64,000 nucleotides of DNA, taken from NCBI RefSeq assembly GCF_024298965.1, contig NZ_CP085193.1, positions 3,410,001-3,474,000 on the forward strand. Reading direction: 5' to 3'. This DNA comes from Streptomyces rapamycinicus NRRL 5491. Its GTDB lineage: Bacteria; Actinomycetota; Actinomycetes; Streptomycetales; Streptomycetaceae. This document shows, piece by piece, positions 1 to 64,000 of this stretch; the first letter of the stretch is position 1; the number at the start of each line of letters is the position of its first letter. The notes under the pieces were generated by a model. It had not been told where the DNA came from. It did not search any database and worked only from the letters and a program-made list of their open reading frames with translations. A program made the translations under genes and the position numbers.

Positions 1-8
1 CAGGGCCC

Positions 9-617
9 ATGGAACGTACGACGGAGGACTCCGCGCAGGTCGCCGGGATCGTACTGGCGGCCGGGGGCGGCCGGCGGCTGGGCGGGCGGCCCAAGGCCCT
101 TTTGACTCATCGGGGGCGGCCGTTGGTGGAGCGCGCCGCGCACGCGCTGCGGGAGGGCGGCTGCGCCCCGGTGCACATCGTGCTGGGCGCCGCGGCCGGG
201 ACGGTACGGGCGCGGGCCCGGCTGGACGGGTGCGTCCTGGTGGACAACCCCGGCTGGGAGGAGGGCATGGGCTCTTCGCTGCGGGCCGGGCTCGCCTCAC
301 TGGCCGGTACGGGCGCGGAAGCGGCGCTGGTCGCGCTGGTGGACCAGCCGGGGATCGGCGCCGAGGCGGTGGCCCGGGTGGTGGCCGCGTACCGCTCGCC
401 GTCCACCCTGGCGGCCGCCGCGTACGGCGGGGAGCGGGGGCATCCGGTGCTGTTCGGCGCGGACCGGTGGGCGGACATCGCGGCGAGTGCGGTGGGCGAC
501 CGGGGGGCACGCGCCTATCTGCGGGCGCATCGGTCCGCGATCACGCTCGTCGACTGCTCGGATATCGCCCGTACGGACGATATCGACACCCCCGGGGACT
601 TGACGCTGTTGGAGTGA
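9..617 (+). CDS. MobA/MocA-like NTP transferase
   Basis: This 202-residue protein has the nucleotidyltransferase signature near its N-terminus: the glycine-rich loop GIVLAAGGGRRLGG followed by the lysine of RPKALL. An LVDQPG segment (about residues 111-116) matches the metal-binding region of the family. Members such as MocA and MobA attach CMP or GMP to molybdopterin, and MocA-type enzymes serve xanthine dehydrogenase-class molybdoenzymes. A xanthine dehydrogenase operon lies about 20 kb away, so a cofactor-maturation role is plausible but inferred. The ATG follows a weak AGGG. The frame stays open to the window edge, so an upstream start outside the window cannot be excluded. Other sugar or nucleotide NTP transferases share this fold. 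Confidence 0.8.
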   Translation: MERTTEDSAQVAGIVLAAGGGRRLGGRPKALLTHRGRPLVERAAHALREGGCAPVHIVLGAAAGTVRARARLDGCVLVDNPGWEEGMGSSLRAGLASLAGTGAEAALVALVDQPGIGAEAVARVVAAYRSPSTLAAAAYGGERGHPVLFGADRWADIAASAVGDRGARAYLRAHRSAITLVDCSDIARTDDIDTPGDLTLLE

Positions 618-641
618 GGGGCGCCGACGGACGAGGCCGCG

Positions 642-660
642 GTTCAACAGAAGATTGAAC
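642..660. promoter_or_regulatory. Putative operator of the malate synthase promoter
   Basis: The sequence GTTCAA-N7-TTGAAC is a perfect inverted repeat. Its right arm is also the -35 box of the malate synthase promoter, so a bound protein would block RNA polymerase. Its core TCAACAGAAGATTGAA (644-659) matches the urate-operon element at 7649-7664 in all but the four central bases. The binding protein is unknown. The HTH protein at 7724-8095 and an AllR/IclR-type regulator elsewhere in the genome are candidates. Confidence 0.6.
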
Positions 661-683
661 TTCCACCATGAGAAACTTATTAT
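655..683 (+). promoter_or_regulatory. Promoter of malate synthase
   Basis: TTGAAC (655-660) is separated by exactly 17 bp from TATTAT (678-683), a near-consensus vegetative promoter that is striking in such GC-rich DNA. Transcription would begin around 690, leaving a leader of about 50 nt that includes an AAGGAG ribosome binding site before the ATG at 742. The -35 box lies inside the palindrome at 642-660. Confidence 0.65.
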
Positions 684-741
684 CCACAAAACAGAGGTAC
701 CGCGAGCGTCCAGCCGAGACTCGCCCAAGGAGTGACCGCCC

Positions 742-2361
742 ATGTCCGCACCAGCGCCGTCCCCGCTGGCCATCGTCGACGCCGAACCGCTGGAGCGTCA
801 GGGAGAGGTGCTGACCGACGCGGCCCTGGCCTTCCTGGCCGAGCTCCACCACCGCTTCACCCCGCGCCGGGACGAGCTGCTCGCGCGCCGCGCCGAGCGC
901 CGCGCCGAGATCGCCCGCACCAGCACCCTGGACTTCCTCCCGGAGACCGCCCACATCCGGGACGACCCGGACTGGCGCGTCGCCCCGGCCCCGCCCGCGC
1001 TCGAGGACCGCCGGGTGGAGATCACCGGCCCCACCGACCGCAAGATGACCATCAACGCCCTCAACTCCGGCGCCAAGGTCTGGCTCGCGGACTTCGAGGA
1101 CGCCTCCGCCCCGACATGGGCGAATGTGATCGGCGGCCAGCTGAATCTGATCGACGCCTATGAGCGCCGGATCGACTTCACCTCCCCCGAGGGCAAGAGC
1201 TACGCGCTGCGGCCCGACGACGCGCTGGCCACCGTCGTCACCCGGCCGCGCGGCTGGCACCTCGACGAGCGCCATCTGCGCTCCGCCGACGGCCGCCCCG
1301 TCCCCGGCGCCCTCGTGGACTTCGGGCTGTACTTCTTCCACAACGCCCGCCGGCTGCTCACGAAGGGCAAGGGGCCGTACTTCTACCTCCCCAAGACCGA
1401 GTCCCACCTCGAGGCCCGCCTCTGGAACGACGTCTTCGTCTTCGCGCAGGACCACCTCTCCGTTCCGCAAGGGACGATCCGCGCCACCGTTCTGATCGAG
1501 ACGATCACGGCGGCGTACGAGATGGACGAGATCCTCTACGAGCTCCGCGACCACGCCTCCGGGCTCAACGCGGGCCGCTGGGACTACCTCTTCTCGATCG
1601 TGAAGAACTTCCGCGACGGCGGCCCCGGGTTCGTCCTGCCCGACCGCAACGCGGTCACGATGACGGCCCCGTTCATGCGCGCCTACACCGAACTGCTCGT
1701 CCGCACCTGCCACAAGCGCGGCGCGCACGCGATCGGCGGCATGGCGGCCTTCATCCCCTCGCGGCGCGACCCCGAGGTCAACGCCGTCGCGTTCGACAAG
1801 GTCAAGGCCGACAAGGACCGTGAGGCCGGTGACGGCTTCGACGGCTCCTGGGTCGCCCACCCCGATCTGGTCCCGGTGGCCCGCGCCTCCTTCGACGCGG
1901 TCCTCGGCGACCGGCCGCACCAGAAGGAGCGGCTGCGCGAGGACGTCCAGGTCACCGCGGCCGAGCTGATCGACATCGGCTCGCTCGACGCCACCCCCAC
2001 CCACCAGGGGCTGCGCAACGCCGTACAGGTCGGCATCCGCTACATCGAGGCGTGGCTGGGCGGCCTCGGCGCCGTCGCGATCTTCAACCTGATGGAGGAC
2101 GCGGCCACCGCGGAGATCTCCCGCTCCCAGATCTGGCAGTGGGTCAACGCGGGGATCGTCTTCGAGGACGGCGAGAAGGCCACCGCCGATCGCGTCCGTA
2201 AGGTCGCCGCCGAGGAGCTGGCGGCGATCCGCGAGGAGGTCGGCGAGGACGCCTTCGCCGCGGGCAGGTGGAGCCAGGCGCACGATCTGCTGCTGAAGGT
2301 CGCGCTGGACGAGAACTACACGGAGTTCCTGACGCTGCCCGCGTACGAACTGCTGGACTGA
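742..2361 (+). CDS. aceB: Malate synthase A
   Basis: The 539-residue protein has the usual length of malate synthase A, which condenses glyoxylate with acetyl-CoA to give malate. The family signature [16 protein letters not shown] lies near residue 270. Upstream are [11 protein letters not shown] and [16 protein letters not shown], which contribute to the active site, and a [11 protein letters not shown] segment near residue 451 holds the likely catalytic aspartate. The ATG follows AAGGAG at good spacing. No isocitrate lyase is nearby. Together with the operator shared with the urate operon, this suggests that the gene disposes of glyoxylate from allantoin breakdown rather than serving only the glyoxylate bypass. 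In S. coelicolor malate synthase is, to my knowledge, linked to the allantoin regulon. The function is secure and the regulation is inferred. Confidence 0.95.
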
Positions 2362-2384
2362 CGCGGTCCGTTCACCCGGAGGAA

Positions 2385-2421
2385 GGGCCCCGGACCGCCG
2401 CCGACGCGGTGTCCGGGGCCC
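2385..2421. terminator. Bidirectional hairpin between convergent genes
   Basis: GGGCCCCGGAC and GTCCGGGGCCC form an 11-bp perfect stem around a 15-nt loop, between the ends of the malate synthase gene and the opposing fucosidase gene. There is no U-tract, as is usual for Streptomyces terminators. Confidence 0.6.
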
Positions 2422-2430
2422 CGGCCGTCC

Positions 2431-4272
2431 CTACGGCGTGTAGAGCTGGGCGCGCGGCACGATCTGCTGGGGCACGCCGGGGCTGGACCACAGCAGCTTC
2501 ATATGGGCCTCACCGGTCTGCTCGGTGTACTCGATCCGGATGGCGTGCTTCGTTCCGGCGCGCAGCGCGACGGTCGCCTTGTCGACCTGTGGACCGTGCG
2601 GGGTGGTGCTGTCGATGACCAGACGGCCGTCGATCCACACCCGCGCGGTGTCGTCGGAGACGGTCGAGAGCGTGTAGGTCTCGCTGTGCCGGGGCTGGAG
2701 GTAGCCGGTCCAGCGGACGCCGAAGTGGTCGGCGGGGACGTCGGCGGCCGGGGAGCCGGCGAACCGCCAGGTGTGGTTGACGGCCGGGTCGGTCCGGGTG
2801 ACGGCCGGCGGCCCGGTGAAGGTCTCGTTGGCGAAGACCTCCTCCCGCAGCCCCTGGCCCCGCCCCTGGGGCGCGGCCGGGGCCGGTTTCACCGTCAGCT
2901 CGATCACCGAGGCGATGTCGTCGACCGGCGCACCGGAGGGGGTGAGGTCGAAACCGTCGCCCGCCTTCGCCACCTCGACCCGCTGTCCGCTGCCCAGCAC
3001 CCGGGCGCCGACCACCGTGAACGGCGCCTTCGCGGTGAGGTGGAGCGGCTGACCGGCGGCGGGCCAGGAGGTGACGGACGCGTACAGCCGGTTGCCCGAC
3101 CGGCTGACCGCGCCCCAGGACGGCTCGTCCACCAGCCCGGTGGCCCCGGCCCCGTACACCGCGCGGCCCTGGCCGGAGGTCCGCAGCCAGGAGCCGATCT
3201 CGCGCAGCCGGTCCACGGAGGGCTGGGGCACGCGGCCCAGTTTGTCGGGGCCGACGTTCAGCAGGTAGTTGCCGCCACGGCTCGCGATGTCGAGGAGGTT
3301 GCGGGTGAGGGTGGTGGGCGACTTCCAGTCCTGGTCGTACTTGGCGAAGCCCCAGTGGCCGTTGAGGGTCATACAGCTCTCCCACAGCTGCCCGTCCACG
3401 GGCGCGTCCGGGATCTCCTGCTCGGGCGTTCCGTAGTCGCCGTCGACCACGCGCCGCTTGCCGACCCGGTTGTTGGTGATCAGATCGGGGTCGAGTCCGT
3501 GCAGATACGACTGGAGCCGCTCACCGTCCTGGGCGGACCAGCGGTTGGTGGGGTTGTCCGCGTCCCACTCCCCGTCGAACCAGAGCAGCGCCGGGTGGTA
3601 GCTGTCGACCAGCTCCTTGAGCTGGGCGTACATCCGCTTCTCATAGCGCGGGAAGGTGGCGGGGTCGGCGAAGTCGGGGTCGTGCCAGTCCCAGATCGAG
3701 TAGTAGAAGCCGAGTTTGATCCCGGCGGCGTCCGCGGCCGACTTCAACTCGGCCAGGATGTCGCGCCGTTGGTCGAAGGAGGAGTGGTCGCGCAGATTCC
3801 AGGTGTTCTGCTCGGTCGGCCACATCGCATAGCCGTCGTGGTGCTTGGAGGTGATGACGATATAGCGCTGCCCGGCGTCCTTGGCCGCCTTGACGATGGC
3901 CTTGGCGTCGAAGGACGAGGGATTGAAGTCCTGGGCGGCGTCCTCGTACTCGCTCATCGGGATCTGGCAGTTCCGCTTGATCCACTCCGCGTCACGGCAG
4001 ACGGTCCCGTCGGCCCGCCGGTATTCGCCCTCCAGCTGGGAGTAGGCGCCGAAGTGGATGAACATCCCGAAGCGGTCCTGCCGCCACCAGTCGGTGCGGG
4101 CGGAGGTGAACGGATCGTCGGTCGCGTAGTCGGTCCCGGGCCCGGGCTCCCGCGCCGTCGTGGGCGCCGCGGTGGCGGCGGAAGGGCCGCTGAGGACCGT
4201 CGCCAGCACCATGCCGAGCAGAAGGCTGAGCGCTCGGAGGGGCATGACGGCCCGTCGTCTGGACGTACGCAT
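2431..4272 (-). CDS. Secreted alpha-L-fucosidase (GH29) with PA14 domain
   Basis: The 613-residue protein starts with an arginine-rich signal peptide and a hydrophobic core, with likely cleavage near residue 35 after an ATA-A segment. Residues of about 45-380 form a GH29 catalytic domain: DWWRQDRFGMFIHFGAYS, YIVITSKHHDGYAMW and ALLWFDGEWD, where Asp233 is the expected nucleophile. A beta-sandwich linker follows. The last 140 residues are a PA14-like module (VRWTGYLQPRHSETYTLS, then SDDTARVWIDGRLVID) that probably binds carbohydrate. The enzyme would release fucose from environmental glycans. It lies between the malate synthase and urate genes but has no obvious pathway link to them. The GH29 call is strong, while the natural substrate is unknown. 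Confidence 0.92.
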   Translation of the reverse strand: MRTSRRRAVMPLRALSLLLGMVLATVLSGPSAATAAPTTAREPGPGTDYATDDPFTSARTDWWRQDRFGMFIHFGAYSQLEGEYRRADGTVCRDAEWIKRNCQIPMSEYEDAAQDFNPSSFDAKAIVKAAKDAGQRYIVITSKHHDGYAMWPTEQNTWNLRDHSSFDQRRDILAELKSAADAAGIKLGFYYSIWDWHDPDFADPATFPRYEKRMYAQLKELVDSYHPALLWFDGEWDADNPTNRWSAQDGERLQSYLHGLDPDLITNNRVGKRRVVDGDYGTPEQEIPDAPVDGQLWESCMTLNGHWGFAKYDQDWKSPTTLTRNLLDIASRGGNYLLNVGPDKLGRVPQPSVDRLREIGSWLRTSGQGRAVYGAGATGLVDEPSWGAVSRSGNRLYASVTSWPAAGQPLHLTAKAPFTVVGARVLGSGQRVEVAKAGDGFDLTPSGAPVDDIASVIELTVKPAPAAPQGRGQGLREEVFANETFTGPPAVTRTDPAVNHTWRFAGSPAADVPADHFGVRWTGYLQPRHSETYTLSTVSDDTARVWIDGRLVIDSTTPHGPQVDKATVALRAGTKHAIRIEYTEQTGEAHMKLLWSSPGVPQQIVPRAQLYTP

Positions 4273-4443
4273 GGCGGCTCCTGTGCTCGTGGGGTGGTCG
4301 GACAGGAGGGCTGGCCAGCCGCGTACGGGAACCTAGAACCGGAAAGATGGGATGTCAACGGGGCCCGAACGCCCTGACGGGCCGCTGGTGACGCCCGTAA
4401 GGCGGCCACACCAGCGACCCATCCGATGTATCGGCTGCGGCGT

Positions 4444-5814
4444 TCAGTCTTCTTCCGCGATACGGGCCAGGCGACGCGCCTCGGTGCGCGCCTCCCGCGC
4501 GATCTGGTCCTCGTCCACCGTGAGCAGCCGGCCCGACTCCACCACCGGTGCGCCGTTCACCAGGGACAGGGTCACCGGGGCCGGGGCGCCGAGCACGAGG
4601 GCCGCGACCGGGTCGGCGATGGACGAGTGGCCGAGGCCGTCCAGCTTCCACAGCACCAGGTCGGCCAGTTTGCCCGGCTCCAGCGAGCCGATCTCCTCCT
4701 GGCGGCCGAGCACCCGCGCACCGCCGTGGGTGCCGAGGCGCAGCGCCTGACGGACGTTCAGCGCCTTCTCGCGGTGGCCGCCGAGCCGGTTGATCAGCAG
4801 CGCGTTGCGCAGTTCGGTGTGGAGCTCACCGGATTCGTTGGAGGCGGTGCCGTCCACGCCGAGGCCGACCGGTACGCCCGCCGCGAGCAGATCGGGGACG
4901 CGGGCGATCCCGGCGGCGAGCCGGGCGTTGGACGAGGGGCAGTGGGCCACTCCGGTGCCGGTCCGGGCGAACGCCTGGATGTCGGTGTCGCTCATATGGA
5001 CGCAGTGGGCCATCCACACGTCCTCGCCCAGCCAGCCGGTGGATTCGAAGTAGTCGGTCGGCCCCATCCCGAACCGCTCGTGGCAGAACTTCTCCTCCTC
5101 CACCGTCTCGGAGCCGTGGGTGTGCAGCCGTACGCCCTTGCGGCGGGCCAGCGTCGCGGACTCGCGGAGCAGTTCGGTGGTGACGGAGAAGGGCGAGCAG
5201 GGCGCCACCGCGATCCGCAGCATGGCGTCGGACGCCGGGTCGTGGTGGGTGTCGATGGCCGCCTCGGTGGCGGCCAGGGCGTCCTCCAGGGACTCCACGG
5301 CGAAGTCCGGTGGCAGTCCGCCGTCGGAGGTGCCGAGGTCCATGGAGCCGCGGGCGGCGGTGAACCGCACCCCCAGTTCGCGCGCCGCGCGGATCTCGGC
5401 GCCCAGCAGATCGCCGCTGCCGCGCGGGAAGACGTAGTGGTGGTCCATGGCGGTGGTGACCCCGCCGCGCACCATCATCGCGAGCGAGCCGCGGGCCGCC
5501 GCGTGGACCATCGGCTCGTCGATCCGCGCCCAGACGGGGTAGAGCGCGACCAGCCAGTCGAAGAGGTTGCTGTCCTGGGCGAGGCCGCGGGTGAGCCACT
5601 GGTAGAAGTGGTGATGGGTGTTGACCAGGCCCGGGGTCACCAGATGCCCCGTGCCGTCGACCCGGCGGACGACGCCCTCCAGCCCCTCCGGCGCCGGCCC
5701 CTCGCCCACCGACTCGATGCGGTGGCCGGCCACGACGACATGGCCGGAGGCGTACTCGGTGTCGTGGGCGTCCACGGTGGCGACGGCGCAGTTCTCGATG
5801 ACGATGCGGTTCAC
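4444..5814 (-). CDS. 8-oxoguanine deaminase (amidohydrolase)
   Basis: This 456-residue cytosolic amidohydrolase carries the metal motif HHH at residues 67-69 (TPGLVNTHHHFYQ), a later LHTHGSE and the final metal aspartate in GLGVDGTASNES. NTHHHFYQ and the surrounding pattern fit the 8-oxoguanine deaminase branch of the guanine deaminase/TrzN group. These enzymes convert 8-oxoguanine directly to uric acid. That explains its place as the last gene of a leftward urate operon, 52 bp after uricase. Guanine deaminase or another aminohydrolase activity is the main alternative. The ATG is at the expected position for the family. Confidence 0.85.
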   Translation of the reverse strand: MNRIVIENCAVATVDAHDTEYASGHVVVAGHRIESVGEGPAPEGLEGVVRRVDGTGHLVTPGLVNTHHHFYQWLTRGLAQDSNLFDWLVALYPVWARIDEPMVHAAARGSLAMMVRGGVTTAMDHHYVFPRGSGDLLGAEIRAARELGVRFTAARGSMDLGTSDGGLPPDFAVESLEDALAATEAAIDTHHDPASDAMLRIAVAPCSPFSVTTELLRESATLARRKGVRLHTHGSETVEEEKFCHERFGMGPTDYFESTGWLGEDVWMAHCVHMSDTDIQAFARTGTGVAHCPSSNARLAAGIARVPDLLAAGVPVGLGVDGTASNESGELHTELRNALLINRLGGHREKALNVRQALRLGTHGGARVLGRQEEIGSLEPGKLADLVLWKLDGLGHSSIADPVAALVLGAPAPVTLSLVNGAPVVESGRLLTVDEDQIAREARTEARRLARIAEED

Positions 5815-5866
5815 GGAGCGTGGCCCTCCCGTCGTATCGGTCGGTGGGGATCTGTCGGGCGAGCGG

Positions 5867-6748
5867 TCAGTCGGTGGGGATCCGGGGCTCGGCGCCGTCC
5901 CGCAACACGGTGGCCTCGATGAGTCCGTACGGCCGGTCGGCGGCGAAGTAGACCTCGTTGTCGTTGGTGAGGCCGAAAGGTTCCAGATCGACCAGGAAAT
6001 GATGCTTGTTGGGCAGCGAGAGGCGTATCTCGTCGATCTCGGGGCGGTGCTCGATCACCCGCGCACCCATCTCATAGAGCGTCTGCTGGAGCGAGAGCGA
6101 GTAGGTCTCGGCGAACGCGCTCAGCAGATGGCCGCGCGCCTCGGCGTGGCCGCGGTCCCAGTCCGGCGTCGGCCGGGTGTCCTCGCTCCAGCCGTAGCGC
6201 CAGCGGGCGTGCACATCGGTGGCGAGGATCCGGTCGCGCGTCTCCGGGAGCGTGGTGTACCGGTCCTTCACATAGCCCCAGAACTCGGAGTCCGTGGTGT
6301 TCAGGACGGTGAGGCCGGTGAGCCCGGAGACCACTTCCCAGCGCTCGCCGTCGAAGGTGATCTGGGCGGTGCGGACCTCCTGGCCGCGGCGGACGAAGGA
6401 GTGCTCGGCGCTCCCGGCCGTCCCGATCCGCTCCCAGGCGTACTCCTCGACGCGGACGCGGGCGCGGTGGATGGGCTCCTGGCTGGTGACGAAGTGGCGG
6501 GCCAGCCGGATGCCGAACTCCTCGGCCGTGTCGATGCCGTGCTCCTTGGCGAAGGCGTACACGGTGTTCTTGGTGGTGTCGGTCGGCAGGACGTTGGCGT
6601 TGCCGCCGGAGAGGTGGACTTCGTCCATTTCCCCGGCGAGCGCCACCGAGACATTGAGGTCCTTCAGGTGGTGCACGGCGCCGTCGCGCACCACCCGGAC
6701 GACGCGGGTTTCGGCTTTGCCGTAACTGTTCGGGCCGAGCGTGGGCAT
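5867..6748 (-). CDS. Urate oxidase (uricase)
   Basis: The 293-residue protein matches cofactor-free uricase in length and sequence. The N-terminal NSYGKAETRVVRV contains the conserved catalytic lysine, and LPTDTTKNTVYAFAKEH contains the threonine of the Thr-Lys dyad. Later segments EEYAWERI and LPNKHHFLVDLEPFGL are also family hallmarks. It oxidises urate to 5-hydroxyisourate with release of hydrogen peroxide. Its start lies 5 bp after the hydroxyisourate hydrolase stop, so the two are almost certainly cotranscribed. There is no C-terminal peroxisomal signal, as expected for a bacterium. Confidence 0.96.
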   Translation of the reverse strand: MPTLGPNSYGKAETRVVRVVRDGAVHHLKDLNVSVALAGEMDEVHLSGGNANVLPTDTTKNTVYAFAKEHGIDTAEEFGIRLARHFVTSQEPIHRARVRVEEYAWERIGTAGSAEHSFVRRGQEVRTAQITFDGERWEVVSGLTGLTVLNTTDSEFWGYVKDRYTTLPETRDRILATDVHARWRYGWSEDTRPTPDWDRGHAEARGHLLSAFAETYSLSLQQTLYEMGARVIEHRPEIDEIRLSLPNKHHFLVDLEPFGLTNDNEVYFAADRPYGLIEATVLRDGAEPRIPTD

Positions 6749-6753
6749 CGGTG

Positions 6754-7095
6754 CTAGCTCCCTCGGTAGACGGAGTAGCCGAACGGGGTGAGCAGCAGCG
6801 GTACGTGGTAGTGCTCACCCGGCTCGACGGCGAAGGCGACCGTGACCTCGGGGAAGAAGGCGTGGGTCAGATACGGCCCGGTCTCGAAGCGCAGCCGTGC
6901 GTGGGTGGTGCCCTCGGGGAGCGCGGGCAGGTCCCGACAGCGCCCGTCGGCGTCGGTGAGCGAGTCTGCGTGCGCCGTCCACTCCGCGCCGGGCCCGGAG
7001 CGGACGGACAGCTCGACGACCACGCCCACGGCGGGGCGGCCGATGCTGGTGTCCAGGATGTGGGTGGACACCGAGGTGGCGCCGCTCGCCATCAC
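6754..7095 (-). CDS. uraH: 5-hydroxyisourate hydrolase
   Basis: This 113-residue transthyretin-like protein has the two terminal signatures of the enzyme: STHILDTSIGRPA near the N-terminus, with the catalytic histidine, and YSVYRGS at the C-terminus, where YRGS is diagnostic. It hydrolyses 5-hydroxyisourate to OHCU, between uricase and UraD. Its start overlaps the stop of the upstream uraD by 4 bp, indicating translational coupling. The length is typical and nothing appears missing. Confidence 0.96.
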   Translation of the reverse strand: MMASGATSVSTHILDTSIGRPAVGVVVELSVRSGPGAEWTAHADSLTDADGRCRDLPALPEGTTHARLRFETGPYLTHAFFPEVTVAFAVEPGEHYHVPLLLTPFGYSVYRGS

Positions 7096-7616
7096 CGCTC
7101 TCCTTCCGCCGGTGTTTCCGTCAGCGTTTCCGCCAGCCGATTCAGCCGGATGCGATTGATCTTTCCCAGTTCGGTGCGGACGATGTCACGCTCGGTGTGG
7201 GCGTCGTGGTGGATCCGCTCGCGCAGCGCGGCCAGCATCTCCTCGCCGGTGCGGCCGGTGGCGCAGATCAGGAAGACATGGCCGTGGCGCTCCTGGTACG
7301 CGAGGTTCAGCTCCAGCAGCTCCGCGCGCTCCGCGTCCCGTACCCCGCGCTGCTCCCGCGCCGAGGCGGGGTCGCCCGGTGCCGGCCGTCCGATGGGCGG
7401 ATGCGCGGCCATCGCCTCGGCCAGGTCGGCGGCGGTCAGCCCGGCCATGGCCGCGTCGGCGGCGTCGAGCAGCTCCCCGACCGTGGCGTACGGCCGCCCG
7501 GCCGCCACCGCCGCGCCCCAGGCCCGGCTGGCGCACACCTCGCGCAGCAGCGCGGCGGCGTCCCGGTCGTCCACCGCGTTGAACCGGGTCAGCCCCGGCG
7601 GTGCACTGGAAGTCAC
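7092..7616 (-). CDS. uraD: OHCU decarboxylase
   Basis: The 174-residue protein carries the HPPIG motif (in MAAHPPIGR) with the catalytic histidine of 2-oxo-4-hydroxy-4-carboxy-5-ureidoimidazoline decarboxylase, followed by the helical C-terminus FLICATGRTGEEML. It gives S-allantoin, completing the urate-to-allantoin steps. It is the first gene of the operon uraD-uraH-uricase-deaminase. The start is a GTG 6 bp downstream of a plausible -10 box, with no clear Shine-Dalgarno sequence, so the mRNA may be leaderless. Some Streptomyces fuse UraD and UraH, but here they are separate overlapping genes. Confidence 0.94.
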   Translation of the reverse strand: MTSSAPPGLTRFNAVDDRDAAALLREVCASRAWGAAVAAGRPYATVGELLDAADAAMAGLTAADLAEAMAAHPPIGRPAPGDPASAREQRGVRDAERAELLELNLAYQERHGHVFLICATGRTGEEMLAALRERIHHDAHTERDIVRTELGKINRIRLNRLAETLTETPAEGER

Positions 7617-7622
7617 TCTCGC

Positions 7623-7652
7623 AAGCTAGGAGGCTTCCGCGCCGAACGTCAA
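7623..7652 (-). promoter_or_regulatory. Promoter of the urate operon
   Basis: On the minus strand TTGACG (7652-7647) is followed after 18 bp by TAGCTT (7628-7623), and the GTG start of uraD begins 6 bp later at 7616. Transcription would therefore start at or next to the start codon. The TTGA of the -35 box is part of the palindrome at 7649-7664. Confidence 0.55.
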
Positions 7653-7664
7653 CAGTTTGTTGAA
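7649..7664. promoter_or_regulatory. Putative operator of the urate operon
   Basis: TCAACAGTTTGTTGAA contains the palindrome TCAACA-GTT-TGTTGA and agrees with the malate synthase element at 644-659 at 12 of 16 positions, with identical flanks and spacing. As there, one half-site overlaps the -35 box. The two sites are in different gene contexts about 7 kb apart, so the match argues for one shared regulator. Confidence 0.62.
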
Positions 7665-7723
7665 AACTCTGGGTGGCGGGAGCGCGCGGCCGGTACGCGA
7701 GGGGGCTCGCGAACGGGGCGCGG

Positions 7724-8095
7724 TCAGTCCCCGCTCTTCTCGCGATTGAGGTAGTTGTAGACGGTGAAGCGACTCACCCCGAGGGCCCCGGCGACCGTCT
7801 CGACCCCATGGCGCACCGTGAACGCGCCGCGCTGCTCGAGCTGGCGGACCACGGACTGCTTGGTCTTGCGGTCCAGGGCCGAGAGCGGTACGCCGTGGCG
7901 GCGCTGGAGGTCGGCGAGGATGCGGTCGAGCGAGTCCGCCAGATGCGGCAGCCTTACGGCGACCACCGGACGGCCCTCCCAGGAGAGCACCACATCGTCG
8001 CCCCGGGCCCGGTCCGGGGCGATCATCTCGCCGCCCATGGCGTCGACGAGCGGCTTCACCGCGGCGGCGAAGGGGTGGTCGGGCGGTACGCTCAC
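7724..8095 (-). CDS. Small HTH regulator, YheO-like C-terminal domain
   Basis: The 123-residue protein ends in a helix-turn-helix of the YheO/HTH_22 kind: LDRKTKQSVVRQLEQRGAF, then VETVAGALGVSRFTVYNYLN. The N-terminal half (VVLSWEGRPVVAVRLPHLADSLDRIL) is a short region without a motif I can name. It lies just upstream of the urate operon on the same strand and starts inside the stop of the upstream gene (GTGA overlap). It is thus a natural candidate to bind the palindrome at 7649-7664, about 60 bp downstream of its stop codon. That role is inferred from position only. Larger YheO proteins carry a PAS-like sensor domain, which is absent or reduced here. Confidence 0.75.
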   Translation of the reverse strand: MSVPPDHPFAAAVKPLVDAMGGEMIAPDRARGDDVVLSWEGRPVVAVRLPHLADSLDRILADLQRRHGVPLSALDRKTKQSVVRQLEQRGAFTVRHGVETVAGALGVSRFTVYNYLNREKSGD

Positions 8096-8343
8096 GCCTC
8101 GGCCTCCCCGAGGACGCTGACCTGGAGCGAGATCCGGGTGGCACCGGCTTCGAGGGAGCCGCGCAGCAGCCGGTCGACGGCCTCCAGCACCGCCTCCGCC
8201 CCGCCCTCGGCGGTGTTGCCGAAGGGGCCGACGTCCACGGCGTCCAGCGGGGCGGCCTGGACGGTCTCGCGGGCGGTCACGGCGTGCGGCGGCACCTCGT
8301 CGAGGTCGAACGGTTCGGTGGTGAACTCAACCCTCAATCTCAC
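8092..8343 (-). CDS. Thiamine-binding (DUF77/YqgV-like) small protein
   Basis: This 83-residue protein resembles the MTH1187/YqgV thiamine-binding family. It begins with the strand MRLRVEFTTEPF, has a DVGPFGNTAEGGAEAVLEAVD centre and ends with the strand ATRISLQVSVLG, giving a compact alpha/beta ferredoxin-like fold. Family members bind thiamine or a related pyrimidine and have no known enzymatic role. It is translationally coupled to the downstream HTH gene by a 4-bp overlap, so it may act as a sensor partner (inference). The GTG start lies 6 bp after a TAGGTT -10-like box (8350-8355) with no ribosome binding site, so this mRNA may also be leaderless. Confidence 0.6.
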   Translation of the reverse strand: MRLRVEFTTEPFDLDEVPPHAVTARETVQAAPLDAVDVGPFGNTAEGGAEAVLEAVDRLLRGSLEAGATRISLQVSVLGEAEA

Positions 8344-8478
8344 GCCGCCAACCTACTGCGTCCTCTAACACGGCGCCCCCGCTACGGGGGACAGAACGCC
8401 CAAGTCCCTCCCCGCGGCCGCCCGCTTCGGGGAGCATGGACCGATACCGCATCCGCCTTCCGCCCACGGAGCGCCCCG

Positions 8479-9183
8479 ATGACAGACAACGTGCCGGTGC
8501 GTTGTCCCGCGTGCCGTCGCGAGCAGTCGTTCACGCCGCCCGCCTTCCCCTGTGCGTGCGGCGCCCCGGTCACCCTTCCCGTCCTCCGCGACGGCAGCCC
8601 GGAGGAGCTCGGCCACCGCACCTGGGAGAACCTCTGGGTGGCGGTGAACTGCCCGTCCTGCGGCCGCCAGGGCCACTGGCCGCAGCCGGAGCTCGGCTGC
8701 GACTGCGGCGCGGTGGTCCGCGTGCCCGTCGCCGCCGCGCCGCCCCCGGTCGGCCCGGGCGCGGTGGCCGGGCCCGGCGGCCCGGCGGTGCGGCGCCCGG
8801 CCTTCCGGCCGGTCACGATCCGTACCGCGCGGGACGCGGTCACCGCCGCCGCGCAGTATCTGAAGTGGCTCGGCTTCCACGGCCTGCGGGCCCCGGAGGA
8901 CCGGGCCGTCTCCGGGGTGGACCTCTACGGGACGGGTGTGGTCGCCCAGGTCGATCCGACCACCGGCCCCACCGGGCTGCGGGACATCGAGTGCCTGTGG
9001 CTGAACGGGCTCCACAAGTCGGCGATGAGCGTCTTCTTCTCGCTCGCGGGCTATGCGCGGGAGGCGCGGGCGCGCGCCGACGCGCTGCATCTGCCGCTGT
9101 TCATCATGGATCTCACCGGCACCCCGCAACCCGTCAACGACCCCGCGGACGTGCTGATCCGGATGGGCCCGCCGGACGGCTGA
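8479..9183 (+). CDS. Zinc-ribbon protein with degenerate Mrr-like nuclease domain
   Basis: The 234-residue protein has two N-terminal zinc ribbons, CPACRREQ...CACG (about residues 8-25) and CPSCGRQG...CDCG (about 55-77). A Gly/Pro-rich linker and a C-terminal domain of about 120 residues follow. That domain looks like an Mrr-type restriction-endonuclease fold: AAQYLKWLGFHGLRAPED, GVDLYGTGVVAQVD, then VFFSLAGYAREARARAD and LPLFIMDLTG. In active members the pattern is D...QxK. Here the position expected to hold lysine is aspartate (AQVD), so DNA cleavage may be lost. The ATG at 8479 was chosen because it begins directly before the first ribbon. The frame extends further upstream without a better start. 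The assignment is by motif only. Confidence 0.6.
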   Translation: MTDNVPVRCPACRREQSFTPPAFPCACGAPVTLPVLRDGSPEELGHRTWENLWVAVNCPSCGRQGHWPQPELGCDCGAVVRVPVAAAPPPVGPGAVAGPGGPAVRRPAFRPVTIRTARDAVTAAAQYLKWLGFHGLRAPEDRAVSGVDLYGTGVVAQVDPTTGPTGLRDIECLWLNGLHKSAMSVFFSLAGYAREARARADALHLPLFIMDLTGTPQPVNDPADVLIRMGPPDG

Positions 9184-9306
9184 CCCGGTCGGCCCTTGCG
9201 CTCATGACCGGGGAACGCTTCCTTTGAGGGACCGCTGATGTACCGCCGCGGGACCGCCCTCCACCGTTCACCCGTCCCATCCGCTCGACCGGCCGGAGGC
9301 CGAACG

Positions 9307-10056
9307 ATGGCTGTTCCGTGGTACCCGAGGTCATGGGCCGCTCTCGCCGCCGCCCTGACCCTGCTCCTGGTGACCGGATGCGGGGGCGACGATGTGCCCC
9401 CGCCCACGGCGGAGAGCTCCTCGCCCGCGCCCGGGCCGCCGTCCGGCACGCCCGCACAGCCGACCGGCAGCGCGGGACCCGATGGTGGGGGGAGCGTGGA
9501 GGAGGACATCCAGGCGGCGGTCTCCGTCACCAACACCTACTGGCAGACCCACTGGTCCCAGCTGTTCACCGGTGACTACAGCCCGCCCCGGGTCACGGGG
9601 GCCTACGACGGCGACACCCCCGGCACTCCGGTGTGCGGCGACGCGCCCCTCCCGGACGACAACGCCGTGTACTGCCCGGACGGCGACTACATAGCGTGGG
9701 ACATGGATCTGATGCGCTGGGGTCACGCGCGGGGCGACGCCTGGGTATATCTGGTGATCGCCCATGAGTGGGGCCACGCGGTCCAGAACCGGCTGGACGC
9801 GGGGTTGGTGGATCTGGCGCGGGAGCTCCAGGCCGACTGCCTGGCCGGGGCGGTCCTCTTCGGCGCCGCGCAGGACGGGACGCTCACCTTCGAGGACGGC
9901 GACACCGAGGAGCTGGCGGACGCCCTGACCGCGCTCGCCGACCGGACCCCGTGGACCGATGTCTCCGACCACGGCGACGCCTCCCAGCGGGTCTCCTACT
10001 TCAGCCGCGGCGCGCGATCCGGGGTCAAGTCCTGTCTGCCGAACGGCATTCAGTGA
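9307..10056 (+). CDS. Zinc metallopeptidase lipoprotein (YpfJ-like)
   Basis: The protein has a lipoprotein signal with the lipobox LVTGC at about residues 20-24, followed by a Pro/Ser/Thr-rich tether of about 45 residues. It should be anchored outside the membrane. The catalytic domain contains HEWGHAVQNRL, a clear HExxH zinc site, and a downstream glutamate in ELQADCLAG that matches the third ligand region of the neutral zinc metallopeptidase family (PF04228). The C-terminus GDASQRVSYFSRGARSG is also typical. The ATG at 9307 was preferred over 9238 because it places the signal peptide at the N-terminus. The substrate is unknown. Confidence 0.85.
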   Translation: MAVPWYPRSWAALAAALTLLLVTGCGGDDVPPPTAESSSPAPGPPSGTPAQPTGSAGPDGGGSVEEDIQAAVSVTNTYWQTHWSQLFTGDYSPPRVTGAYDGDTPGTPVCGDAPLPDDNAVYCPDGDYIAWDMDLMRWGHARGDAWVYLVIAHEWGHAVQNRLDAGLVDLARELQADCLAGAVLFGAAQDGTLTFEDGDTEELADALTALADRTPWTDVSDHGDASQRVSYFSRGARSGVKSCLPNGIQ

Positions 10057-10097
10057 CCGGAGGCCGGTGGCCTGTGGCGTTCCCGGCTCGGGGGTGT

Positions 10098-10123
10098 GGG
10101 CCCCTGCTGTGGTAGAGGGGCCC
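10098..10123. terminator. Hairpin between convergent genes
   Basis: GGGCCCCT and AGGGGCCC pair around a 10-nt loop, between the metallopeptidase gene and the opposing acyl-CoA synthetase gene. The position and symmetry fit a bidirectional terminator. Confidence 0.5.
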
Positions 10124-10131
10124 GCATCTCA

Positions 10132-11856
10132 TCAGCTGGGCGCGGCCTGGGGCTCGGCCCGCTCGGCAAGCGTTTCCGATCTGGCCGGATCGGCCTCGGA
10201 CCGGGTCTCGGGCAGCAGTTCCCGGGCGGCCGTCTCACGCAGCTCGACCTTGCGGACCTTGCCGCTGACGGTCATCGGGAAGGCGTCCATGAGCCGCAGG
10301 TAGCGGGGGACCTTGTAGTGGGCGAGGCGGCCCCGGCAGAAGCGGGCGAGCTCGTCGCGGGTGAGGGTCCTGGCGCCCTCGCGCAGGATGACGCAGGCCA
10401 GGATCTCCTCGCCGTACTTCTCGTCCGGTACGCCGACGACCTGCACATCCGCCACCTTGGGGTGGGTGTGCAGAAACTCCTCGATCTCCCGCGGATAGAC
10501 GTTCTCCCCACCGCGGACGATCATGTCCTTGATCCGGCCGACGATCTGGACGTAGCCCTCGTCGTCCATCACCGCGAGGTCGCCGGTGTGCATCCAGCGT
10601 GCCGAGTCGATCGCCTCGGCGGTCCGCTCGGGCTCCTGCCAGTAGCCGAGCATCACCGAGTAGCCACGGGTGCACAGCTCGCCTCGGGTGCCGTGGGGCA
10701 CGGTCGCCCCGGTCACCGGGTCGACGATCTTGACCTCGACATGCGGCAGCACCCGGCCGACCGTGGCGGTGCGGCGCAGGAGGTCGTCATCGGGCCGGGT
10801 CTGGGTGGAGACCGGTGAGGTCTCGGTCATGCCGTAGCAGATGGACACCTCCGCCATGTGCATCTCGTCGACCACCCGCCGCATCACCTCCACCGGGCAC
10901 GGCGATCCGGCCATGATCCCGGTGCGCAGCGAGGTGAGGTCGAAGGTGGCGAAGTCCGGCAGGGCCAGCTCTGCGATGAACATGGTGGGGACGCCGTACA
11001 GCGAGGTGCAGCGCTCCCGTTCGACGGCGGAGAGGGTGGCGACGGGGTCGAAGGTGGGGGCGGGGATGACCACGCAGGCGCCGTGGGTGGTGGCCGCGAG
11101 GTTGCCCATCACCATGCCGAAGCAGTGGTAGAAGGGCACCGGCACGCAGATCCGGTCCTGGGCGGTGTAGCGGACCGTCTCCCCCACGAAGTAGCCGTTG
11201 TTGAGGATGCTGTGGTGGGAGAGGGTGGCGCCCTTGGGGAAGCCGGTGGTGCCGGAGGTGTACTGGATGTTGACCGCGTCGTCGCAGCCGATCCGGGCCT
11301 CGCGCTCGGCCAGCCGCCCGGGGGCGACCTCGGCCCCGGCGCGCACCAGCATGTCCCAGGTCCGGTGGCCGATGTAGATGACATCGCGCAGCGCGGTGCA
11401 GGCCGAGCGCACCTGCTCGACCATCCGGCGGTAGTCGCTGGTCTTGTGCTCGGTGGAGGAGACCAGGACGGAGATGCCCGCCTGCTGGAGCACGTACCGC
11501 AGCTCGTGGACGCGGTATGCGGGGTTGATATTGACCATGATGGCGCCGATGCGGGCGGTCGCGTACTGCAACAGCACCCATTCGGGGCAGTTGACGGCCC
11601 AGATGCCGACCCGGTCGCCCTTGGCGACCCCCTTGGCCATCAGCCCGAGCGCTACCTCCTCCACCGACCGGCCGAACTCGGCATAGGTCCAGCGGCGGCC
11701 GGAGGGGATGTCGACGAGCGCGTCGCGCTCGCCGTACAGCTCGACGGCGCGGGACAGGTTGGCGCCGATGGTGTCGCCGAGCAGCGGCAGGTCACCGACT
11801 CCACTGGCGTAGGAGAGCCCGGCTGGGCTTGGTGGGTCGGACGTCAGGTCGGTCAT
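10132..11856 (-). CDS. Acyl-CoA synthetase (ACSF2/FadD type)
   Basis: This 574-residue member of the ANL superfamily activates a carboxylic acid to the acyl-AMP and then the CoA thioester. The phosphate-binding loop [11 protein letters not shown], the [10 protein letters not shown] core, the [13 protein letters not shown] hinge region and the C-terminal lysine motif MTVSGKVRK are all intact. The overall pattern, including VNINPAYR and [11 protein letters not shown], fits medium- to long-chain fatty acyl-CoA synthetases of the ACSF2 group. A hydrophilic tail of about 30 residues follows the last motif. It lies 73 bp downstream of a second acyl-CoA synthetase on the same strand. The two probably handle acids of different chain length. 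Confidence 0.9.
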
Positions 11857-11929
11857 GGCAGCTCCTTGGTGTCACGGCCACGGACGTTTTCACGTTCGTG
11901 AGGGTGGGTCATCATATGAGCGTCAGTCA

Positions 11930-13636
11930 TCAGATTTCCTCATGAAACTCGATACCGCCGCCCTGTGCCGTGCGTTCACGCAGCTCGATCCGGCGAATCT
12001 TCCCGGAAACCGTCTTGGGCAGGTCGGCGAACTCCAATCGGCGGATCCGCTTGTACGGCGCGAGCACCGCCCGCGAGTGCGCGAACAGCGCCTTTGCCGT
12101 GTCCGGGCCGGGCTCCCAGCCCTCCGCGAGGACGACGTACGCCTTCGGCACGGCGAGCCGCAGCGGGTCGGGGGCCGGGACGACGGCGGCCTCGGCGACC
12201 GCCTCGTGCTCCAGCAGCGCGCTCTCCAGCTCGAACGGCGAGATCTTGTAGTCGGACGCCTTGAAGACGTCGTCGGCGCGGCCGATGTAGGTGATGTAGC
12301 CGTCGGCGTCGCGCGAACCGATGTCCCCGGTGCGGTAGTAGCCGCCCGCCGTGGCCTCGGCGGTGCGCTCCTCGTCGCCCTCGTAGCCGGTCATCAGGCC
12401 GACCGGGCGGCCCTCGGAGCCGGTGAGGTCGAGGCTGATCTCGCCCTCCTCCCCGGGCCGGCCGGTGACCGGATCGAGCAGGACGACCCGGAACCCGGGA
12501 GTGGGCCGTCCCATCGAACCCGGCTTGAGCGGCTGTCCGGGGGTGTTGGCCACCTGAACGGCGGTCTCGGTCTGACCGAAGCCGTCCCGGATGGTCACCC
12601 CCCAGGCGCGCCGCACATGCTCGATGACCTCGGGGTTCAGCGGCTCGCCCGCGGCGACGGCCTCCCGGGGCGGGGTGCGCAGCTGGGTGAGGTCGGCCTG
12701 GATGAGCATCCGCCAGACGGTGGGCGGGGCGCAGAAGGTGGTGATCCCGCAGCGGTCCATCTCGGCCATCAGCCGCGCGGCGTCGAACCGGGTGTAGTTG
12801 TGGACGAAGACGGTGGCCTCGGCGTTCCAGGGGGCGAAGAGATTGGACCAGGCGTGCTTGGCCCATCCGGGCGAGGAGATGTTGAGGTGGACGTCGCCCG
12901 GCTCGACCCCGATCCAGTACATCGTGGACAGATGTCCGATGGGGTAGGAAATGTGGGTGTGTTCGACCAGCTTGGGGCGGGCGGTGGTGCCGGAGGTGAA
13001 GTACAGCATCAGGGGGTCGGTGGCGAGGGTGGGCCCGTCGGGGGTGAAGGGCTCGTGGTCCCCGACGCCGTCCGCCGTGATGGCGGCGGTCCCGGCGTCC
13101 TCGTAGGCCAGCCAGCCCTCGGGCGCGCCGCCGACCGCGATCCGGGTGTAGTCCCCGGCCACGTCCGCGAACTTGCCGGTGTCCCCGGCCCGCACGATCA
13201 CATGCCGCGCCCGGCCGCGCTCGATGCGGTCGGCCAGGTCGAGCGGCCCGAGCAGCGGGGTGGCGGGGATGACGACGGCGCGCAGCTTCATCGCGGCCAG
13301 CGCGGTCTCCCACAGCTCGGCCTGGTTGCCGAGCATGACCACGATGCGGTCACCGGCCCGCACGCCCCGCTCGCGCAGCCAGTTCGCGGCCCGGTCGGAG
13401 CGGCGGCGCAGCTCCTCGAAGGTCAGGCGGATCTCGCTGCCGTCCTCCTCGACGATGTGCAGGGCGGTACGGTCGCCGCCGCGCCCGGCGATTCCGTCGA
13501 ACCAGTCCAGCGCCCAGTTGAACCGCTCCGGGCGGGGCCAGCTGAACCCCTCGTACGCCGCCGCGTAGTCCTCCCGGTGACCGAGCAGGAAGTCCCGTGC
13601 CGCGCGGAAGTCCTGGGCCGGATTCATTGCTGTCAC
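11930..13636 (-). CDS. Medium-chain acyl-CoA synthetase
   Basis: The 568-residue ANL enzyme has the loop YFTSGTTARPKLVEH, the RDGFGQTETAVQ motif, YYRTGDIGSRDADGYITYIGR and the catalytic lysine region PKTVSGKIRRIEL. The features WALDWFD near the N-terminus and SPGWAKHAWS are typical of butyryl/medium-chain (MACS, acetyl-CoA synthetase-like) ligases. The GTG at 13636 is 4 bp after AGGAGG. An ATG 3 codons later has poorer spacing. It faces the LuxR-type gene divergently across 85 bp, so that protein may regulate the acyl-CoA synthetase pair (inference from position). Confidence 0.9.
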   Translation of the reverse strand: MTAMNPAQDFRAARDFLLGHREDYAAAYEGFSWPRPERFNWALDWFDGIAGRGGDRTALHIVEEDGSEIRLTFEELRRRSDRAANWLRERGVRAGDRIVVMLGNQAELWETALAAMKLRAVVIPATPLLGPLDLADRIERGRARHVIVRAGDTGKFADVAGDYTRIAVGGAPEGWLAYEDAGTAAITADGVGDHEPFTPDGPTLATDPLMLYFTSGTTARPKLVEHTHISYPIGHLSTMYWIGVEPGDVHLNISSPGWAKHAWSNLFAPWNAEATVFVHNYTRFDAARLMAEMDRCGITTFCAPPTVWRMLIQADLTQLRTPPREAVAAGEPLNPEVIEHVRRAWGVTIRDGFGQTETAVQVANTPGQPLKPGSMGRPTPGFRVVLLDPVTGRPGEEGEISLDLTGSEGRPVGLMTGYEGDEERTAEATAGGYYRTGDIGSRDADGYITYIGRADDVFKASDYKISPFELESALLEHEAVAEAAVVPAPDPLRLAVPKAYVVLAEGWEPGPDTAKALFAHSRAVLAPYKRIRRLEFADLPKTVSGKIRRIELRERTAQGGGIEFHEEI

Positions 13637-13721
13637 TTGTCCTCCTGAAGGGCGTACCGCTCGCTAGCATCGTGCGACGGGTGATCTGAGTCTCACTACC
13701 CCCGGACGGGGGTGGCGCTGG

Positions 13722-14654
13722 ATGCGGGAGGTGGCCGTGGCGGGATCGGACGGGGCGGGATCGGACAGGGCCGCCGACATGCGAAGCGCGCTCCAGCGGA
13801 TGCGCCGACGCGGCGGACTGCCCGTCGCGTTCGGCGGGCTCTTCTCGGGCGCACGGCAGTTCCGGATCTCGGAACTCACCGGCACCACGACCAACTCCCT
13901 GCGGGGCCTGGCCATCACACCCGGCAACGGCCTGGGCGGCAAGGTCCTCACCATGTCCCGGCCGATCTCGGTGGCGGACTACCCCACCTCGCGGGCGATC
14001 AGCCATGAATACGACGCGGCGGTGGGCGCGGAGGGGTTGCGCTCGATGCTCGCGGTGCCGGTGGTGGTGCGCGGGCAGGTGCGCGGGGTGCTGTACGGCG
14101 CGCTGCGCCAGCCGCTGGTGCTCGGCGACCGGGCGCTGGGCTCGGCCGTGGAGGCGGCCCGCGAACTGGAACGGGCGCTGGAGCACGAACTGGTGCAGGA
14201 GCTGGCGGCGCGGGACGAGGCGCAGCGGCTGCTGGCCGAGGCGCGGCAGCGGCGGCTGCGGGGGCAGCCGCGGTGGGCGCCGCCGACGGAGGAGACCGAT
14301 CCGGCGGTATGGGAGGAGGTGCGCGAGGCCCATGGCGATCTGCGGGCCCTGGCGCACCGGGTGCCCGACCCCCAGCTGCGGGCGGAGATACTCACCGCCT
14401 GTGGCCGGCTGGCCAGGGCCTCCTCGGGGCACGGCCGGGAGCGGGAGCGCCCGGGCGGGGTGGAGCTGTCGCCGCGCGAGGTGGACGTACTGGCGTGTGT
14501 CGCGTCGGGGGCGACGAATTCGGCGGCGGCGGAGCGGCTGGGGCTGCGGCCGGAGACGGTCAAGAGCTATCTGCGGTCCTCGATGCGGAAGTTGGGGGCC
14601 CGCACCCGTCTCCACGCGGTGGTCGAGGCCCGCCGGGCGGGGCTTCTGCCGTAG
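13722..14654 (+). CDS. GAF-LuxR transcriptional regulator
   Basis: The 310-residue protein has an N-terminal GAF-like sensor (about residues 25-150: LRGLAITPGNGLGGKVL, then GLRSMLAVPVVVRGQVRGVLYGALR). A charged helical linker and a C-terminal LuxR/NarL HTH (about 245-305: LSPREVDVLACVASGATN, then RLGLRPETVKSYLRSSMRKLGA) follow. No receiver domain is present. It is divergent from the two acyl-CoA synthetases, which suggests regulation of fatty-acid or carboxylate activation by a small ligand. An alternative GTG start at 13737 has a GGGAGG just upstream and would remove five residues. Confidence 0.85.
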   Translation: MREVAVAGSDGAGSDRAADMRSALQRMRRRGGLPVAFGGLFSGARQFRISELTGTTTNSLRGLAITPGNGLGGKVLTMSRPISVADYPTSRAISHEYDAAVGAEGLRSMLAVPVVVRGQVRGVLYGALRQPLVLGDRALGSAVEAARELERALEHELVQELAARDEAQRLLAEARQRRLRGQPRWAPPTEETDPAVWEEVREAHGDLRALAHRVPDPQLRAEILTACGRLARASSGHGRERERPGGVELSPREVDVLACVASGATNSAAAERLGLRPETVKSYLRSSMRKLGARTRLHAVVEARRAGLLP

Positions 14655-14680
14655 CGCGCGTAGCGCGCCGGGCGCTGAGG

Positions 14681-14775
14681 TTCTTGGGTCGGCTGGGTCT
14701 TCTTGGGTCGGGTGGGTCTTCTTGAGTCGGCTGGGTCTTCTTGAGTCGGCTGGGTCTACTCAGGTCGGCCGGGTG
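14681..14775. repeat. Five tandem 19-bp repeats
   Basis: The unit TTCTTGGGTCGGCTGGGTC occurs at 14681-14699, with single-base variants at 14700-14718, 14719-14737 and 14738-14756 (the last two identical) and a more diverged fifth copy at 14757-14775. It begins 26 bp after the LuxR-gene stop and lies in a non-coding stretch of 432 bp before the CorA gene. 19 bp is not a codon multiple. Confidence 0.85.
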
Positions 14776-14786
14776 CGGCTTTCGTC

Positions 14787-14803
14787 TCGCGCCTTCGGCG
14801 CGA
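14787..14803. terminator. UUCG-loop hairpin
   Basis: TCGCGCCTTCGGCGCGA folds into a tight GC stem closed by a C(UUCG)G loop downstream of the LuxR-type gene and its repeats. The rest of 14804-15044 holds no gene I can support. Confidence 0.5.
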
Positions 14804-15044
14804 TTGAGCAGCGGGGCAGGAGGCGGGAGCGCGGCCCCGTCGCCGGGCACCGGGTCGGCGGGGGCGGGCGCCGGTGGCGGCTTCCGTGCCCTGGCGGTCA
14901 AGGCCCCTCCGGACCGCGGACCGGTGGATCCCAGGGCGGCTCTCCGGGTGCCCCTCGAAAAAACACTTGATCTGGAGCAACTATCGCGTCAAGCAGCCCG
15001 CCGCGACCCCTAGGGCGCACCACGGTCATATAGGGCGATATCCT

Positions 15045-15060
15045 GCACTGAGGTCAGTGC
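15045..15060. promoter_or_regulatory. Palindrome upstream of the CorA gene
   Basis: GCACTGAGGTCAGTGC has 7-bp perfect arms around GG and ends 26 bp before the CorA-type start codon. It could be an operator or a small 5'-leader hairpin. No known consensus is recognised. Confidence 0.4.
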
Positions 15061-15086
15061 TCGCGACAGGAAGGTGAGGACCCTCT

Positions 15087-16265
15087 ATGTCCGAGCGCCG
15101 CCGCACCCCGCGTCCCACGAAGCGCCGCCCCTGGCGGCGCCCCGCCGGGGCGGACCGGGCCGACGCCACACCCCGCCCCGCCCCGGGCTCGCCGCGCGGC
15201 GAGCCGCCCGCCGCGGCCGACGGGGCCCCGCCCGAGGTGGACGAGCGCAGTGTGGTGGACGCCACCGTGTACCGCGACGGCCGCCGGGTCGGCACCCCCG
15301 GCTCCCTCGCCGCCACCTACCGGCGGCTGCGCGCGGAGACGGGCGCCATGGCGTGGATCGGGCTGTACCGGCCGAGCGAGGCTGAGCTGCTCTCGCTCGC
15401 CGAGGAGTTCGATCTGCACAAACTGGCCATCGAGGACGCGATGGAGGCCCATCAGCGCCCCAAGCTGGAGCGCTACGGCGAGACCCTCTTCGTGGTGCTG
15501 CGCGCCGCCCGCTACCTCGACGCGCCCGAGGAGGTGGACTTCGGCGAGCTGCACGTCTTCGTGGGCCCCGACTTCGTCATCACCGTCCGGCACGGCGCCG
15601 CCCCGGACCTGTCCGCGGTGCGCGCCCGGATGGAGTCCACCCCCGAACTGCTGGCGCTGGGCCCCGAGGCCGTGCTGTACGCGATCCTCGACGCGGCCGT
15701 GGACGGCTACGCCCCCGTCGTGGCGGGGGTGCAGAACGACATCGACGAGATCGAGACCGAGGTCTTCCGCGGCGACCCCGAGGTCTCGCGGCGCATCTAT
15801 GAGCTCTCCCGCGAAATGGTGGAGTTCCAGCGCGCCACCCGGCCGCTGGTCGGGATGTTGCACGGGCTGATGGCGGGTTTCGACAAGTACGGCACCGATG
15901 AGGAGCTCCAGCGCTATCTGCGGGACGTGGCCGACCACGTCACCCACACCAGCGAGCGCGTGGACGGCTTCCGCTCCGCCCTCACCGACATCCTCGCGGT
16001 CAACGCCACCCTGGTGACCCAGCAGCAGAACGCCGAGATGCGGGCGCTGGCCGAGGCGGGCTTCGAGCAGAACGAGGAGGTCAAGAAGATCTCCGCCTGG
16101 GCGGCCATCCTGTTCGCCCCCACCCTGGTCGGCACCATCTACGGGATGAACTTCACCCATATGCCCGAGCTGCACTGGGTGCTGGGCTACCCGTTCGCGA
16201 TCCTGCTGATGGCGGTGGTCTGCGTCAGCCTGTACCTCATCTTCAAGCGCCGCGGCTGGCTCTGA
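15087..16265 (+). CDS. CorA-family magnesium/divalent cation transporter
   Basis: The 392-residue protein has a basic, proline-rich N-terminus of about 55 residues and a large cytoplasmic alpha/beta domain (about 60-320). Two C-terminal membrane helices are separated by the signature YGMNFTHMPE, whose GMN selects hydrated Mg2+. The last helix ends in the basic tail FKRRGWL, as usual for pentameric CorA channels. Magnesium, cobalt or nickel uptake, or zinc efflux in the ZntB branch, are all possible from the family. The gene stands alone behind a palindrome that may control it. The 11 bp before the ATG include GGTGAGGA as a ribosome binding site. Confidence 0.92.
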   Translation: MSERRRTPRPTKRRPWRRPAGADRADATPRPAPGSPRGEPPAAADGAPPEVDERSVVDATVYRDGRRVGTPGSLAATYRRLRAETGAMAWIGLYRPSEAELLSLAEEFDLHKLAIEDAMEAHQRPKLERYGETLFVVLRAARYLDAPEEVDFGELHVFVGPDFVITVRHGAAPDLSAVRARMESTPELLALGPEAVLYAILDAAVDGYAPVVAGVQNDIDEIETEVFRGDPEVSRRIYELSREMVEFQRATRPLVGMLHGLMAGFDKYGTDEELQRYLRDVADHVTHTSERVDGFRSALTDILAVNATLVTQQQNAEMRALAEAGFEQNEEVKKISAWAAILFAPTLVGTIYGMNFTHMPELHWVLGYPFAILLMAVVCVSLYLIFKRRGWL

Positions 16266-16413
16266 CGGCGTAACACCTCTCCGGTCGGCCCGGCGGTTCT
16301 AGGGAAACCCTCGATGAACCGCTGATTCAGCCGTTTTCCGTAGCCCCTCCATGCCGTTTGTGCTTCGATGCCGTGCGGCACGGCACCGGCGGGCGAGCGA
16401 CGGGAGTGGGCGT

Positions 16414-17304
16414 ATGGACCGGCGAGGGTTCCTCAGGGGCGCGGCCGCACTGTCCACCGCGGGGCTGGTCACCGCCGTCGGCGGCACCGCGACGGCCACC
16501 GCCGCACCGCCCCGGCCGACCGCCGCCCAGGACTGGCTGTCGGCCATCGCCGACGCCACTCCGGTCCAGCGGCTGACCCTGCCCGGAACCCACGACTCCG
16601 GCGCCCGCTTCGGCGGTCCGTGGACGGAGTGCCAGAACACCACCATCGCCGACCAGCTGGCCAGTGGCATCCGCTTTCTGGACATCCGCTGCCGCGCCTT
16701 CGAGAACGCCTTCCCCATCCACCACGGCGCCTTCTACCAGAACCTCAACTTCGACGACGTGCTCGGCGCCTGCCGCTCCTTCCTCTCCGCGCATCCGTCG
16801 GAGACCGTGCTGATGCGGGTCAAGCAGGAGTACTCGGAGGAGAGCGCCGCGGAGTTCCGCCGGATCTTCGACACTTATCTGGACGACAAGGGCTGGCGCT
16901 CGCTGTTCCGCCTGGACAACACCCTCCCCGCCCTGGGCCAGGCCCGGGGCAGGGTGGTGCTGCTCGCCGACTCGGACAACATGCCGGGGGTGCGGTACGG
17001 CGACGTCGCGCTCTTCGACATCCAGGACGACTACATGGCGGAGCCGATCGGCAAGTACCCGAAGATCGAGGCGCAGTTCCGCAAGGCGGCGGCCCAGCCC
17101 GGCAAGCTCTTCATCAACTACGTCTCCACCGCCGCCCTGCTGCCGCCCCGCTCCAACGCTGACCGGCTGAACCCCCGGGTGAAGTCGTTCCTGGAGGGCG
17201 CCGAGGCACAGGTCTTGACCGGGCTCGGGATCGTTCCGATGGACTTCCCGAACACCACGTCCGGCCTGGTCGACGCCCTCGTCCGGCACAATCCGGCGGG
17301 CTGA
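16414..17304 (+). CDS. Secreted PI-PLC X-domain protein
   Basis: The start at 16414 gives a 296-residue protein with a Tat-type signal (MDRRGFLRG, then a hydrophobic stretch to about residue 33). The mature part is a phosphatidylinositol-specific phospholipase C X domain: LTLPGTHDSGARFG has the first catalytic histidine and FPIHHGAFYQ the second. HPSETVLMRVKQEYSEE and GRVVLLADSD follow the family pattern. Bacterial members cleave phosphatidylinositol without calcium, but many Streptomyces homologues have no tested substrate. It converges on the GH6 gene with only 10 bp between stop codons. The frame continues upstream of 16414, but the Tat signal fixes the start. Confidence 0.88.
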   Translation: MDRRGFLRGAAALSTAGLVTAVGGTATATAAPPRPTAAQDWLSAIADATPVQRLTLPGTHDSGARFGGPWTECQNTTIADQLASGIRFLDIRCRAFENAFPIHHGAFYQNLNFDDVLGACRSFLSAHPSETVLMRVKQEYSEESAAEFRRIFDTYLDDKGWRSLFRLDNTLPALGQARGRVVLLADSDNMPGVRYGDVALFDIQDDYMAEPIGKYPKIEAQFRKAAAQPGKLFINYVSTAALLPPRSNADRLNPRVKSFLEGAEAQVLTGLGIVPMDFPNTTSGLVDALVRHNPAG

Positions 17305-17314
17305 CCGCGGGGCG

Positions 17315-19003
17315 TCAGCGGCCGTGGGTCCGGCGGAAGACGCTGACCGCCGGGTCCGCGTAGCGCACCAGCTCCAGCGCCTGCTCCGGGAACCACTCCC
17401 CCGCCTCGGGGTTGACGGTCCCGCGCACCGGGTCCAGGGGCCCGTCGGTGCCGCGCAGGCAGCGCCCGTCCGACTCGCCCGGCGTCTTCACCCACAGCGC
17501 GGCGTCCAGCAGCGCCTCACCGGTGCTGGTGGTGGGGCGCCGGCCGAGGCCCCGGCCCGGCGGGTTGCACCATGACTGGACGTCGTTGTGCCGGTGGTGC
17601 GCGGCCCTCGGGGTCCAGGGGCCCTGGCCGTTGCGGCTGGTGTCGGTGACGTAGTGCTTCATCCGGGCCGGGTCGTCCGGTACGTGGTGGCGCAGCCAGC
17701 GGCGGGCGTGCCGCCGCGACCAGCTCTGCTCGGCGCAGTCCTCGGGGTCCCCGCCCTCGTCGGCGTAGGCGAGGCAGGAGGAGACCAGCCGGCCGTACCA
17801 GGCGCTGTCCTGGTCGGTCTGGTAGTGGGAGACATTGAGGGCGAAGCCGGTGGCGCGGTCGATCCCGGCCTTGATCAGCCGGGGCACGATGCTGCTGACG
17901 GAGTGCCAGCCGGAGTGGCCCGCGTCCAGGTACACCGACGCGTTGCCGAGCGCGCTGAGGACGTCGACCGCGTAGTTGATCTCGGAGTAGCGGGCGGCGG
18001 TCTCCGAGTCCTCGACCACGGGGGTGTCCAGGTCACCGGTGTCGTTCGCGTCCTCGGGGGTCACGGGGTCGGGCGTGGGCAGCGGGGGCAGCTCGGGCAG
18101 GGTGCTGGGCTGCTCGGCGGAGGGCTCGGGGTCGGGGCTCTGGGACGCGGCGGGCTCGGGTCCGGCGGCTTCCAGGTCCTCCCGGGGCATGGGTGCCAGG
18201 AGCTCGGAGGCGTCGGGGCGCGAGTCGGCGGACTGCGAGTCGGCAGACTGCGAGTCGGTGGACTTCGGGTCCGTGGACTGCGCGGCCTCCTGGCCGGTGC
18301 CGGAGGCGGCCGACGCGGCGGGCGGGGCCGTGGAGGCGTCGGGGTCGGGCAGCGGCGGCAGTTCGGTGGGCGATGCCTCGACGGCGGGCGGCTCCTCCGC
18401 GGCGGTCTGCTCCTCGATGGCCGTCTGCTCCTCTACGGCCGTCTGCCCGGGCTGCTGCGACTCGACGGCGGTCTCCTCGGCGTTCGAGGCGTCGGCGCAG
18501 TCGGAGGGCAGCAGCGCCAGCGAATCGGGTTCGAGGACGATCATCACCTTACGGTCGCCGATGCCCGCGGCGACGGCGTCGATCCACGCCTGGTACGCGG
18601 CGAGGCCGTCGGCTCCCCCGCTCGAGTAGCTGCCGCAGTCCCGGCCCGGGATGTTGTAGAGGGCGAGGACCGGCAGCCTCTCCTGCCAGCCCGCGCTGCG
18701 GGTCGTCCGGCGGACCAGCCGCGTGACCTGCTCCGGGGTCTCGTCCCCGTACCAGACCGCGTGCGGTGTCCGCACCATGGCGAGGAGCCCGGCGGAGTCA
18801 CGGAAGTCGCCCCGCCAGGCGAGCCGGGCCACCTGGCGGTAGGAGTCCCGGTCGGGGGGCGGGGCGTAGAGGCGGGCCACGCGCGGGGACTCGTCGTCGT
18901 CCTCCGACACGGCCGCGCTCACCACGGGGCTGATCAACAGGGGCAGGGTGGCCGCGGCCACGACGGCCGTCGACACGGTGAGGATCTTGCGTCTCTTACG
19001 CAC
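17315..19003 (-). CDS. GH6-family glycosidase with a disordered insert
   Basis: The GTG at 19003 lies 7 bp after GGAG and begins with VRKRRKILTV and a hydrophobic segment, a signal peptide. GH6 features appear in two blocks. The N-terminal block includes VPVLALYNIPGRDCGSYSSG and KVMIVLEPDSLALLPSDC. The C-terminal block includes NASVYLDAGHSGWHSV, NVSHYQTD and WVKTPGESDGRC, with the catalytic-region aspartates present. Between them, at about residues 175-330, is an insert of some 150 residues made almost only of Pro, Ser, Ala, Glu, Asp, Gln and Thr, including TDSQSADSQSADS repeats. In ordinary GH6 enzymes only a short loop joins these blocks. The enzyme would hydrolyse beta-1,4-glucan. There is no carbohydrate-binding module. 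Low-complexity linkers normally lie outside catalytic domains. Confidence 0.85.
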   Translation of the reverse strand: MRKRRKILTVSTAVVAAATLPLLISPVVSAAVSEDDDESPRVARLYAPPPDRDSYRQVARLAWRGDFRDSAGLLAMVRTPHAVWYGDETPEQVTRLVRRTTRSAGWQERLPVLALYNIPGRDCGSYSSGGADGLAAYQAWIDAVAAGIGDRKVMIVLEPDSLALLPSDCADASNAEETAVESQQPGQTAVEEQTAIEEQTAAEEPPAVEASPTELPPLPDPDASTAPPAASAASGTGQEAAQSTDPKSTDSQSADSQSADSRPDASELLAPMPREDLEAAGPEPAASQSPDPEPSAEQPSTLPELPPLPTPDPVTPEDANDTGDLDTPVVEDSETAARYSEINYAVDVLSALGNASVYLDAGHSGWHSVSSIVPRLIKAGIDRATGFALNVSHYQTDQDSAWYGRLVSSCLAYADEGGDPEDCAEQSWSRRHARRWLRHHVPDDPARMKHYVTDTSRNGQGPWTPRAAHHRHNDVQSWCNPPGRGLGRRPTTSTGEALLDAALWVKTPGESDGRCLRGTDGPLDPVRGTVNPEAGEWFPEQALELVRYADPAVSVFRRTHGR

Positions 19004-19036
19004 GTGCGCACTCCAGGGGGGCGGCAGGACCAAGGT

Positions 19037-19063
19037 CGGTTTCTGACTCTCACTCAGAAACCG
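19037..19063. promoter_or_regulatory. Inverted repeat upstream of the GH6 gene
   Basis: CGGTTTCTGA and TCAGAAACCG form 10-bp perfect arms separated by 7 bp, ending 34 bp before the GH6 start. It could be an operator or a leader stem-loop. It is not the TGGGAGCGCTCCCA CebR-type cellulase operator. Confidence 0.5.
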
Positions 19064-19080
19064 GCACCCGGCAAATGCAC

Positions 19081-19106
19081 CCCCCGCCAGATGGCGGAGG
19101 GTTTTT
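19081..19106 (+). terminator. Canonical hairpin plus T-tract
   Basis: CCGCC-AGAT-GGCGG, extended by CCC/GGG across a bulged A, is followed by TTTTT at 19102-19106. The orientation is rightward. No rightward gene lies between here and 17304, so it may end antisense transcription through the GH6 gene. Confidence 0.5.
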
Positions 19107-19159
19107 CCCGCTCAGGAGTGGCCTTATGTCAGACGATCCTTCTGTGATCTGATGCGATT

Positions 19160-20311
19160 TCAGGCGACCGAGCCGATCCGGTCCGAGGGCGCCCGGGTGT
19201 CGTGGTGGATCGGGGTCCGGGCACCCGTCAGCGGCGTGCCGCTGCCGCCCCGCCGATTCGCGACGATCTCGCCCGCGATGGACAGCGCGGTCTCCTCGGG
19301 CGTACGGGCGCCGAGGTCCAGCCCGATCGGGGAGCGCAGCCCGGCCAGCTCCGGCTCGCCCACACCGGCCTCGCGCAGCCGCCGCAGCCGGTCCCGGTGG
19401 GTGCGGGCGGAGCCCATCGCGCCGACGTACGCCACGGGCAGCCGCAGCGCCCGCTCCAGCAGCGGGACGTCGAACTTCGGGTCGTGGGTGAGCACGCACA
19501 GCACCGTACGGCCGTCCACCTCGGTCCGGTCGAGATAGCGGTGCGGCCAGTCGACCACCACCTCGTCGGCGTCCGGGAAGCGTCGCTCGGTCGCGAAGAC
19601 CGGACGGGCGTCGCAGACCGTGACGTGGTAGTTCAGGAACTTCCCGATCCGCACCAGCGCGCTCGCGAAGTCCACCGCCCCGAAAACGATCATGCGCGGC
19701 GACGGCACGCTGGACTCGGCGAGCAGCGTGACGGGCCGCCCGCAGCGGCTCCCCTCGGCGCCGATCTCCACGGTCGCGGTGCGCCCGGCGTCCAGCAGGG
19801 CACGGGCCTCCGCGGCGGCCGTACGGTCCAGTTCCGGGTGGCCGCCCAGGGTGCCGTCCCAGCCGCCGTCCGGGCCGACGAGCAGGGCGCGGCCCAGCAG
19901 CTCGGGCGGGCCGTCCACGATCCGGGCCAGCGCGGTCGTCCGGCCCTCGGCGGCGGCGGACGCGGCCTCGGCGAACACCGGGCGCAGCTCGCGGTCGCCC
20001 GCCCGGACCGGGCTGACCAGGACATCGATGACCCCGCCGCAGGTCAGGCCGACCGCGAAGGCGTCCTCGTCGGAGTAGCCGAAGGTCTCCCGCACGCTCT
20101 CGCCGGTGCTCAGCGCCTCCTGGCACAGCTCGTACACCGCGCCCTCGACACAGCCGCCGGACACACTGCCGACCGCCGTGCCCTCCGCGTCCACGGCGAG
20201 GGCGGCGCCGGGCAGGCGGGGTGCGCTGCCGCCCACGGAGACCACGGTGGCGACGGCGAAGTCCCGGCCCTCCGCGCACCAGCGGTGCAGCTCGGCGGCG
20301 ATGTCCAGCAT
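19160..20311 (-). CDS. xdhC: XdhC-family molybdoenzyme maturation factor
   Basis: The 383-residue protein opens with the XdhC/CoxI domain: FAVATVVSVGGSAPRLPGAALAV, GSVSGGCVEGAVYEL and LTCGGVIDVLV, where the SGGC and CGG cysteines are typical. A C-terminal Rossmann-like domain follows (RMIVFGAVDFASALVRIGKFLNYHVTV, then YVGAMGSARTHRDRLRRL). XdhC binds molybdenum cofactor, helps sulfurate it and inserts it into xanthine dehydrogenase. It follows the Mo-subunit gene by 76 bp on the same strand, the expected operon order. It is not an enzyme subunit itself. Confidence 0.93.
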   Translation of the reverse strand: MLDIAAELHRWCAEGRDFAVATVVSVGGSAPRLPGAALAVDAEGTAVGSVSGGCVEGAVYELCQEALSTGESVRETFGYSDEDAFAVGLTCGGVIDVLVSPVRAGDRELRPVFAEAASAAAEGRTTALARIVDGPPELLGRALLVGPDGGWDGTLGGHPELDRTAAAEARALLDAGRTATVEIGAEGSRCGRPVTLLAESSVPSPRMIVFGAVDFASALVRIGKFLNYHVTVCDARPVFATERRFPDADEVVVDWPHRYLDRTEVDGRTVLCVLTHDPKFDVPLLERALRLPVAYVGAMGSARTHRDRLRRLREAGVGEPELAGLRSPIGLDLGARTPEETALSIAGEIVANRRGGSGTPLTGARTPIHHDTRAPSDRIGSVA

Positions 20312-20387
20312 GGTGATCAGCTCCTCGGACGGCCATGTACAGGCCGCCTATATTCGCGTCAACGCGCCGGGCCCGCGAAATCTGCCC

Positions 20388-22775
20388 TCAGCCGCCGGTC
20401 AGATGTTCCGGGCGGACGGGCACCCGCCTCAGGGGGAGGCCCGTGGCGGCGCGGATGGCGGCGACGACGGCCGGGGTGGAGGAGAGCGTGGGCGCCTCGC
20501 CGACGCCGCGCAGCCCGTACGGGGCGTTGTCGTCGGCCAGCTCCAGCACCTCCACCGGCATGGCCGGGGTGTCCAGGATGGTGGGGATCAGATAGTCCGT
20601 GAACGACGGGTTGCGCACCCGCGCCCCGTCCCGCGAGACGACGATCTCCTCCATCACGGCGAGCCCGAGCCCCTGCGTCGAACCGCCGTGGATCTGCCCG
20701 ACCACCGACAGCGGATTGATCGCCTTGCCCACGTCCTGCGCGGCCGCCAGCTCCACCACCTTGACCAGGCCCAGCTCGGTGTCGACCTCGACGACCGCGC
20801 GGTGGGCGCAGAAGGAGTACTGCACATGGCCGAAGCCCTGTCCGGTGCGCAGATCGAACGGCTCGGTCGGCCGGTGCCGGAACTCCCGCTCCAGGTCGAT
20901 CGCCTCCTCGCCGAGGATCCCGGCGAGGTCGCCGATCACCTCGCCGCCGTCGGTGACCACCTTGCCGTCCTCCAGCCGCAGCCGGTCGGGCTCCGCCCAC
21001 GCGGGGCGGGAGGCGCCGAACCGCTCGCGGCCGCGCCGCAGCACCTCCGCCCGGACCGCCTCGCAGGCGTGCTTGACGGCGCCGCCCGTCATATACGTCT
21101 GGCGGGAGGCGGAGGTGGAGCCCGCCGAGCCGACCCGGGTGTCGGCCGGGTGGAGGGTGACCCGGTCGACGCCCAGCTCGGTGCGGGCGATCTGGGCGTG
21201 CACGGTGACCCCGCCCTGGCCGACCTCGGCCATCGCGGTGTGCACCAGGGCGACCGGCTCGCCACCGATCACTTCCAGCCGGATCCGGGCCGTGGAGTAG
21301 TCGTCGAAGCCCTCGGAGAAGCCGACGTTCTTGATGCCGACCGCATAGCCCACCCCGCGCACCACGGCCTCGCCGTGGGTGGTGTTGGACAGCCCGCCCG
21401 GCAGGGCCCGTACGTCCACCGGGCCGCCCGCCGCCTCCCAGGCGCGCCCGGGCGGCATCGGCAGCGCCTTGACGCGGCGCAGCAGCTCGGCGACCGGGGC
21501 CGGGGAGTCGACCAGCTGCCCGGTGGGCATGGTGGCGCCCTGCGACATGGCGTTGCGCTGCCGGAACTCCACCGGGTCCAGGCCGAGTTCGGCCGCCACC
21601 GCGTCCATCTGCGCCTCGTAGGCGAAGCACGCCTGGACGGCGCCGAAGCCGCGCATCGCACCGCAGGGCGGGTTGTTGGAGTAGAGGGCGATGGCCTCGA
21701 CGTCCACGTTCTCCACGACGTAGGGGCCGATGGACAGGGAGGCGGCGTTGCCGACCACCGCCGGGGAGGAGGAGGCGTACGCGCCGCCGTCCAGGACGAT
21801 GCGGCACTGGACGTAGAGCAGCATGCCGTCGCGGGTCGCGCCGTGCTCGTAGGTGAGCTTGGCGGGGTGGCGGTGGACATGGCCGAAGAAGGACTCGTAC
21901 CGGTTGTAGACGATCTTCACGGGCCGTCCGGTGCGCAGCGCCAGCAGACAGGCGTGGGCCTGCATGGACAGGTCCTCGCGAGCGCCGAACGCCCCGCCGA
22001 CGCCGGACAGCGTCAGCCGCACCTTGTCGGCGGGCAGCCCGAGGACGGGGGCGAGCTGGTCGCGGTCCACGTGCAGCCACTGGGTGGCGATGTAGAGGTC
22101 CACCCCGCCGTCCTCGGCGGGCACCGCGAGCCCCGACTCCGGGCCGAGGAACGCCTGGTCCTGCATGCCCACCTCGTAGTCCCGGCGGACCACCACATCG
22201 GCGCGGGCCCGGGCGGCGGCTACATCGCCGCGCCGGACCGGCTGGCGGTGCACGATGTTCGGATGCGGGACGTGGGACGCGTGGTGGTCCCGGCGGCCGG
22301 GGTGGAGCAGCGGGGCGTCCGGCGCGGTGGCGGTGGCCTCGTCCACGACCAGCGGCAGCTCCTCGTACTCCACCTTGATCCGGGCGGCGGCGCGGCGGGC
22401 GGTCTCGGGGTGGTCGGCGGCGACGATCGCGACGGGCTCGCCGTGGAAGCGGACCCGGTCCTTGGCGAGTACGGGCTGGTCGTGGATCTCCAGGCCGTAG
22501 TGGGTCCCGGCGGGCAGGTCGTCATGCGTCATGACGGCGCACACCCCGGGCAGGGCGAGCGCCCCGGCGGTGTCGATGGACCGGATCGCGGCGTGGGCGC
22601 AGGGGCTGCGGAGGGTGAAGCCCCACAGCATGTCCTCGTGCCACAGATCCGAGGAGTACGCGAACTCGCCGGTCACCTTGAGGGTGCCGTCCGGGCGCAG
22701 GGTGGACTCGCCGACGGTCCCCCGGGTGGCGCCGGTGGCCTGGGTGAGGGTGGCGGGGGCGCGGTCGGCTGCCAT
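20388..22775 (-). CDS. Xanthine dehydrogenase, molybdopterin subunit
   Basis: This 795-residue protein is the large subunit of a three-subunit molybdenum hydroxylase. GVGGAFGAREDLSMQ is the first Mo-cofactor segment. MRGFGAVQACFAYEAQMD, TAMAEVGQGGVTVHAQI and GSTQGLGLAVMEE follow, and the C-terminal PYGLRGVGEAPT holds the glutamate that acts as catalytic base (GVGE). The substrate-channel arginine pattern fits purine oxidation, and the neighbourhood (XdhC, PucR, urate genes) supports xanthine as substrate. It begins 2 bp after the FeS subunit stop. The length is normal for the family and no domain is missing. Confidence 0.93.
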   Translation of the reverse strand: MAADRAPATLTQATGATRGTVGESTLRPDGTLKVTGEFAYSSDLWHEDMLWGFTLRSPCAHAAIRSIDTAGALALPGVCAVMTHDDLPAGTHYGLEIHDQPVLAKDRVRFHGEPVAIVAADHPETARRAAARIKVEYEELPLVVDEATATAPDAPLLHPGRRDHHASHVPHPNIVHRQPVRRGDVAAARARADVVVRRDYEVGMQDQAFLGPESGLAVPAEDGGVDLYIATQWLHVDRDQLAPVLGLPADKVRLTLSGVGGAFGAREDLSMQAHACLLALRTGRPVKIVYNRYESFFGHVHRHPAKLTYEHGATRDGMLLYVQCRIVLDGGAYASSSPAVVGNAASLSIGPYVVENVDVEAIALYSNNPPCGAMRGFGAVQACFAYEAQMDAVAAELGLDPVEFRQRNAMSQGATMPTGQLVDSPAPVAELLRRVKALPMPPGRAWEAAGGPVDVRALPGGLSNTTHGEAVVRGVGYAVGIKNVGFSEGFDDYSTARIRLEVIGGEPVALVHTAMAEVGQGGVTVHAQIARTELGVDRVTLHPADTRVGSAGSTSASRQTYMTGGAVKHACEAVRAEVLRRGRERFGASRPAWAEPDRLRLEDGKVVTDGGEVIGDLAGILGEEAIDLEREFRHRPTEPFDLRTGQGFGHVQYSFCAHRAVVEVDTELGLVKVVELAAAQDVGKAINPLSVVGQIHGGSTQGLGLAVMEEIVVSRDGARVRNPSFTDYLIPTILDTPAMPVEVLELADDNAPYGLRGVGEAPTLSSTPAVVAAIRAATGLPLRRVPVRPEHLTGG

Positions 22776-22777
22776 GG

Positions 22778-23368
22778 TCAGACCGCCTCCCCGGTGCGGG
22801 CGGCCGCGAGCCGGACCGCGTCGAGGATCTTCTCGTAGCCGGTGCAGCGGCAGAGGTTGCCGGAGAGCGCCTCGCGGATGTCGGCGTCGGAGGGGTCGGG
22901 ATTGCGCTCCAGCAGCTCATCGGCGGCCACCAGCAGCCCGGGGGTGCAGAAGCCGCACTGGACGGCGCCCGCGTCGATGAACGCCTGCTGGACCGGGGCC
23001 AGCGGGGCGACCTGCCCGGGGCGGGTCGGCTCGGGCTGCCGCGGCGTCCCAGGCGTCTCCGGGTGACCCTCCTCGGGCTCACCGGGGCGGACGGTTCCAG
23101 CCGCTTCGCCGGACCGCTGCCGGGCGTGGTCCGCGAGCCCCTCGACGGTGACCACCTCGCGGCCCTCGGCCTGCCCCGCCGCCACCAGGCACGCGCATAC
23201 CGGCACCCCGTCAAGACGGACCGTGCAGGAACCGCATTCGCCCTGCTCACAGGCGTTCTTCGAACCGGGAAGCCCCAGCCGCTCGCGCAGCACGTACAGC
23301 AGGGACTCGCCCTCCCAGACGTCATCGGCCTCGTACGGCCGCCCGTTGACCCTCATGTTCACGCGCAC
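22778..23368 (-). CDS. Xanthine dehydrogenase, 2Fe-2S subunit
   Basis: The GTG at 23368 was chosen because GGGGAGGA lies 7 bp upstream. It overlaps the FAD-subunit gene by 10 bp and gives 196 residues. The first 2Fe-2S cluster motif is CEQGECGSCTVRLDGVPVCAC, written here only to its first 20 residues in spirit: C-x4-C-x2-C-x11-C near residues 37-58. The second is CGFCTPG...CRCTGY near the C-terminus. The subunit passes electrons from molybdenum to FAD. Between the two cluster domains is an extra Pro/Glu-rich linker of about 40 residues (GEPEEGHPETPGTPRQPEPT and neighbours) that is not part of the family core. Confidence 0.92.
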   Translation of the reverse strand: MRVNMRVNGRPYEADDVWEGESLLYVLRERLGLPGSKNACEQGECGSCTVRLDGVPVCACLVAAGQAEGREVVTVEGLADHARQRSGEAAGTVRPGEPEEGHPETPGTPRQPEPTRPGQVAPLAPVQQAFIDAGAVQCGFCTPGLLVAADELLERNPDPSDADIREALSGNLCRCTGYEKILDAVRLAAARTGEAV

Positions 23369-24249
23369 TGTGCGGTCCTCCCCTCTCCCTCGCGATACGC
23401 CTCCCAGGTCCAGCCGAGCGTGCGGCGCGCCATGACCCCCACCGCGTGGCGGCGGTAGGCGGCGGTGCCGCGTACGTCGTCGATCGGGCGGCAGGCCCCG
23501 GCGCACAGCTCGGCGAAGCGCCGGACGGCCGACGGGTCGAGGGGCGCGCCGCTGTCCCAGAAGCCGCCCTCGTCCAGCGCCGCGCCCAGGAACTCCTCGG
23601 CCTCCCGGGCCCGTACGGGCGTGGGCGCGGCCGATCCGATGCCGGTGCGCACGGTGCGGGTGCGCGGATGGAGCGCGACGGCGAAGGCGCAGACCGCGAT
23701 CACCATGGCGTTCCGCGTGCCGACCTTGGAGAACTGCTGCGGACCGTCCGCTCGTCGGATGTGCACCGCCCGGATCAGCTCATCGGGCTCCAGGGCGTGG
23801 CGCTTGACCCCGGTGAAGAACTCCTCGACCGGGATCCGCCGGGTGCCGCGCACCGACGCCACCTCCACCTCGGCCCCGGCCGCCAGCAGCGCGGGATGGG
23901 CGTCCCCGGCGGGCGAGGCGGCGCCGAGGTTGCCGCCGACGGTGCCGCGGTTGCGGATCTGCGGTGAGCCGACGGTGTGCGCGGCGAGCGCGAGGCCCGG
24001 CAGCTCGGTCCGGAGCTCGTCGATGATCCGGCTGTACGGGACGCCCGCGCCCAGCCGGACCGTACGGTCGGTGCTCTCCCATTCGGCCAGTTCGGCGACG
24101 CGGGTCAGATCGAGCAGATACTCGGGCCGCCGGTGATCGAAGTTGATCTCGACCATCACATCGGTGCCGCCCGCGATGGGCACGGCGGTGGGGTGCTCGG
24201 CCTTCGCGGCGAGCGCCTCCTCCCAGCCGGCGGGGCGCAGGAAGTCCAT
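23359..24249 (-). CDS. Xanthine dehydrogenase, FAD subunit
   Basis: The start at 24249 follows GAGAGA and gives the family N-terminus MDFLRPAGWEEALAAKAEHP. The 296-residue protein has the FAD pyrophosphate motif PIAGGTDVMVEIN and the second FAD motif IRNRGTVGGNLGAASPAGDAH, where the TVGGNL segment is diagnostic. A C-terminal CO-dehydrogenase-flavoprotein domain follows. It transfers electrons to NAD+ or another acceptor. It is the first gene of the operon FAD-FeS-Mo-XdhC and is divergent from the PucR regulator across 228 bp. An upstream in-frame start at 24312 would add 21 residues with no family support. Confidence 0.93.
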   Translation of the reverse strand: MDFLRPAGWEEALAAKAEHPTAVPIAGGTDVMVEINFDHRRPEYLLDLTRVAELAEWESTDRTVRLGAGVPYSRIIDELRTELPGLALAAHTVGSPQIRNRGTVGGNLGAASPAGDAHPALLAAGAEVEVASVRGTRRIPVEEFFTGVKRHALEPDELIRAVHIRRADGPQQFSKVGTRNAMVIAVCAFAVALHPRTRTVRTGIGSAAPTPVRAREAEEFLGAALDEGGFWDSGAPLDPSAVRRFAELCAGACRPIDDVRGTAAYRRHAVGVMARRTLGWTWEAYREGEGRTAQCA

Positions 24250-24333
24250 GGGTCTCTCTTCTCGAATCGTCGGCGTCGTCGGGAGGGGCTCCCCTCCAAG
24301 AACTGTGCACACGGCTCAACGCCAGTAGACCGA

Positions 24334-24359
24334 GGTGTGGGCCACCTGGTGCAGTCACC
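24334..24359. promoter_or_regulatory. Paired GGTG/CACC inverted repeats between xdh and pucR
   Basis: AGGTGTGGGCCACCT is directly followed by GGTGCAGTCACC, so two short inverted repeats with the same GGTG...CACC arms sit side by side in the 228-bp divergent control region (24250-24477). They are candidate sites for the PucR-family protein, but no published consensus is matched. Confidence 0.4.
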
Positions 24360-24374
24360 AAAGACATGAAGCAA

Positions 24375-24403
24375 TTGGCTGGCCAGGGGGCAGGTCTTGT
24401 AGA
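24375..24403 (+). promoter_or_regulatory. Possible promoter of the PucR-type gene
   Basis: TTGGCT (24375-24380) lies 17 bp before TGTAGA (24398-24403). TAGATT at 24400-24405 is an alternative -10. The start codon at 24478 would have a leader of about 65 nt. The match is moderate. Confidence 0.35.
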
Positions 24404-24477
24404 TTCGAACGAACGGCGGGGGCCGAAAACCTCGCGGTATTCGACCGGCAACACGGAACAAGATCGGCTGGCATCAC

Positions 24478-26415
24478 ATGCGGCTGCGCGCACTGCTGGA
24501 GAACGACACCCTGGGGCTGCGTCTGCTCGGCGGCGAGGACGAGCTCGACCGTACCGTGCGCGGCGTGATGACCACCGATCTGCGCGACCCCAGCCGCTAT
24601 CTCTCGGGGGGCGAGCTGGTGCTGACCGGGCTCGCCTGGTGGCATGAGCCGGAGGACTCCGAGCGGTTCGTCCGCATCCTCGCGGCGGCCGGAGTGGCGG
24701 GTCTCGCGGCGGGCGAGGCGGAGCTGGGAGCCGTGCCCGAGGATCTGGTGCTGGCCTGTGGCCGCCATCGGCTGCCGCTGTTCTCCGTGGTCGAGGCCGT
24801 CGCGTTCGCCACGATCACCGAGCATGTGGTGCGCCGGGTCTCCGGTGAGCGGGCCGGGGATCTGGCCGCGGTCGTGGACCGGCACCGCCGGATGATGACG
24901 TCCGGGCCCGCGGGCGGCGGCCCCGAGGTCGTCCTGGACCTGCTCCGCTCCGACCTGGACCTGACCGCGTGGGTGCTCTCCCCCACCGGCCGCCGGATCG
25001 CGGGCCCGACCGCCGCCGGAGCCGCCGCGGAACCGCCCGCCGCGGTCCGCGCCCAGCTGGCGGGCGAGCAACTGGCCGCCCGCCGCGACGGGCGGCGCGG
25101 CCCGCACCGGCTGACCGCCGCCGACGGCATGACGTACTCCCTCTTCCCCATCCGCAGCGGTGACCCCGGCGACGACGTGCGCGAGACCGTGCTGTCCGAC
25201 TGGGTGCTGGTGGTCGGCGCGGACGCCGACGAATGGCCGGAGGGGCGGCTGGATCTGCTCGACGGGGTCACCCAGCTGATCGCGGTCGAGCGCGACCGGC
25301 GGAACGCCTCCCGCACGGTGCGGCGCAGGCTCGCCCAGGAGGTGCTGGAGCTGGTCCAGTCGGGCGCGCCGCCCGCCGAGATCGCGGCCCGGCTGCGGGT
25401 GGCCGCCCCGGTGCTGCTGCCGGGCCTCGGCACGGCGCCGCACTGGCAGGTGGTGGTGGCCCGGGTGGAGTGGGGCGTCACGGCGGAGCGGGAGTACGGC
25501 GCGGACGGCGGGACGCGGCTGGGCGACGCGGGGAAGGGCGCATACGGCGGGGCGCGGGGCGGCGGGGACGCCGGGGCGCAGCTGGGTGGCGCGCGGAAGG
25601 GCGCGGACGGCGGGGCGCGGAAGAGCTCCGCTGCCGGGGCGCGGGAGGGCGCCGTGCGAGGCGGCGCCGCATGGGACGGGAGCGCGCGGGACCGGGGCGC
25701 GCGGGAAGGCTCCGCGCCGGGCGGCAGGGGCGTCCCCGGCGGCGGCCAGGTGGCCCAGTCGCTGCTGGAGGAGATCCTGGTCGACCCGTACGCGACCGGG
25801 CCGGAGCCCTCGGACCGGATCGCCGTGGCGCACACCGGCGACGAGGCGGTGGCGCTCGTCCCCCTCCCGGCGCTCGTAGGCGGCCCGTCGGACGGCGCCA
25901 CGGACCGCCCGGAGACGGCGGAGGCGCAGGCCGACGAGCTGCTCGCCACCGTCCGGGAGCCGCTCTCCCGGGGCCTGGACGGCGACGGCCGGCTGACCCT
26001 CGGCGTCAGCGCCGCCGTGCACTCCGCCGACGGGCTGCGCGGCGCCCTGGAGGAGGCCCGGCACGCCCGGCGCGTGGCCGCCGCGCGCCCCGGGCGGGTG
26101 TGCGCGGCCGGGCATCAGGAGCTGGCCTCGCACGTACTGCTGCTCCCCTTCGTCCCGGACGATGTGCGGCGCGCCTTCACCGCCCGGCTGCTGGATCCGC
26201 TGCGCGAGTACGACCGGCGCCACCGGGCCGAGCTGATCCCGACCCTGGAGGCGTTCCTGGACTGCGACGGCTCCTGGACGCGCTGCGCCGCCCGGCTCCA
26301 TCTGCACGTCAACACGCTGCGCTACCGGGTCGGCCGGATCGAGCAGCTGACCGGGCGCGAGCTGTCGCGCCTGGAGGACAAGCTGGACTTCTTCCTCGCG
26401 CTGCGCATGAGCTGA
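24478..26415 (+). CDS. PucR-family purine catabolism regulator
   Basis: The 645-residue protein has the N-terminal PucR sensor domain (about residues 5-125: LRALLENDTLGLRLLGGEDELDR and GVMTTDLRDPSRYLSGGELVL). A central GGDEF-like/CdaR region follows, then a C-terminal helix-turn-helix (about 580-640: TLEAFLDCDGSWTRCAARLHLHVNTLRYRVGRIEQLTG, the HTH_30 pattern). It is divergent from xanthine dehydrogenase and is the likely activator or repressor of purine use. A Gly/Ala/Arg-rich insert of about 85 residues (nt 25495-25745) interrupts the central region. It contains imperfect GARKGADGGAR units and is probably disordered. The ATG is clear and the ribosome binding site weak. Confidence 0.9.
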   Translation: MRLRALLENDTLGLRLLGGEDELDRTVRGVMTTDLRDPSRYLSGGELVLTGLAWWHEPEDSERFVRILAAAGVAGLAAGEAELGAVPEDLVLACGRHRLPLFSVVEAVAFATITEHVVRRVSGERAGDLAAVVDRHRRMMTSGPAGGGPEVVLDLLRSDLDLTAWVLSPTGRRIAGPTAAGAAAEPPAAVRAQLAGEQLAARRDGRRGPHRLTAADGMTYSLFPIRSGDPGDDVRETVLSDWVLVVGADADEWPEGRLDLLDGVTQLIAVERDRRNASRTVRRRLAQEVLELVQSGAPPAEIAARLRVAAPVLLPGLGTAPHWQVVVARVEWGVTAEREYGADGGTRLGDAGKGAYGGARGGGDAGAQLGGARKGADGGARKSSAAGAREGAVRGGAAWDGSARDRGAREGSAPGGRGVPGGGQVAQSLLEEILVDPYATGPEPSDRIAVAHTGDEAVALVPLPALVGGPSDGATDRPETAEAQADELLATVREPLSRGLDGDGRLTLGVSAAVHSADGLRGALEEARHARRVAAARPGRVCAAGHQELASHVLLLPFVPDDVRRAFTARLLDPLREYDRRHRAELIPTLEAFLDCDGSWTRCAARLHLHVNTLRYRVGRIEQLTGRELSRLEDKLDFFLALRMS

Positions 26416-26433
26416 CGCGGCCCCGGGGGCGCC

Positions 26434-26553
26434 TGCGAAGGCACTCGCGGAGGACTCTGCGAAGGCGCCCGCGGAAGCGTCTGCGAAGGCGCCCGCGGAA
26501 GCGTCTGCGAAGGCGCCCGCGGAAGCGTCTGCGAAGGCGCCCGCGGAGGCGCC
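26434..26553. repeat. Five tandem 24-bp repeats after the PucR-type gene
   Basis: A unit beginning TGCGAAGGCGCCCGCGGAAG and ending CGTC occurs three times exactly (26458-26481, 26482-26505, 26506-26529). It is flanked by a diverged first copy (26434-26457) and a copy with a changed end (26530-26553). The array begins 18 bp after the stop codon. The unit length equals eight codons, so the array is open in several frames, but no start or conserved product supports coding. Confidence 0.9.
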
Positions 26554-26699
26554 CGGAGCGCGCCTCCGTGCCCCACCGCGACATCACCCTTGCCAGGGGT
26601 TTGTGAATTCATTCACACCAACCTCTTGGCCGGGCGCGCGCATTCGTGCTGAGATTCGCCCACGGCTTCCGGCTCGATGGCGCGCTTGGGGAGGGCAAT

Positions 26700-27527
26700 G
26701 TGGCGGACACCGCCATGTCACCACCTGGATCGTCAGGTTCCCATTCCGAGGTAAGAACGGGGCGCGGGCTCGACCCGCTCGTGGACGACCCACTCGACAC
26801 GGCGGTATGGCGGCTGCGCTCGCGCGGCTGCTGGAAGGACGCCGCCGAGCTGCTCACCCCACGGGCGGCGGACGACGCCTCGGCCGCGCTCAAGCGCAGC
26901 GTCGTCCTCACCGAACGGTGCATGTACACCTCCACCGGCTGGGACGCGGCCGAGGACGCCCTGCGGGCGGCGGAGGCGCTCGCGCTCACCGACACCGAGC
27001 GCGGCGCGACCGCGTGCGAGCGCGGCTATCTGGCGTACGCGTCCACGCTGCTCGGGGTGCGGGACCGGGCCGACGAGGCGCGGACCGCGCTCGGCCGCGC
27101 CGCCGCGCTGCTCTCACCGGGCTCCCCGATCCGGCCGCTGCTGGACTTCCGGCGCGGGCTGATCTCCCAGCACCTCGCCCACAACCCGACCGGCGCGCTG
27201 GCCGCCTTCCAGCGCGCCCACGCGGGCGCGGCGGCCCACGGCGACACCTTGCTGCGCTCGTTCACCTGGCGCCATCTGGCCGCCATGGCGGAGGCGGACG
27301 GCGATCTGCCCGACGCACGGCACGGCTTCGCGGAGTCGCTGCGGATCCGTGAGGAGCTGGGCTACCTGGTCGGCATCGCCCCGGCCCTGGCCGCCCTGGC
27401 CGACGTGGAACCCGACCCGGACGAGGCCGCCCGCCTGCGCACCGAGGCCGGCCGCCTGGTCCGTCTCCTGGGCGGCGTCCCCGTCTGGCTCGCGGAACAG
27501 CTGTCCACGGAGGAGACCGCCGACTGA
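26700..27527 (+). CDS. TPR-like repeat protein of unknown function
   Basis: The GTG at 26700 follows GGGGAGGG and gives 275 residues. The protein is almost wholly helical and Ala/Leu/Arg rich, with several 34-residue-like helical pairs such as AEDALRAAEALALTDTERGA, ADEARTALGRAAALLSPGSP and ALAAFQRAHAGAAAHGDTLL. This is a tetratricopeptide-type scaffold for protein contacts. There is no catalytic motif, signal peptide or DNA-binding domain. The family is found in actinobacteria without known function as far as I can tell. It is on the same strand as the PucR gene but 285 bp and a repeat array separate them, so an operon is unlikely. Confidence 0.65.
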   Translation: MADTAMSPPGSSGSHSEVRTGRGLDPLVDDPLDTAVWRLRSRGCWKDAAELLTPRAADDASAALKRSVVLTERCMYTSTGWDAAEDALRAAEALALTDTERGATACERGYLAYASTLLGVRDRADEARTALGRAAALLSPGSPIRPLLDFRRGLISQHLAHNPTGALAAFQRAHAGAAAHGDTLLRSFTWRHLAAMAEADGDLPDARHGFAESLRIREELGYLVGIAPALAALADVEPDPDEAARLRTEAGRLVRLLGGVPVWLAEQLSTEETAD

Positions 27528-27557
27528 CCCGGCCGGGGGTGTGGGACGTATCGATTT

Positions 27558-27588
27558 GCGGCTCCGCCGCGTGGCAAGGGCTTCGCCC
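27558..27588. terminator. Two adjacent GC hairpins after the TPR gene
   Basis: GCGGC-TCC-GCCGC (27558-27570) and GGGC-TTC-GCCC (about 27578-27588) form two small stems 30-60 bp downstream of the TPR gene stop. They may terminate transcription from that gene. Confidence 0.45.
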
Positions 27589-27760
27589 CTGGACCCCGGG
27601 GTCTGGGGCGGAGCCGCCCTGGACCCCGGGGTCTGGGGCGGAGCCCCACCTAACAGCCCCTCCAGGGGGCACCTCCCAGCGGTAGCTGGGGGAGTTTGAG
27701 GAGCGGGGTCTGGGGCGGAGCCCCAGTTTCGGGAAGGGGCGGGGCGGGGAAGAGCCCGCC
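27589..27760. repeat. Streptomyces-type intergenic repeat element
   Basis: A 30-bp unit starting CTGGACCCCGGGGTCTGGGG is duplicated at 27589-27618 and 27619-27648. The same GGGGTCTGGGGCGGAGCC core recurs near 27705-27722, after a CTCCAGGGGG...AGCGGTAGCTGGGGG stretch. This wording is familiar from many Streptomyces intergenic regions. It lies between convergent genes. The rest of 27761-27819 shows no gene. Confidence 0.7.
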
Positions 27761-27819
27761 GCAGGCGCCAAGACCCGCCGGACGCCCCCTACCAGCCCCC
27801 AGTCCCCGGCCCCCAGCCC

Positions 27820-28509
27820 TCAGACCGTCGGGGCGAAGTGGGCCCTGGTGAGGGATTCGACGGTGTCGAGGTCGCGGGCGGCCAGGGCGTCGAGGAGGGC
27901 CATGTGCTCCTTCGCGTCGGCGACGAGGTCGGCGGTGCGGGTGACGCGGCCGCAGGCCAGGGGCCACTGGGCGCGACGGTGCAGATCGTCGGTGACGATC
28001 ACGAGCTGCTGGTTTCCGGCCAAGCCGAGCACCGTCTGGTGGAAGGTGCGGTCCGACTCCAGGTAGGCGGCCCGGTCGCCCCTTACGGCGGCCGCCGCCG
28101 TCGCCTCGGCGAAGGGCCGCAGCCCGGCCCAGCGCTCGGGCGCGATCGCCTCCGCCAGGCTGAGCATCACCGGGACCTCCAGCAGTGCCCGCACCTCCGC
28201 GAGCTCGGCCAGCTCGCGCTCGCTGCGGCGGGCGACCCGGAAGCCCCGGTTGGGCACCACCTCGACGGCGCCCTCGCCCGCGAGCTGCTGCATGGCCTCC
28301 CGTACGGGGGTGGGAGAGACGCCGAAGCGCTCGGCGAGCACCGGCGCGGAGTACACCTCGCCCGGGGTCAGCTCGCCGCCGGCCAGCGCGTCCCGCAGGG
28401 CGTCCAGGATCTGGCCGCGCACCGAGTGCCGGCGCGGTGACCTGCGTGCCGCGGGCGCGCCACAGGAGGGCAGCGGCTCCATCGCCGCCTGTGCTTCGGA
28501 CTGCTCCAC
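27820..28509 (-). CDS. GntR-family regulator, FadR/FCD type
   Basis: The GTG at 28509 follows AGGAGG with 6-bp spacing and gives 229 residues. An N-terminal winged helix (about residues 28-95: VRGQILDALRDALAGGELTPG, then SAPVLAERFGVSPTPVREAMQQLAGEGAVEVVPNRG) is followed by an all-helical FCD ligand domain with the metal/ligand histidines seen in DRTFHQTVL and KEHMALLDAL. Such proteins usually repress catabolic genes in response to an organic acid. No obvious target lies beside it, so the ligand cannot be guessed. A small palindrome ATCG-AAA-CGAT at 28530-28540, just upstream of the ribosome binding site, may be an autoregulatory site. Confidence 0.88.
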   Translation of the reverse strand: MEQSEAQAAMEPLPSCGAPAARRSPRRHSVRGQILDALRDALAGGELTPGEVYSAPVLAERFGVSPTPVREAMQQLAGEGAVEVVPNRGFRVARRSERELAELAEVRALLEVPVMLSLAEAIAPERWAGLRPFAEATAAAAVRGDRAAYLESDRTFHQTVLGLAGNQQLVIVTDDLHRRAQWPLACGRVTRTADLVADAKEHMALLDALAARDLDTVESLTRAHFAPTV

Positions 28510-28856
28510 TCCGGTCCTCCTGACATTCCATCGAAACGATATGCGGAGGCCGCCCCCGGGCAAAGCCCGTAAACATCATTTAAGGTCGCAGTAACGTTGC
28601 GCCTCGTACACGGACCGTAGCTCAATCGGCAAGCCGATCGGTCGGATTACCCGCGATCGGGTTCCGTGAATAGAATCAAGCCGCTTGCACAGCGCGAGTG
28701 TTCGGATCGCATCGCACCTATTCGCGTGTCCCCCCGCCCACTTGGCGGCCTCTTGTCCCAAAACCGCTCGAGGCCCGGCAGGACTCCGCCAGGATGTCGC
28801 GCGCGGTAGGCCGTACTGCGGCCAGAACTTCATGGAAGCCAATCAAGGGGCACCGG
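28510..28856. other. Divergent intergenic region
   Basis: This 347-bp stretch separates the GntR gene from the DUF2637 gene. It has lower GC than its surroundings. It holds the ATCGAAACGAT palindrome (28530-28540), a TAGAAT -10-like box at 28671-28676, and a patch at about 28617-28630 resembling a tRNA D-arm that is not part of a valid tRNA. I see no gene in it. Confidence 0.5.
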
Positions 28857-30017
28857 ATGAGACTGACCGACATATCGCTGGTTCTGCCAGTCGTCGTGGC
28901 GCTCGCCGGCGTCGTGGGGGCGGCGGTTGTCCTCGCGCGCGGCCGACGGAAGAAGGACGAGAGCGTCATCACCGACTCCTGGGAGCGCAGCGAGGAACGT
29001 CGGCGCCGTAAGGAGGCCATCTACGGGATGGCCGCCTACATTCTGCTGTTCTGCTGCGCCGGGGTGGCCGCCGCGCTCTCCTTCCAGGGCCTGGTGGGCT
29101 TCGGGCGGGAGAACCTGGCGCTGACCAACGGCTGGGAGTACCTGGTGCCGTTCGGGCTCGACGGCGCGGCGATGTTCTGCTCGGTGCTGGCGGTGCGGGA
29201 GGCCAGCCACGGTGACGCCGCGCTCGGCTCGCGCATGCTGGTGTGGCTGTTCGCGGGCGCCGCGGCCTGGTTCAACTGGGTGCACGCGCCGCGCGGCATG
29301 GGCCACGCGGGCGCCCCGCAGTTCTTCGCGGGCATGTCGCTCTCGGCGGCGGTCCTCTTCGACCGGGCCCTGAAGCAGACCCGCCGGGCCGCGCTGCGCG
29401 AGCAGGGCCTGGTGCCCCGGCCGCTGCCGCAGATCCGCGTCGTCCGCTGGATACGCGCTCCGCGCGAGACCTTCGCCGCGTGGTCGCTGATGCTGCTCGA
29501 GGGCGTGCGGACGCTGGACGAGGCCGTCGAGGAGGTCCGCGAGGACCGGCGCGAGAAGGAGCAGAACCGCTCCCGCCGCCGCGACCAGGAGAAGCTGGAC
29601 CGGGCCCGGATCCGGGCGATCAACCGGCAGCACCGGATGTGGGGCCGCCGCGGCGGCCGTCAGGTGGAGGTCACCGCCGCCACCCCGCCGCCCGCGCAGC
29701 TCAGTTCGGAGCCTGCCATAGGCGAGAAGGTGCTGGAGACCGCCGGGGCCCCGGAGCAGGCCCAGCTGGGCGCCGCCTCCACCCGGCCCGCCCTGCGCTC
29801 CGCGGGCGGCGCCGAGTCCGCGACCGGCGACCTGGGCCATGAGCGGGACAAGGACCGCGACCGGGATTTCAGCTTCGGCTTCGGTGAGAAGGACAAGGGC
29901 GCCGAGGCCGACCGTTCCCACACCATCGACCTCACGGCCGAGGACGACACCCTCACCCTCCCGCGGCTGGACTCCCTCGAGGAGAAGCTGGCGCAGATCG
30001 AGCGCGCCTTCGGCTGA
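28857..30017 (+). CDS. DUF2637 membrane protein
   Basis: The ATG at 28857 follows AAGGGG and gives 386 residues. A first membrane helix (about residues 5-28) is followed by a charged loop. Four further helices are typical of DUF2637/Spd-like proteins: YGMAAYILLFCCAGVAAALS, YLVPFGLDGAAMFCSVLAV, MLVWLFAGAAAWFNWVHAP and FFAGMSLSAAVLFDRAL. The C-terminal 200 residues are cytoplasmic and charged, with REDRREKEQNRSRRRDQEK and an acidic tail. Related proteins occur on Streptomyces conjugative plasmids as spread proteins and also on chromosomes, where the role is unclear. No other plasmid gene is present here, so an integrated element is not supported. Confidence 0.78.
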   Translation: MRLTDISLVLPVVVALAGVVGAAVVLARGRRKKDESVITDSWERSEERRRRKEAIYGMAAYILLFCCAGVAAALSFQGLVGFGRENLALTNGWEYLVPFGLDGAAMFCSVLAVREASHGDAALGSRMLVWLFAGAAAWFNWVHAPRGMGHAGAPQFFAGMSLSAAVLFDRALKQTRRAALREQGLVPRPLPQIRVVRWIRAPRETFAAWSLMLLEGVRTLDEAVEEVREDRREKEQNRSRRRDQEKLDRARIRAINRQHRMWGRRGGRQVEVTAATPPPAQLSSEPAIGEKVLETAGAPEQAQLGAASTRPALRSAGGAESATGDLGHERDKDRDRDFSFGFGEKDKGAEADRSHTIDLTAEDDTLTLPRLDSLEEKLAQIERAFG

Positions 30018-30100
30018 GCGGGGCTGAGGCGGCGGCCGGGGCGGGGGCACGGATCCCCGCCCGCCGCCCGGCGGGTCCGTACCGCGCAGGGCGCCGACGC

Positions 30101-30160
30101 GCCACGACGTCAGGCACCGGCACATGCCACACGTCAGGCACCGGCACACGCCACACGTCG
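30101..30160. repeat. Short tandem repeat between convergent genes
   Basis: An approximately 24-bp unit containing ACGTCAGGCACCGGCACA is present twice (30101-30125, 30126-30149) with a partial third copy to about 30160. It lies between the DUF2637 gene and the opposing ATPase gene. The remainder of 30018-30207 holds no gene. Confidence 0.65.
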
Positions 30161-30207
30161 TGCGCCGACGCGTCACAACGTCCGCGCCACGCGTCGATGG
30201 AACGCGG

Positions 30208-30720
30208 CTACGGAACGCCCTCGGCTTCGAGTTCGAACCACAGGACCTTGCCCACCCCGTGCGCCCGCACGCCCCAGGCGTCCGCGAGCGTATGCACCAG
30301 CAGCAGTCCGCGCCCGGATGTGCTGTCCTCGGCGGGCCGGTCGCGCAGCGTCGGGTGCCGGGACACGAAGTCCCGCACCTCCACCCGTAATCGCCCGGTG
30401 ACGCGCGCGCCCGGCCCGTCCCCCATCGAGGCCGTGACCTGCGCACCACGGTCGGTGTGCACCAGCGCGTTGGTCACCAGCTCGCTGGTGATCAGCTCGG
30501 CCAGATCGGCCCGGCCGGGCCCGCCCCAGTGCCGCAGCATCTCGCGCAGCTCCGCGCGGACCCGCGCCACCGCCGCGAGATCGTCGTGCGCCAATCGCTT
30601 GGTCAGGACCGGGCCACGTTCCACCGGAACACCCTCCGGAACGGCCTCCGCAGCCTTCGGCCCCGCATTCGGCCGACCGCCCCCTTGCCCCCGGCCCGGC
30701 CGTACAGGCTGACGCTTCAT
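30208..30720 (-). CDS. HATPase domain protein, anti-sigma (RsbW/SpoIIAB-like) type
   Basis: With the ATG at 30720 the protein has about 170 residues and consists of one GHKL ATPase domain. The N box ELITSELVTNALVHT carries the Mg2+-binding asparagine, VRDFVSRHPTLRD the DxxG-like box, and STSGRGLLLVHTLADAWG the G-rich lid. Stand-alone Streptomyces proteins of this type act as serine kinases of anti-sigma antagonists, or have unknown partners. No sigma factor or antagonist gene is adjacent. An alternative ATG at 30792 would add 24 basic residues, and the choice is uncertain because neither has an ideal ribosome binding site. Confidence 0.82.
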   Translation of the reverse strand: MKRQPVRPGRGQGGGRPNAGPKAAEAVPEGVPVERGPVLTKRLAHDDLAAVARVRAELREMLRHWGGPGRADLAELITSELVTNALVHTDRGAQVTASMGDGPGARVTGRLRVEVRDFVSRHPTLRDRPAEDSTSGRGLLLVHTLADAWGVRAHGVGKVLWFELEAEGVP

Positions 30721-30877
30721 CCTCCCCCGCCCCGGCCGCCCCCTGACGGCGGCCAGCGTCGAATGTCGTCGAACACGCTCACGGAAATGCATGCCCGCGT
30801 GTTGCCCCCCACACACCGAGGGAACTGTTGGGAGTGATCCGCTGAGTGATCCCCCGAGCTCGAGCCGAGGAGCCGTG

Positions 30878-33800
30878 ATGCACGACGACCGACCACTGGT
30901 GGAGGGGCGCCTGGACCGCGCGCTGCGCCAGTTCATCAGGCCCGCCCAGTACCCGGCCCGGGTGCCGCTCACCCTCTCCGCGTGGCGCACCCCCGGTGAG
31001 CCGGTGCCGGTCGCGGAGGCGCTGGCGGGCACCTACGAGCCGTTCACCACCGGCACGGACTGGGGCAGTCCGTGGTCCACCTGGTGGTTCCGGCTGGAGG
31101 GCGCGGTGCCCGAGGGCTGGGCCGGGCGGCGGGTGGAGGCCGTCATCGACCCGGGCTTCACCGACGACGCCCCGGGGTTCCAGGCCGAGGGGCTGGTGTA
31201 CGACGCGGAGGGCGTGCCGATCAAGGGCATCCATCCGCGCAACCGCCACATCCCCGTAGCCGCCCCCGCGGCCGGTGGCGAGCCCGTACGGCTGCTGCTG
31301 GAGGCCGCCGCCAACCCGTCCGTACTGCGCGACGGCTTCGTTCCGACCCGGCTCGGCGATGTGCTGACCGCCGGGGACGAGCCGCTGTACCGTTTCGCCT
31401 CGGCCGAGCTGGCCGTCCTCGACGAAACCGTCTGGCATCTGGTCCTGGACATCGAGGTGCTCTCGGAGCTGATGCACGAGCTGCCGGAGGACCGGCCGCG
31501 CCGCCATGAGATCCTGCGCGCCCTGGAGAACGCGCTGGACGCGCTCGACCTCCATGACGTCCCCGGCACCGCGGCCGCCGCCCGCGCCGAGCTGACCGAC
31601 GCGCTCGGTCGTCCCGCGCACTCCAGCGCGCACCGGGTCTCGGCGGCCGGACACGCCCATATCGACTCGGCGTGGCTGTGGCCGCTGCGCGAGACGGTGC
31701 GCAAGGCGTCCCGCACCTTCGCCAATGTCACCGCGCTCGCGGGCGAGTACCCGGAGCTGGTCTTCGCCTGCTCACAGGCGCAGCAGTACGCCTGGGTCAA
31801 GGAGCACCAGCCGCATATCTGGGAGCGGATCAAGAAGGCGGTGGCGGACGGCAACTGGGCGCCGGTGGGCTCGATGTGGGTCGAGTCGGACGCCAATATG
31901 CCCGGCGGTGAGGCGCTGGCCCGGCAGATCGTGCACGGCAAGCGGTTCTTCCTGGAGGAGCTGGGGGTGGACACCGAGGAGATCTGGCTGCCGGACTCCT
32001 TCGGCTACACGGCCGCCTTCCCGCAGCTCGCCAAGTTGGCGGGGGTGCGGTGGTTCCTCACCCAGAAGCTGTCGTGGAACCAGGCCAACAAGATGCCGCA
32101 CCACACCTTCTGGTGGGAGGGCATCGACGGCACCCGGGTCTTCACCCACTTCCCGCCGGTGGACACCTACAACGCCCGGTTCAGCGCCGCCGAACTCGCC
32201 CACGCCGAGAAGAACTTCGCCGACAAGGGGCTGGCCACGCGCTCGCTGGTGCCCTTCGGCTACGGCGACGGCGGTGGCGGCCCGACCCGCGAGATGCTGG
32301 AGAAGGCGCGCCGGCTCGGCTCCCTGGAGGGCTCGCCGACCGTCGAGATCCAGCCACCTTCGGCGTTCTTCACCGAGGCCGAGCGGGAGTACGGGGCCAA
32401 GGCGCCGGTGTGGTCGGGCGAACTGTATCTGGAGCTGCACCGGGCCACGTACACCACCCAGGCCAAGACCAAGCAGGGCAACCGGCGCGGCGAGCATCTG
32501 CTGCGGGAGGCCGAGCTGTGGGCCACGGCCGCCGCGCTGCACACGCCCGGCTACGCCTATCCGTACGACGAGCTGGACCGGATCTGGAAAACGGTGCTGC
32601 TGCACCAGTTCCACGACATCCTGCCCGGCTCGTCGATCGCCTGGGTGCACCGCGAGGCGCGGGACACCTACGAGATGGTGTTCGCCGAGCTGGAGGAGAT
32701 CATCGCGGGGGCGGTGGCCGCGCTGGGCGGCGACGGGCCCGCCGTGCTCAACGCCTCGCCGTACGAGCGCGAGGAGATCGCCGTCCTGGACGCGCGGACG
32801 GCGGCCGCCCTGCCGTCCGGGGCCCCGGTCCAGCCGCTGGGCGAGGGCCGTACGGCGGTCGCGGTGCGGGTCGCCGGGCTGGGCGCGGCACCCCTGGGGA
32901 CCGCCCCGCAGGCACCCGCCGCCGCCAGCGGCGCACCCCATGGGGCACCGCCGGTGACCGCCCTGAGCGACGGCCAGACCATCGTCCTGGACAACGACCG
33001 GCTGCGGGTGACCATCGACGCCGAGGGGCTGCTCACCTCGGTGCTGGACCTGGACGCGAGCCGTGAGGTGCTGGCCCCCGGCGCCCGCGGCAACCTCCTC
33101 CAGCTCCACCCCGACCACCCCAACCACTGGGACGCCTGGGACATCGACCGGCACTACCTCCGCAGCCACACCGATCTGACCGACGCCGAATCCGTGGAGC
33201 TGATCGAGTCCGGTCCGCTGCGCGCCACGGTCCGGGTCATACGGTCCTTCGGCGCCTCCCGCATCACCCAGGAGCTGACGCTGGCCGCGGGCAACCGCCG
33301 CCTCGACATCGCCACGGAGGTGGACTGGCAGGAGTCGGAGAAGGTCCTCAAGGCGGCGTTCCCGCTGGACATCCACGCCAAGGTGTCCACCTCGGAGATC
33401 CAGTTCGGCCATGTGGACCGCGCCACCCACACCAACACCAGCTGGGACGCTGCCCGGTTCGAGATCTGCGCCCACCGCTGGCTGCGGGTCGCCGAACCGG
33501 GGTACGGGGCGGCGGTGCTCAACGACTCCACGTACGGCCACGATGTGACCCGTACGGCGCACGACGGGGGCGCGGGCACGGACCCGGACACGGGCGGGGG
33601 CGCGGACACGGGCGGGGACGCGGGCGAGGTGCTGGGCACCACCGTGCGGCTGACCCTGCTGCGCGCCCCGCACAGCCCCGACCCGGAGACCGACCTGGGC
33701 GTCCACCGCTTCCGCTACGCCCTGCTGCCGGGCGCGGGCGTCGCCGAGGCGGTCGCGGAGGGGCTCGCCCTCAACCTGCCGCTGCGCACCCTCCCCGCCG

Positions 33801-34084
33801 GACCGGCCGAGCGGGCGCCGCTGGTGTCGGTGGACAACCCCGCGATCACGGTCGAGTCGGTCAAGCTCGCGGAGGACCGCAGCGGCGATGTGGTGGTGCG
33901 GCTGTACGAGTCCCAGGGCGGCCGGGCGGCGGGCACGCTGGTCACCGGCTTCCCGGTGCTCGGGGCCGAGGTGACGGACCTGCTGGAGCGCCCGCTGCAC
34001 GAGGCGGCCACGGGCCCGGGCGGGCTGACCCTGGCACTGCGCCCGCATCAGATCCTCACGCTGCGGTTGCGGCCGGTGAGGTGA
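30878..34084 (+). CDS. Alpha-mannosidase (GH38)
   Basis: The 1068-residue protein has the GH38 layout. After an N-terminal beta domain, GHAHIDSAWLWPLRET gives the zinc-binding His/Asp, and WLPDSFGYTAAFPQLAK contains the expected nucleophile Asp373. A helical domain and a large C-terminal beta region follow. No signal peptide is seen, so it should be cytosolic and hydrolyse alpha-mannosides taken up from outside or from turnover. A Gly/Asp-rich loop (AHDGGAGTDPDTGGGADTGG) near residue 890 is an insertion. The ATG follows GAGGAG, with a GTG one codon upstream. Two GAGTGATCC direct repeats (30832-30852) lie in the upstream region. The fucosidase at 2.4 kb is the only other glycan-trimming gene of this kind nearby. 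Confidence 0.93.
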   Translation: MHDDRPLVEGRLDRALRQFIRPAQYPARVPLTLSAWRTPGEPVPVAEALAGTYEPFTTGTDWGSPWSTWWFRLEGAVPEGWAGRRVEAVIDPGFTDDAPGFQAEGLVYDAEGVPIKGIHPRNRHIPVAAPAAGGEPVRLLLEAAANPSVLRDGFVPTRLGDVLTAGDEPLYRFASAELAVLDETVWHLVLDIEVLSELMHELPEDRPRRHEILRALENALDALDLHDVPGTAAAARAELTDALGRPAHSSAHRVSAAGHAHIDSAWLWPLRETVRKASRTFANVTALAGEYPELVFACSQAQQYAWVKEHQPHIWERIKKAVADGNWAPVGSMWVESDANMPGGEALARQIVHGKRFFLEELGVDTEEIWLPDSFGYTAAFPQLAKLAGVRWFLTQKLSWNQANKMPHHTFWWEGIDGTRVFTHFPPVDTYNARFSAAELAHAEKNFADKGLATRSLVPFGYGDGGGGPTREMLEKARRLGSLEGSPTVEIQPPSAFFTEAEREYGAKAPVWSGELYLELHRATYTTQAKTKQGNRRGEHLLREAELWATAAALHTPGYAYPYDELDRIWKTVLLHQFHDILPGSSIAWVHREARDTYEMVFAELEEIIAGAVAALGGDGPAVLNASPYEREEIAVLDARTAAALPSGAPVQPLGEGRTAVAVRVAGLGAAPLGTAPQAPAAASGAPHGAPPVTALSDGQTIVLDNDRLRVTIDAEGLLTSVLDLDASREVLAPGARGNLLQLHPDHPNHWDAWDIDRHYLRSHTDLTDAESVELIESGPLRATVRVIRSFGASRITQELTLAAGNRRLDIATEVDWQESEKVLKAAFPLDIHAKVSTSEIQFGHVDRATHTNTSWDAARFEICAHRWLRVAEPGYGAAVLNDSTYGHDVTRTAHDGGAGTDPDTGGGADTGGDAGEVLGTTVRLTLLRAPHSPDPETDLGVHRFRYALLPGAGVAEAVAEGLALNLPLRTLPAGPAERAPLVSVDNPAITVESVKLAEDRSGDVVVRLYESQGGRAAGTLVTGFPVLGAEVTDLLERPLHEAATGPGGLTLALRPHQILTLRLRPVR

Positions 34085-34102
34085 GTGGCTGAGGCCTGAC
34101 GG

Positions 34103-34987
34103 CTACACGACGGGCGGTCGTCCGGAGCGAGTCAGCTCGACGACCGTCCGCCAGCTCATGGGTGCCCGCGTGCCGTGGCCGCCGCGCAGCCCTTCGCGTA
34201 GCCCGCTCAGGGAAGCGCGGAGGGCCGCGCGGTCGCGGAACCGCCACAGGGTCAGGGCGAGCCAGGTGGTGAGGTTGAGGGGAATGAGAACCCGGGGGAG
34301 GTTCCGCCGGGCGAGCCAGACGCGGTTACGGGCGTTGAGTCGGTAAAAGGTGGCATGCCTGGCCGGGTTGGTAGCCGGATGGTGAACGGTCACGGCGGGC
34401 AGGTAGCGGCCGGTGTAGCCGCGGTTCCACAGCCGCCAGGCCAGATCGATGCCTTCGTGGAAGAGGAAGAAGTGACCGGGCCATCCCCCGGCTGCCTTGA
34501 AGGCGGAGCGGCGGATGAGCACGACACCTTCGGCCATGACGGTCACGGTGCCTGCCCGAGTGGGGTCGGAGGCCCGCAGACGCGGCACCCAGCGGCGCTG
34601 CGTGACACCGCTGTCGGGGTCGGTGATACGTGGCTGTACGTAGGCGAGCCGGGCGTCGTTGTCGAGTTCGGCGGCGAGCTTGGCCAGCGCCTCGGTGGAC
34701 GGGAGGACCGCGTCGTTGTCGAAGAAGAACAGGTAGTCGCACTCGTCGGTGACGGCGGCGGCGCCGACGTTGCGCCCCTCGGGGATACCGACGTTCTCGG
34801 GCAGTTCGACGGTGCGCACGTCGGCGGGGACCTGGGCAGGGCGGCAGCCGTTGCCGACGACCACCACGTCGAGATCGACGCCCTGCTGAGCCAGCAGGGA
34901 GGCCATGGCCCGAGGGAACTCCTCGGGCCGGTCGTTCATGGTCAGCACCACCGCGCCGACCTTGGGGCGCGGGGCGCCAGCGGTCAC
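34103..34987 (-). CDS. Family 2 glycosyltransferase
   Basis: The 294-residue protein is a GT-A fold transferase: VGAVVLTMNDRPEEFPRAM, VVVVGNGCRPA, LPENVGIPEGRNVGAAAV and the metal site YLFFFDNDAVL (DND in place of DxD). The acceptor region GHFFLFHEGIDLAWRLWNRGY has the usual ED-like motif shifted to EGID. The C-terminus (LIPLNLTTWLALTLWRF) may touch the membrane. It is the last gene of a leftward accessory operon and starts with GTG. It would transfer a nucleotide-activated sugar to a product of this cluster or to a cell-surface acceptor. The identity of donor and acceptor cannot be read from sequence. Confidence 0.85.
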   Translation of the reverse strand: MTAGAPRPKVGAVVLTMNDRPEEFPRAMASLLAQQGVDLDVVVVGNGCRPAQVPADVRTVELPENVGIPEGRNVGAAAVTDECDYLFFFDNDAVLPSTEALAKLAAELDNDARLAYVQPRITDPDSGVTQRRWVPRLRASDPTRAGTVTVMAEGVVLIRRSAFKAAGGWPGHFFLFHEGIDLAWRLWNRGYTGRYLPAVTVHHPATNPARHATFYRLNARNRVWLARRNLPRVLIPLNLTTWLALTLWRFRDRAALRASLSGLREGLRGGHGTRAPMSWRTVVELTRSGRPPVV

Positions 34988-35064
34988 AGAAGGGTCCTCA
35001 CTGCCTATGAGCCACCCCGCGTTCGGGTGGTCGTCATCGAGTCGTCACTGTCTGCTCGCATAGC

Positions 35065-35868
35065 CTACTGGCCCCGGTGGGGTGCCGTGGACGCAGCGAG
35101 CAGGGCACTGAAGGCGGCGGGGAGAGCGGCGCGGAGGGCCCGTTGAGTGGTCTGAGTGTCGTGGGGGCGCCGGTTGACGAGCGTGTCGGCGACGGCGAAG
35201 ACAGCCGCTGCGTGGACCGCGCGGTACGCGGCGACGGCGAAGACGGCGGCGGCTTCCATGTCGGCGGTAAGCACCCCGGAGGCACCGTATTGGGCGACTT
35301 CGGCTTCCGTCTCCCGGTAGGGAGCGTCGGTGGTCCATGTGGGTCCGCTGCGGGCCGGGACCCGGGTGGCGCGGATGGTGCGAACCAGGTGGTCGGTGAG
35401 ATCCGGCGAGGGCCGGATGGAGGCTGTCGGAGGGAGGTAGTGCCGGGACACGCCCTCGTCGCGGAGGGCTTCCCGGCAGACCACGAGAGTCCCCGGGAGC
35501 AGGTCGGGACTGAGCGCGGCAGCGGTCCCGACGGTGATGAAGCGGGTGGCGCCGAGCGTGATGAGTTGTTCGAGGACCAGAGCGGCAGCCGGGGCGCCAA
35601 CGCCGAAACCGCCACAGAGCCCGAACGCGTGGCCGTGGTGGTCGAACATGCGAAGGTCGCCGCGAATCCACTCGTTGAGCAGGCGTGGGCGGTAGCACCT
35701 GTCGGCGTACTCCATGACATGGGCCTGGTAGACGATGACGATGCCGGCAAAGTGTTTGAGCGTGGCGCCGGGGTGCCGGGCCCGCACTCGGGCGGCGTGC
35801 TCGGCCGGATCCGGCACGGCCGGAAGCTCGTGCTTACCGGGGTGGAGAGGGAAAGCTGTCGGGCTCAC
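35065..35868 (-). CDS. Nucleoside phosphorylase/nucleosidase family enzyme
   Basis: The 267-residue protein belongs to the PNP/UDP phosphorylase family. An FGVGAPAAALVLEQLITLGATRFITVGTAAAL stretch (glycine-rich GxG and the GTA phosphate loop) is followed by GTLVVCREALRDEG. LTADMEAAAVFAVAAYR carries the Met-Glu that contacts ribose. Family enzymes split nucleosides to base plus ribose 1-phosphate, or hydrolyse them. In this operon, next to an RpiB-type isomerase and an aminotransferase, it points to nucleoside- or ribose-derived chemistry, but that is inference. Its GTG start overlaps the stop of the 93-residue gene by 4 bp. A repeated HAAAVFAVA segment near residue 215 suggests a small internal duplication. 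Confidence 0.85.
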   Translation of the reverse strand: MSPTAFPLHPGKHELPAVPDPAEHAARVRARHPGATLKHFAGIVIVYQAHVMEYADRCYRPRLLNEWIRGDLRMFDHHGHAFGLCGGFGVGAPAAALVLEQLITLGATRFITVGTAAALSPDLLPGTLVVCREALRDEGVSRHYLPPTASIRPSPDLTDHLVRTIRATRVPARSGPTWTTDAPYRETEAEVAQYGASGVLTADMEAAAVFAVAAYRAVHAAAVFAVADTLVNRRPHDTQTTQRALRAALPAAFSALLAASTAPHRGQ

Positions 35869-36146
35869 TGGGCTTCCCTGGTCGTGAGGACGTTGGTGAG
35901 CAGCTGTTCGGCGTGGCGGTCGACGTGGTCGAGAATGTGCCAGGGGAGCACGGCGTCGTCCATGTGCCGCAGATGCCGGTCGTAGTCGAGGCCGTGGCGG
36001 GTCATGGCCTCGGCGAGCTGGGCTTTGGTGAGGGTCTTCAGGTCAGTGCCTGAGTCGTAGAGGTCTTCGAGGACGTGACCGACGCGGCGGTCCCCACGCG
36101 AGCAGACGACTTCCAGGCGCATGCGGCTGGTCTCGCCGTACACCAC
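35865..36146 (-). CDS. 93-residue protein of unknown function
   Basis: I do not recognise this protein. It is translationally coupled to the phosphorylase downstream (4-bp overlap) and begins 6 bp after the radical SAM stop, so it is firmly part of the operon. It is predicted helical. The centre DLKTLTKAQLAEAMTRHGLD is followed by a histidine-rich stretch, RHLRHMDDAVLPWHILDHVD, which could bind a metal. A GTG at 36146 or an ATG eight codons later may be the start. No signal peptide or membrane segment is present. It could be a small partner of the radical SAM enzyme or a metal-dependent enzyme, neither of which can be tested by reading. Confidence 0.7.
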   Translation of the reverse strand: MVYGETSRMRLEVVCSRGDRRVGHVLEDLYDSGTDLKTLTKAQLAEAMTRHGLDYDRHLRHMDDAVLPWHILDHVDRHAEQLLTNVLTTREAQ

Positions 36147-36152
36147 ACGGTA

Positions 36153-37664
36153 TTACCGCTCGAAGTCCTCGTTCCCGACCAGACTGCGCAGTCGGTCGCT
36201 GATCTGATCGCCGTATGCCTGCACCACGTCAGGGTCAGCCATGCGCAGACGCTGGGTCGGCGTGCCGGGCTTGGGCATGAACTGGTGCAGCTTGATGATC
36301 ACGCTGCCGTCCGGGCGGCCGAGGAGCCGACGAATGCGATGGGCGTAATCGGCAATAGCGAGCCGGTCGTCTTCGCGTTCGCCAGGAGCCCCGATGATGA
36401 AGTACAGCATGACCGTATTGATGTTCCGGTTGGCGCCACACAGCTCGATGGCCTTGTCGACGCGTTCGGGTGTCTGCGTCTTGCCGTAGAGGGCCACAAG
36501 GTCGGGGGCGGCCCACTCGGGTGCGATGGTGATGATGCCGCGCGCTTGGGAGAGGTTCAACTCGGTGAACAAGTGTCCGAAGTCGCCGAGTTCGGCCACG
36601 GCGTTCAGATAGTCGGAGCTGATCTCATCGGCCCGGATCGAGCCGATGATCGTGGTGACCTTGTCCCCCTCGGCGGCGGCGCGGTCGGCGTAGGCGCGGA
36701 TGTGCTCCAGCAATTCACGGCGGTGCTTGTACTGGGTAAAGGTCGGCGCGCTGATGATGATGGTTCGGACCTTGAGCTGTTCCAGGTGGTCGATGTAGTC
36801 GGTGAGCATGCCGAGCGGGGCCTGCCGGAACGGGGGAATGCCGAGGTTGCAGAACGCGCAGCTGTGTCGGCAGCCGACAACCGGATGTATACCTGCGGCG
36901 GTGCCGTCGGTGATCGGGTAGGTGAAGTGCGCATCATGCAGCTCCGCGAGAGTGAGGTACTGGGCTTGCACGTGTCCCGGGATTGCCCGTGTCCTGGAGG
37001 TGATGCCGCTGATGCCGCCACCAGGCAGGAATGTGGGCTCGTACAGGGACGGCACATACAGGCCAGGGACGCGGGCGAGCTGCTCCAGCAGATGTGCCCG
37101 CTCAGTCGGCTCGCTGTCATGGGCGTGGACGATGCGCAGCAGTTTGGGCAAGGAACGCTCGGCTTCGCCAAGTGCGATGACATCGACGTAGTCGGCCATC
37201 GGCTCAGGGTTCGCCAGGCCCATGTTCCCGCCGACGACGAGGGGATGCACACCGGACTTCCGCTCCACAGCACGGCGTGGGATCCCTGCCAGGTCCAGTA
37301 GGCGCAGGGCACTGTGGAGATCTCCGGAGTTGACCATGGACAGGCCCACCACATCGGCTTCGCTGACCGGCAGCGGGGATTCGACGCTGCGGTAAGGCTC
37401 GCCATCGGATGTGGTGAGCCGGTTCCCGTCATGGACGAGGCAGTCGTACTGGAGGGCGCGCTCGGCCACAGCGGGGATACCCGGGCTGCGGTTGACCAGG
37501 TCGTACAGGCCCATCGGTCCGCCGCACATCAGGCTGTAGGCGTGGCTGAAGGGGAAGAGGAACACCATCCGCAACAGCTCGTTCGGGTTCTTGGACGGGT
37601 ACGGGCCGGAAAGTTGCGTTTCCCGCTCGTGGATGGCGTCGATCTCCTTGCTCAGTAGTGTCAT
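36153..37664 (-). CDS. B12-binding-type radical SAM enzyme
   Basis: The 503-residue protein has an N-terminal region like B12-binding radical SAM proteins: MVFLFPFSHAYSLMCGGPMG, ADVVGLSMVNSGDLHSAL, HPLVVGGNMGLANPEPM and DVIALGEAERSLPKLL. A classical radical SAM core has CRHSCAFC (CxxxCxxC) near residue 260, then ELNLSQARGIITIAPE and NTVMLYFIIGAPGE. The DxHxxG cobalamin motif is not evident, so cobalamin use is uncertain. Such enzymes carry out radical methylations, rearrangements or C-C bond chemistry. It is the third gene of the leftward cluster, 12 bp downstream of the aminotransferase. This is the most chemically distinctive member of the operon. Confidence 0.87.
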   Translation of the reverse strand: MTLLSKEIDAIHERETQLSGPYPSKNPNELLRMVFLFPFSHAYSLMCGGPMGLYDLVNRSPGIPAVAERALQYDCLVHDGNRLTTSDGEPYRSVESPLPVSEADVVGLSMVNSGDLHSALRLLDLAGIPRRAVERKSGVHPLVVGGNMGLANPEPMADYVDVIALGEAERSLPKLLRIVHAHDSEPTERAHLLEQLARVPGLYVPSLYEPTFLPGGGISGITSRTRAIPGHVQAQYLTLAELHDAHFTYPITDGTAAGIHPVVGCRHSCAFCNLGIPPFRQAPLGMLTDYIDHLEQLKVRTIIISAPTFTQYKHRRELLEHIRAYADRAAAEGDKVTTIIGSIRADEISSDYLNAVAELGDFGHLFTELNLSQARGIITIAPEWAAPDLVALYGKTQTPERVDKAIELCGANRNINTVMLYFIIGAPGEREDDRLAIADYAHRIRRLLGRPDGSVIIKLHQFMPKPGTPTQRLRMADPDVVQAYGDQISDRLRSLVGNEDFER

Positions 37665-37676
37665 GGAGATCTCCTC

Positions 37677-38885
37677 TCAGTGGGATGTGCAGTGGGTGCG
37701 GGCGGTGTGCACGGTCGCCTGGCGGATGGCGTCGCAGATGGCTGTCTCGTCGGCTTCGCTCATGCGGGGGTGCAAGCAGGGGCACAGCAGCCGGGCCGTG
37801 AGCCGTTCCGCACGGGGGCAGCGATGTGCGCCGATGTGGTCACGGATGAGGCGGTGCCCGAGGTAGGTCGGCGGGTCGCTGATGATGCTGCCGACCCCGT
37901 ATCGGTCGGCCAGGGTATTCATGAACTGGTCGCGGCCCTCACCGGCCCAGGCGACGGGCACGAGCAGGTTGTGCCGGTAGTACAGGTGCATGCGTCCGTT
38001 GAAGGTCGGGGGCAGCGTCAGCTCCTCGACGTCGGCCAACTGCCGGGTGCGCTGGTGGGCACGGCGGATACGCGCGTGGTTCATCTCGTCAAGACGGGAG
38101 AGCTGGACCAGGCCCACTGCGGCCTGGGCCTTGGTCATCATCTGGTTGGTGCCCCAGTGCTCCCGACCGCCGTAGGTGCGGAGCCAGCGCAGCCGATCTG
38201 CCAGCGCGGAGTCGTTGGTGGTGACCATGCCGCCCTGCCCCAAGGTGGTCATCAGCTTCTTCGACTCGAAGCTGAAGACTGTGGCCCAGCCCTCGGCGCC
38301 CACGACGGCGCCTAACGGGGTACGGCCGCCACAGGCGCGCGCCGCATCCACGATCACGACCGGCGGCCCATGGACCGGGTGAGGATGCCGGTCGGCGAGA
38401 TCTAGAAAGGGCCGCAGGTCAGCAACGGCGCCGTTCCAGTGCGTGACCACGATCGCCCGCGTCCGCGATGTGATGACGCGTTCGGTATCGGCCGGGTCCA
38501 GGTTGAGAGTGATCGGATCCGGCTCGGCGAGGACCAGGTGCCCGCCCTGGCCAATGACAGCGATGTGCGGGCCGACGAAGTTGATCGCACAGGAGATCAC
38601 CTCATCCCCAGGCTCGAGGCCAAGGAAGTGCAAGTCCATCTCGAGCGCGGTACCGCCGGAGTTGAACGCCACGGCGTGGTCGGCGCCGGTATGAGCGCTG
38701 AAGGCGTCCTCGAAGCGCTGGGTGTACGGGGCGGATTTCCACCCCATGCGCCAGTCGGCGGCATCGTCCAACGCGAACTCGACGGCCGTGCGCTCGGCGG
38801 CCGTATACCAACCGCCCATGGCCGGCTCGACTGGCCAGCGTAGGCCGGCAGTGGAACGGGGGACGGTGGTGGGATTGGTGGGCAT
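37677..38885 (-). CDS. DegT/DnrJ/EryC1/StrS aminotransferase
   Basis: The ATG at 38885 follows GGGAG and gives 402 residues. It is a PLP enzyme of the sugar aminotransferase family: HAVAFNSGGTALEMDLHFLG (cofactor phosphate site), PGDEVISCAINFVG, PVVIVDAARACGG (the pyridine-nitrogen Asp) and VFSFESKKLMTTLGQGGMVTT, with the Schiff-base lysine in SKKLM. Family enzymes aminate keto-sugars or cyclitols in antibiotic and surface-sugar pathways. A DegT enzyme beside an RpiB-like isomerase and a nucleoside phosphorylase suggests an aminated sugar or nucleoside. The specific substrate is unknown. Confidence 0.9.
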   Translation of the reverse strand: MPTNPTTVPRSTAGLRWPVEPAMGGWYTAAERTAVEFALDDAADWRMGWKSAPYTQRFEDAFSAHTGADHAVAFNSGGTALEMDLHFLGLEPGDEVISCAINFVGPHIAVIGQGGHLVLAEPDPITLNLDPADTERVITSRTRAIVVTHWNGAVADLRPFLDLADRHPHPVHGPPVVIVDAARACGGRTPLGAVVGAEGWATVFSFESKKLMTTLGQGGMVTTNDSALADRLRWLRTYGGREHWGTNQMMTKAQAAVGLVQLSRLDEMNHARIRRAHQRTRQLADVEELTLPPTFNGRMHLYYRHNLLVPVAWAGEGRDQFMNTLADRYGVGSIISDPPTYLGHRLIRDHIGAHRCPRAERLTARLLCPCLHPRMSEADETAICDAIRQATVHTARTHCTSH

Positions 38886-38904
38886 TCGTTGCGTCTCCCG
38901 GTCG

Positions 38905-39399
38905 TCAGAGCAGATGGCGGCGAGTGCGGTTCTCATACGCGGTGATTGCGTCGACCTTCGCGGCAGTCGTGGAGGTGGCCTCAAACCGGTAGGTCAGCCA
39001 TTCGGCCGCCAGTCGGCGCGCAGCTGCGAGGCCGATGACGCCCTGGCCGAGAGCGAGGATCTGGGCATTGTTGGACTCCACGGAGGCCCGCACGGAAAGT
39101 GAGTCATGGGCGGTGACAGCGCGAATGCCCGTGACCTTGTTTGCGGCGATGGCCATGCCGAGGCCGGTATGGCACACCAGGAGCGCCCGGTCGACAATGC
39201 CCTCGACCACCAGGCGCGCCGCCTCGCAGGCGATGACCGGGTAGGCGGCGGCGCCGGGGTGGTCCCCGCTGGTGTTGATGACAGAGGTAACGCGTGCGTT
39301 TTGGCGCAAGTCGTCGCGGAGGACGCTCATGTACTGTCGGCCGGCTCTGTCGGCTCCGATCGCCACACGGAGGCCGGGCGGCATGTTCCTATCACTCAT
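38905..39399 (-). CDS. RpiB/LacAB-type sugar-phosphate isomerase
   Basis: The 164-residue protein matches the RpiB fold: VAIGADRAGRQYMSVLRDDL at the N-terminus, DHPGAAAYPVIACEAARLV in the middle, ALLVCHTGLGMAIAANKVTGIRAV (in family members CGTGxGMSIAAN) and NNAQILALGQGVIG. The active-site Cys of CHTG is conserved, while the usual glycine after it is histidine. The ATG is preceded by an AGGAG-like box. It is the first gene of the leftward cluster, suggesting that an aldose-ketose interconversion of a phosphorylated pentose or hexose opens the pathway. A housekeeping ribose-5-phosphate isomerase would be expected elsewhere in the genome. Confidence 0.88.
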   Translation of the reverse strand: MSDRNMPPGLRVAIGADRAGRQYMSVLRDDLRQNARVTSVINTSGDHPGAAAYPVIACEAARLVVEGIVDRALLVCHTGLGMAIAANKVTGIRAVTAHDSLSVRASVESNNAQILALGQGVIGLAAARRLAAEWLTYRFEATSTTAAKVDAITAYENRTRRHLL

Positions 39400-39447
39400 G
39401 GGTTCTCCTGCGTCCGGGGTGTCGGGTGTAGCCGGTGTGAGCGCGAC

Positions 39448-39519
39448 GCGTCCGGCCGGATGCCCCTGACCTCACTCTCGGGGAAGCCGACTGACGTCCA
39501 GAGTCCGTCGGCCGGACGC
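39448..39519. promoter_or_regulatory. Long-spaced inverted repeat in the divergent control region
   Basis: GCGTCCGGCCG (39448-39458) and CGGCCGGACGC (39509-39519) are perfect 11-bp complements 50 bp apart, within the 325-bp gap (39400-39724) between the leftward operon and its divergent regulator. They may be paired operator sites that loop the promoter region, or a leader hairpin for the operon. The rest of the gap has no gene I can support. Confidence 0.5.
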
Positions 39520-39724
39520 GGCGCCGTCACATCAGAGTGATCCGCTCGCATTGCCGCAGGTAGTGAGAGGTGTCTGCCCTCCATGGGCGGTGCGGCCGCC
39601 TGCAGCGGGCGTCCAGCCCGCCCCCTACGGGGCGGTTTGATCGCGTGCCAAGGCAGGCAGGCAATCGTTGGACAGTACTGACGGCTTATCCGACGTCGCT
39701 CTGTGTCTGTGGGGGAGGAAAACG

Positions 39725-41302
39725 GTGGGATCTGAGGCGAGGCAGAAGTCGAAAGCGGTCCACGACGTCTCTTGCGGGAAGGCACTCCGCGAACGGGCCC
39801 TGGGCCGGGCGGGCTCCCCCGACCCCGTGCCGCCGACCCTGATGACGACGATCTCTGCGGAGATCGAGGCCCACTGTGGCCACCGCCTCCTCAAGTGCCG
39901 CCGCCTGGCGAAGGGATGGACAGTCGCCCGAGCTGTCGCCGCCGCCCACCAACTCGTCGAAACCAGAGGGCTCGCCAAAGTCGGTTTGTCCGAGCGTTCA
40001 TGGAAGGACTGGGAGGCGGGTGTCCTGCCCAGCCCCGACTACCAAGACCTGCTGTGCCGTCTCTTCGCCACGAGCCCCGTCCAATTGGGCTTCGCCCGCG
40101 ACTACTCACCGACCGCAGCGGATGGGACCAGCCCCCTTGGGAGCGGAAACGGCCTGGATGGAACACTGCTCGAAGGTAAAGCGGCGAGCACGAGCGCGGG
40201 CTCGCGGACCCTAATGGAGGTGGAGCCAACGAAGCGTCGCGACGCGGTGAAACTTGCCGGACTGGCTATGGCCGCCCCGGTTGCCGCAGCACAGATTCTG
40301 GAGCAGGCCGCCACCGAAGCCATGGAGTTCACCCGGCAGGCGGAGGCCACCTCTCTCGGCTCGGGAACCCTGGACCACCTCGACCTCGCGATCACCGAGT
40401 TCAACCGCGCCTACTCGATCAAGCCGCCCCGGGCCGTCTTCGACGCGGTGATGGACTACCGGCGAAAGGTCGACCGCCTGATGAAGGCCCCCCACACCCA
40501 CCGTCAGGAACGCGAACTGCTGACGTTCGCCGGGTGGCTGTCCGAGCTCTTAGCATGGCTCGCCCACGATCTAGGAGACGCCCGCACCGGTCTGGCTTTC
40601 GCCACCGACGCGTTGGTCCACGGCCAGGAGGCCGGACACGGTCAGCTGTGCGCATGGGCAATGGATGCCGCCGCCTCCATCAACCTGTACGAGCGCCATC
40701 CCCACAAGGCCCGCCTCGCGGTCGCCAAGGGCCTCGCTGAGGCCTCGGCCAGACATCCGCTGACAGTGCGGCTGCATGCCCAAGCCGCTCGCGCCGCCGC
40801 AGCCGACGGCGACGCAGAAGGCTTCACCACCGCCTTCCATGCTGCCGAAGACGCCCATCGGTCCCTACCGACCTGCGCACCTCGCCGATTCGGCATGGAC
40901 GTGATGCCACTGGCGGATTACGCGCTCACCTCGTATCCGGCGACCTCCTTCATCTGGCTCGGCCAAGCCGAGGAGGCCCGCCAACACGCCGAACGCGCAC
41001 TGGCTACCTACAAGGCGGCCCCGAAGGCGTCCCGGTCTCCAAGTCGGGAGGCCATCGCCCGTATCGACTTGGCCATGGCCCATGCCCTGTCCGGCGCCCC
41101 CGAGGACGCCGTCGCCCTCGGGCACCAGGCCCTCGACTCCACCCGCGTGGTCGATTCCGTCCGGCACCGGGCCAGCGACCTCACCTCCTTCCTAACCCGC
41201 CGCTTTCCCCGCCGACCCGAGGTCGAGGGCCTGCGCGACCGCCTCGCCGCCCTCGACGCGAACGCTCGCCGAGCTCTGCCAGCAGCAGGCCCAGATGCAT
41301 GA
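39725..41302 (+). CDS. HTH/TPR regulator with a TTA codon
   Basis: The GTG at 39725 lies 6 bp after GGGGGAGG and gives 525 residues. The N-terminal part (about residues 40-110) resembles a lambda-repressor-type HTH: LKCRRLAKGWTVARAVAAAHQ, then LSERSWKDWEAGVLPSPDYQ. A C-terminal half of helical repeats (about 200-500) looks like the TPR scaffold of NsdA/Rgg-like Streptomyces regulators. A TTA leucine codon occurs at codon 276 (40550-40552), so translation should depend on the bldA tRNA, a mark of genes tied to development and antibiotic production. It is divergent from the six-gene operon and is its likely regulator (inference). Confidence 0.82.
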   Translation: MGSEARQKSKAVHDVSCGKALRERALGRAGSPDPVPPTLMTTISAEIEAHCGHRLLKCRRLAKGWTVARAVAAAHQLVETRGLAKVGLSERSWKDWEAGVLPSPDYQDLLCRLFATSPVQLGFARDYSPTAADGTSPLGSGNGLDGTLLEGKAASTSAGSRTLMEVEPTKRRDAVKLAGLAMAAPVAAAQILEQAATEAMEFTRQAEATSLGSGTLDHLDLAITEFNRAYSIKPPRAVFDAVMDYRRKVDRLMKAPHTHRQERELLTFAGWLSELLAWLAHDLGDARTGLAFATDALVHGQEAGHGQLCAWAMDAAASINLYERHPHKARLAVAKGLAEASARHPLTVRLHAQAARAAAADGDAEGFTTAFHAAEDAHRSLPTCAPRRFGMDVMPLADYALTSYPATSFIWLGQAEEARQHAERALATYKAAPKASRSPSREAIARIDLAMAHALSGAPEDAVALGHQALDSTRVVDSVRHRASDLTSFLTRRFPRRPEVEGLRDRLAALDANARRALPAAGPDA

Positions 41303-41682
41303 ACACGGAGGAGACCCAGGTGACCGACGACCAGCAGCCCGTCGAGCACTCCCTCACCATCCGCAAGCCCTACTACGACCTGATCGCCAGCGGCAATAAG
41401 ACCATCGAGGTCCGCGTCGGCTACCCCAAGATCCGCAAGATCACCACAGGGGACACCCTGCGGATCACCTGCGGCGACGACACCCTGATCACCCGCGTCA
41501 CCGCCGTACGGCAGTACGAGTCGTTCTCCGCGATGCTGGACGCCGAGGACCCCGGCGCGATCGGCGGACCGGACATGGCCCACGACGAACTCATGGCCGC
41601 GATCCGCGACATCTATCCCCGCGAGAAGGAAGCACTCGGCGTCTTCGCCCTCCATCTCGCCCTCGTGGAAACCAGCGGCTGA
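41299..41682 (+). CDS. ASCH-domain protein
   Basis: This 127-residue protein carries the ASCH fold: HSLTIRKPYYDLIASGNKTIEVRVGYPKIRKI, the GDTLRITCGDDTLITRVTAVRQYES barrel, and the FALHLALV end. ASCH domains resemble PUA domains and bind RNA or small ligands. Some hydrolyse N4-acetylcytidine. It overlaps the stop of the HTH/TPR regulator by 4 bp (ATGA), so the two are co-translated. Its presence beside nucleoside-type enzymes is suggestive. Whether it protects RNA, processes a modified nucleoside or acts as a regulator's partner cannot be told. Confidence 0.85.
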   Translation: MNTEETQVTDDQQPVEHSLTIRKPYYDLIASGNKTIEVRVGYPKIRKITTGDTLRITCGDDTLITRVTAVRQYESFSAMLDAEDPGAIGGPDMAHDELMAAIRDIYPREKEALGVFALHLALVETSG

Positions 41683-41725
41683 GCCGCGCACCGCTGGGCC
41701 CGAGGGCACGGGGCCTCGTCGGACG

Positions 41726-43468
41726 TCAGGGGCGCGGTACGTTCCGGAGGTTTGAGCGGGCCATCTGGAGCATCTTGCCGACGCCCCCGTCCAGCACCAT
41801 CCTGCTGGCCGAGAGCGCGAAGCCGGTCACCATCTCCGCCTTGATCTTGGGCGGGATGGACAGCGCGTTGGGGTCCGTGACGATGTCCAGCAGCGCGGGC
41901 CCCTTGTGGTGCAGTGCGGCGCGCAGCGCGGACCGCAGGCGCTTGGGCTTCTCCACCCGCTCGCCGTACACCCCGGCGGCGCGGGCGATCTGCGCGAAGT
42001 CGGGGTTGTGGTAGCCCGTGCCGTGCGCGGGCAGGCCCGAGACCAGCATCTCCAGCTCGACCATGCCCAGCGCGGAGTTGTTGAACAGGATCACCTTCAC
42101 CGGCAGGTCGTACTGGACGAGGGTGAGGAAGTCGCCCATCAGCATGGTGAATCCGCCGTCGCCGGACATCGAGATCACCTGGCGGCGGCGGTCCATGAAC
42201 TGGGCGCCGATCGCCTGCGGCAGCGCGTTCGCCATCGAGCCGTGGGTGAAGGAGCCGATCATCCGGCGGCGGCCGTTGGGGGACAGATAGCGCGCGGCCC
42301 ATACGTTGCACATCCCGGTGTCCACGGTGAAGATCGCGTCATCGGCGGCCTCCTCGTCCAGCACCGACGCCACGAACTCCGGATGGATCGGAATGTGCTT
42401 GTCGACCCGGCGGGTGTACGCCTTGACCACGCCCTCCAGCGCGTCGGCGTGCTTCTTCAGCATGCGGTCGAGGAAGCGGCGGTCCGTCTTGGGGTGCACC
42501 TTCGGCGTCAGACAGCTCAGCGTCTCCCGGACGTCGCCCCAGACGGCGAGGTCCAGCTTGGAGCGGCGGCCGAGGTGTTCGGCGCGGACGTCCACCTGCA
42601 CGGTCCGCACATCGGAGGGCAGGAAGGCGCCGTACGGGAAGTCGGTGCCGAGCAGGATCAGCAGATCGCATTCGTGGGTGGCCTCGTACGCGGCGCCGTA
42701 GCCCAGCAGACCGCTCATCCCCACGTCATAGGGATTGTTGTATTGAATCCACTCCTTGCCGCGCAGGGCGTGCCCCACCGGCGCCTTCAGCAGTTCGGCG
42801 AAGGCCATCACCTCCTCGTGCGCCCCGGCGCAGCCCCGGCCGCAGAAGAGCGTCACCCGCTCCGCCTCGTTGACCATGCGGGCGAACCGGTCGATCTCCG
42901 CGTCGCCCGGGCGCACGGTGGGCCGGGACGTCACCAGGGCGTGCTCCTCGGCGCGCTCGGGCGCCGGGCGGGCGGCGATGTCACCGGGGAGTGCCACCAC
43001 GCTCACCCCGCTGCGGCCGATCGCGTGCTGCACGGCGGTCTGCAGGACGCGGGGCATCTGCTGGGGGTGGGAGATCAGCTCGCAGTAGTGGCTGCACTCC
43101 TGGAACAGCCGCTCGGGATGGGTCTCCTGGAAGTAGCTGGTGCCGATCTCGCTGCTGGGGATGTGCGAGGCGAGCGCGATGACCGGGGCCATGGAGCGGT
43201 GGGCGTCGTAGAGCCCGTTGATCAGATGGACGTGCCCGGGGCCGCAGGAGCCCGCGCAGGCGGCGAGGGACCCGGTGAGCTGCGCCTCGGCACCGGCGGC
43301 GAAGGCGGCGGTCTCCTCGTGCCGCACCTGGATCCAGTCGATCGCGGCGTTCCGGCGGACCGCGTCCACCACGGGGTTGAGGCTGTCCCCGACCACGCCG
43401 TACAGCCGCCGCACACCGGCGCGCACCAGGATGTCCACGTATTGCTCCGCCACGGTCTGCTTGGCCAT
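41726..43468 (-). CDS. poxB: Pyruvate dehydrogenase (quinone)/pyruvate oxidase
   Basis: The 580-residue protein is a thiamine-diphosphate enzyme of the POX/acetolactate-synthase group. QVRHEETAAFAAGAEAQLTG contains the activating glutamate. GHVHLINGLYDAHR and CGRGCAGAHEE lie in the FAD domain region, and the ThDP motif begins MSGDGGFTMLMGDF and ends FNNSALGMVE. Membrane-associated PoxB converts pyruvate to acetate and CO2, passing electrons to quinone through FAD. The final AEMVTGFALSASRMVLDGG could be the amphipathic membrane anchor. Acetolactate synthase is less likely from the pattern. It is a stand-alone gene. Confidence 0.9.
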   Translation of the reverse strand: MAKQTVAEQYVDILVRAGVRRLYGVVGDSLNPVVDAVRRNAAIDWIQVRHEETAAFAAGAEAQLTGSLAACAGSCGPGHVHLINGLYDAHRSMAPVIALASHIPSSEIGTSYFQETHPERLFQECSHYCELISHPQQMPRVLQTAVQHAIGRSGVSVVALPGDIAARPAPERAEEHALVTSRPTVRPGDAEIDRFARMVNEAERVTLFCGRGCAGAHEEVMAFAELLKAPVGHALRGKEWIQYNNPYDVGMSGLLGYGAAYEATHECDLLILLGTDFPYGAFLPSDVRTVQVDVRAEHLGRRSKLDLAVWGDVRETLSCLTPKVHPKTDRRFLDRMLKKHADALEGVVKAYTRRVDKHIPIHPEFVASVLDEEAADDAIFTVDTGMCNVWAARYLSPNGRRRMIGSFTHGSMANALPQAIGAQFMDRRRQVISMSGDGGFTMLMGDFLTLVQYDLPVKVILFNNSALGMVELEMLVSGLPAHGTGYHNPDFAQIARAAGVYGERVEKPKRLRSALRAALHHKGPALLDIVTDPNALSIPPKIKAEMVTGFALSASRMVLDGGVGKMLQMARSNLRNVPRP

Positions 43469-43563
43469 CGCGCGCCCTCATCCCTTTCATCCCGGGTCGA
43501 TGGGGTGGGTGACGGTCGTCCGCCACCTTGCACCTTTCGTCCATCAACCCATGGACGGCGCGC

Positions 43564-45156
43564 CTACGCCTCCCAGACGGCGGCCGCCGTACGGTCGTCG
43601 GCGTAGCCCTTCACCCCGGTCTGGGCGTCGGCGAGGAACGCGGCGAGACCCGGCGCCTCCGCGGTGTCCCAGCGTTCGGCCAGGCGATCGGCGAGGGCCG
43701 CCTCGCCGCGCATGGGGCCGGCGAGGCCCGCGCTGCACAGCAGCAGGGTGTCGCCCGGCCGGGCGACGGAGGCGCGGAACCGGAAGGGCCCGTGGACGGG
43801 CTCGGACTCGGGCGGCGGCGCGGGGTCGGGGCCGGGGTCCTGGCCGGAGCCGGGGTCTTGGCCGGAGCCGGGGTCTTGGCCGGAGCCGGGGTCTTGGCCC
43901 GGCCGCCGGACGGGCGGGCGACCACTCCCATAGCCGATGACGGGCCCACCGACGGTGTCCCGCTCGCCCCCGTCCGGTTCCAGGTCCTGCCAGACGCCGT
44001 CCCGCAGCCGGAAGAGCCCACCGTCGCCGACGCCGAAGAACACCCGCGTACGGCAGGCCGGATGCGCCGGGAGCAGGAGGCAGCGCACCGACGCGGTGTG
44101 GTCGGCGGGGGCGAGGCCGCGTACGGTCGCGCCGGCGCGCAGCCGCCCGTAGGCACGGTCGGTGAGCCGGTGCAGCCCGGAGCTGAGGGCGCCGCGGTTG
44201 GCGGTGTGGATGTCCTCCGTCAACCGGGCCTGATTGCCGCCGACCGACCCGGCGATCCACTCGCACAACTCACGCGCCACCCGATGCGCCCCCGGGGCCG
44301 CCCGCCGCCCACTCGCCACGGCCACCAGGAGAAGGGCGCTGTCCCCGGTCCCGAACCGCACCGCGAGCAGCGCGTCCCGCCGCGACTCGCCCCGGTAGCG
44401 GGCCGCGTCCCCGCGCAACGACGCGGCCCGAAGCGTCAGCGTGCCGTACCGGGCGCCCTCCAAGACGGTGTCGGGCACCACGTCCCGGAGATCCTCCGGA
44501 TCGGTGACGGGAAGCGTGGTCGGCTCGGTCTCGTACGTGGGCGGCTCGGCCCCGACGTACGAGGCCGCCGCGGCCCGCCAGGGCCGCGCCGGATCGACCC
44601 GCAACGCCGCCTCCGGCGGAGGCGGCACCCCGGCCCCACGCGGCCCCGAGGACAGCGAGGGCGGCCCGGCCACCCCGGCACGCCTGGGCGGAGCGGGCGG
44701 GGCGGTGCGCCGGGGCGCGCCCGAGGGGCCGGTGCGCCCGGGTGCACCCGCGGGGCCGGGACGTCCCGGCTCGGCACCGGACCCCGCGCGCCCCTGGGAA
44801 AGCGGGGCCGCGCCGGGCTCCGCGTTGTCGCCCGCCGAGGGCGATGCGCGGTCCTGGGCGGGCAGTGTGGCACCGGGCTCCGCGTCGGCGGGAGATCGCC
44901 ACCCCTGCGGGCCACCTCCGGCGTCGGAGCCCGGGGCGGCACCGCCCGGTTCCCCCGTCCGCGGCCCCCAGGGGGCTCCCGCGGCCGGTCCCTGATTTCC
45001 GGCGTCCTCGTCGCCGGCCAGCGTTCGGGAGGCCGAATCGAACCGGTCGTCCACGGAGTCGGAGGCCGCCGCGGGCCCCGCGTCGGCACGACGTGGGTCG
45101 TACAACTCGCCCCACCAGTCGTCCTCATGACGGCGTCCGTCGCCCTGCTGGCTCAT
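43564..45156 (-). CDS. PP2C-like domain protein with a long disordered N-terminus
   Basis: The ATG at 45156 gives 530 residues. The first 210 or so are low complexity (Pro, Gly, Ala, Arg) and probably disordered or a site of interaction or phosphorylation. The C-terminal 290 resemble a PP2C phosphatase: YRGESRRDALLAVRFGTGDS, LLLVAVASGRRAAPGAHRVA, FFGVGDGGLFRLRDGVWQDL, RPGDTLLLCSAGLAGPM and the final GYADDRTAAAVW. The classic metal aspartates RGxxRxxNED and DGVGG are changed, so activity is doubtful. A GQDPGS repeat (18 bp, about four copies, nt 43834-43905) forms a loop. It may dephosphorylate or sense partners of Ser/Thr kinases, but no kinase gene is nearby. Confidence 0.72.
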   Translation of the reverse strand: MSQQGDGRRHEDDWWGELYDPRRADAGPAAASDSVDDRFDSASRTLAGDEDAGNQGPAAGAPWGPRTGEPGGAAPGSDAGGGPQGWRSPADAEPGATLPAQDRASPSAGDNAEPGAAPLSQGRAGSGAEPGRPGPAGAPGRTGPSGAPRRTAPPAPPRRAGVAGPPSLSSGPRGAGVPPPPEAALRVDPARPWRAAAASYVGAEPPTYETEPTTLPVTDPEDLRDVVPDTVLEGARYGTLTLRAASLRGDAARYRGESRRDALLAVRFGTGDSALLLVAVASGRRAAPGAHRVARELCEWIAGSVGGNQARLTEDIHTANRGALSSGLHRLTDRAYGRLRAGATVRGLAPADHTASVRCLLLPAHPACRTRVFFGVGDGGLFRLRDGVWQDLEPDGGERDTVGGPVIGYGSGRPPVRRPGQDPGSGQDPGSGQDPGSGQDPGPDPAPPPESEPVHGPFRFRASVARPGDTLLLCSAGLAGPMRGEAALADRLAERWDTAEAPGLAAFLADAQTGVKGYADDRTAAAVWEA

Positions 45157-45524
45157 CCCCACATTGTCCACAGGGAGGCTCCACGGGAACACCACGCGAT
45201 GACCGGCCCGAGGCCCGCCCAAGATCCGCTCAAGCGAACCCGGGAGCGCTCACCCGTTGGGCCCTGGAGCCGGGCCCTGCGAGCGGCCCGCCCCCGGAGC
45301 CCGGGGCGGGGCGGGGCGCCGGAGACGAGCCGCTGCTCGCCCCGGCGTCAGCCGTGAACGCGGCCGGAGGGCAAACCCGAGGAGCGGGGGGTGGGACCCG
45401 GCGAGCCGAGGCCGGATGGCCGGAGCCGGACGGCCAGGGGCCGGGCGCCCGGGGCCGGAGCCAGGGCCAGGGCCGGGCCCGAGGCCACCAGGCGGCCCCC
45501 GCCCGATCAACCCCGCCCGCGCCC
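45157..45524. other. GC-rich intergenic region
   Basis: This 368-bp stretch between the PP2C-like gene and the end of the flavoprotein gene is low-complexity GC-rich sequence with many GGCCGGAGCC-type short repeats near 45405-45480. I see no coding region, tRNA or clear promoter in it. Confidence 0.5.
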
Positions 45525-46976
45525 TCACCCCCTGTACGCCTCCAGCAGCCGCAGCCAGATCTCACTGATCGTGGGGAACGACGGCACCGCGTGCCAGAGG
45601 CGGTCGATGGGGACCTCGCCCGCTACCGCCACCGTCGCCGAGTGGAGCAGTTCGCTGACCCCGGGGCCCACGAAGGTGACGCCGATCAGGTGGCCCCGGT
45701 CCAGGTCGACGACCATGCGGGCGCGGCCGCGGTAGCCGTCCGCGTAGAGGACCGCGCCCTCGACCTGGCCCATGTCGTAGTCGACGACGCGGATGCTGCG
45801 GCCCTCGGACTCGGCCTGTTCCGCGGTCAGCCCGACCGCGGCGACCTCCGGGTCGGTGAAGACGACCTGCGGTACGGCCGCCTCGTCCGCGGTCGTCGCG
45901 TACTCGCCCCAGCGGCTCGTGTCCAGCCGCTCGACGCCCCGCGCGCGTGCCCCGATCGCCGCGCCCGCGATGCGCGCCTGGTACTTGCCCTGGTGGGTGA
46001 GGAGCGCCCGGTGGTTGACGTCGCCCGCCGCGTACAGCCAGCCGTCGGGGACGTCCGTCACGCGGCAGGTCTCGTTGACCGTCAGCCAGCCGCCCGGTTC
46101 GAGCCCCACCGTCTCGAGGCCCACTTCCGCGGTGTGCGGGGCGCGCCCGGTGGCGAAGAGCACCTCGTCCGCCTCGAGCCGTTCCCCGCTCTCCAGGGTC
46201 ACCGTGACCGGCCCCTCCGCCCCGCCCGGCCGGGCGAGCCCCTTCACCGACGTACCGGTGCGGATCTCGGCCCCGGCCTCCCTCAGCGTCTCGGCGACCA
46301 GCTCGCCCGCGAACGGCTCGATCCGGTTCAGCAGCCCGGAGCCGCGCACCAGCACGGTGACGCGCGAGCCGAGGCCGCACCAGGCGGTGGCCATCTCGGC
46401 AGCCACCACACCACCACCCACGATGATCAGCCGGTCCGGCACCGTGCCGGAGCTGGTGGCCTCCCGGCTGGTCCAGGGCCGGGCCTCGGCGATCCCGGGC
46501 ATGTCGGGCAGCGCGGCCCGGGTGCCGGTGCAGACGGCCACCGCGTGGCGGGCGGTGAGGGTCCGCTCCTCGCCGCCGGATCCGTCCGGCGGCGTCACCG
46601 CGACCCGCCGCGGCCCGACCAGCCGCCCATGGCCGCGCACCAGGTCGATCCCGGCCGACTCCAGCCAGGTGAGCGCACCGTCGTCCTTCCAGTTGCCGAC
46701 CTGCTTGTCGCGGTGGGCGAAGACATCGGCCGCCGCCAGCGGCCCCCCGACCGCCTCCCGCACCCCCGGCACCTGGCGTGCCTCGGCCCGCGCGAGCACC
46801 GGGCGCAGCAGCGCCTTACTGGGGACGCAGGCCCAGTACGAACACTCACCACCGACCAGCTCCCGCTCCACGATCACCGTGGAGAGCCCGGCGGCGCGGG
46901 TCCGGTCGGCCAGATTCTCACCGACCGGGCCCGCGCCCAGCACGATGACGTCGTACTCGTCCGTGGCCTGGTTCAT
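45525..46976 (-). CDS. FAD-dependent pyridine nucleotide-disulfide oxidoreductase
   Basis: The ATG at 46976 follows GAGAG and gives 483 residues. The order is: an FAD-binding GxGxxG (YDVIVLGAGPVGENLADRT), the redox-active pair in GGECSYWACVPSKALL (C-x4-C), an NAD(P)H-binding IIVGGGVVAAEMA, an FAD motif LYAAGDVNHRALL, and a C-terminal dimerisation domain. It belongs with lipoamide dehydrogenase, mercuric reductase and soluble transhydrogenase. No 2-oxoacid dehydrogenase or mer gene is close, so the substrate is open. An upstream in-frame start at 47153 would add 59 residues that do not match the family. Confidence 0.9.
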   Translation of the reverse strand: MNQATDEYDVIVLGAGPVGENLADRTRAAGLSTVIVERELVGGECSYWACVPSKALLRPVLARAEARQVPGVREAVGGPLAAADVFAHRDKQVGNWKDDGALTWLESAGIDLVRGHGRLVGPRRVAVTPPDGSGGEERTLTARHAVAVCTGTRAALPDMPGIAEARPWTSREATSSGTVPDRLIIVGGGVVAAEMATAWCGLGSRVTVLVRGSGLLNRIEPFAGELVAETLREAGAEIRTGTSVKGLARPGGAEGPVTVTLESGERLEADEVLFATGRAPHTAEVGLETVGLEPGGWLTVNETCRVTDVPDGWLYAAGDVNHRALLTHQGKYQARIAGAAIGARARGVERLDTSRWGEYATTADEAAVPQVVFTDPEVAAVGLTAEQAESEGRSIRVVDYDMGQVEGAVLYADGYRGRARMVVDLDRGHLIGVTFVGPGVSELLHSATVAVAGEVPIDRLWHAVPSFPTISEIWLRLLEAYRG

Positions 46977-47151
46977 CGCAACCCGCTCTCTCGCTCGTAT
47001 CACCGTCGCGGGGCCTCCGGGGGGCCTCGCAGGGTCATCGTGGCGTCGAGTTACCGCGCACAGCCACCCCAATCGGCGTTTCGGCCGAGCGCTCCCGGCA
47101 TCCCGGGGCCTCGGTCCTGCGTACGGGGCGCGGCCGCGCGACAGTGATCGC

Positions 47152-47548
47152 ATGACTGTTTTCAGCGAACCCGAGGCCGGCTACCTCAGATCGCAGCGGC
47201 TCGGCCGGCTGGCCACCGTGGACGCGCACGGCCAGCCGCAGGCGAACCCGGTGGCGTTCTTCCTCAACGAGGACGGCACGGTCGACATCGGCGGCTACGC
47301 CATGGGCGGGACGAAGAAGTGGCGCAACACCGGGACGAATCCGAAGGTGGCGCTGGTCGTCGACAGCCTGGTGAGCGAGCAGCCGTGGCTGGTGTGCGGG
47401 GTGGAGATCCGGCGAGGCGGAGCGGCGCACGGGGCGGCATGACCTCGGCGCCCAGCTGAGCGACGAGGTCATCCGGATCCATCCGCGCTGGGTGTACAGC
47501 TGGGGCCTGGAGGACGTGCCCGGGGCCAAGACCCGGAGCGTGAGCTGA
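47152..47548 (+). pseudogene. Frameshifted PPOX-class F420-dependent oxidoreductase
   Basis: The ATG at 47152 opens a reading frame that matches the flavin/F420 PPOX split-barrel family: FSEPEAGYLRSQRLGRLATV, GQPQANPVAFFLNEDGTVDI and KKWRNTGTNPKVALVVDSL, then WLVCGVEIR. It runs out at a stop near 47442. The family C-terminus EVIRIHPRWVYSWGLEDVP lies in another frame and ends with TGA at 47548. Joining them requires a one-base change near 47411-47414, so the gene is disrupted by an indel, or the base call is wrong there. If intact, it would be about 131 residues and bind FMN or F420. It is divergent from the flavoprotein across 175 bp. Confidence 0.7.
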
Positions 47549-47589
47549 CCTGGGCCGGTCCCGGGCGCACCGCTACCGCTTCAGCACCG

Positions 47590-48744
47590 CTACCGCTGCC
47601 GCTTCGGCCCCCGCTTGCGTTCCATCATGTGGCGGCCGAGCGCCTGCCGCTGCTTCCAGTCCCGCCGCAGCTCGGCCCGCAGCCGCGCGTCCGTACGGGC
47701 CGCGAGCCGCTCGTTCTCGCGGAGCAGCTTGCGGTAGCTCTCCAGCCGCCGCTCCGGCAGCGAGCCGTCGTCGATCGCGGCGAGCACCGCGCACCCCGGC
47801 TCGGCCTGGTGGGCGCAGTCGGGGAAGCGGCACCGCTCGGCGAGCTCCTCGATCTCGGCGAACGCCTGTGCGACACCGCCCTCGGCGTCCCACAGCCCCA
47901 CCCCGCGCAGCCCCGGGGTGTCGATCAGCACCCCGCCCGAGGGCAGGGGCAGCAGATCGCGGGTGGTCGTGGTGTGCCGCCCCTTGCCGTCGCTGTCGCG
48001 GATCGCCCGTACGTCCTGGACGGCCTCGCCCACCAGCGCGTTCGCGAGCGTGGACTTGCCCGCGCCGGACTGGCCGAGCAGCACGGCGGTGCCGGAGGCG
48101 AGCAGGGCGCCGAGCTCCTCCAGCCCGTCCCCCGTCGCGGAGCTCACCGCGAGCACCCGTACACCGGGCGCCGCCGTCTCGGTGTCGGACACCAGATGGG
48201 CGAGGGTGTCCGGGTCGGGCACCAGATCGGCCTTGGTGAGGACGAGCAGCGGCTGGGCGCCGCTCTCCCAGGCGAGCGCGGTGAACCGCTCCACCCGGCC
48301 CAGGTCGAGCTCGGCGGCGAGGGAGACGGCGATGACGGCGTGGTCGACGTTGGCCGCCAGCACCTGACCGTCCGAACGCTTGGAGGAGGTGGACCGTACG
48401 AGGGCGGTACGGCGCGGCAGCAGCGTACGCACGTAACGCGGATCGCCCTCGGCGTCCACGGTGGCCCAGTCGCCGGTGCACACGATCCGCAGCGGATCGC
48501 GCGGCGTCACCAATTCGGTGTCGGCCCGTGCCAGGCCGCTCGGGGTGACGAGATCGCACTGGCCACGGTCCACCCGGAGCACCCGGCCGGGCACCAGGCC
48601 CTGTGCGGCGTACGGGGCGAACGTCTCCGCCCAGCCGTCGTCCCAGCCATAGGCGGCGAGGGAGTACGGAGACGCGGAGCCGGAGGAGCCAGACGAGTGA
48701 GAGGAACCAGAAGAGGCAGAAGAGCCGGTGGAAGTGTTGAACAC
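47590..48744 (-). CDS. rsgA: Ribosome small-subunit GTPase RsgA
   Basis: The 384-residue protein has the circularly permuted GTPase order of RsgA/YjeQ. An N-terminal OB fold (VLRVDRGQCDLVTPSGLARA) comes first, then G4 TKAD in PLLVLTKADLV, G1 GQSGAGKSTL, G3 DTPGLRG, and a C-terminal zinc-binding CRFPDCAHQAEPGC. It acts in late 30S ribosome maturation. The GTG start carries an unusual Ser/Gly-rich N-terminus of about 26 residues and a weak ribosome binding site. A 23-residue leader ORF and a stem-loop lie just upstream (48767-48856), so its expression may be controlled at translation or by attenuation (inference). Confidence 0.94.
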   Translation of the reverse strand: MFNTSTGSSASSGSSHSSGSSGSASPYSLAAYGWDDGWAETFAPYAAQGLVPGRVLRVDRGQCDLVTPSGLARADTELVTPRDPLRIVCTGDWATVDAEGDPRYVRTLLPRRTALVRSTSSKRSDGQVLAANVDHAVIAVSLAAELDLGRVERFTALAWESGAQPLLVLTKADLVPDPDTLAHLVSDTETAAPGVRVLAVSSATGDGLEELGALLASGTAVLLGQSGAGKSTLANALVGEAVQDVRAIRDSDGKGRHTTTTRDLLPLPSGGVLIDTPGLRGVGLWDAEGGVAQAFAEIEELAERCRFPDCAHQAEPGCAVLAAIDDGSLPERRLESYRKLLRENERLAARTDARLRAELRRDWKQRQALGRHMMERKRGPKRQR

Positions 48745-48766
48745 GGAGGAGGAAACCCTTCGAAGG

Positions 48767-48799
48767 GCGGCCTCCGAAGAGGTGTCAGCCGGAGGCCGC
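48767..48799 (-). promoter_or_regulatory. Stem-loop in the rsgA leader
   Basis: GCGGCCTCC and GGAGGCCGC form a perfect 9-bp stem around 15 nt in the leader between the short leader ORF and rsgA. The stop codon of the leader ORF falls in the loop, as in translational attenuators. A palindrome CCCTTCGAAGGG lies immediately downstream. Confidence 0.55.
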
Positions 48800-48856
48800 G
48801 GGGGTGGAAATGAGGAACTCCTGAACGCGAGCGGCGCTCGCCACCGAGACCGTCAT
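48785..48856 (-). CDS. Probable 23-residue leader peptide upstream of rsgA
   Basis: An ATG at 48856 is preceded by the complete Shine-Dalgarno AGGAGGTGA with 8-bp spacing, the strongest such site in this part of the window. It opens a 23-residue ORF beginning MTVSVASAARVQEFLISTPA and ending in TGA at 48785. The stop lies in the loop of the 48767-48799 hairpin and rsgA begins 41 bp downstream. The arrangement suggests a leader peptide that couples its translation to rsgA. No amino acid is repeated as in amino-acid attenuators, so a specific effector cannot be named. Confidence 0.6.
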   Translation of the reverse strand: MTVSVASAARVQEFLISTPAASG

Positions 48857-49084
48857 CAATGTCCTCACCTCCTGTTTTCCTCAACGCGCGGCAACACGGA
48901 CCAACACGGCCCGCACGGAACGGAGAAACCGTAGCCCATCCCCGCACGGGACGCCATCCATTTTTCTTTCGTTGAAAGCGAAGGGCCGCCGTCAACCGCC
49001 CTGTGACCAGGGGAACATGACCCCGAACAGCGGCTCCCGAACATGCTTGCGCACCCGCCGGACGCTGAGGTACCTTCGCGGCAG

Positions 49085-49113
49085 TTGATCTTTGTTTTCA
49101 CGCGCGATAAACG
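49085..49113 (+). promoter_or_regulatory. Possible promoter of the PKS gene
   Basis: TTGATC (49085-49090) lies 17 bp before TAAACG (49108-49113), close to a vegetative promoter although the -10 is weak. Three GGTCA words (49114-49118, 49119-49123, 49127-49131) follow directly and may be an operator. No gene other than the leader ORF occurs in 48745-49148. Confidence 0.4.
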
Positions 49114-49148
49114 GGTCAGGTCACCAGGTCACGGGGGAGTGTACCTAG

Positions 49149-52100
49149 TTGTCCACAGTCGCCGATTTGCCATGGCATCACGATGTCCATGATTCGGTAG
49201 CGGTCATCGGTTTCTCTTGTCGTTTACCAGGAGCCCGGACGCCCGAGGAATTCTGGCGTCTGCTCAGCGACGGCGCGGACGCGGTCACTTCCGTACCGGA
49301 AGATCGATGGACTCCGCGGCAATCCGACGGCGGGTCCGGGGCCCGACCCGAAGCCGAAGCTGGGATCGAATTCGGCGCCTTCCTCGACGCGGTGGACCAC
49401 TTCGACGCCGGCTTCTTCGGCATATCGCCGCGCGAGGCCGCCGCCATGGACCCCCAGCAGCGGCTGATGCTCGAACTGGGCTGGGAATCCCTGGAGGACG
49501 CGGGCCTCACACCGGCCCGGCTCGCCCAGGGGCGGACCGGGGTGTTCGTCGGCGCCGTCAACGACGACTACGCCACGCTGCTGCGGCGCCACGGCGGCGA
49601 CTCCGCGGTCACCCATCACACCCTGACCGGCCTGCAGCGCGGCATGATCGCCAACCGGCTCTCCTATCTGCTGGGCACCCGCGGCCCCAGCATGGTGGTG
49701 GACTCCGGCCAGTCGTCCTCGCTGGTCGCCGTGCACACCGCCTGCCAGAGCCTGCGCAACGGCGAATGCGACACCGCGCTCGCCGGCGGCGTCCACCTCA
49801 ACCTCGCGTACGACGGCGCGCTGAGCGCCGCACGGTTCGGCGGGCTCTCCCCCGACGGCACGTGCTACACCTTCGACTCCCGGGCCAACGGCTTCGTCCG
49901 CGGCGAGGGCGGCGGTCTGGTGCTGCTCAAACCCCTCGCCCGCGCGCTCGCCGACGGCGACCGGATCCACGGGGTGCTGCGCGGCGGCGCGGTCAACAAC
50001 GACGGCGGCGGTGACAGTCTCACCACCCCCAGCCGGACCGCCCAGGCGGAGGTGTTGCGCCGCGCGTACGCCGTGGCCGGGGTCGCCCCCGACGAGGTGC
50101 AGTACGTCGAACTGCACGGCACCGGCACGCCCGTCGGCGACCCCATCGAGGCGGCGGCGCTGGCCGAGGCGATCGGCGCGGCGCGGACGAAGGACCGGCC
50201 GCTGCTGGTGGGGTCCGCCAAGACGAACGTGGGCCATCTGGAAGGGGCCGCGGGGATCACCGGCCTGATCAAGGTCCTGCTCGCCCTGAAGGCGGCGCAC
50301 CTCCCGCCCAGCCTCAACTTCCGCTCGCCCAACCTCGCGATTCCGCTGGAGGAGTGGAATCTGCGGGTGCAGACCGAGTTGTCGGCGTGGCCGCGCCCGG
50401 ATGCGCCGCTGATCGCCGGGGTGTCCTCCTTCGGCGTCGGCGGGACCAACGCCCATGTCGTCGTGGAGCGGGCTCCAGCGGTCTCACTCGCCGAGGGTGC
50501 GGCCGAAGGCGTCGCGGAGGCCTGGGGTGGTGACGTACTGCCGTGGGTGATCTCGGGCCGGACGCCGGACGGGGTGCGGGCGCAGGCGGCCCGGTTGCGG
50601 TCGTTCGCGGCGGGCGGCTCCGCGGACGGATCGGCAGGTGGTTCCGCGGACCATTCGGCGGACGGCGACGTCTCCCCCGCCGACATCGGATGGTCGCTCG
50701 CCGAGCACCGGACGGCCCTGGAGCACCGTGCCGTGGTGGTGGCCGCGGACCGCGACGGGTTCCTGGCCGGGCTGGACGCGCTGGCCTCCGGTGAGCCGTC
50801 CGCCCATGTGGTCAATGGGGCCGCCGGCGAGTCGGCCGCGGGTCCGGTGTTCGTCTTTCCGGGGCAGGGCTCGCAGTGGGCGGGCATGGCCGCCGAACTG
50901 CTCGACGCCTCGCCCGTGTTCGCCGAATCCATCGGCCGCTGCGCCCGGGCCCTGGCCCCGCACACCGACTGGGACCTCCTCGGCGTACTGCGGGACACCG
51001 AGGACGGCGCCGCGCTGGACCGCGCGGAGGTGCTGCAGCCCGCGCTCTGGGCCGTGATGGTCTCGCTGGCGCGGGTGTGGCGTTCGCTCGGCGTCGTCCC
51101 GTCGGCCGTCGTGGGCCACTCGCAGGGTGAGATCGCGGCCGCGTGCGTGGCCGGAGCGCTGTCGCTGGAGGACGGTGCCCGGCTGATCGCCGTACGCAGC
51201 CGGATCGCGGGGGCCCTGATCGGCCGGGGCGGTCTCGCGTCCATCGGCGCGTCGGAGGAGCGGGCGGCCGAGCTGCTCGCGGACCGGGCCGACGTATGGA
51301 TCGCCGCGGTCAACGGACCGGGCGCGACGGTGGTCGGGGGCAGCCCGGAGGGGCTGGCCGAGGTCACGGCCAGGGCGGCGGCCGCCGGGCTGCGCCACCG
51401 CCGGGTGGCCACCGCGTACGCCTCGCACACCCCTCATGTCGAGGCGATCCGCGAGGAGTTCCTGCGGCTCGCGGCGCCGGTCGCCCCGCGCGCCGGGGAC
51501 GTGCCGATGTACTCGACCGTCACCACCGCCCCCATCGCGGGCGAGGCGCTGGACGCCGAGTACTGGTACCGCAACCTCCGCGAACAGGTCCGCTTCCACG
51601 ACACCGTCCAGAACCTGATCGCGGACGGCAACTCCCTCTTCCTGGAGAGCAGTTCGCACCCGGTACTCATCACCGCCGTCCAGGACACGGGCGGTCTCGC
51701 CGTCGGCACCCTGCGCCGGGGCGAGGGCGGCACGCGGCGGGTGCTGCTCTCGCTGGCCGAGCTGTGGGTGCACGGGGCCGCCCCCGACTGGGGAAAGGTG
51801 TTCGCCGGGACCGGCGCCCGCCGGGCCGCGCTGCCCGGCCGTGTCTTCCAGCGGCGGCGCCACTGGTTCGACGCCGTGGCGTCTCCGGCGGCCACGGATA
51901 TCGCGCCGGGGGCCGCGAGCCCGGATGTGGTTCATCAGGTGCGGGCCCAGGCCGCGGCCGTCCTCGGGCATACGACGGTGGCCGAGCTCGACACCGGACG
52001 GACCTTCAAGGATCTCGGCTTCGACTCGATCTCGCTCAGCGATCTGTGCAACCGCGTCAACGCCGCGCTGGGCACCCGCCTCTCCCCCGCCGCGCTCTTC

Positions 52101-55100
52101 AGCCATCCGACCCCGGCGCGGCTGGCGGAACACCTCGCCGCCGGTGGCCTTTCCCCCACACCCGCGGCGGTGGCCGCCCCCGCCGACGAGCCGATCGCCA
52201 TCATCGCGATGAGCTGCCGTCTCCCCGGCGGGGTGCACTCCCCCGAGGATCTGTGGCGGCTGGTGGCGGACGGACGGGACGCCATCTCACCGTTCCCGGA
52301 CGACCGCGGCTGGGACCTGGAGCGGCTGCACGGCACCGAGAGCACCGGCAGCAGCTTCGCCCGGAGCGGCGGATTCATCGACGGGGCCACGGACTTCGAC
52401 GCCCGCCTCTTCGGCATCTCCCCGCGCGAGGCCCTGGCGATGGACCCCCAGCAGCGGCTGCTGCTGGAGACCTCCTGGGAGCTGCTGGAGCGCGCGGGCA
52501 TCGCGCCCGACGCGCTGCGCGCCACCCGTACCGGTGTGTTCGTCGGCACCATGGACCAGGAGTACGGGCCACGGCTGCACGAGGCGCCGGAGGCGGTGGA
52601 CGGCTATCTCCTCACCGGCAAGACCGCCAGTGTGGCCTCCGGCCGTATCGCCTATCAGCTCGGGCTCACCGGGCCCGCCATCACCCTGGACACCGCCTGC
52701 TCATCATCGCTGGTGGCCCTGCATCTGGCGGTGCAGTCGCTGCGCCGGGGAGAGTCCTCGCTGGCCCTGGCCGGTGGGGTGACCGTCCTCAACACCCCCG
52801 GAATCTTCACCGAGTTCAGCCGTCAGGGCGGGCTGGCCCGCGACGGCCGGTGCAAGGCGTTCGCGGCCGGGGCCGATGGCACCGGAATGGCGGAGGGCGT
52901 CGGCATGCTCCTGGTGGAGCGGCTGTCCGACGCCCGCCGCAACGGCCATCGGGTGCTCGGCGTGATCCGGGGCACGGCGGTCAACCAGGACGGCGCCTCC
53001 AACGGGCTCACCGCGCCCAACGGCCTCTCCCAGGAGCAGGTGGTCCGGCAGGCGCTGGCGGACGCCGGGCTGTCGGCGTCCGACGTGGATCTGATCGAGG
53101 CGCACGGCACGGGAACGGCGCTCGGCGATCCGATCGAGGCGCAGGCGCTGCTCGCCACGTACGGCCGGGACCGGCCCGCCGAACGCCCCGCGCTGCTGGG
53201 GTCGGTGAAGTCCAACATCGGCCACACCCAGGCGGCGGCCGGAGTCGCGGGCGTCATCAAGGCGATCATGGCGATGCGCCATGGTGTCGTCCCCGCCACG
53301 CTGCATGTGGACGAGCCGACCCCGCACGTGGACTGGGGGTCCGGTGGTGTGGAGCTGGTGACGGAGGAGCGCCCGTGGCCGGAGGCCGGACGGGCGCGGC
53401 GGGCCGGAGTCTCGTCGTTCGGCATCAGCGGGACCAACGCCCATGTGGTCCTGGAGCAGGCCCCATCGGCCCCCGTCCCCGTCCCCGTTCCCGTTCCCGC
53501 CCCCTCCCGCGTCCCTCGCCCCGCCAATCCGCTCGTCGAGGCGGAGGGTGTGCTGCCGTGGGTGGTGTCGGGCCGTTCGCCCGCCGCGCTGCGGGCGCAG
53601 GCCGCCCGGTTGGGTGCGTTCGCCGCCGCTGCCACCTCCTCCGACGCCACGCCATCGGACATCGCGTGGGCGCTGGCGACACAGCGGGCCGCCATGGAAC
53701 ATCGTGCGGTGGTGGTGGCCGCCGACCGGGACACCTTCCTGGCCGGGCTGGACGCGATCGCCACCGGAGAGCCCTCCGCTCATGTGGTGGCTGGGGTGGC
53801 CGCCGGGTCGGCCGCCGGTCCAGTGTTCGTCTTTCCGGGACAGGGTTCGCAGTGGGTCGGCATGGCCGCCGAACTGCTCGACACCTCACCCGAGTTCGCC
53901 GAATCCATCGACCGCTGCGCCCAAGCTCTCGCTCCGCATATCGACTGGGATCTGCTCGATGTGCTGCGGGCGACCGGGGATGAGGCGGCGCTGGAACGGG
54001 TGGACATCGTCCAGCCCGCCCTCTGGGCCGTCATGGTGTCCCTGGCCCAGGTGTGGCGTTCGCTCGGTATCGAGCCCTCCGCCGTCATCGGCCACTCCCA
54101 GGGCGAGATCGCAGCCGCGTGCGTAGCCGGAGCGCTGACCTTGGAAGACGGCGCACGGCTCGTGGCGCTGCGCAGCCGCCTCATCGCCCAGGAACTGGCC
54201 GGACACGGCGGCATGGCCTCCCTCACCGCCCCCGCCGACCAGGCGCGCGAGCTGCTGACCGGCCGCGACGACGTCTGGATCGCCACTGTCAACGGCCCGA
54301 CCTCCACCGTCGTCGCCGGGAGCCCCGCCGCGCTCACCGACGTCATGGCGCAAGCGGAAACCACCGGGATCCGGGCCCGTGCGATCGCCGTCGACTACGC
54401 GTCCCACACCCCGCACGTCGACCGCATCCGGGAACAGCTCCTTGAGCTCGCCGCGCCCATCACTCCCCAAGCCGGGCATGTGCCCATGTACTCCACCGTC
54501 ACCGCCGCCCCCATCGACGGCGAGACCCTCGACGCCGAGTACTGGTACCGCAACCTCCGCGAACAGGTCCGCTTCCACGACACGCTGCGGACTTCGCTGG
54601 CCAACGGCCACACCCTCTACCTGGAGGCCAGCCCCCACCCCGTCCTCACCACCGCCGTCGAGGAAACCGGCCACGCCGCCGACCAGCGCATCCTCGCCAC
54701 CGGCACTCTCCGCCGTGACCAGGGTGGCGTCCGGCAGTACCTCGGCGCCCTCGCCACCCTGTGGGCCCATGGTGTGGCCCCCGACTGGGCGGCGGTGTTC
54801 GCACCCGGCGGCGACACACCCGTCGATCTGCCCACCTACGCCTTCCAGCGCGAGCGCTACTGGCTCGCGCCCGTCGGCCCCGGCTCCGCCGTACGGGTCG
54901 ACCTGCCGTCCGCCACCGTGGCGGCCGAAGGACCCGAGGGGCTTGAGGCGCTTGAGGGGCTCGGCGGCTTCGCACGCCGGGTGGCCGACGCGGCCGAGGG
55001 CGCGCCCCGGCTACGGGTGGTGCTGGACCAGGTGTGCCGCCACGCGGCGGCCGTGCTGGGGCTGTCGTCGGTGGACGAGGTGGAGACGCGGAAGGTCTTC

Positions 55101-58100
55101 CGGGACCTCGGCTTCGACTCGCTGACCGCCGTGGAGCTGCGGAACCGGCTGGCCGCGGCGACGGGTGTGGCGCTCGCGCCATCCGTCGTCTTCGACTATC
55201 CGACGCCCCTGACACTGGCCCAGCATCTGCTGGACCGGATCACGGGCGGGGACACCGCCGGAGCGGACCCGTACGCGCCGGGCGCCGTCGTACCGGTAGT
55301 GCCCGGGGCGACCGCCCTGGACGAGCCGATCGCGATCGTGGCCACGAGCTGCCGTTTCCCCGCGGGCGTACGGTCGCCCGAGGATCTGTGGCGGCTGCTG
55401 CTGTCCGACCAGGACACCCTCTCCGCGTTCCCGGCGGACCGCGGCTGGGATCTCGACGCGCTCCGCCACCCCGACCCCGCACGCCCCGGCAGCAGCTATG
55501 TCCACCAAGGCGGATTCCTCCTGGACGCCGCCGACTTCGATGCCGACTTCTTCGGCATCTCGCCGCGCGAGGCGATGGCGATGGACCCCCAGCAGCGGCT
55601 GCTGCTCGAGACCTCCTGGGAGGCGCTGGAACACGCGGGCATCGACCCGCTGTCGCTGCGCGGCAGCCGAACCGGGGTGTTCATCGGCCTCGTACCGCAC
55701 GGCTACGGCGGTGAGGGCGCCGACACCGAGGGGTCCGAGGGCTACCTCTTCACCGGGGCGGCGGGAAGCGTGGCATCCGGCCGGATCGCCTACGGCTTCG
55801 GGCTGACCGGACCGGCCGTCACGGTGGACACGGCGTGTTCGTCCTCACTGGTGGCACTGCATCTCGCCGTACAGGCACTGCGCAACGGCGACTGCGGGAT
55901 GGCCCTCGTGGGCGGCGTCTCGGTGATCTCCACACCGGGTGTGTTCACCGAGTTCAGCCATCAGCGCGGGCTCGCCCCCGACGGCCGCTGCAAGCCCTTC
56001 GCGGCGGCGGCGGACGGCACCGCGTGGGCGGAGGGCGTGGGTGTGCTGCTGGTCGAACGGCTGTCGGAGGCCCGCCGCAACGGCCACCAGGTGCTCGCCG
56101 TCATCCGTGGCACGGCGGTCAACCAGGACGGCGCCTCCAACGGCCTCACCGCGCCCAATGGACCATCCCAACAGGCCGTCATCCGGCAAGCGTTGGCGAA
56201 CGCACGTCTCACGCCGTCCGATATCGATGTGATCGAGGCGCACGGAACCGGTACGGCGCTGGGCGACCCCATCGAGGCACAGGCGCTGCTCGCCACGTAC
56301 GGCCAGGGCCGATCCGCCGAACACCCCGCGCTGCTGGGCTCGATGAAGGCCCACGTCGGCCACACCGGCGCGGCGGCCGGGGTCGCGGGCATCGTCAAGA
56401 TGGTGCTGGCCCTGCGCAACGGCGTCGTTCCCCGCACCCCGCATGTGGACGAGCCGACGCCGCAGGTGGACTGGGGCTCCGGCGCGGTGCGGCTGGTGAC
56501 GGAGACTATGAGCTGGCCCGACGCGGAACGGGCACGCCGCGCGGCGGTGTCGTCGTTCGGGGTCAGCGGCACCAACGCCCATGTGATTCTGGAAGCGGCC
56601 CCGACGGCGGACCCCACGTCCCAGGACACGCCCACGGAGGGCGCGCTGCCGTGGGTGATCTCGGCGCGTTCGGAGGCCGCGCTACGGGCCCAGGCAGCGC
56701 AGTTGCGCGCGTTCGTGGCCACGAGCGATCGGCATCTCGCCGACATTGGCTCGACGCTGGCACTGCGCCGGGCCGCGCTGGAGCACCGCGCGGTGGTGGT
56801 GGCCGCCGACCGGGACGACTTCCTGGCCGGGCTGGACGCGATCGCCACCGGAGAGCCCTCCGCTCATGTGGTGGCTGGGGTGGCCGCCGGGTCGGCCGCC
56901 GGTCCAGTGTTCGTCTTTCCGGGACAGGGTTCGCAGTGGGTCGGCATGGCCGCCGAACTGCTCGACACCTCACCCGAGTTCGCCGAATCCATCGACCGCT
57001 GCGCCCAAGCTCTCGCTCCGCATATCGACTGGGATCTGCTCGATGTGCTGCGGGCGACCGGGGATGAGGCGGCGCTGGAACGGGTGGACATCGTCCAGCC
57101 CGCCCTCTGGGCCGTCATGGTGTCCCTGGCCCAGGTGTGGCGTTCGCTCGGTATCGAGCCCTCCGCCGTCATCGGCCACTCCCAGGGCGAGATCGCAGCC
57201 GCGTGCGTAGCCGGAGCGCTGACCTTGGAAGACGGCGCACGGCTCGTGGCGCTGCGCAGCCGCCTCATCGCCCAGGAACTGGCCGGACACGGCGGCATGG
57301 CCTCCCTCACCGCCCCCGCCGACCAGGCGCGCGAGCTGCTGACCGGCCGCGACGACGTCTGGATCGCCACTGTCAACGGCCCGACCTCCACCGTCGTCGC
57401 CGGGAGCCCCGCCGCGCTCACCGACGTCATGGCGCAAGCGGAAACCACCGGGATCCGGGCCCGTGCGATCGCCGTCGACTACGCGTCCCACACCCCGCAC
57501 GTCGACCGCATCCGGGAACAGCTCCTTGAGCTCGCCGCGCCCATCACCCCCCGCGCCGGTGACGTCCCCCTGTACTCCACCGTCACCGCCGCCCCCATCG
57601 ACGGCGAGACCCTCGACGCCGAGTACTGGTACCGCAACCTCCGCGAACAGGTCCGCTTCCACGACACGCTGCGGACTTCGCTGGCCAACGGCCACACCCT
57701 CTACCTGGAGGCCAGCCCCCACCCCGTCCTCACCACCGCCGTCCAAGAGACCAACGCCCACGCCATCCCCACCCTCCGCCGCGACCACGGCGGCATCCAG
57801 CAACTCCTCACCACCCTCGCCACCCTCTGGACCCACGGCCTCACCCCCAACTGGCCCGCAGTCCTCACCCCCAACAACCCCACCCCCGCCAGCCTCCCCA
57901 CCTACCCCTTCCAACGCCACCGCTACTGGCTGGACACCGCGACCCCGGGCCGACACCGCGCCAACGCGACGACGGGCCCGGATCCGCACACCGGTTTCTG
58001 GGAAGCCGTGGAGCGCGAGGACCTGGAAGGGCTGGCTCGGACCCTGCGGCTGGGGGAATCCCAGGCGGAGTTGACGACCCTGCTGCCCGCGCTGTCGGCG

Positions 58101-60167
58101 TGGCATCGACGGCAGAGCGCGGCGTCCACGATGGACGCGTGGCGGTATCGCGAGGGCTGGCGGCCGCTGCCCGACACCGCCTCATCCGCGCTGTCCGGCA
58201 CCTGGCTCGTCGTCCTGGCACCCGACCAGAAGGGCGATGCGCTGTACGAGGCGATCGCCACGGCCCTGGACCGGCACGGGGCCACGGTGGAAACGGTGGT
58301 CGTGGCGCCCGACGATCCGCGCCGCTGGGCAGACACCCTCGCCGCCCTCACCGCACACACCACGGCGCACGCCACCGCGCCCGTCGTCGGCGTGCTCTCG
58401 CTGCTCGCCCGCGACGAGGCCGCCGGGCTGCACCGCACGCTGCGGCTGGTCCAAGGACTGGAGGCAGTGGGGCTGTTCGCGCCGCTGTGGTGCGTCACCC
58501 AGGGCGCGGTGTCGGTCGGCGACCACGATCCGCTGACCGGCCCGGCGCAGGCGCTGGTGTGGGGTCTGGGCCGAGTGGCGGCGCAGGAACTCGCCACCCG
58601 CTGGGGCGGGTTGGTGGATCTGCCCCAGGAGCTGGACGAACGGGCGACGGTCCGGCTGTGTGCCGTACTGGCCGCCGGTGGCCACGAGGACCAGGTCGCG
58701 GTCCGCGCCACCGGGATCCTCGGGCGCCGGGTCGTCAGGGCGCCACGCCTCGGCGATGTTCTCGATGACGGCTGGTCCCCCGGCCCTGGCACGGTTCTGA
58801 TCACCGGTGGCACCGGCGCCCTCGGCAGCCAGGTGGCCCGTCGGCTCGCGGCCCGTGGCGCCGAGCATCTGCTGCTCGTCAGCCGTCGCGGGGACACCGC
58901 GCCGGGAGCGGACGAGCTGGTGGCCGAGGTGACCGCCTCGGGAGCCAAGGCGACCGTGGCGGCCTGCGATGTCGGGGACGCGGACGCGCTCCGCGCGCTT
59001 CTGGCGTCGATTCCGCCCGCGTACCCCCTGACCTCGGTGTTCCACACGGCGGCCGTCCTGGACGACGCCGCCATCACCTCCCTCACCCCCGAGCAGGTGG
59101 ACCGTGTGCTGCGGGTGAAGGCGGATGCGGCGTGGCGGCTGCACGAGCTGACCCGGGACCTGGAGCTGTCCGCGTTCGTGCTGTTCTCCTCCCTGGCGGG
59201 CACCGTGGGCATGGTCGGTCAGGGCAACTACGCGCCCGCCAACGCCTATATGGATGCCCTTGCTCGCCACCGCCGCTCCCGGGGGCTGGTGGCCACCTCC
59301 GTGGCCTGGGGCTCCTGGGCGCAGGGCGGGATGGCCGAACGGGACGCGGTGACCGAGCTGCGGCTGCGCCATGGCGTACCGCTGCTGCCGCCGGAGTCGG
59401 CACTCCTCGCGCTGGAGGCCGCGCTGGCGGACGGCGAAACGGCCCTGGTGATCGCCGACATCGACTGGGACCGCTTCGCCCACGCCTACACCGCCGCCCG
59501 CCCCAGCCATCTGCTCGATGAGATCTCCGAGGCCCGGCGGGCGCTCGGCGCGGTCGAGGATGCCGGGGGCGGGGCCCCGGGCGGAGGTACGGGCGATACG
59601 GCGGCGGCCCTGCGCGACCGGCTCGCCGACGCGAAGCCCGAGGAGCGCGAACGGCGGCTCCTCGAAGCCGTACGCGGCCAGGTGGCCGCGGTCCTCGGCC
59701 ATGGCTCGGCCGAGGCCGTGGGCACCAGGCGGCCGTTCCTGGAGCTCGGCCTGGACTCGGTCACGGCGGTGGAGCTGCGCAACCGGCTCGGGAGCGTCAC
59801 GGGCCTCCAACTGCCCGCCACCGTGATCTTCGACTTTCCGACCGTGGCCGAGCTCGTCGACTATCTGTCCGCACAGCTCTTCAGCGGTATCGGCGCCGAC
59901 CCGGACGGCACCGGTCAAGCCACCACGGGTGACGGCACCGCCGAACTCGACGGCCTGGAACGGCTGTTGGTGTCGCTGCCGAGCGACGCCCCCGCCCGTT
60001 CCGAGATCGCCGACCGGCTGCGCCGGCTGCTCCGGTCCGCCATGGACGCCATGGACGTCGTAGGCACCGTGGACACCGCCGAGGAGCCGGTGACGTCCGA
60101 CGATCTCGAAGCGGCCACCAACGACGAGCTCTTCGACTACATCGAGAAGGAGTTCGGGATCTCCTGA
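49149..60167 (+). CDS. Type I modular PKS: loading module plus two extension modules
   Basis: The 3672-residue protein starts at TTG, 9 bp after GGGGGAG. No nearer ATG or GTG fits. The loading module is a KSQ (residues about 17-440, VDSGQSSSLVAVH with Gln188 replacing Cys), AT (Ser658, motif YASH) and ACP (Ser960, GFDSISLSDL). Module 1 is KS (Cys1184), AT (Ser1650, YASH) and ACP (Ser1991), with no ketoreductase. Module 2 is KS (Cys2230), AT (Ser2678, YASH), KR and ACP (Ser3537). The KR has TGGTGALGSQ at about 3219 and LDD at 3304-3306, predicting a B-type (R) alcohol. A C-terminal docking helix (DDLEAATNDELFDYIEKEFG) ends the protein. YASH predicts methylmalonyl-CoA at all three ATs, and the KSQ should decarboxylate a methylmalonyl starter to propionyl. 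No release domain is present, so the chain passes on to the next PKS. Confidence 0.95.
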   Translation: MSTVADLPWHHDVHDSVAVIGFSCRLPGARTPEEFWRLLSDGADAVTSVPEDRWTPRQSDGGSGARPEAEAGIEFGAFLDAVDHFDAGFFGISPREAAAMDPQQRLMLELGWESLEDAGLTPARLAQGRTGVFVGAVNDDYATLLRRHGGDSAVTHHTLTGLQRGMIANRLSYLLGTRGPSMVVDSGQSSSLVAVHTACQSLRNGECDTALAGGVHLNLAYDGALSAARFGGLSPDGTCYTFDSRANGFVRGEGGGLVLLKPLARALADGDRIHGVLRGGAVNNDGGGDSLTTPSRTAQAEVLRRAYAVAGVAPDEVQYVELHGTGTPVGDPIEAAALAEAIGAARTKDRPLLVGSAKTNVGHLEGAAGITGLIKVLLALKAAHLPPSLNFRSPNLAIPLEEWNLRVQTELSAWPRPDAPLIAGVSSFGVGGTNAHVVVERAPAVSLAEGAAEGVAEAWGGDVLPWVISGRTPDGVRAQAARLRSFAAGGSADGSAGGSADHSADGDVSPADIGWSLAEHRTALEHRAVVVAADRDGFLAGLDALASGEPSAHVVNGAAGESAAGPVFVFPGQGSQWAGMAAELLDASPVFAESIGRCARALAPHTDWDLLGVLRDTEDGAALDRAEVLQPALWAVMVSLARVWRSLGVVPSAVVGHSQGEIAAACVAGALSLEDGARLIAVRSRIAGALIGRGGLASIGASEERAAELLADRADVWIAAVNGPGATVVGGSPEGLAEVTARAAAAGLRHRRVATAYASHTPHVEAIREEFLRLAAPVAPRAGDVPMYSTVTTAPIAGEALDAEYWYRNLREQVRFHDTVQNLIADGNSLFLESSSHPVLITAVQDTGGLAVGTLRRGEGGTRRVLLSLAELWVHGAAPDWGKVFAGTGARRAALPGRVFQRRRHWFDAVASPAATDIAPGAASPDVVHQVRAQAAAVLGHTTVAELDTGRTFKDLGFDSISLSDLCNRVNAALGTRLSPAALFSHPTPARLAEHLAAGGLSPTPAAVAAPADEPIAIIAMSCRLPGGVHSPEDLWRLVADGRDAISPFPDDRGWDLERLHGTESTGSSFARSGGFIDGATDFDARLFGISPREALAMDPQQRLLLETSWELLERAGIAPDALRATRTGVFVGTMDQEYGPRLHEAPEAVDGYLLTGKTASVASGRIAYQLGLTGPAITLDTACSSSLVALHLAVQSLRRGESSLALAGGVTVLNTPGIFTEFSRQGGLARDGRCKAFAAGADGTGMAEGVGMLLVERLSDARRNGHRVLGVIRGTAVNQDGASNGLTAPNGLSQEQVVRQALADAGLSASDVDLIEAHGTGTALGDPIEAQALLATYGRDRPAERPALLGSVKSNIGHTQAAAGVAGVIKAIMAMRHGVVPATLHVDEPTPHVDWGSGGVELVTEERPWPEAGRARRAGVSSFGISGTNAHVVLEQAPSAPVPVPVPVPAPSRVPRPANPLVEAEGVLPWVVSGRSPAALRAQAARLGAFAAAATSSDATPSDIAWALATQRAAMEHRAVVVAADRDTFLAGLDAIATGEPSAHVVAGVAAGSAAGPVFVFPGQGSQWVGMAAELLDTSPEFAESIDRCAQALAPHIDWDLLDVLRATGDEAALERVDIVQPALWAVMVSLAQVWRSLGIEPSAVIGHSQGEIAAACVAGALTLEDGARLVALRSRLIAQELAGHGGMASLTAPADQARELLTGRDDVWIATVNGPTSTVVAGSPAALTDVMAQAETTGIRARAIAVDYASHTPHVDRIREQLLELAAPITPQAGHVPMYSTVTAAPIDGETLDAEYWYRNLREQVRFHDTLRTSLANGHTLYLEASPHPVLTTAVEETGHAADQRILATGTLRRDQGGVRQYLGALATLWAHGVAPDWAAVFAPGGDTPVDLPTYAFQRERYWLAPVGPGSAVRVDLPSATVAAEGPEGLEALEGLGGFARRVADAAEGAPRLRVVLDQVCRHAAAVLGLSSVDEVETRKVFRDLGFDSLTAVELRNRLAAATGVALAPSVVFDYPTPLTLAQHLLDRITGGDTAGADPYAPGAVVPVVPGATALDEPIAIVATSCRFPAGVRSPEDLWRLLLSDQDTLSAFPADRGWDLDALRHPDPARPGSSYVHQGGFLLDAADFDADFFGISPREAMAMDPQQRLLLETSWEALEHAGIDPLSLRGSRTGVFIGLVPHGYGGEGADTEGSEGYLFTGAAGSVASGRIAYGFGLTGPAVTVDTACSSSLVALHLAVQALRNGDCGMALVGGVSVISTPGVFTEFSHQRGLAPDGRCKPFAAAADGTAWAEGVGVLLVERLSEARRNGHQVLAVIRGTAVNQDGASNGLTAPNGPSQQAVIRQALANARLTPSDIDVIEAHGTGTALGDPIEAQALLATYGQGRSAEHPALLGSMKAHVGHTGAAAGVAGIVKMVLALRNGVVPRTPHVDEPTPQVDWGSGAVRLVTETMSWPDAERARRAAVSSFGVSGTNAHVILEAAPTADPTSQDTPTEGALPWVISARSEAALRAQAAQLRAFVATSDRHLADIGSTLALRRAALEHRAVVVAADRDDFLAGLDAIATGEPSAHVVAGVAAGSAAGPVFVFPGQGSQWVGMAAELLDTSPEFAESIDRCAQALAPHIDWDLLDVLRATGDEAALERVDIVQPALWAVMVSLAQVWRSLGIEPSAVIGHSQGEIAAACVAGALTLEDGARLVALRSRLIAQELAGHGGMASLTAPADQARELLTGRDDVWIATVNGPTSTVVAGSPAALTDVMAQAETTGIRARAIAVDYASHTPHVDRIREQLLELAAPITPRAGDVPLYSTVTAAPIDGETLDAEYWYRNLREQVRFHDTLRTSLANGHTLYLEASPHPVLTTAVQETNAHAIPTLRRDHGGIQQLLTTLATLWTHGLTPNWPAVLTPNNPTPASLPTYPFQRHRYWLDTATPGRHRANATTGPDPHTGFWEAVEREDLEGLARTLRLGESQAELTTLLPALSAWHRRQSAASTMDAWRYREGWRPLPDTASSALSGTWLVVLAPDQKGDALYEAIATALDRHGATVETVVVAPDDPRRWADTLAALTAHTTAHATAPVVGVLSLLARDEAAGLHRTLRLVQGLEAVGLFAPLWCVTQGAVSVGDHDPLTGPAQALVWGLGRVAAQELATRWGGLVDLPQELDERATVRLCAVLAAGGHEDQVAVRATGILGRRVVRAPRLGDVLDDGWSPGPGTVLITGGTGALGSQVARRLAARGAEHLLLVSRRGDTAPGADELVAEVTASGAKATVAACDVGDADALRALLASIPPAYPLTSVFHTAAVLDDAAITSLTPEQVDRVLRVKADAAWRLHELTRDLELSAFVLFSSLAGTVGMVGQGNYAPANAYMDALARHRRSRGLVATSVAWGSWAQGGMAERDAVTELRLRHGVPLLPPESALLALEAALADGETALVIADIDWDRFAHAYTAARPSHLLDEISEARRALGAVEDAGGGAPGGGTGDTAAALRDRLADAKPEERERRLLEAVRGQVAAVLGHGSAEAVGTRRPFLELGLDSVTAVELRNRLGSVTGLQLPATVIFDFPTVAELVDYLSAQLFSGIGADPDGTGQATTGDGTAELDGLERLLVSLPSDAPARSEIADRLRRLLRSAMDAMDVVGTVDTAEEPVTSDDLEAATNDELFDYIEKEFGIS
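53735..54463 (+). repeat. AT-coding direct repeat, copy 1
   Basis: This 729-bp segment of the module 1 AT appears identical by eye to 56819-57547 in the module 2 AT, offset 3084 bp. Similarity resumes after a short diverged patch at about 54464-54487 and continues to about 54659. The neighbouring KS segments are clearly different, so this is a local duplication or gene conversion. Confidence 0.85.
56819..57547 (+). repeat. AT-coding direct repeat, copy 2
   Basis: This is the second copy of the 729-bp AT segment, in module 2. The diverged patch directly after it (57548-57571) differs from copy 1 mainly in the codons for PQAGHVPM versus PRAGDVPL. The following post-AT linker then changes to a distinctive C-rich style shared with the next PKS gene. 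Confidence 0.85.
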
Positions 60168-60250
60168 TCCCCCTCCGCCCGCCCCGCTGACCAGCCGGTC
60201 TGTCCGCCATACCCACCTCCCACCGCCGACTCTTCGCATGGAGCCCCGAC

Positions 60251-63200
60251 ATGGACGATGTGCACAAGCTCCGCCACTATCTGACCCGGGTCACCGCGGA
60301 GCTCAAGGAGACGCGGGCGCAACTGCGGGTGGCGGAGTCGGCGGCCGCCGAGCCGGTGGCGATCGTCGGGATGAGCTGCCGCTACCCCGGCGGAGTGGCC
60401 TCGCCCGAGGCGCTGTGGGAGCTCGTCGAAGGCGGCGGGGACGCCATTTCCGGGCTCCCGGTCGACCGTGGCTGGGATCTGGCGGGGCTGGTCGACCCGG
60501 ACGGCGAACGGCCGGGCACCTCGTACACCGCCGAGGGCGGATTCCTGCACACCGCAGGCGAGTTCGATGCCGACTTCTTCGGCATCTCCCCACGCGAGGC
60601 GCTTGCGATGGACCCCCAGCAGCGACTGCTGCTGGAGACGTCCTGGGAGCTGTTCGAGCGAGCGGGCATCGATCCGGTGTCGCTGCGCTCCAGCCGGACC
60701 GGGGTGTTCATCGGCGCCAGCTTCCACGACTACGGCAGCAGGCTGCCCGCGATCCCGGAGGAGGTCGAGGGCCATGCCATGACCGGTGTCGCGGGCAGTG
60801 TCGTCTCCGGGCGCATCGCCTACACCTTCGGGCTGACCGGCCCGGCCCTCACCGTGGACACGGCGTGTTCGTCCTCGCTGGTGGCGATGCATCTGGGAGT
60901 ACGGGCGCTGCGCAACGGCGAATGCGGGATGGCGGTCGTCGGCGGTGTCGCCGTGATGTCCACGCCGGATCTGTTCACCGAGTTCAGCAGGCAGCGGGGG
61001 CTGGCCCGGGACGGCCGGTGCAAGGCGTTCTCCGCCGCCGCGGACGGCATGGGCGCGGCCGAGGGCGTGGGGCTGCTGCTGGTGGAACGGCTGTCCGACG
61101 CCCGCCGCAACGGCCACCAGGTGCTCGGCGTGATCCGTGGCACCGCGGTCAACCAGGACGGCGCCTCCAACGGCCTCACCGCGCCCAACGGCCCCGCCCA
61201 GCGGCGAGTGATCCAGGACGCGCTGGCCGACGCGGGCGTGGCCTCGTCCGAGGTCGATGTGATCGAGGCGCACGGGACCGGTACGGCGCTGGGCGACCCC
61301 ATCGAGGCGCAGGCGCTGCTCGCCACGTACGGCCGGGACCGGCCCGCCGAACGCCCCGCGCTGCTGGGGTCGGTGAAGTCCAACATCGGCCACACCCAGG
61401 CCGCGGCGGGCGTGGCCGGTGTGATCAAGATGGTCATGGCGATGCGCCATGACGTCGTACCGCGCACCCTGCATGTGAACGAGCCGACGCCGCATGTGGA
61501 CTGGGCCTCCGGTGCGGTGGAGCTGGTGACGGAGAACGCGCCCTGGCCCGAGGCGGAACGGGCACGCCGCGCGGCGGTGTCGTCGTTCGGGGTCAGCGGC
61601 ACCAACGCTCACGTGATCCTCGAAGCGGCCCCGACGGCCGACACCACACCCGAATCCGCACCCACGGAGGGTCTGCTGCCGTGGGTGATCTCGGCACGCT
61701 CCGAGACCGCGCTACGAGCGCAGGCAGCGCAGTTGCTGACGTTCGCGGCCACGAGTGACCGGCACCTCGCCGACATCGGCTGGACGCTCGCACACCACCG
61801 GGCCGCGCTCGAACACCGCGCGGTGGTCGTGGCCGCCGACCGGGACACCTTCCTCGCCGGGCTGGACACGGTTGCCACCGGCGAGCCCGCCGCCCATGTG
61901 GTCAGCGGTGTCGCCCCGGAAGAACCGCCGTCCGGCGCGGTCTTCGTCTTTCCGGGGCAGGGGTCGCAATGGGTCGGTATGGCCGCCGAACTGCTCGATT
62001 CCTCAGCGGTGTTCGCCGAATCCATCGACCGGTGTGCCCAGGTCCTCGCCCCGCACATCGAGTGGGATCTCCTCGACGTCCTGCGCGAGACCTCGGACGA
62101 AAGCGCACTGGAACGGGTGGATGTCGTCCAGCCCGCCCTCTGGGCCGTGATGGTGTCCCTGGCCGAGGCGTGGCGTTCGTTCGGCATCGAGCCCTCCGCC
62201 GTCATCGGCCACTCACAAGGTGAGATCGCCGCCGCATGCGTCGCCGGTGTGCTCTCCCTCGAAGACGGCGCACGGCTCGTGGCGCTGCGCAGCCGCCTCA
62301 TCGCCCAGGAGCTGGCCGGACACGGCGGCATGGTCTCCCTCGCCACCTCCGCCGACCGGGCGCGCGAGCTGCTGACCGGCCGCGACGACGTCTGGATCGC
62401 CGCCGTCAACGGGCCCACCTCCACCGTCGTCGCCGGAACCCCCACCGGACTCGCCGAGGTGACCGCCGCAGCCGGGAACGCCGGACTGCGCACCCGCACC
62501 ATCCCGGTCGACTACGCGTCCCACACACCCCACGTCGACCGCATCCGGGAACCGCTCCTCCAACTCGCCGCGCCCATCACTCCCCGCCCCGGCGACATCC
62601 CCCTGTACTCCACCGTTACCGCCACCCGCATCGACGGCGAGACCCTCGACGCCGAGTACTGGTACCGCAACCTCCGCGAACCCGTCCGCTTCCACGACAC
62701 CGTCCACACCCTCCACGCCGACGGCCACACCCTCTGCCTCGAAACCAGCCCCCACCCCGTCCTCACCACCGCCATCCAAGAGACCAACGCCCACGCCATC
62801 CCCACCCTCCGCCGCGACCACGGCGGCATCCAGCAACTCCTCATCTCCCTCGCCACCCTCTGGACCCACGGCCTCACCCCCAACTGGCCCGCGATCCTCA
62901 CCCCCAACAACCCCACCCCCACCAACCTCCCCACCTACCCCTTCCAACGCCACCACTACTGGCTCTCGGCGGCCGAACGGGTCGGGGATCTTGCGGGCGC
63001 GGGGCTGTCCGTGGTGGGGCATCCGCTGGTGGCGGCCGGGGTGAGCATGGCCGAGGGCGGCGGGTACGTGTTCACGGGCCGGATCTCCACCCGTACGCAG
63101 CCATGGCTGGCCGACCACATGGTGCTGGACCGGGCCCTGGTGCCGGGCGCGGCCCTGCTGGAGCTCGTGCTGGGGGCCGGGCAGCACGTGGGCGCAGAAC

Positions 63201-64000
63201 AGCTGGACGAGCTCGTTCTGCACACCCCGCTGACCGTGCCGTCCGACGACACCGCCCTCGACATCCAGCTGGGCGTCGACGCGGCTGACGAGCGGGGCGC
63301 GTACGCCGTACGGCTGCACTCCCGGCCGCACCGCCCGGAGCAGGACGACGATCCGGCGGACTGGGTGTGTCATGCCACGGGGACGCTGACGGCGTCCAGG
63401 TCGTCGCCCGGCGACGCGGACATGGACGCGGACATGGACACGGACATGGACGCGGACGGGGGGCCGGGGGCCGAGGCCCAGTGGCCGCCCGCCGGCGCGG
63501 AGCCGGTGGACATCGACGCGTTCTACGAGCGGCTGGCGGAGCACGGCTATGGCTACGGCCCGGTGTTCCAGGGTGTGCGTGCCGTATGGCGCCGGGGCGA
63601 GGAGATGTTCGCCGAGGTGCGGCTGCCGGAGTCGGCCGCCGGTGACGCCGACCGGTTCGGTGTGCATCCGGCGCTGGTGGACGCGGCGTCGCAGACGCGT
63701 CTTGTGGGGCTCCTGGAGGGCGAGGCGGAGCGGCTGATGCCGCTGTCGTTCTCCGGGGCGCGGTTGCACGCCACGGGCGCGACCGTCGCCCGGGTGCGGA
63801 CAGCGCCCACGGGGCCGGGCGGGATCTCGGTGCGCATGACGGACCTCGCCGGGCTGCCGATCCTCACCGTCGACGAGGTGGTCTCGCGGCCCCTGACGGC
63901 CGACGCGCTGACGGCCGCCAGCGGGACGGCCCCGGACGCGCTCTTCGAGGTCACGTGGACGCCGCTGCCCCTCCGGCCGTCCGAGGCCACGGAGCCCATC
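60251..64000 (+). CDS. Type I modular PKS, module 3 (incomplete at window end)
   Basis: An ATG at 60251 opens a frame that runs 1250 codons to the edge with no stop. The N-terminus [20 protein letters not shown] is a coiled-coil docking helix that can pair with the C-terminus of the preceding PKS, 83 bp upstream. A KS (Cys206 in [13 protein letters not shown]) is followed by an AT (Ser655 in GHSQG, YASH; methylmalonyl predicted) and a dehydratase-like domain. The DH has His956 in the HxxxGxxxxP motif, but the glycine is Asp960. The second catalytic-type aspartate is Asp1144 in HPALVDAAS. An Asp/Met-rich insert [16 protein letters not shown] lies within the DH. A KR and ACP probably lie beyond the window. 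Confidence 0.92.
63414..63459 (+). repeat. 12-bp tandem repeat within the DH domain
   Basis: GACATGGACGCG-type 12-bp units are repeated about three to four times, encoding alternating Asp-Met-Asp-Ala/Thr. The acidic insert sits in a surface loop position of the dehydratase-like domain and is absent from typical DH sequences. Confidence 0.7.

Follow-up and report, generated by a model that had tools for sequence, protein, structure and literature searches.

The window, a stretch of 64,000 nucleotides from Streptomyces rapamycinicus NRRL 5491, harbours a compact group of leftward genes facing a divergent regulator (Table 1). The open reading frames, their spacings and their coordinates are as described in an earlier note on this DNA, including the overlap between the regulator and ASCH ORFs. 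The family names given there also hold: PF01041, PF02502, PF01048, PF00535, PF04266 and, for the radical SAM ORF, PF04055 and PF19864 all score above their Pfam cut-offs.

Table 1 Features of the inserted block and its genes (window coordinates).
Feature	Position	Strand	Basis or remark
Inserted block	34096..41725	.	7,630 bp; 88 bp in relative G055:C3
Family 2 glycosyltransferase (GT2)	34103..34987	-	PF00535 above cut-off
Nucleoside-phosphorylase-like (NP-I) superfamily protein	35065..35868	-	PF01048 above cut-off; 4-bp overlap with preceding gene
B12-type radical SAM gene, interrupted	35865..37664	-	Profile matches, alignments, L003 model; single protein of ~600 aa in relatives
93-aa ORF, C-terminal helical domain of radical SAM protein	35865..36146	-	TIGR03960 positions 488-565
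In-frame stop (TAA), residue 504 of 599	36153..36155	-	Splits the gene into 503-aa and 93-aa ORFs
Radical SAM ORF upstream of stop, 503 aa	36153-37664	-	ORF list
DegT/DnrJ/EryC1/StrS aminotransferase	37677..38885	-	PF01041 227 bits; PDB sequence relatives
RpiB/LacAB-family sugar-phosphate isomerase, first gene of operon	38905..39399	-	PF02502 117 bits
NsdA-family TPR-type regulator, divergent	39668..41302	+	NF053720; start codon uncertain; within inserted block
ASCH-domain protein	41299..41682	+	PF04266 above cut-off; overlaps regulator gene

Enzymes and regulator of the cluster

The isomerase passes the PF02502 cut-off of 24.7 bits by a wide margin and exactly equals that of TIGR00689 (88.3 bits), while staying below two equivalog cut-offs (149.4 vs 168.2 bits for TIGR02133, 85.5 vs 138.65 for TIGR01120). 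In E. coli RpiB, a histidine serves furanose ring opening. This residue is absent from the cluster protein, as it is from the closest solved relatives 3qd5 and 3sdw, so the substrate need not be a pentofuranose phosphate.

The DegT frame could start as far out as 38984; in relatives, most matches set in at 38885, the likely start. The gene contains one TTA codon, at codon 191. Elsewhere, DegT is apparently frame-shifted in loci L020 and L024 and carries an in-frame stop in genome G369: other copies of the cluster may be damaged too, or these lesions may be sequence errors. The GT2 resembles MftF, with a score far under the cut-off of the MftF model.

The NP-I protein has the fold of its family and the catalytic Glu and Asp, both of which are retained in 29/29 distinct members (some of them partial) of an alignment of 35 sequences, window included. 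The arginine found in all five PDB phosphorylases that we aligned, which we take to be the phosphate-site Arg87 of E. coli PNP, occurs in none of these 29; its place is held by Thr (26), Ser (2) or Ala (1). Lacking it, the protein may be a nucleosidase. Its predicted fold, however, lies closest to phosphorylases, which make up all 50 structural matches listed, and this argues against a nucleosidase.

The regulator scores 141.1 bits with NF053720 (cut-off 75) and 28.7 against 830 with the NsdA equivalog, and is therefore not NsdA proper. Of the loci searched, L003 alone shares the ASCH gene with the window, which is why this gene was rejected as part of the core. Scans revealed no Rfam family in 33500-42500 and no consensus promoter or terminator in 39300-40000, the scan covering Streptomyces promoters poorly.

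An in-frame stop in the radical SAM gene

The earlier note counted six cluster genes, one of them encoding a separate 93-residue protein. The cluster is real; the separate protein is ruled out. The two ORFs share one frame and are divided by a single TAA; in the TIGR03960 profile of B12-binding radical SAM enzymes, the upstream ORF matches positions 30-480 and the 93-aa ORF continues further on, so that together they span most of the model. In 27/27 related loci both parts form one open frame of ~600 aa (in L018 a contig end removes the N-terminus), among them a 98%-identical copy that S. endocoffeicus carries at the same site. As the 93-aa ORF is the C-terminus of the radical SAM protein, the core comprises five genes, not six. 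An apparent new gene of 93 residues can thus turn out to be the C-terminal end of an interrupted enzyme.

The cysteines of the radical SAM motif (C265, C269, C272) are present in the window ORF and invariant in 50/50 aligned proteins. PF04055 and PF19864 score 41.8 (cut-off 29.5) and 101 bits (cut-off 29). B12 binding is putative: PF02310 reaches 23 bits, under its cut-off of 32.1, though this domain is found in 32 of the 120 relatives listed. TIGR03960 itself gives 145.9 bits against an equivalog threshold of 462.3, which sets the protein in a separate, cluster-bound subfamily. The PDB sequence search with it returned one match only, at E 0.9. The predicted structure of the intact L003 protein (pLDDT 92.5) has MgmA, CysS, MiaB, AprD4, TsrM, OxsB and TokK as fold neighbours: TsrM, TokK and OxsB are cobalamin enzymes, but the neighbours also include MiaB and AprD4.

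Since translation of the enzyme stops at residue 504 of 599, S. rapamycinicus probably has a silent or impaired pathway, provided that the two fragments do not function jointly. Translation of the 93-aa piece could restart at a GTG codon that lies 6 nt beyond the stop; the interruption could also be a sequencing error. A possible, somewhat doubtful alternative is that the whole block is a dead or decaying island, a degenerating remnant without function here, which would be compatible with any function elsewhere. The stop hits the central enzyme and occurs in 0/27 related loci, which speaks for decay. Against it, the remaining block genes have uninterrupted reading frames and are 91-96% identical to those of L003, and past the stop the radical SAM sequence shows just 3 further residue differences from L003; decay, if any, is therefore recent. 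Of the 164 radical SAM matches, 120 were listed, 106 of them 557-709 aa long and 14 shorter. Some short ones (e.g. 380, 388 and 466 aa) lie on large contigs and may be further broken copies, as decay would also have it.

Distribution, co-divergence and transfer

RpiB, DegT, the B12-type radical SAM enzyme, the NP-I-like protein and GT2 form a rare but coherent unit. The cluster-version radical SAM gene occurs in 8 of 392 Streptomyces genomes, that of S. rapamycinicus included, and DegT in the same 8. Gene content was counted by tblastn, since the crude gene caller missed or merged genes, over 27 loci: L003-L026 and L028-L030, without L027 (25% identity) and L031-L037, and with L018 cut by a contig end. 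DegT is present in 26 of them, RpiB in 22 and GT2 in 20. The order RpiB-DegT-radical SAM-PNP is kept in 22/27 (with one gene in between in L019), and GT2 accompanies it in 20 of these. That the genes should co-occur in other genomes, a check proposed in the earlier note, is thus what we found.

The proteins also diverge together. In a set of 19 loci, each with the full complement of five genes, the distances of each other protein correlate with those of the radical SAM enzyme at r 0.89-0.92, and 0/2000 permutations gave a value as high. This set leaves aside L006 (same match values as L005), the loci devoid of GT2 and/or RpiB (L016-L018, L020, L023, L026, L030) and the short L031-L037.

With GT2 missing from 7/27 loci and RpiB from 5/27, neither is indispensable to the family. 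The RpiB-less loci with complete flanks (L020, L023, L026, L030) carry a xylose-isomerase-like gene and a Gfo/Idh/MocA dehydrogenase beside DegT instead, suggesting that a carbonyl-making step is needed before DegT. An epimerase and a hexapeptide transferase are added in L011-L015 and L024, and epimerases, a dehydrogenase and a second DegT in L016 and L017; such additional nucleotide-sugar genes fit the attachment of a sugar. Thymidylate-kinase-like genes appear in L019, L020, L023, L026 and L030, and both APH-like genes and a PhyH-type dioxygenase in L020, L026 and L030. By crude clustering, none of the other genes is shared by over 7 loci; there is therefore no constant transporter or resistance gene. 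One unannotated family from the L017 neighbourhood was compared with the PDB, which yielded nothing informative.

The ~7.6-kb block, regulator and ASCH genes included, is a single insertion. In blastn of the window against G055:C3, from a close relative with an empty site, matches end at 34095 and restart at 41726. By eye, the flanking genes encode an alpha-mannosidase-like protein on one side and a TPP enzyme on the other, and they adjoin directly in three further genomes. Since this site is empty in G055, and since a flank protein is 96% identical there and the cluster radical SAM only 71%, we conclude that the block was transferred horizontally. The G055 cluster lies on a different contig, probably a plasmid. 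Both flanking genes have a GC3 of 0.95, against 0.79-0.91 inside the block, which bears out the lower GC remarked on in the earlier note. Its suspicion of a mobile unit was equally sound: besides the exact empty site, the cluster is kept, with varying flanks, in distant Streptomyces and other Actinomycetes.

As for the insertion ends, searched separately, no direct repeats of at least 12 nt were found within ~500 bp around either. The left end has one imperfect inverted pair (14 nt) and the right end one palindrome (12 nt); the longest word common to both, direct or inverted, is 7 nt (100 and 120 bp compared).

A possible pathway and its precedents

We tentatively favour a horizontally acquired, self-contained small-molecule cluster under NsdA-type control that would make an aminated, glycosylated, ribose-derived metabolite and is probably silent or impaired here. 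The radical SAM enzyme would modify a nucleoside- or sugar-containing substrate, or add a 5'-deoxyadenosyl group to it. The phosphorylase-like protein would then cleave the N-glycosidic bond and release the (modified) ribose, the RpiB-family protein would isomerise the aldose phosphate to a ketose, the DegT enzyme would convert the ketone group to an amine, and GT2 would attach a sugar; the divergent regulator would control the cluster. An aminated nucleoside- or sugar-derived metabolite, as put forward in the earlier note, would fit the enzyme families.

Nucleoside phosphorylases work in both directions, and this one could run in the synthetic direction instead. RpiB and DegT would then supply an amino sugar phosphate, the phosphorylase would couple this with a base, and the resulting nucleoside would be methylated by the radical SAM enzyme and glycosylated by GT2, giving an amino-nucleoside antibiotic. 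The predicted phosphorylase-like fold and the thymidylate-kinase-like and APH-like genes of the variants would suit such an assembly. We nevertheless hold it to be unlikely, as the phosphorylase arginine is replaced in every NP-I member and no base-modifying gene was recognised in the recurring neighbour families, most of which are unannotated. Quite improbable is a mere clean-up role for the NP-I protein, clearing 5'-deoxyadenosine or S-adenosylhomocysteine while the other four enzymes act on a sugar to give a C-methylated amino sugar or aminocyclitol. To our knowledge clusters rarely bring their own clean-up enzyme, and the divergence of this protein tracks that of the radical SAM enzyme (r 0.92); it also has an invariant signature of its own, more as expected for a dedicated substrate. 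That each gene is a housekeeping orthologue lying here by chance is hardly credible: the genome does contain a second TIGR03960-like gene and three additional RpiB-like matches, but these lie elsewhere and are 30% and at most 55% identical, respectively, and 384/392 genomes of the genus lack the cluster-version radical SAM at E <= 1e-100.

Two known systems that act on a nucleoside or nucleotide are comparable. The aminoribose branch of liponucleoside antibiotics (LipL-LipO-LipP-LipM-LipN) has in common with the block a nucleoside scaffold, an aminotransferase, a nucleoside phosphorylase and a glycosyltransferase. A PhyH-type dioxygenase is present in the variants L020, L026 and L030. The block itself lacks a dioxygenase and a sugar-1-phosphate nucleotidylyltransferase; it has in turn the B12-type radical SAM enzyme and RpiB. 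OxsB of the oxetanocin A pathway is a B12-dependent radical SAM enzyme with a nucleotide substrate; the identity is 19%, and the block has no gene for a phosphohydrolase like OxsA. Clusters of the tunicamycin, angustmycin, puromycin, aristeromycin, allosamidin and gentamicin types were dropped, their gene sets as we know them being different.

For a radical SAM reaction followed by adenine removal and amination, with glycosylation, there is a precedent in the hopanoid side chain. The passages of PMC12583986 consulted here describe the radical SAM enzyme HpnH, HpnG as a putative phosphorylase removing adenine, the aminotransferase HpnO and the glycosyltransferase HpnI, parallel to four enzyme types of the block. 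This likeness had escaped the earlier note. The block NP-I protein is not an HpnG orthologue, scoring far under the HpnG cut-off (38.7 vs 187.1 bits). The block radical SAM enzyme appears to be of another type than HpnH; no HpnH-named model is among its four NCBIfam matches at E 0.01. The RpiB-like isomerase is without counterpart in the steps described there, and no hopene cyclase is found among the block ORFs.

Searches of the open-licence PMC literature, judged by titles and abstract openings, revealed no paper on this gene combination. For S. clavuligerus, none of six terms searched for occurs in PMC5702194, and neither DegT, phosphorylase, 'radical S-adenosyl' nor saccharide in PMC6856088, whose nucleoside passages deal with pentostatin and tunicamycins.

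It is conceivable, if doubtful, that the cluster stands for an undescribed actinobacterial product class, in which the radical SAM enzyme would remodel the ribose of a nucleotide or add an adenosyl group, a nucleosidase-like NP-I protein would strip the base, and isomerase and transaminase would yield an amino sugar or polyol to be glycosylated. This use of a nucleotide as scaffold would have arisen separately from that in the hopanoid and liponucleoside routes, with plasmids and insertions as the means of its spread. S. rapamycinicus is probably the wrong strain in which to seek the product. The cluster is small and uninterrupted in many named Streptomyces strains, on plasmids and chromosomes; we found no assigned reaction for its radical SAM subfamily, which places both the product and a new enzyme activity within reach of five-gene expression.

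Gene content and distribution of the cluster

Six of the eight ORFs in the block pass a Pfam cut-off, the exceptions being the 93-aa ORF and the regulator. The minus-strand run extends from 39399 down to 34103, with RpiB first and GT2 last. DegT carries one TTA codon (codon 191), and the regulator one or two depending on the start chosen (codons 7 and 295 of the longest ORF). Their presence in these two genes fits bldA-dependent secondary metabolism.

Features of the inserted block (coordinates within the window)
Feature	Coordinates	Strand	Family evidence
RpiB	38905-39399	-	Pfam family above cut-off
DegT	37677-38885	-	Pfam family above cut-off
Radical SAM ORF	36153-37664	-	Pfam family above cut-off
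93-aa ORF	35865-36146	-	No Pfam match; TIGR03960 positions 488-565
Phosphorylase-like protein	35065-35868	-	Pfam family above cut-off
GT2	34103-34987	-	Pfam family above cut-off
NsdA-family regulator	Facing the minus-strand genes	+	NCBIfam NsdA-family cut-off passed; sub-threshold TPR matches only in Pfam
ASCH protein	Facing the minus-strand genes, beside the regulator	+	Pfam family above cut-off

A non-exhaustive search with two peptide patterns, covering 84,980 genomes (one for each species), returned 25 loci: in 24 of them (L003-L026) the encoded proteins are 53-98% identical, and L027 matches only distantly, at 25%. Adding three plasmid loci (L028-L030) to the 24 gives 27. By tblastn, the radical SAM and phosphorylase-like genes are both present in 27 of 27 loci, DegT in 26, RpiB in 22 and GT2 in 20; the cluster is conserved. 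The locus without DegT, L018, is cut by a contig end, and DegT lies on another contig of the same genome. In S. clavuligerus, GT2 is placed on the far side of the divergent regulator.

The cluster is rare. Its radical SAM was found at E <= 1e-100 in 8 of 392 evenly drawn Streptomyces genomes, and its DegT in the same eight; an order-wide draw gave 7 of 293 for the radical SAM, all in Streptomyces (some genomes are shared between the two samples, the strain's own among them). Across the 19 loci with all five genes, pairwise distances for RpiB, DegT, the phosphorylase-like protein and GT2 follow those for the radical SAM, with correlations of 0.89, 0.89, 0.92 and 0.90, values matched by none of 2000 permutations. 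Common descent of the host strains adds to such correlations.

RpiB and GT2 are both absent from L020 (Actinomadura), L023 (S. natalensis), L026 (Sphaerisporangium) and L030 (Streptosporangium plasmid), which carry instead a xylose-isomerase-like protein, a Gfo/Idh/MocA dehydrogenase and a thymidylate-kinase-like protein; a PhyH-type dioxygenase and APH-like kinases accompany these in all except L023. L019 has RpiB and GT2 together with the xylose-isomerase-like and the thymidylate-kinase-like gene. An extra epimerase and hexapeptide transferase occur in L011-L015 and L024, while L016 and L017 lack GT2 and hold additional nucleotide-sugar genes and a second DegT. Thus 26 of the 27 loci have a sugar isomerase, which is RpiB in 22 and only the xylose-isomerase-like protein in the other four; none was seen in the contig-cut L018. 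Since RpiB and GT2 vary in this way, the constant core is DegT, the radical SAM and the phosphorylase-like protein (NP-I).

Two adjacent gene families of about 250 and 460 aa belong to the nucleotide-sugar variant (L016:3599-5758, L017:3468-5604); in L017 neither member matches a Pfam or NCBIfam model, and the ~460-aa one has no PDB sequence match. DegT is split over two frames in L020 (15838-16979) and L024 (4443-5634) and has an in-frame stop at G369:C1:4740408-4741643, either as damaged copies or through draft or sequence errors. The strain's own genome also encodes a radical SAM paralogue of the TIGR03960 kind (G000:C1:7841057-7842406, L002; 30% identical) and an RpiB paralogue (G000:C1:10201083-10201529, L039; 55% identical).

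The interrupted radical SAM gene

In the NCBIfam search, the radical SAM ORF matches positions 30-480 of the 605 in TIGR03960, and the 93-aa ORF continues the match over 488-565. The two ORFs are in the same frame, and only a single TAA (36153-36155) and two codons lie between them. Radical SAM and tail form a single stop-free frame in 27 of 27 related loci, including L018, whose N-terminus lies beyond the contig end, and an alignment of the window protein with 22 relatives shows the tail in every one of them. Model continuity, shared frame and this open frame in every related locus rule out the 93-residue ORF as a gene of its own: the genes read by the earlier note are real, except that its separate 93-residue unknown is the tail of the radical SAM.

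Among the 120 of 164 matches listed, 106 relatives measure 557-709 aa and 14 are shorter. Some of these 14 are partial sequences; a few others (380, 388 and 466 aa) come from long contigs and may be broken copies too.

The S. endocoffeicus copy (L003), found at the same site, shares 98% identity over residues 1-503 and is open over 599. Past the stop, the two sequences differ at just three more residues, suggesting that the interruption is young or the tail still in use. AlphaFold2 models the L003 protein with a mean pLDDT of 92.5; in this model the stop position lies at a helix end, immediately before a short strand that leads into a C-terminal domain of helices (residues 512-598). The tail could possibly be re-initiated at a GTG 6 nt after the stop, and the stop itself might be a sequencing error. 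This strain's copy of the cluster is probably non-functional.

A proposed pathway

Searches of open-licence PMC papers showed no description of this cluster, which does not prove absence. According to PMC12583986, in hopanoid side-chain synthesis the radical SAM HpnH adds a 5'-deoxyadenosyl group, the putative phosphorylase HpnG removes adenine and HpnO aminates, while HpnI glycosylates on another branch of the pathway. The block holds the same enzyme types, and we therefore propose a similar logic for this cluster. Its parts appear not to be orthologues of the hopanoid enzymes: the HpnG model scores 38.7 bits against a cut-off of 187.1.

The radical SAM would either act on a nucleoside scaffold or transfer an adenosyl group, and base removal, isomerisation, amination and glycosylation would follow. 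Of the readings considered, this hopanoid-like logic accounts for all five genes most economically. Two rival readings, each held less likely, are assembly of an amino-nucleoside and a clean-up role for NP-I.

Insertion site and surroundings of the block

The earlier note had also seen a less extreme GC in the cluster, which would fit transfer, and both points hold. In a close relative, G055, which we infer to be S. violaceusniger Tu 4113, the similarity of a large contig to the window (92%) breaks off at 34095 and resumes at 41726 (90%), and 88 bp stand where the window has 7,630 bp; the TPP-enzyme neighbour in G055 is 96% identical to that of the window. The flank genes lie side by side in three more distant genomes (G006, G021, G019), and are separated by 1.9-2.8 kb in three with close mannosidase orthologues (G011, G023, G024). 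GC3 is 0.95 in both flank genes versus 0.79-0.91 in the block, within which the regulator and ASCH genes also fall. Arrival by insertion is well supported because of this empty site, the adjoining flank genes and the lower GC3; loss in the relatives is less likely, since the cluster is rare. G055 has a cluster radical SAM of its own, 71% identical, on another contig corresponding to plasmid pSTRVI02.

On that plasmid (L028, 1607-20560), the cluster copy sits amid further genes annotated as nucleotide-related: a nucleoside 2-deoxyribosyltransferase domain, HIT, NUDIX, RNA ligase and phosphotransferase. Downstream of the cluster, genes recur in L010 and L012-L015; families 10, 15 and 17 each occur in four or five of the loci L008, L010 and L012-L015, and by eye they resemble a protein of the replication-initiator type and one like WhiB. 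Integrative elements may adjoin several of the clusters.

In S. endocoffeicus, a second insertion, about 0.9 kb long, lies behind GT2 (L003:13560-14810) and holds duplicated pieces: the GT2 tail, the mannosidase end and 144 bp of the TPP-enzyme gene. A 123-aa ORF is called behind GT2 there.

Elsewhere in the window, by eye, genes at 4444-26415 resemble purine degradation (amidohydrolase, urate oxidase, transthyretin-like protein, xanthine dehydrogenase parts, PucR-like regulator), and two very long plus-strand ORFs at 49149-64000 (one of 3672 aa, the other running off the end of the window after 1250 aa) resemble modular polyketide synthases of a separate cluster.
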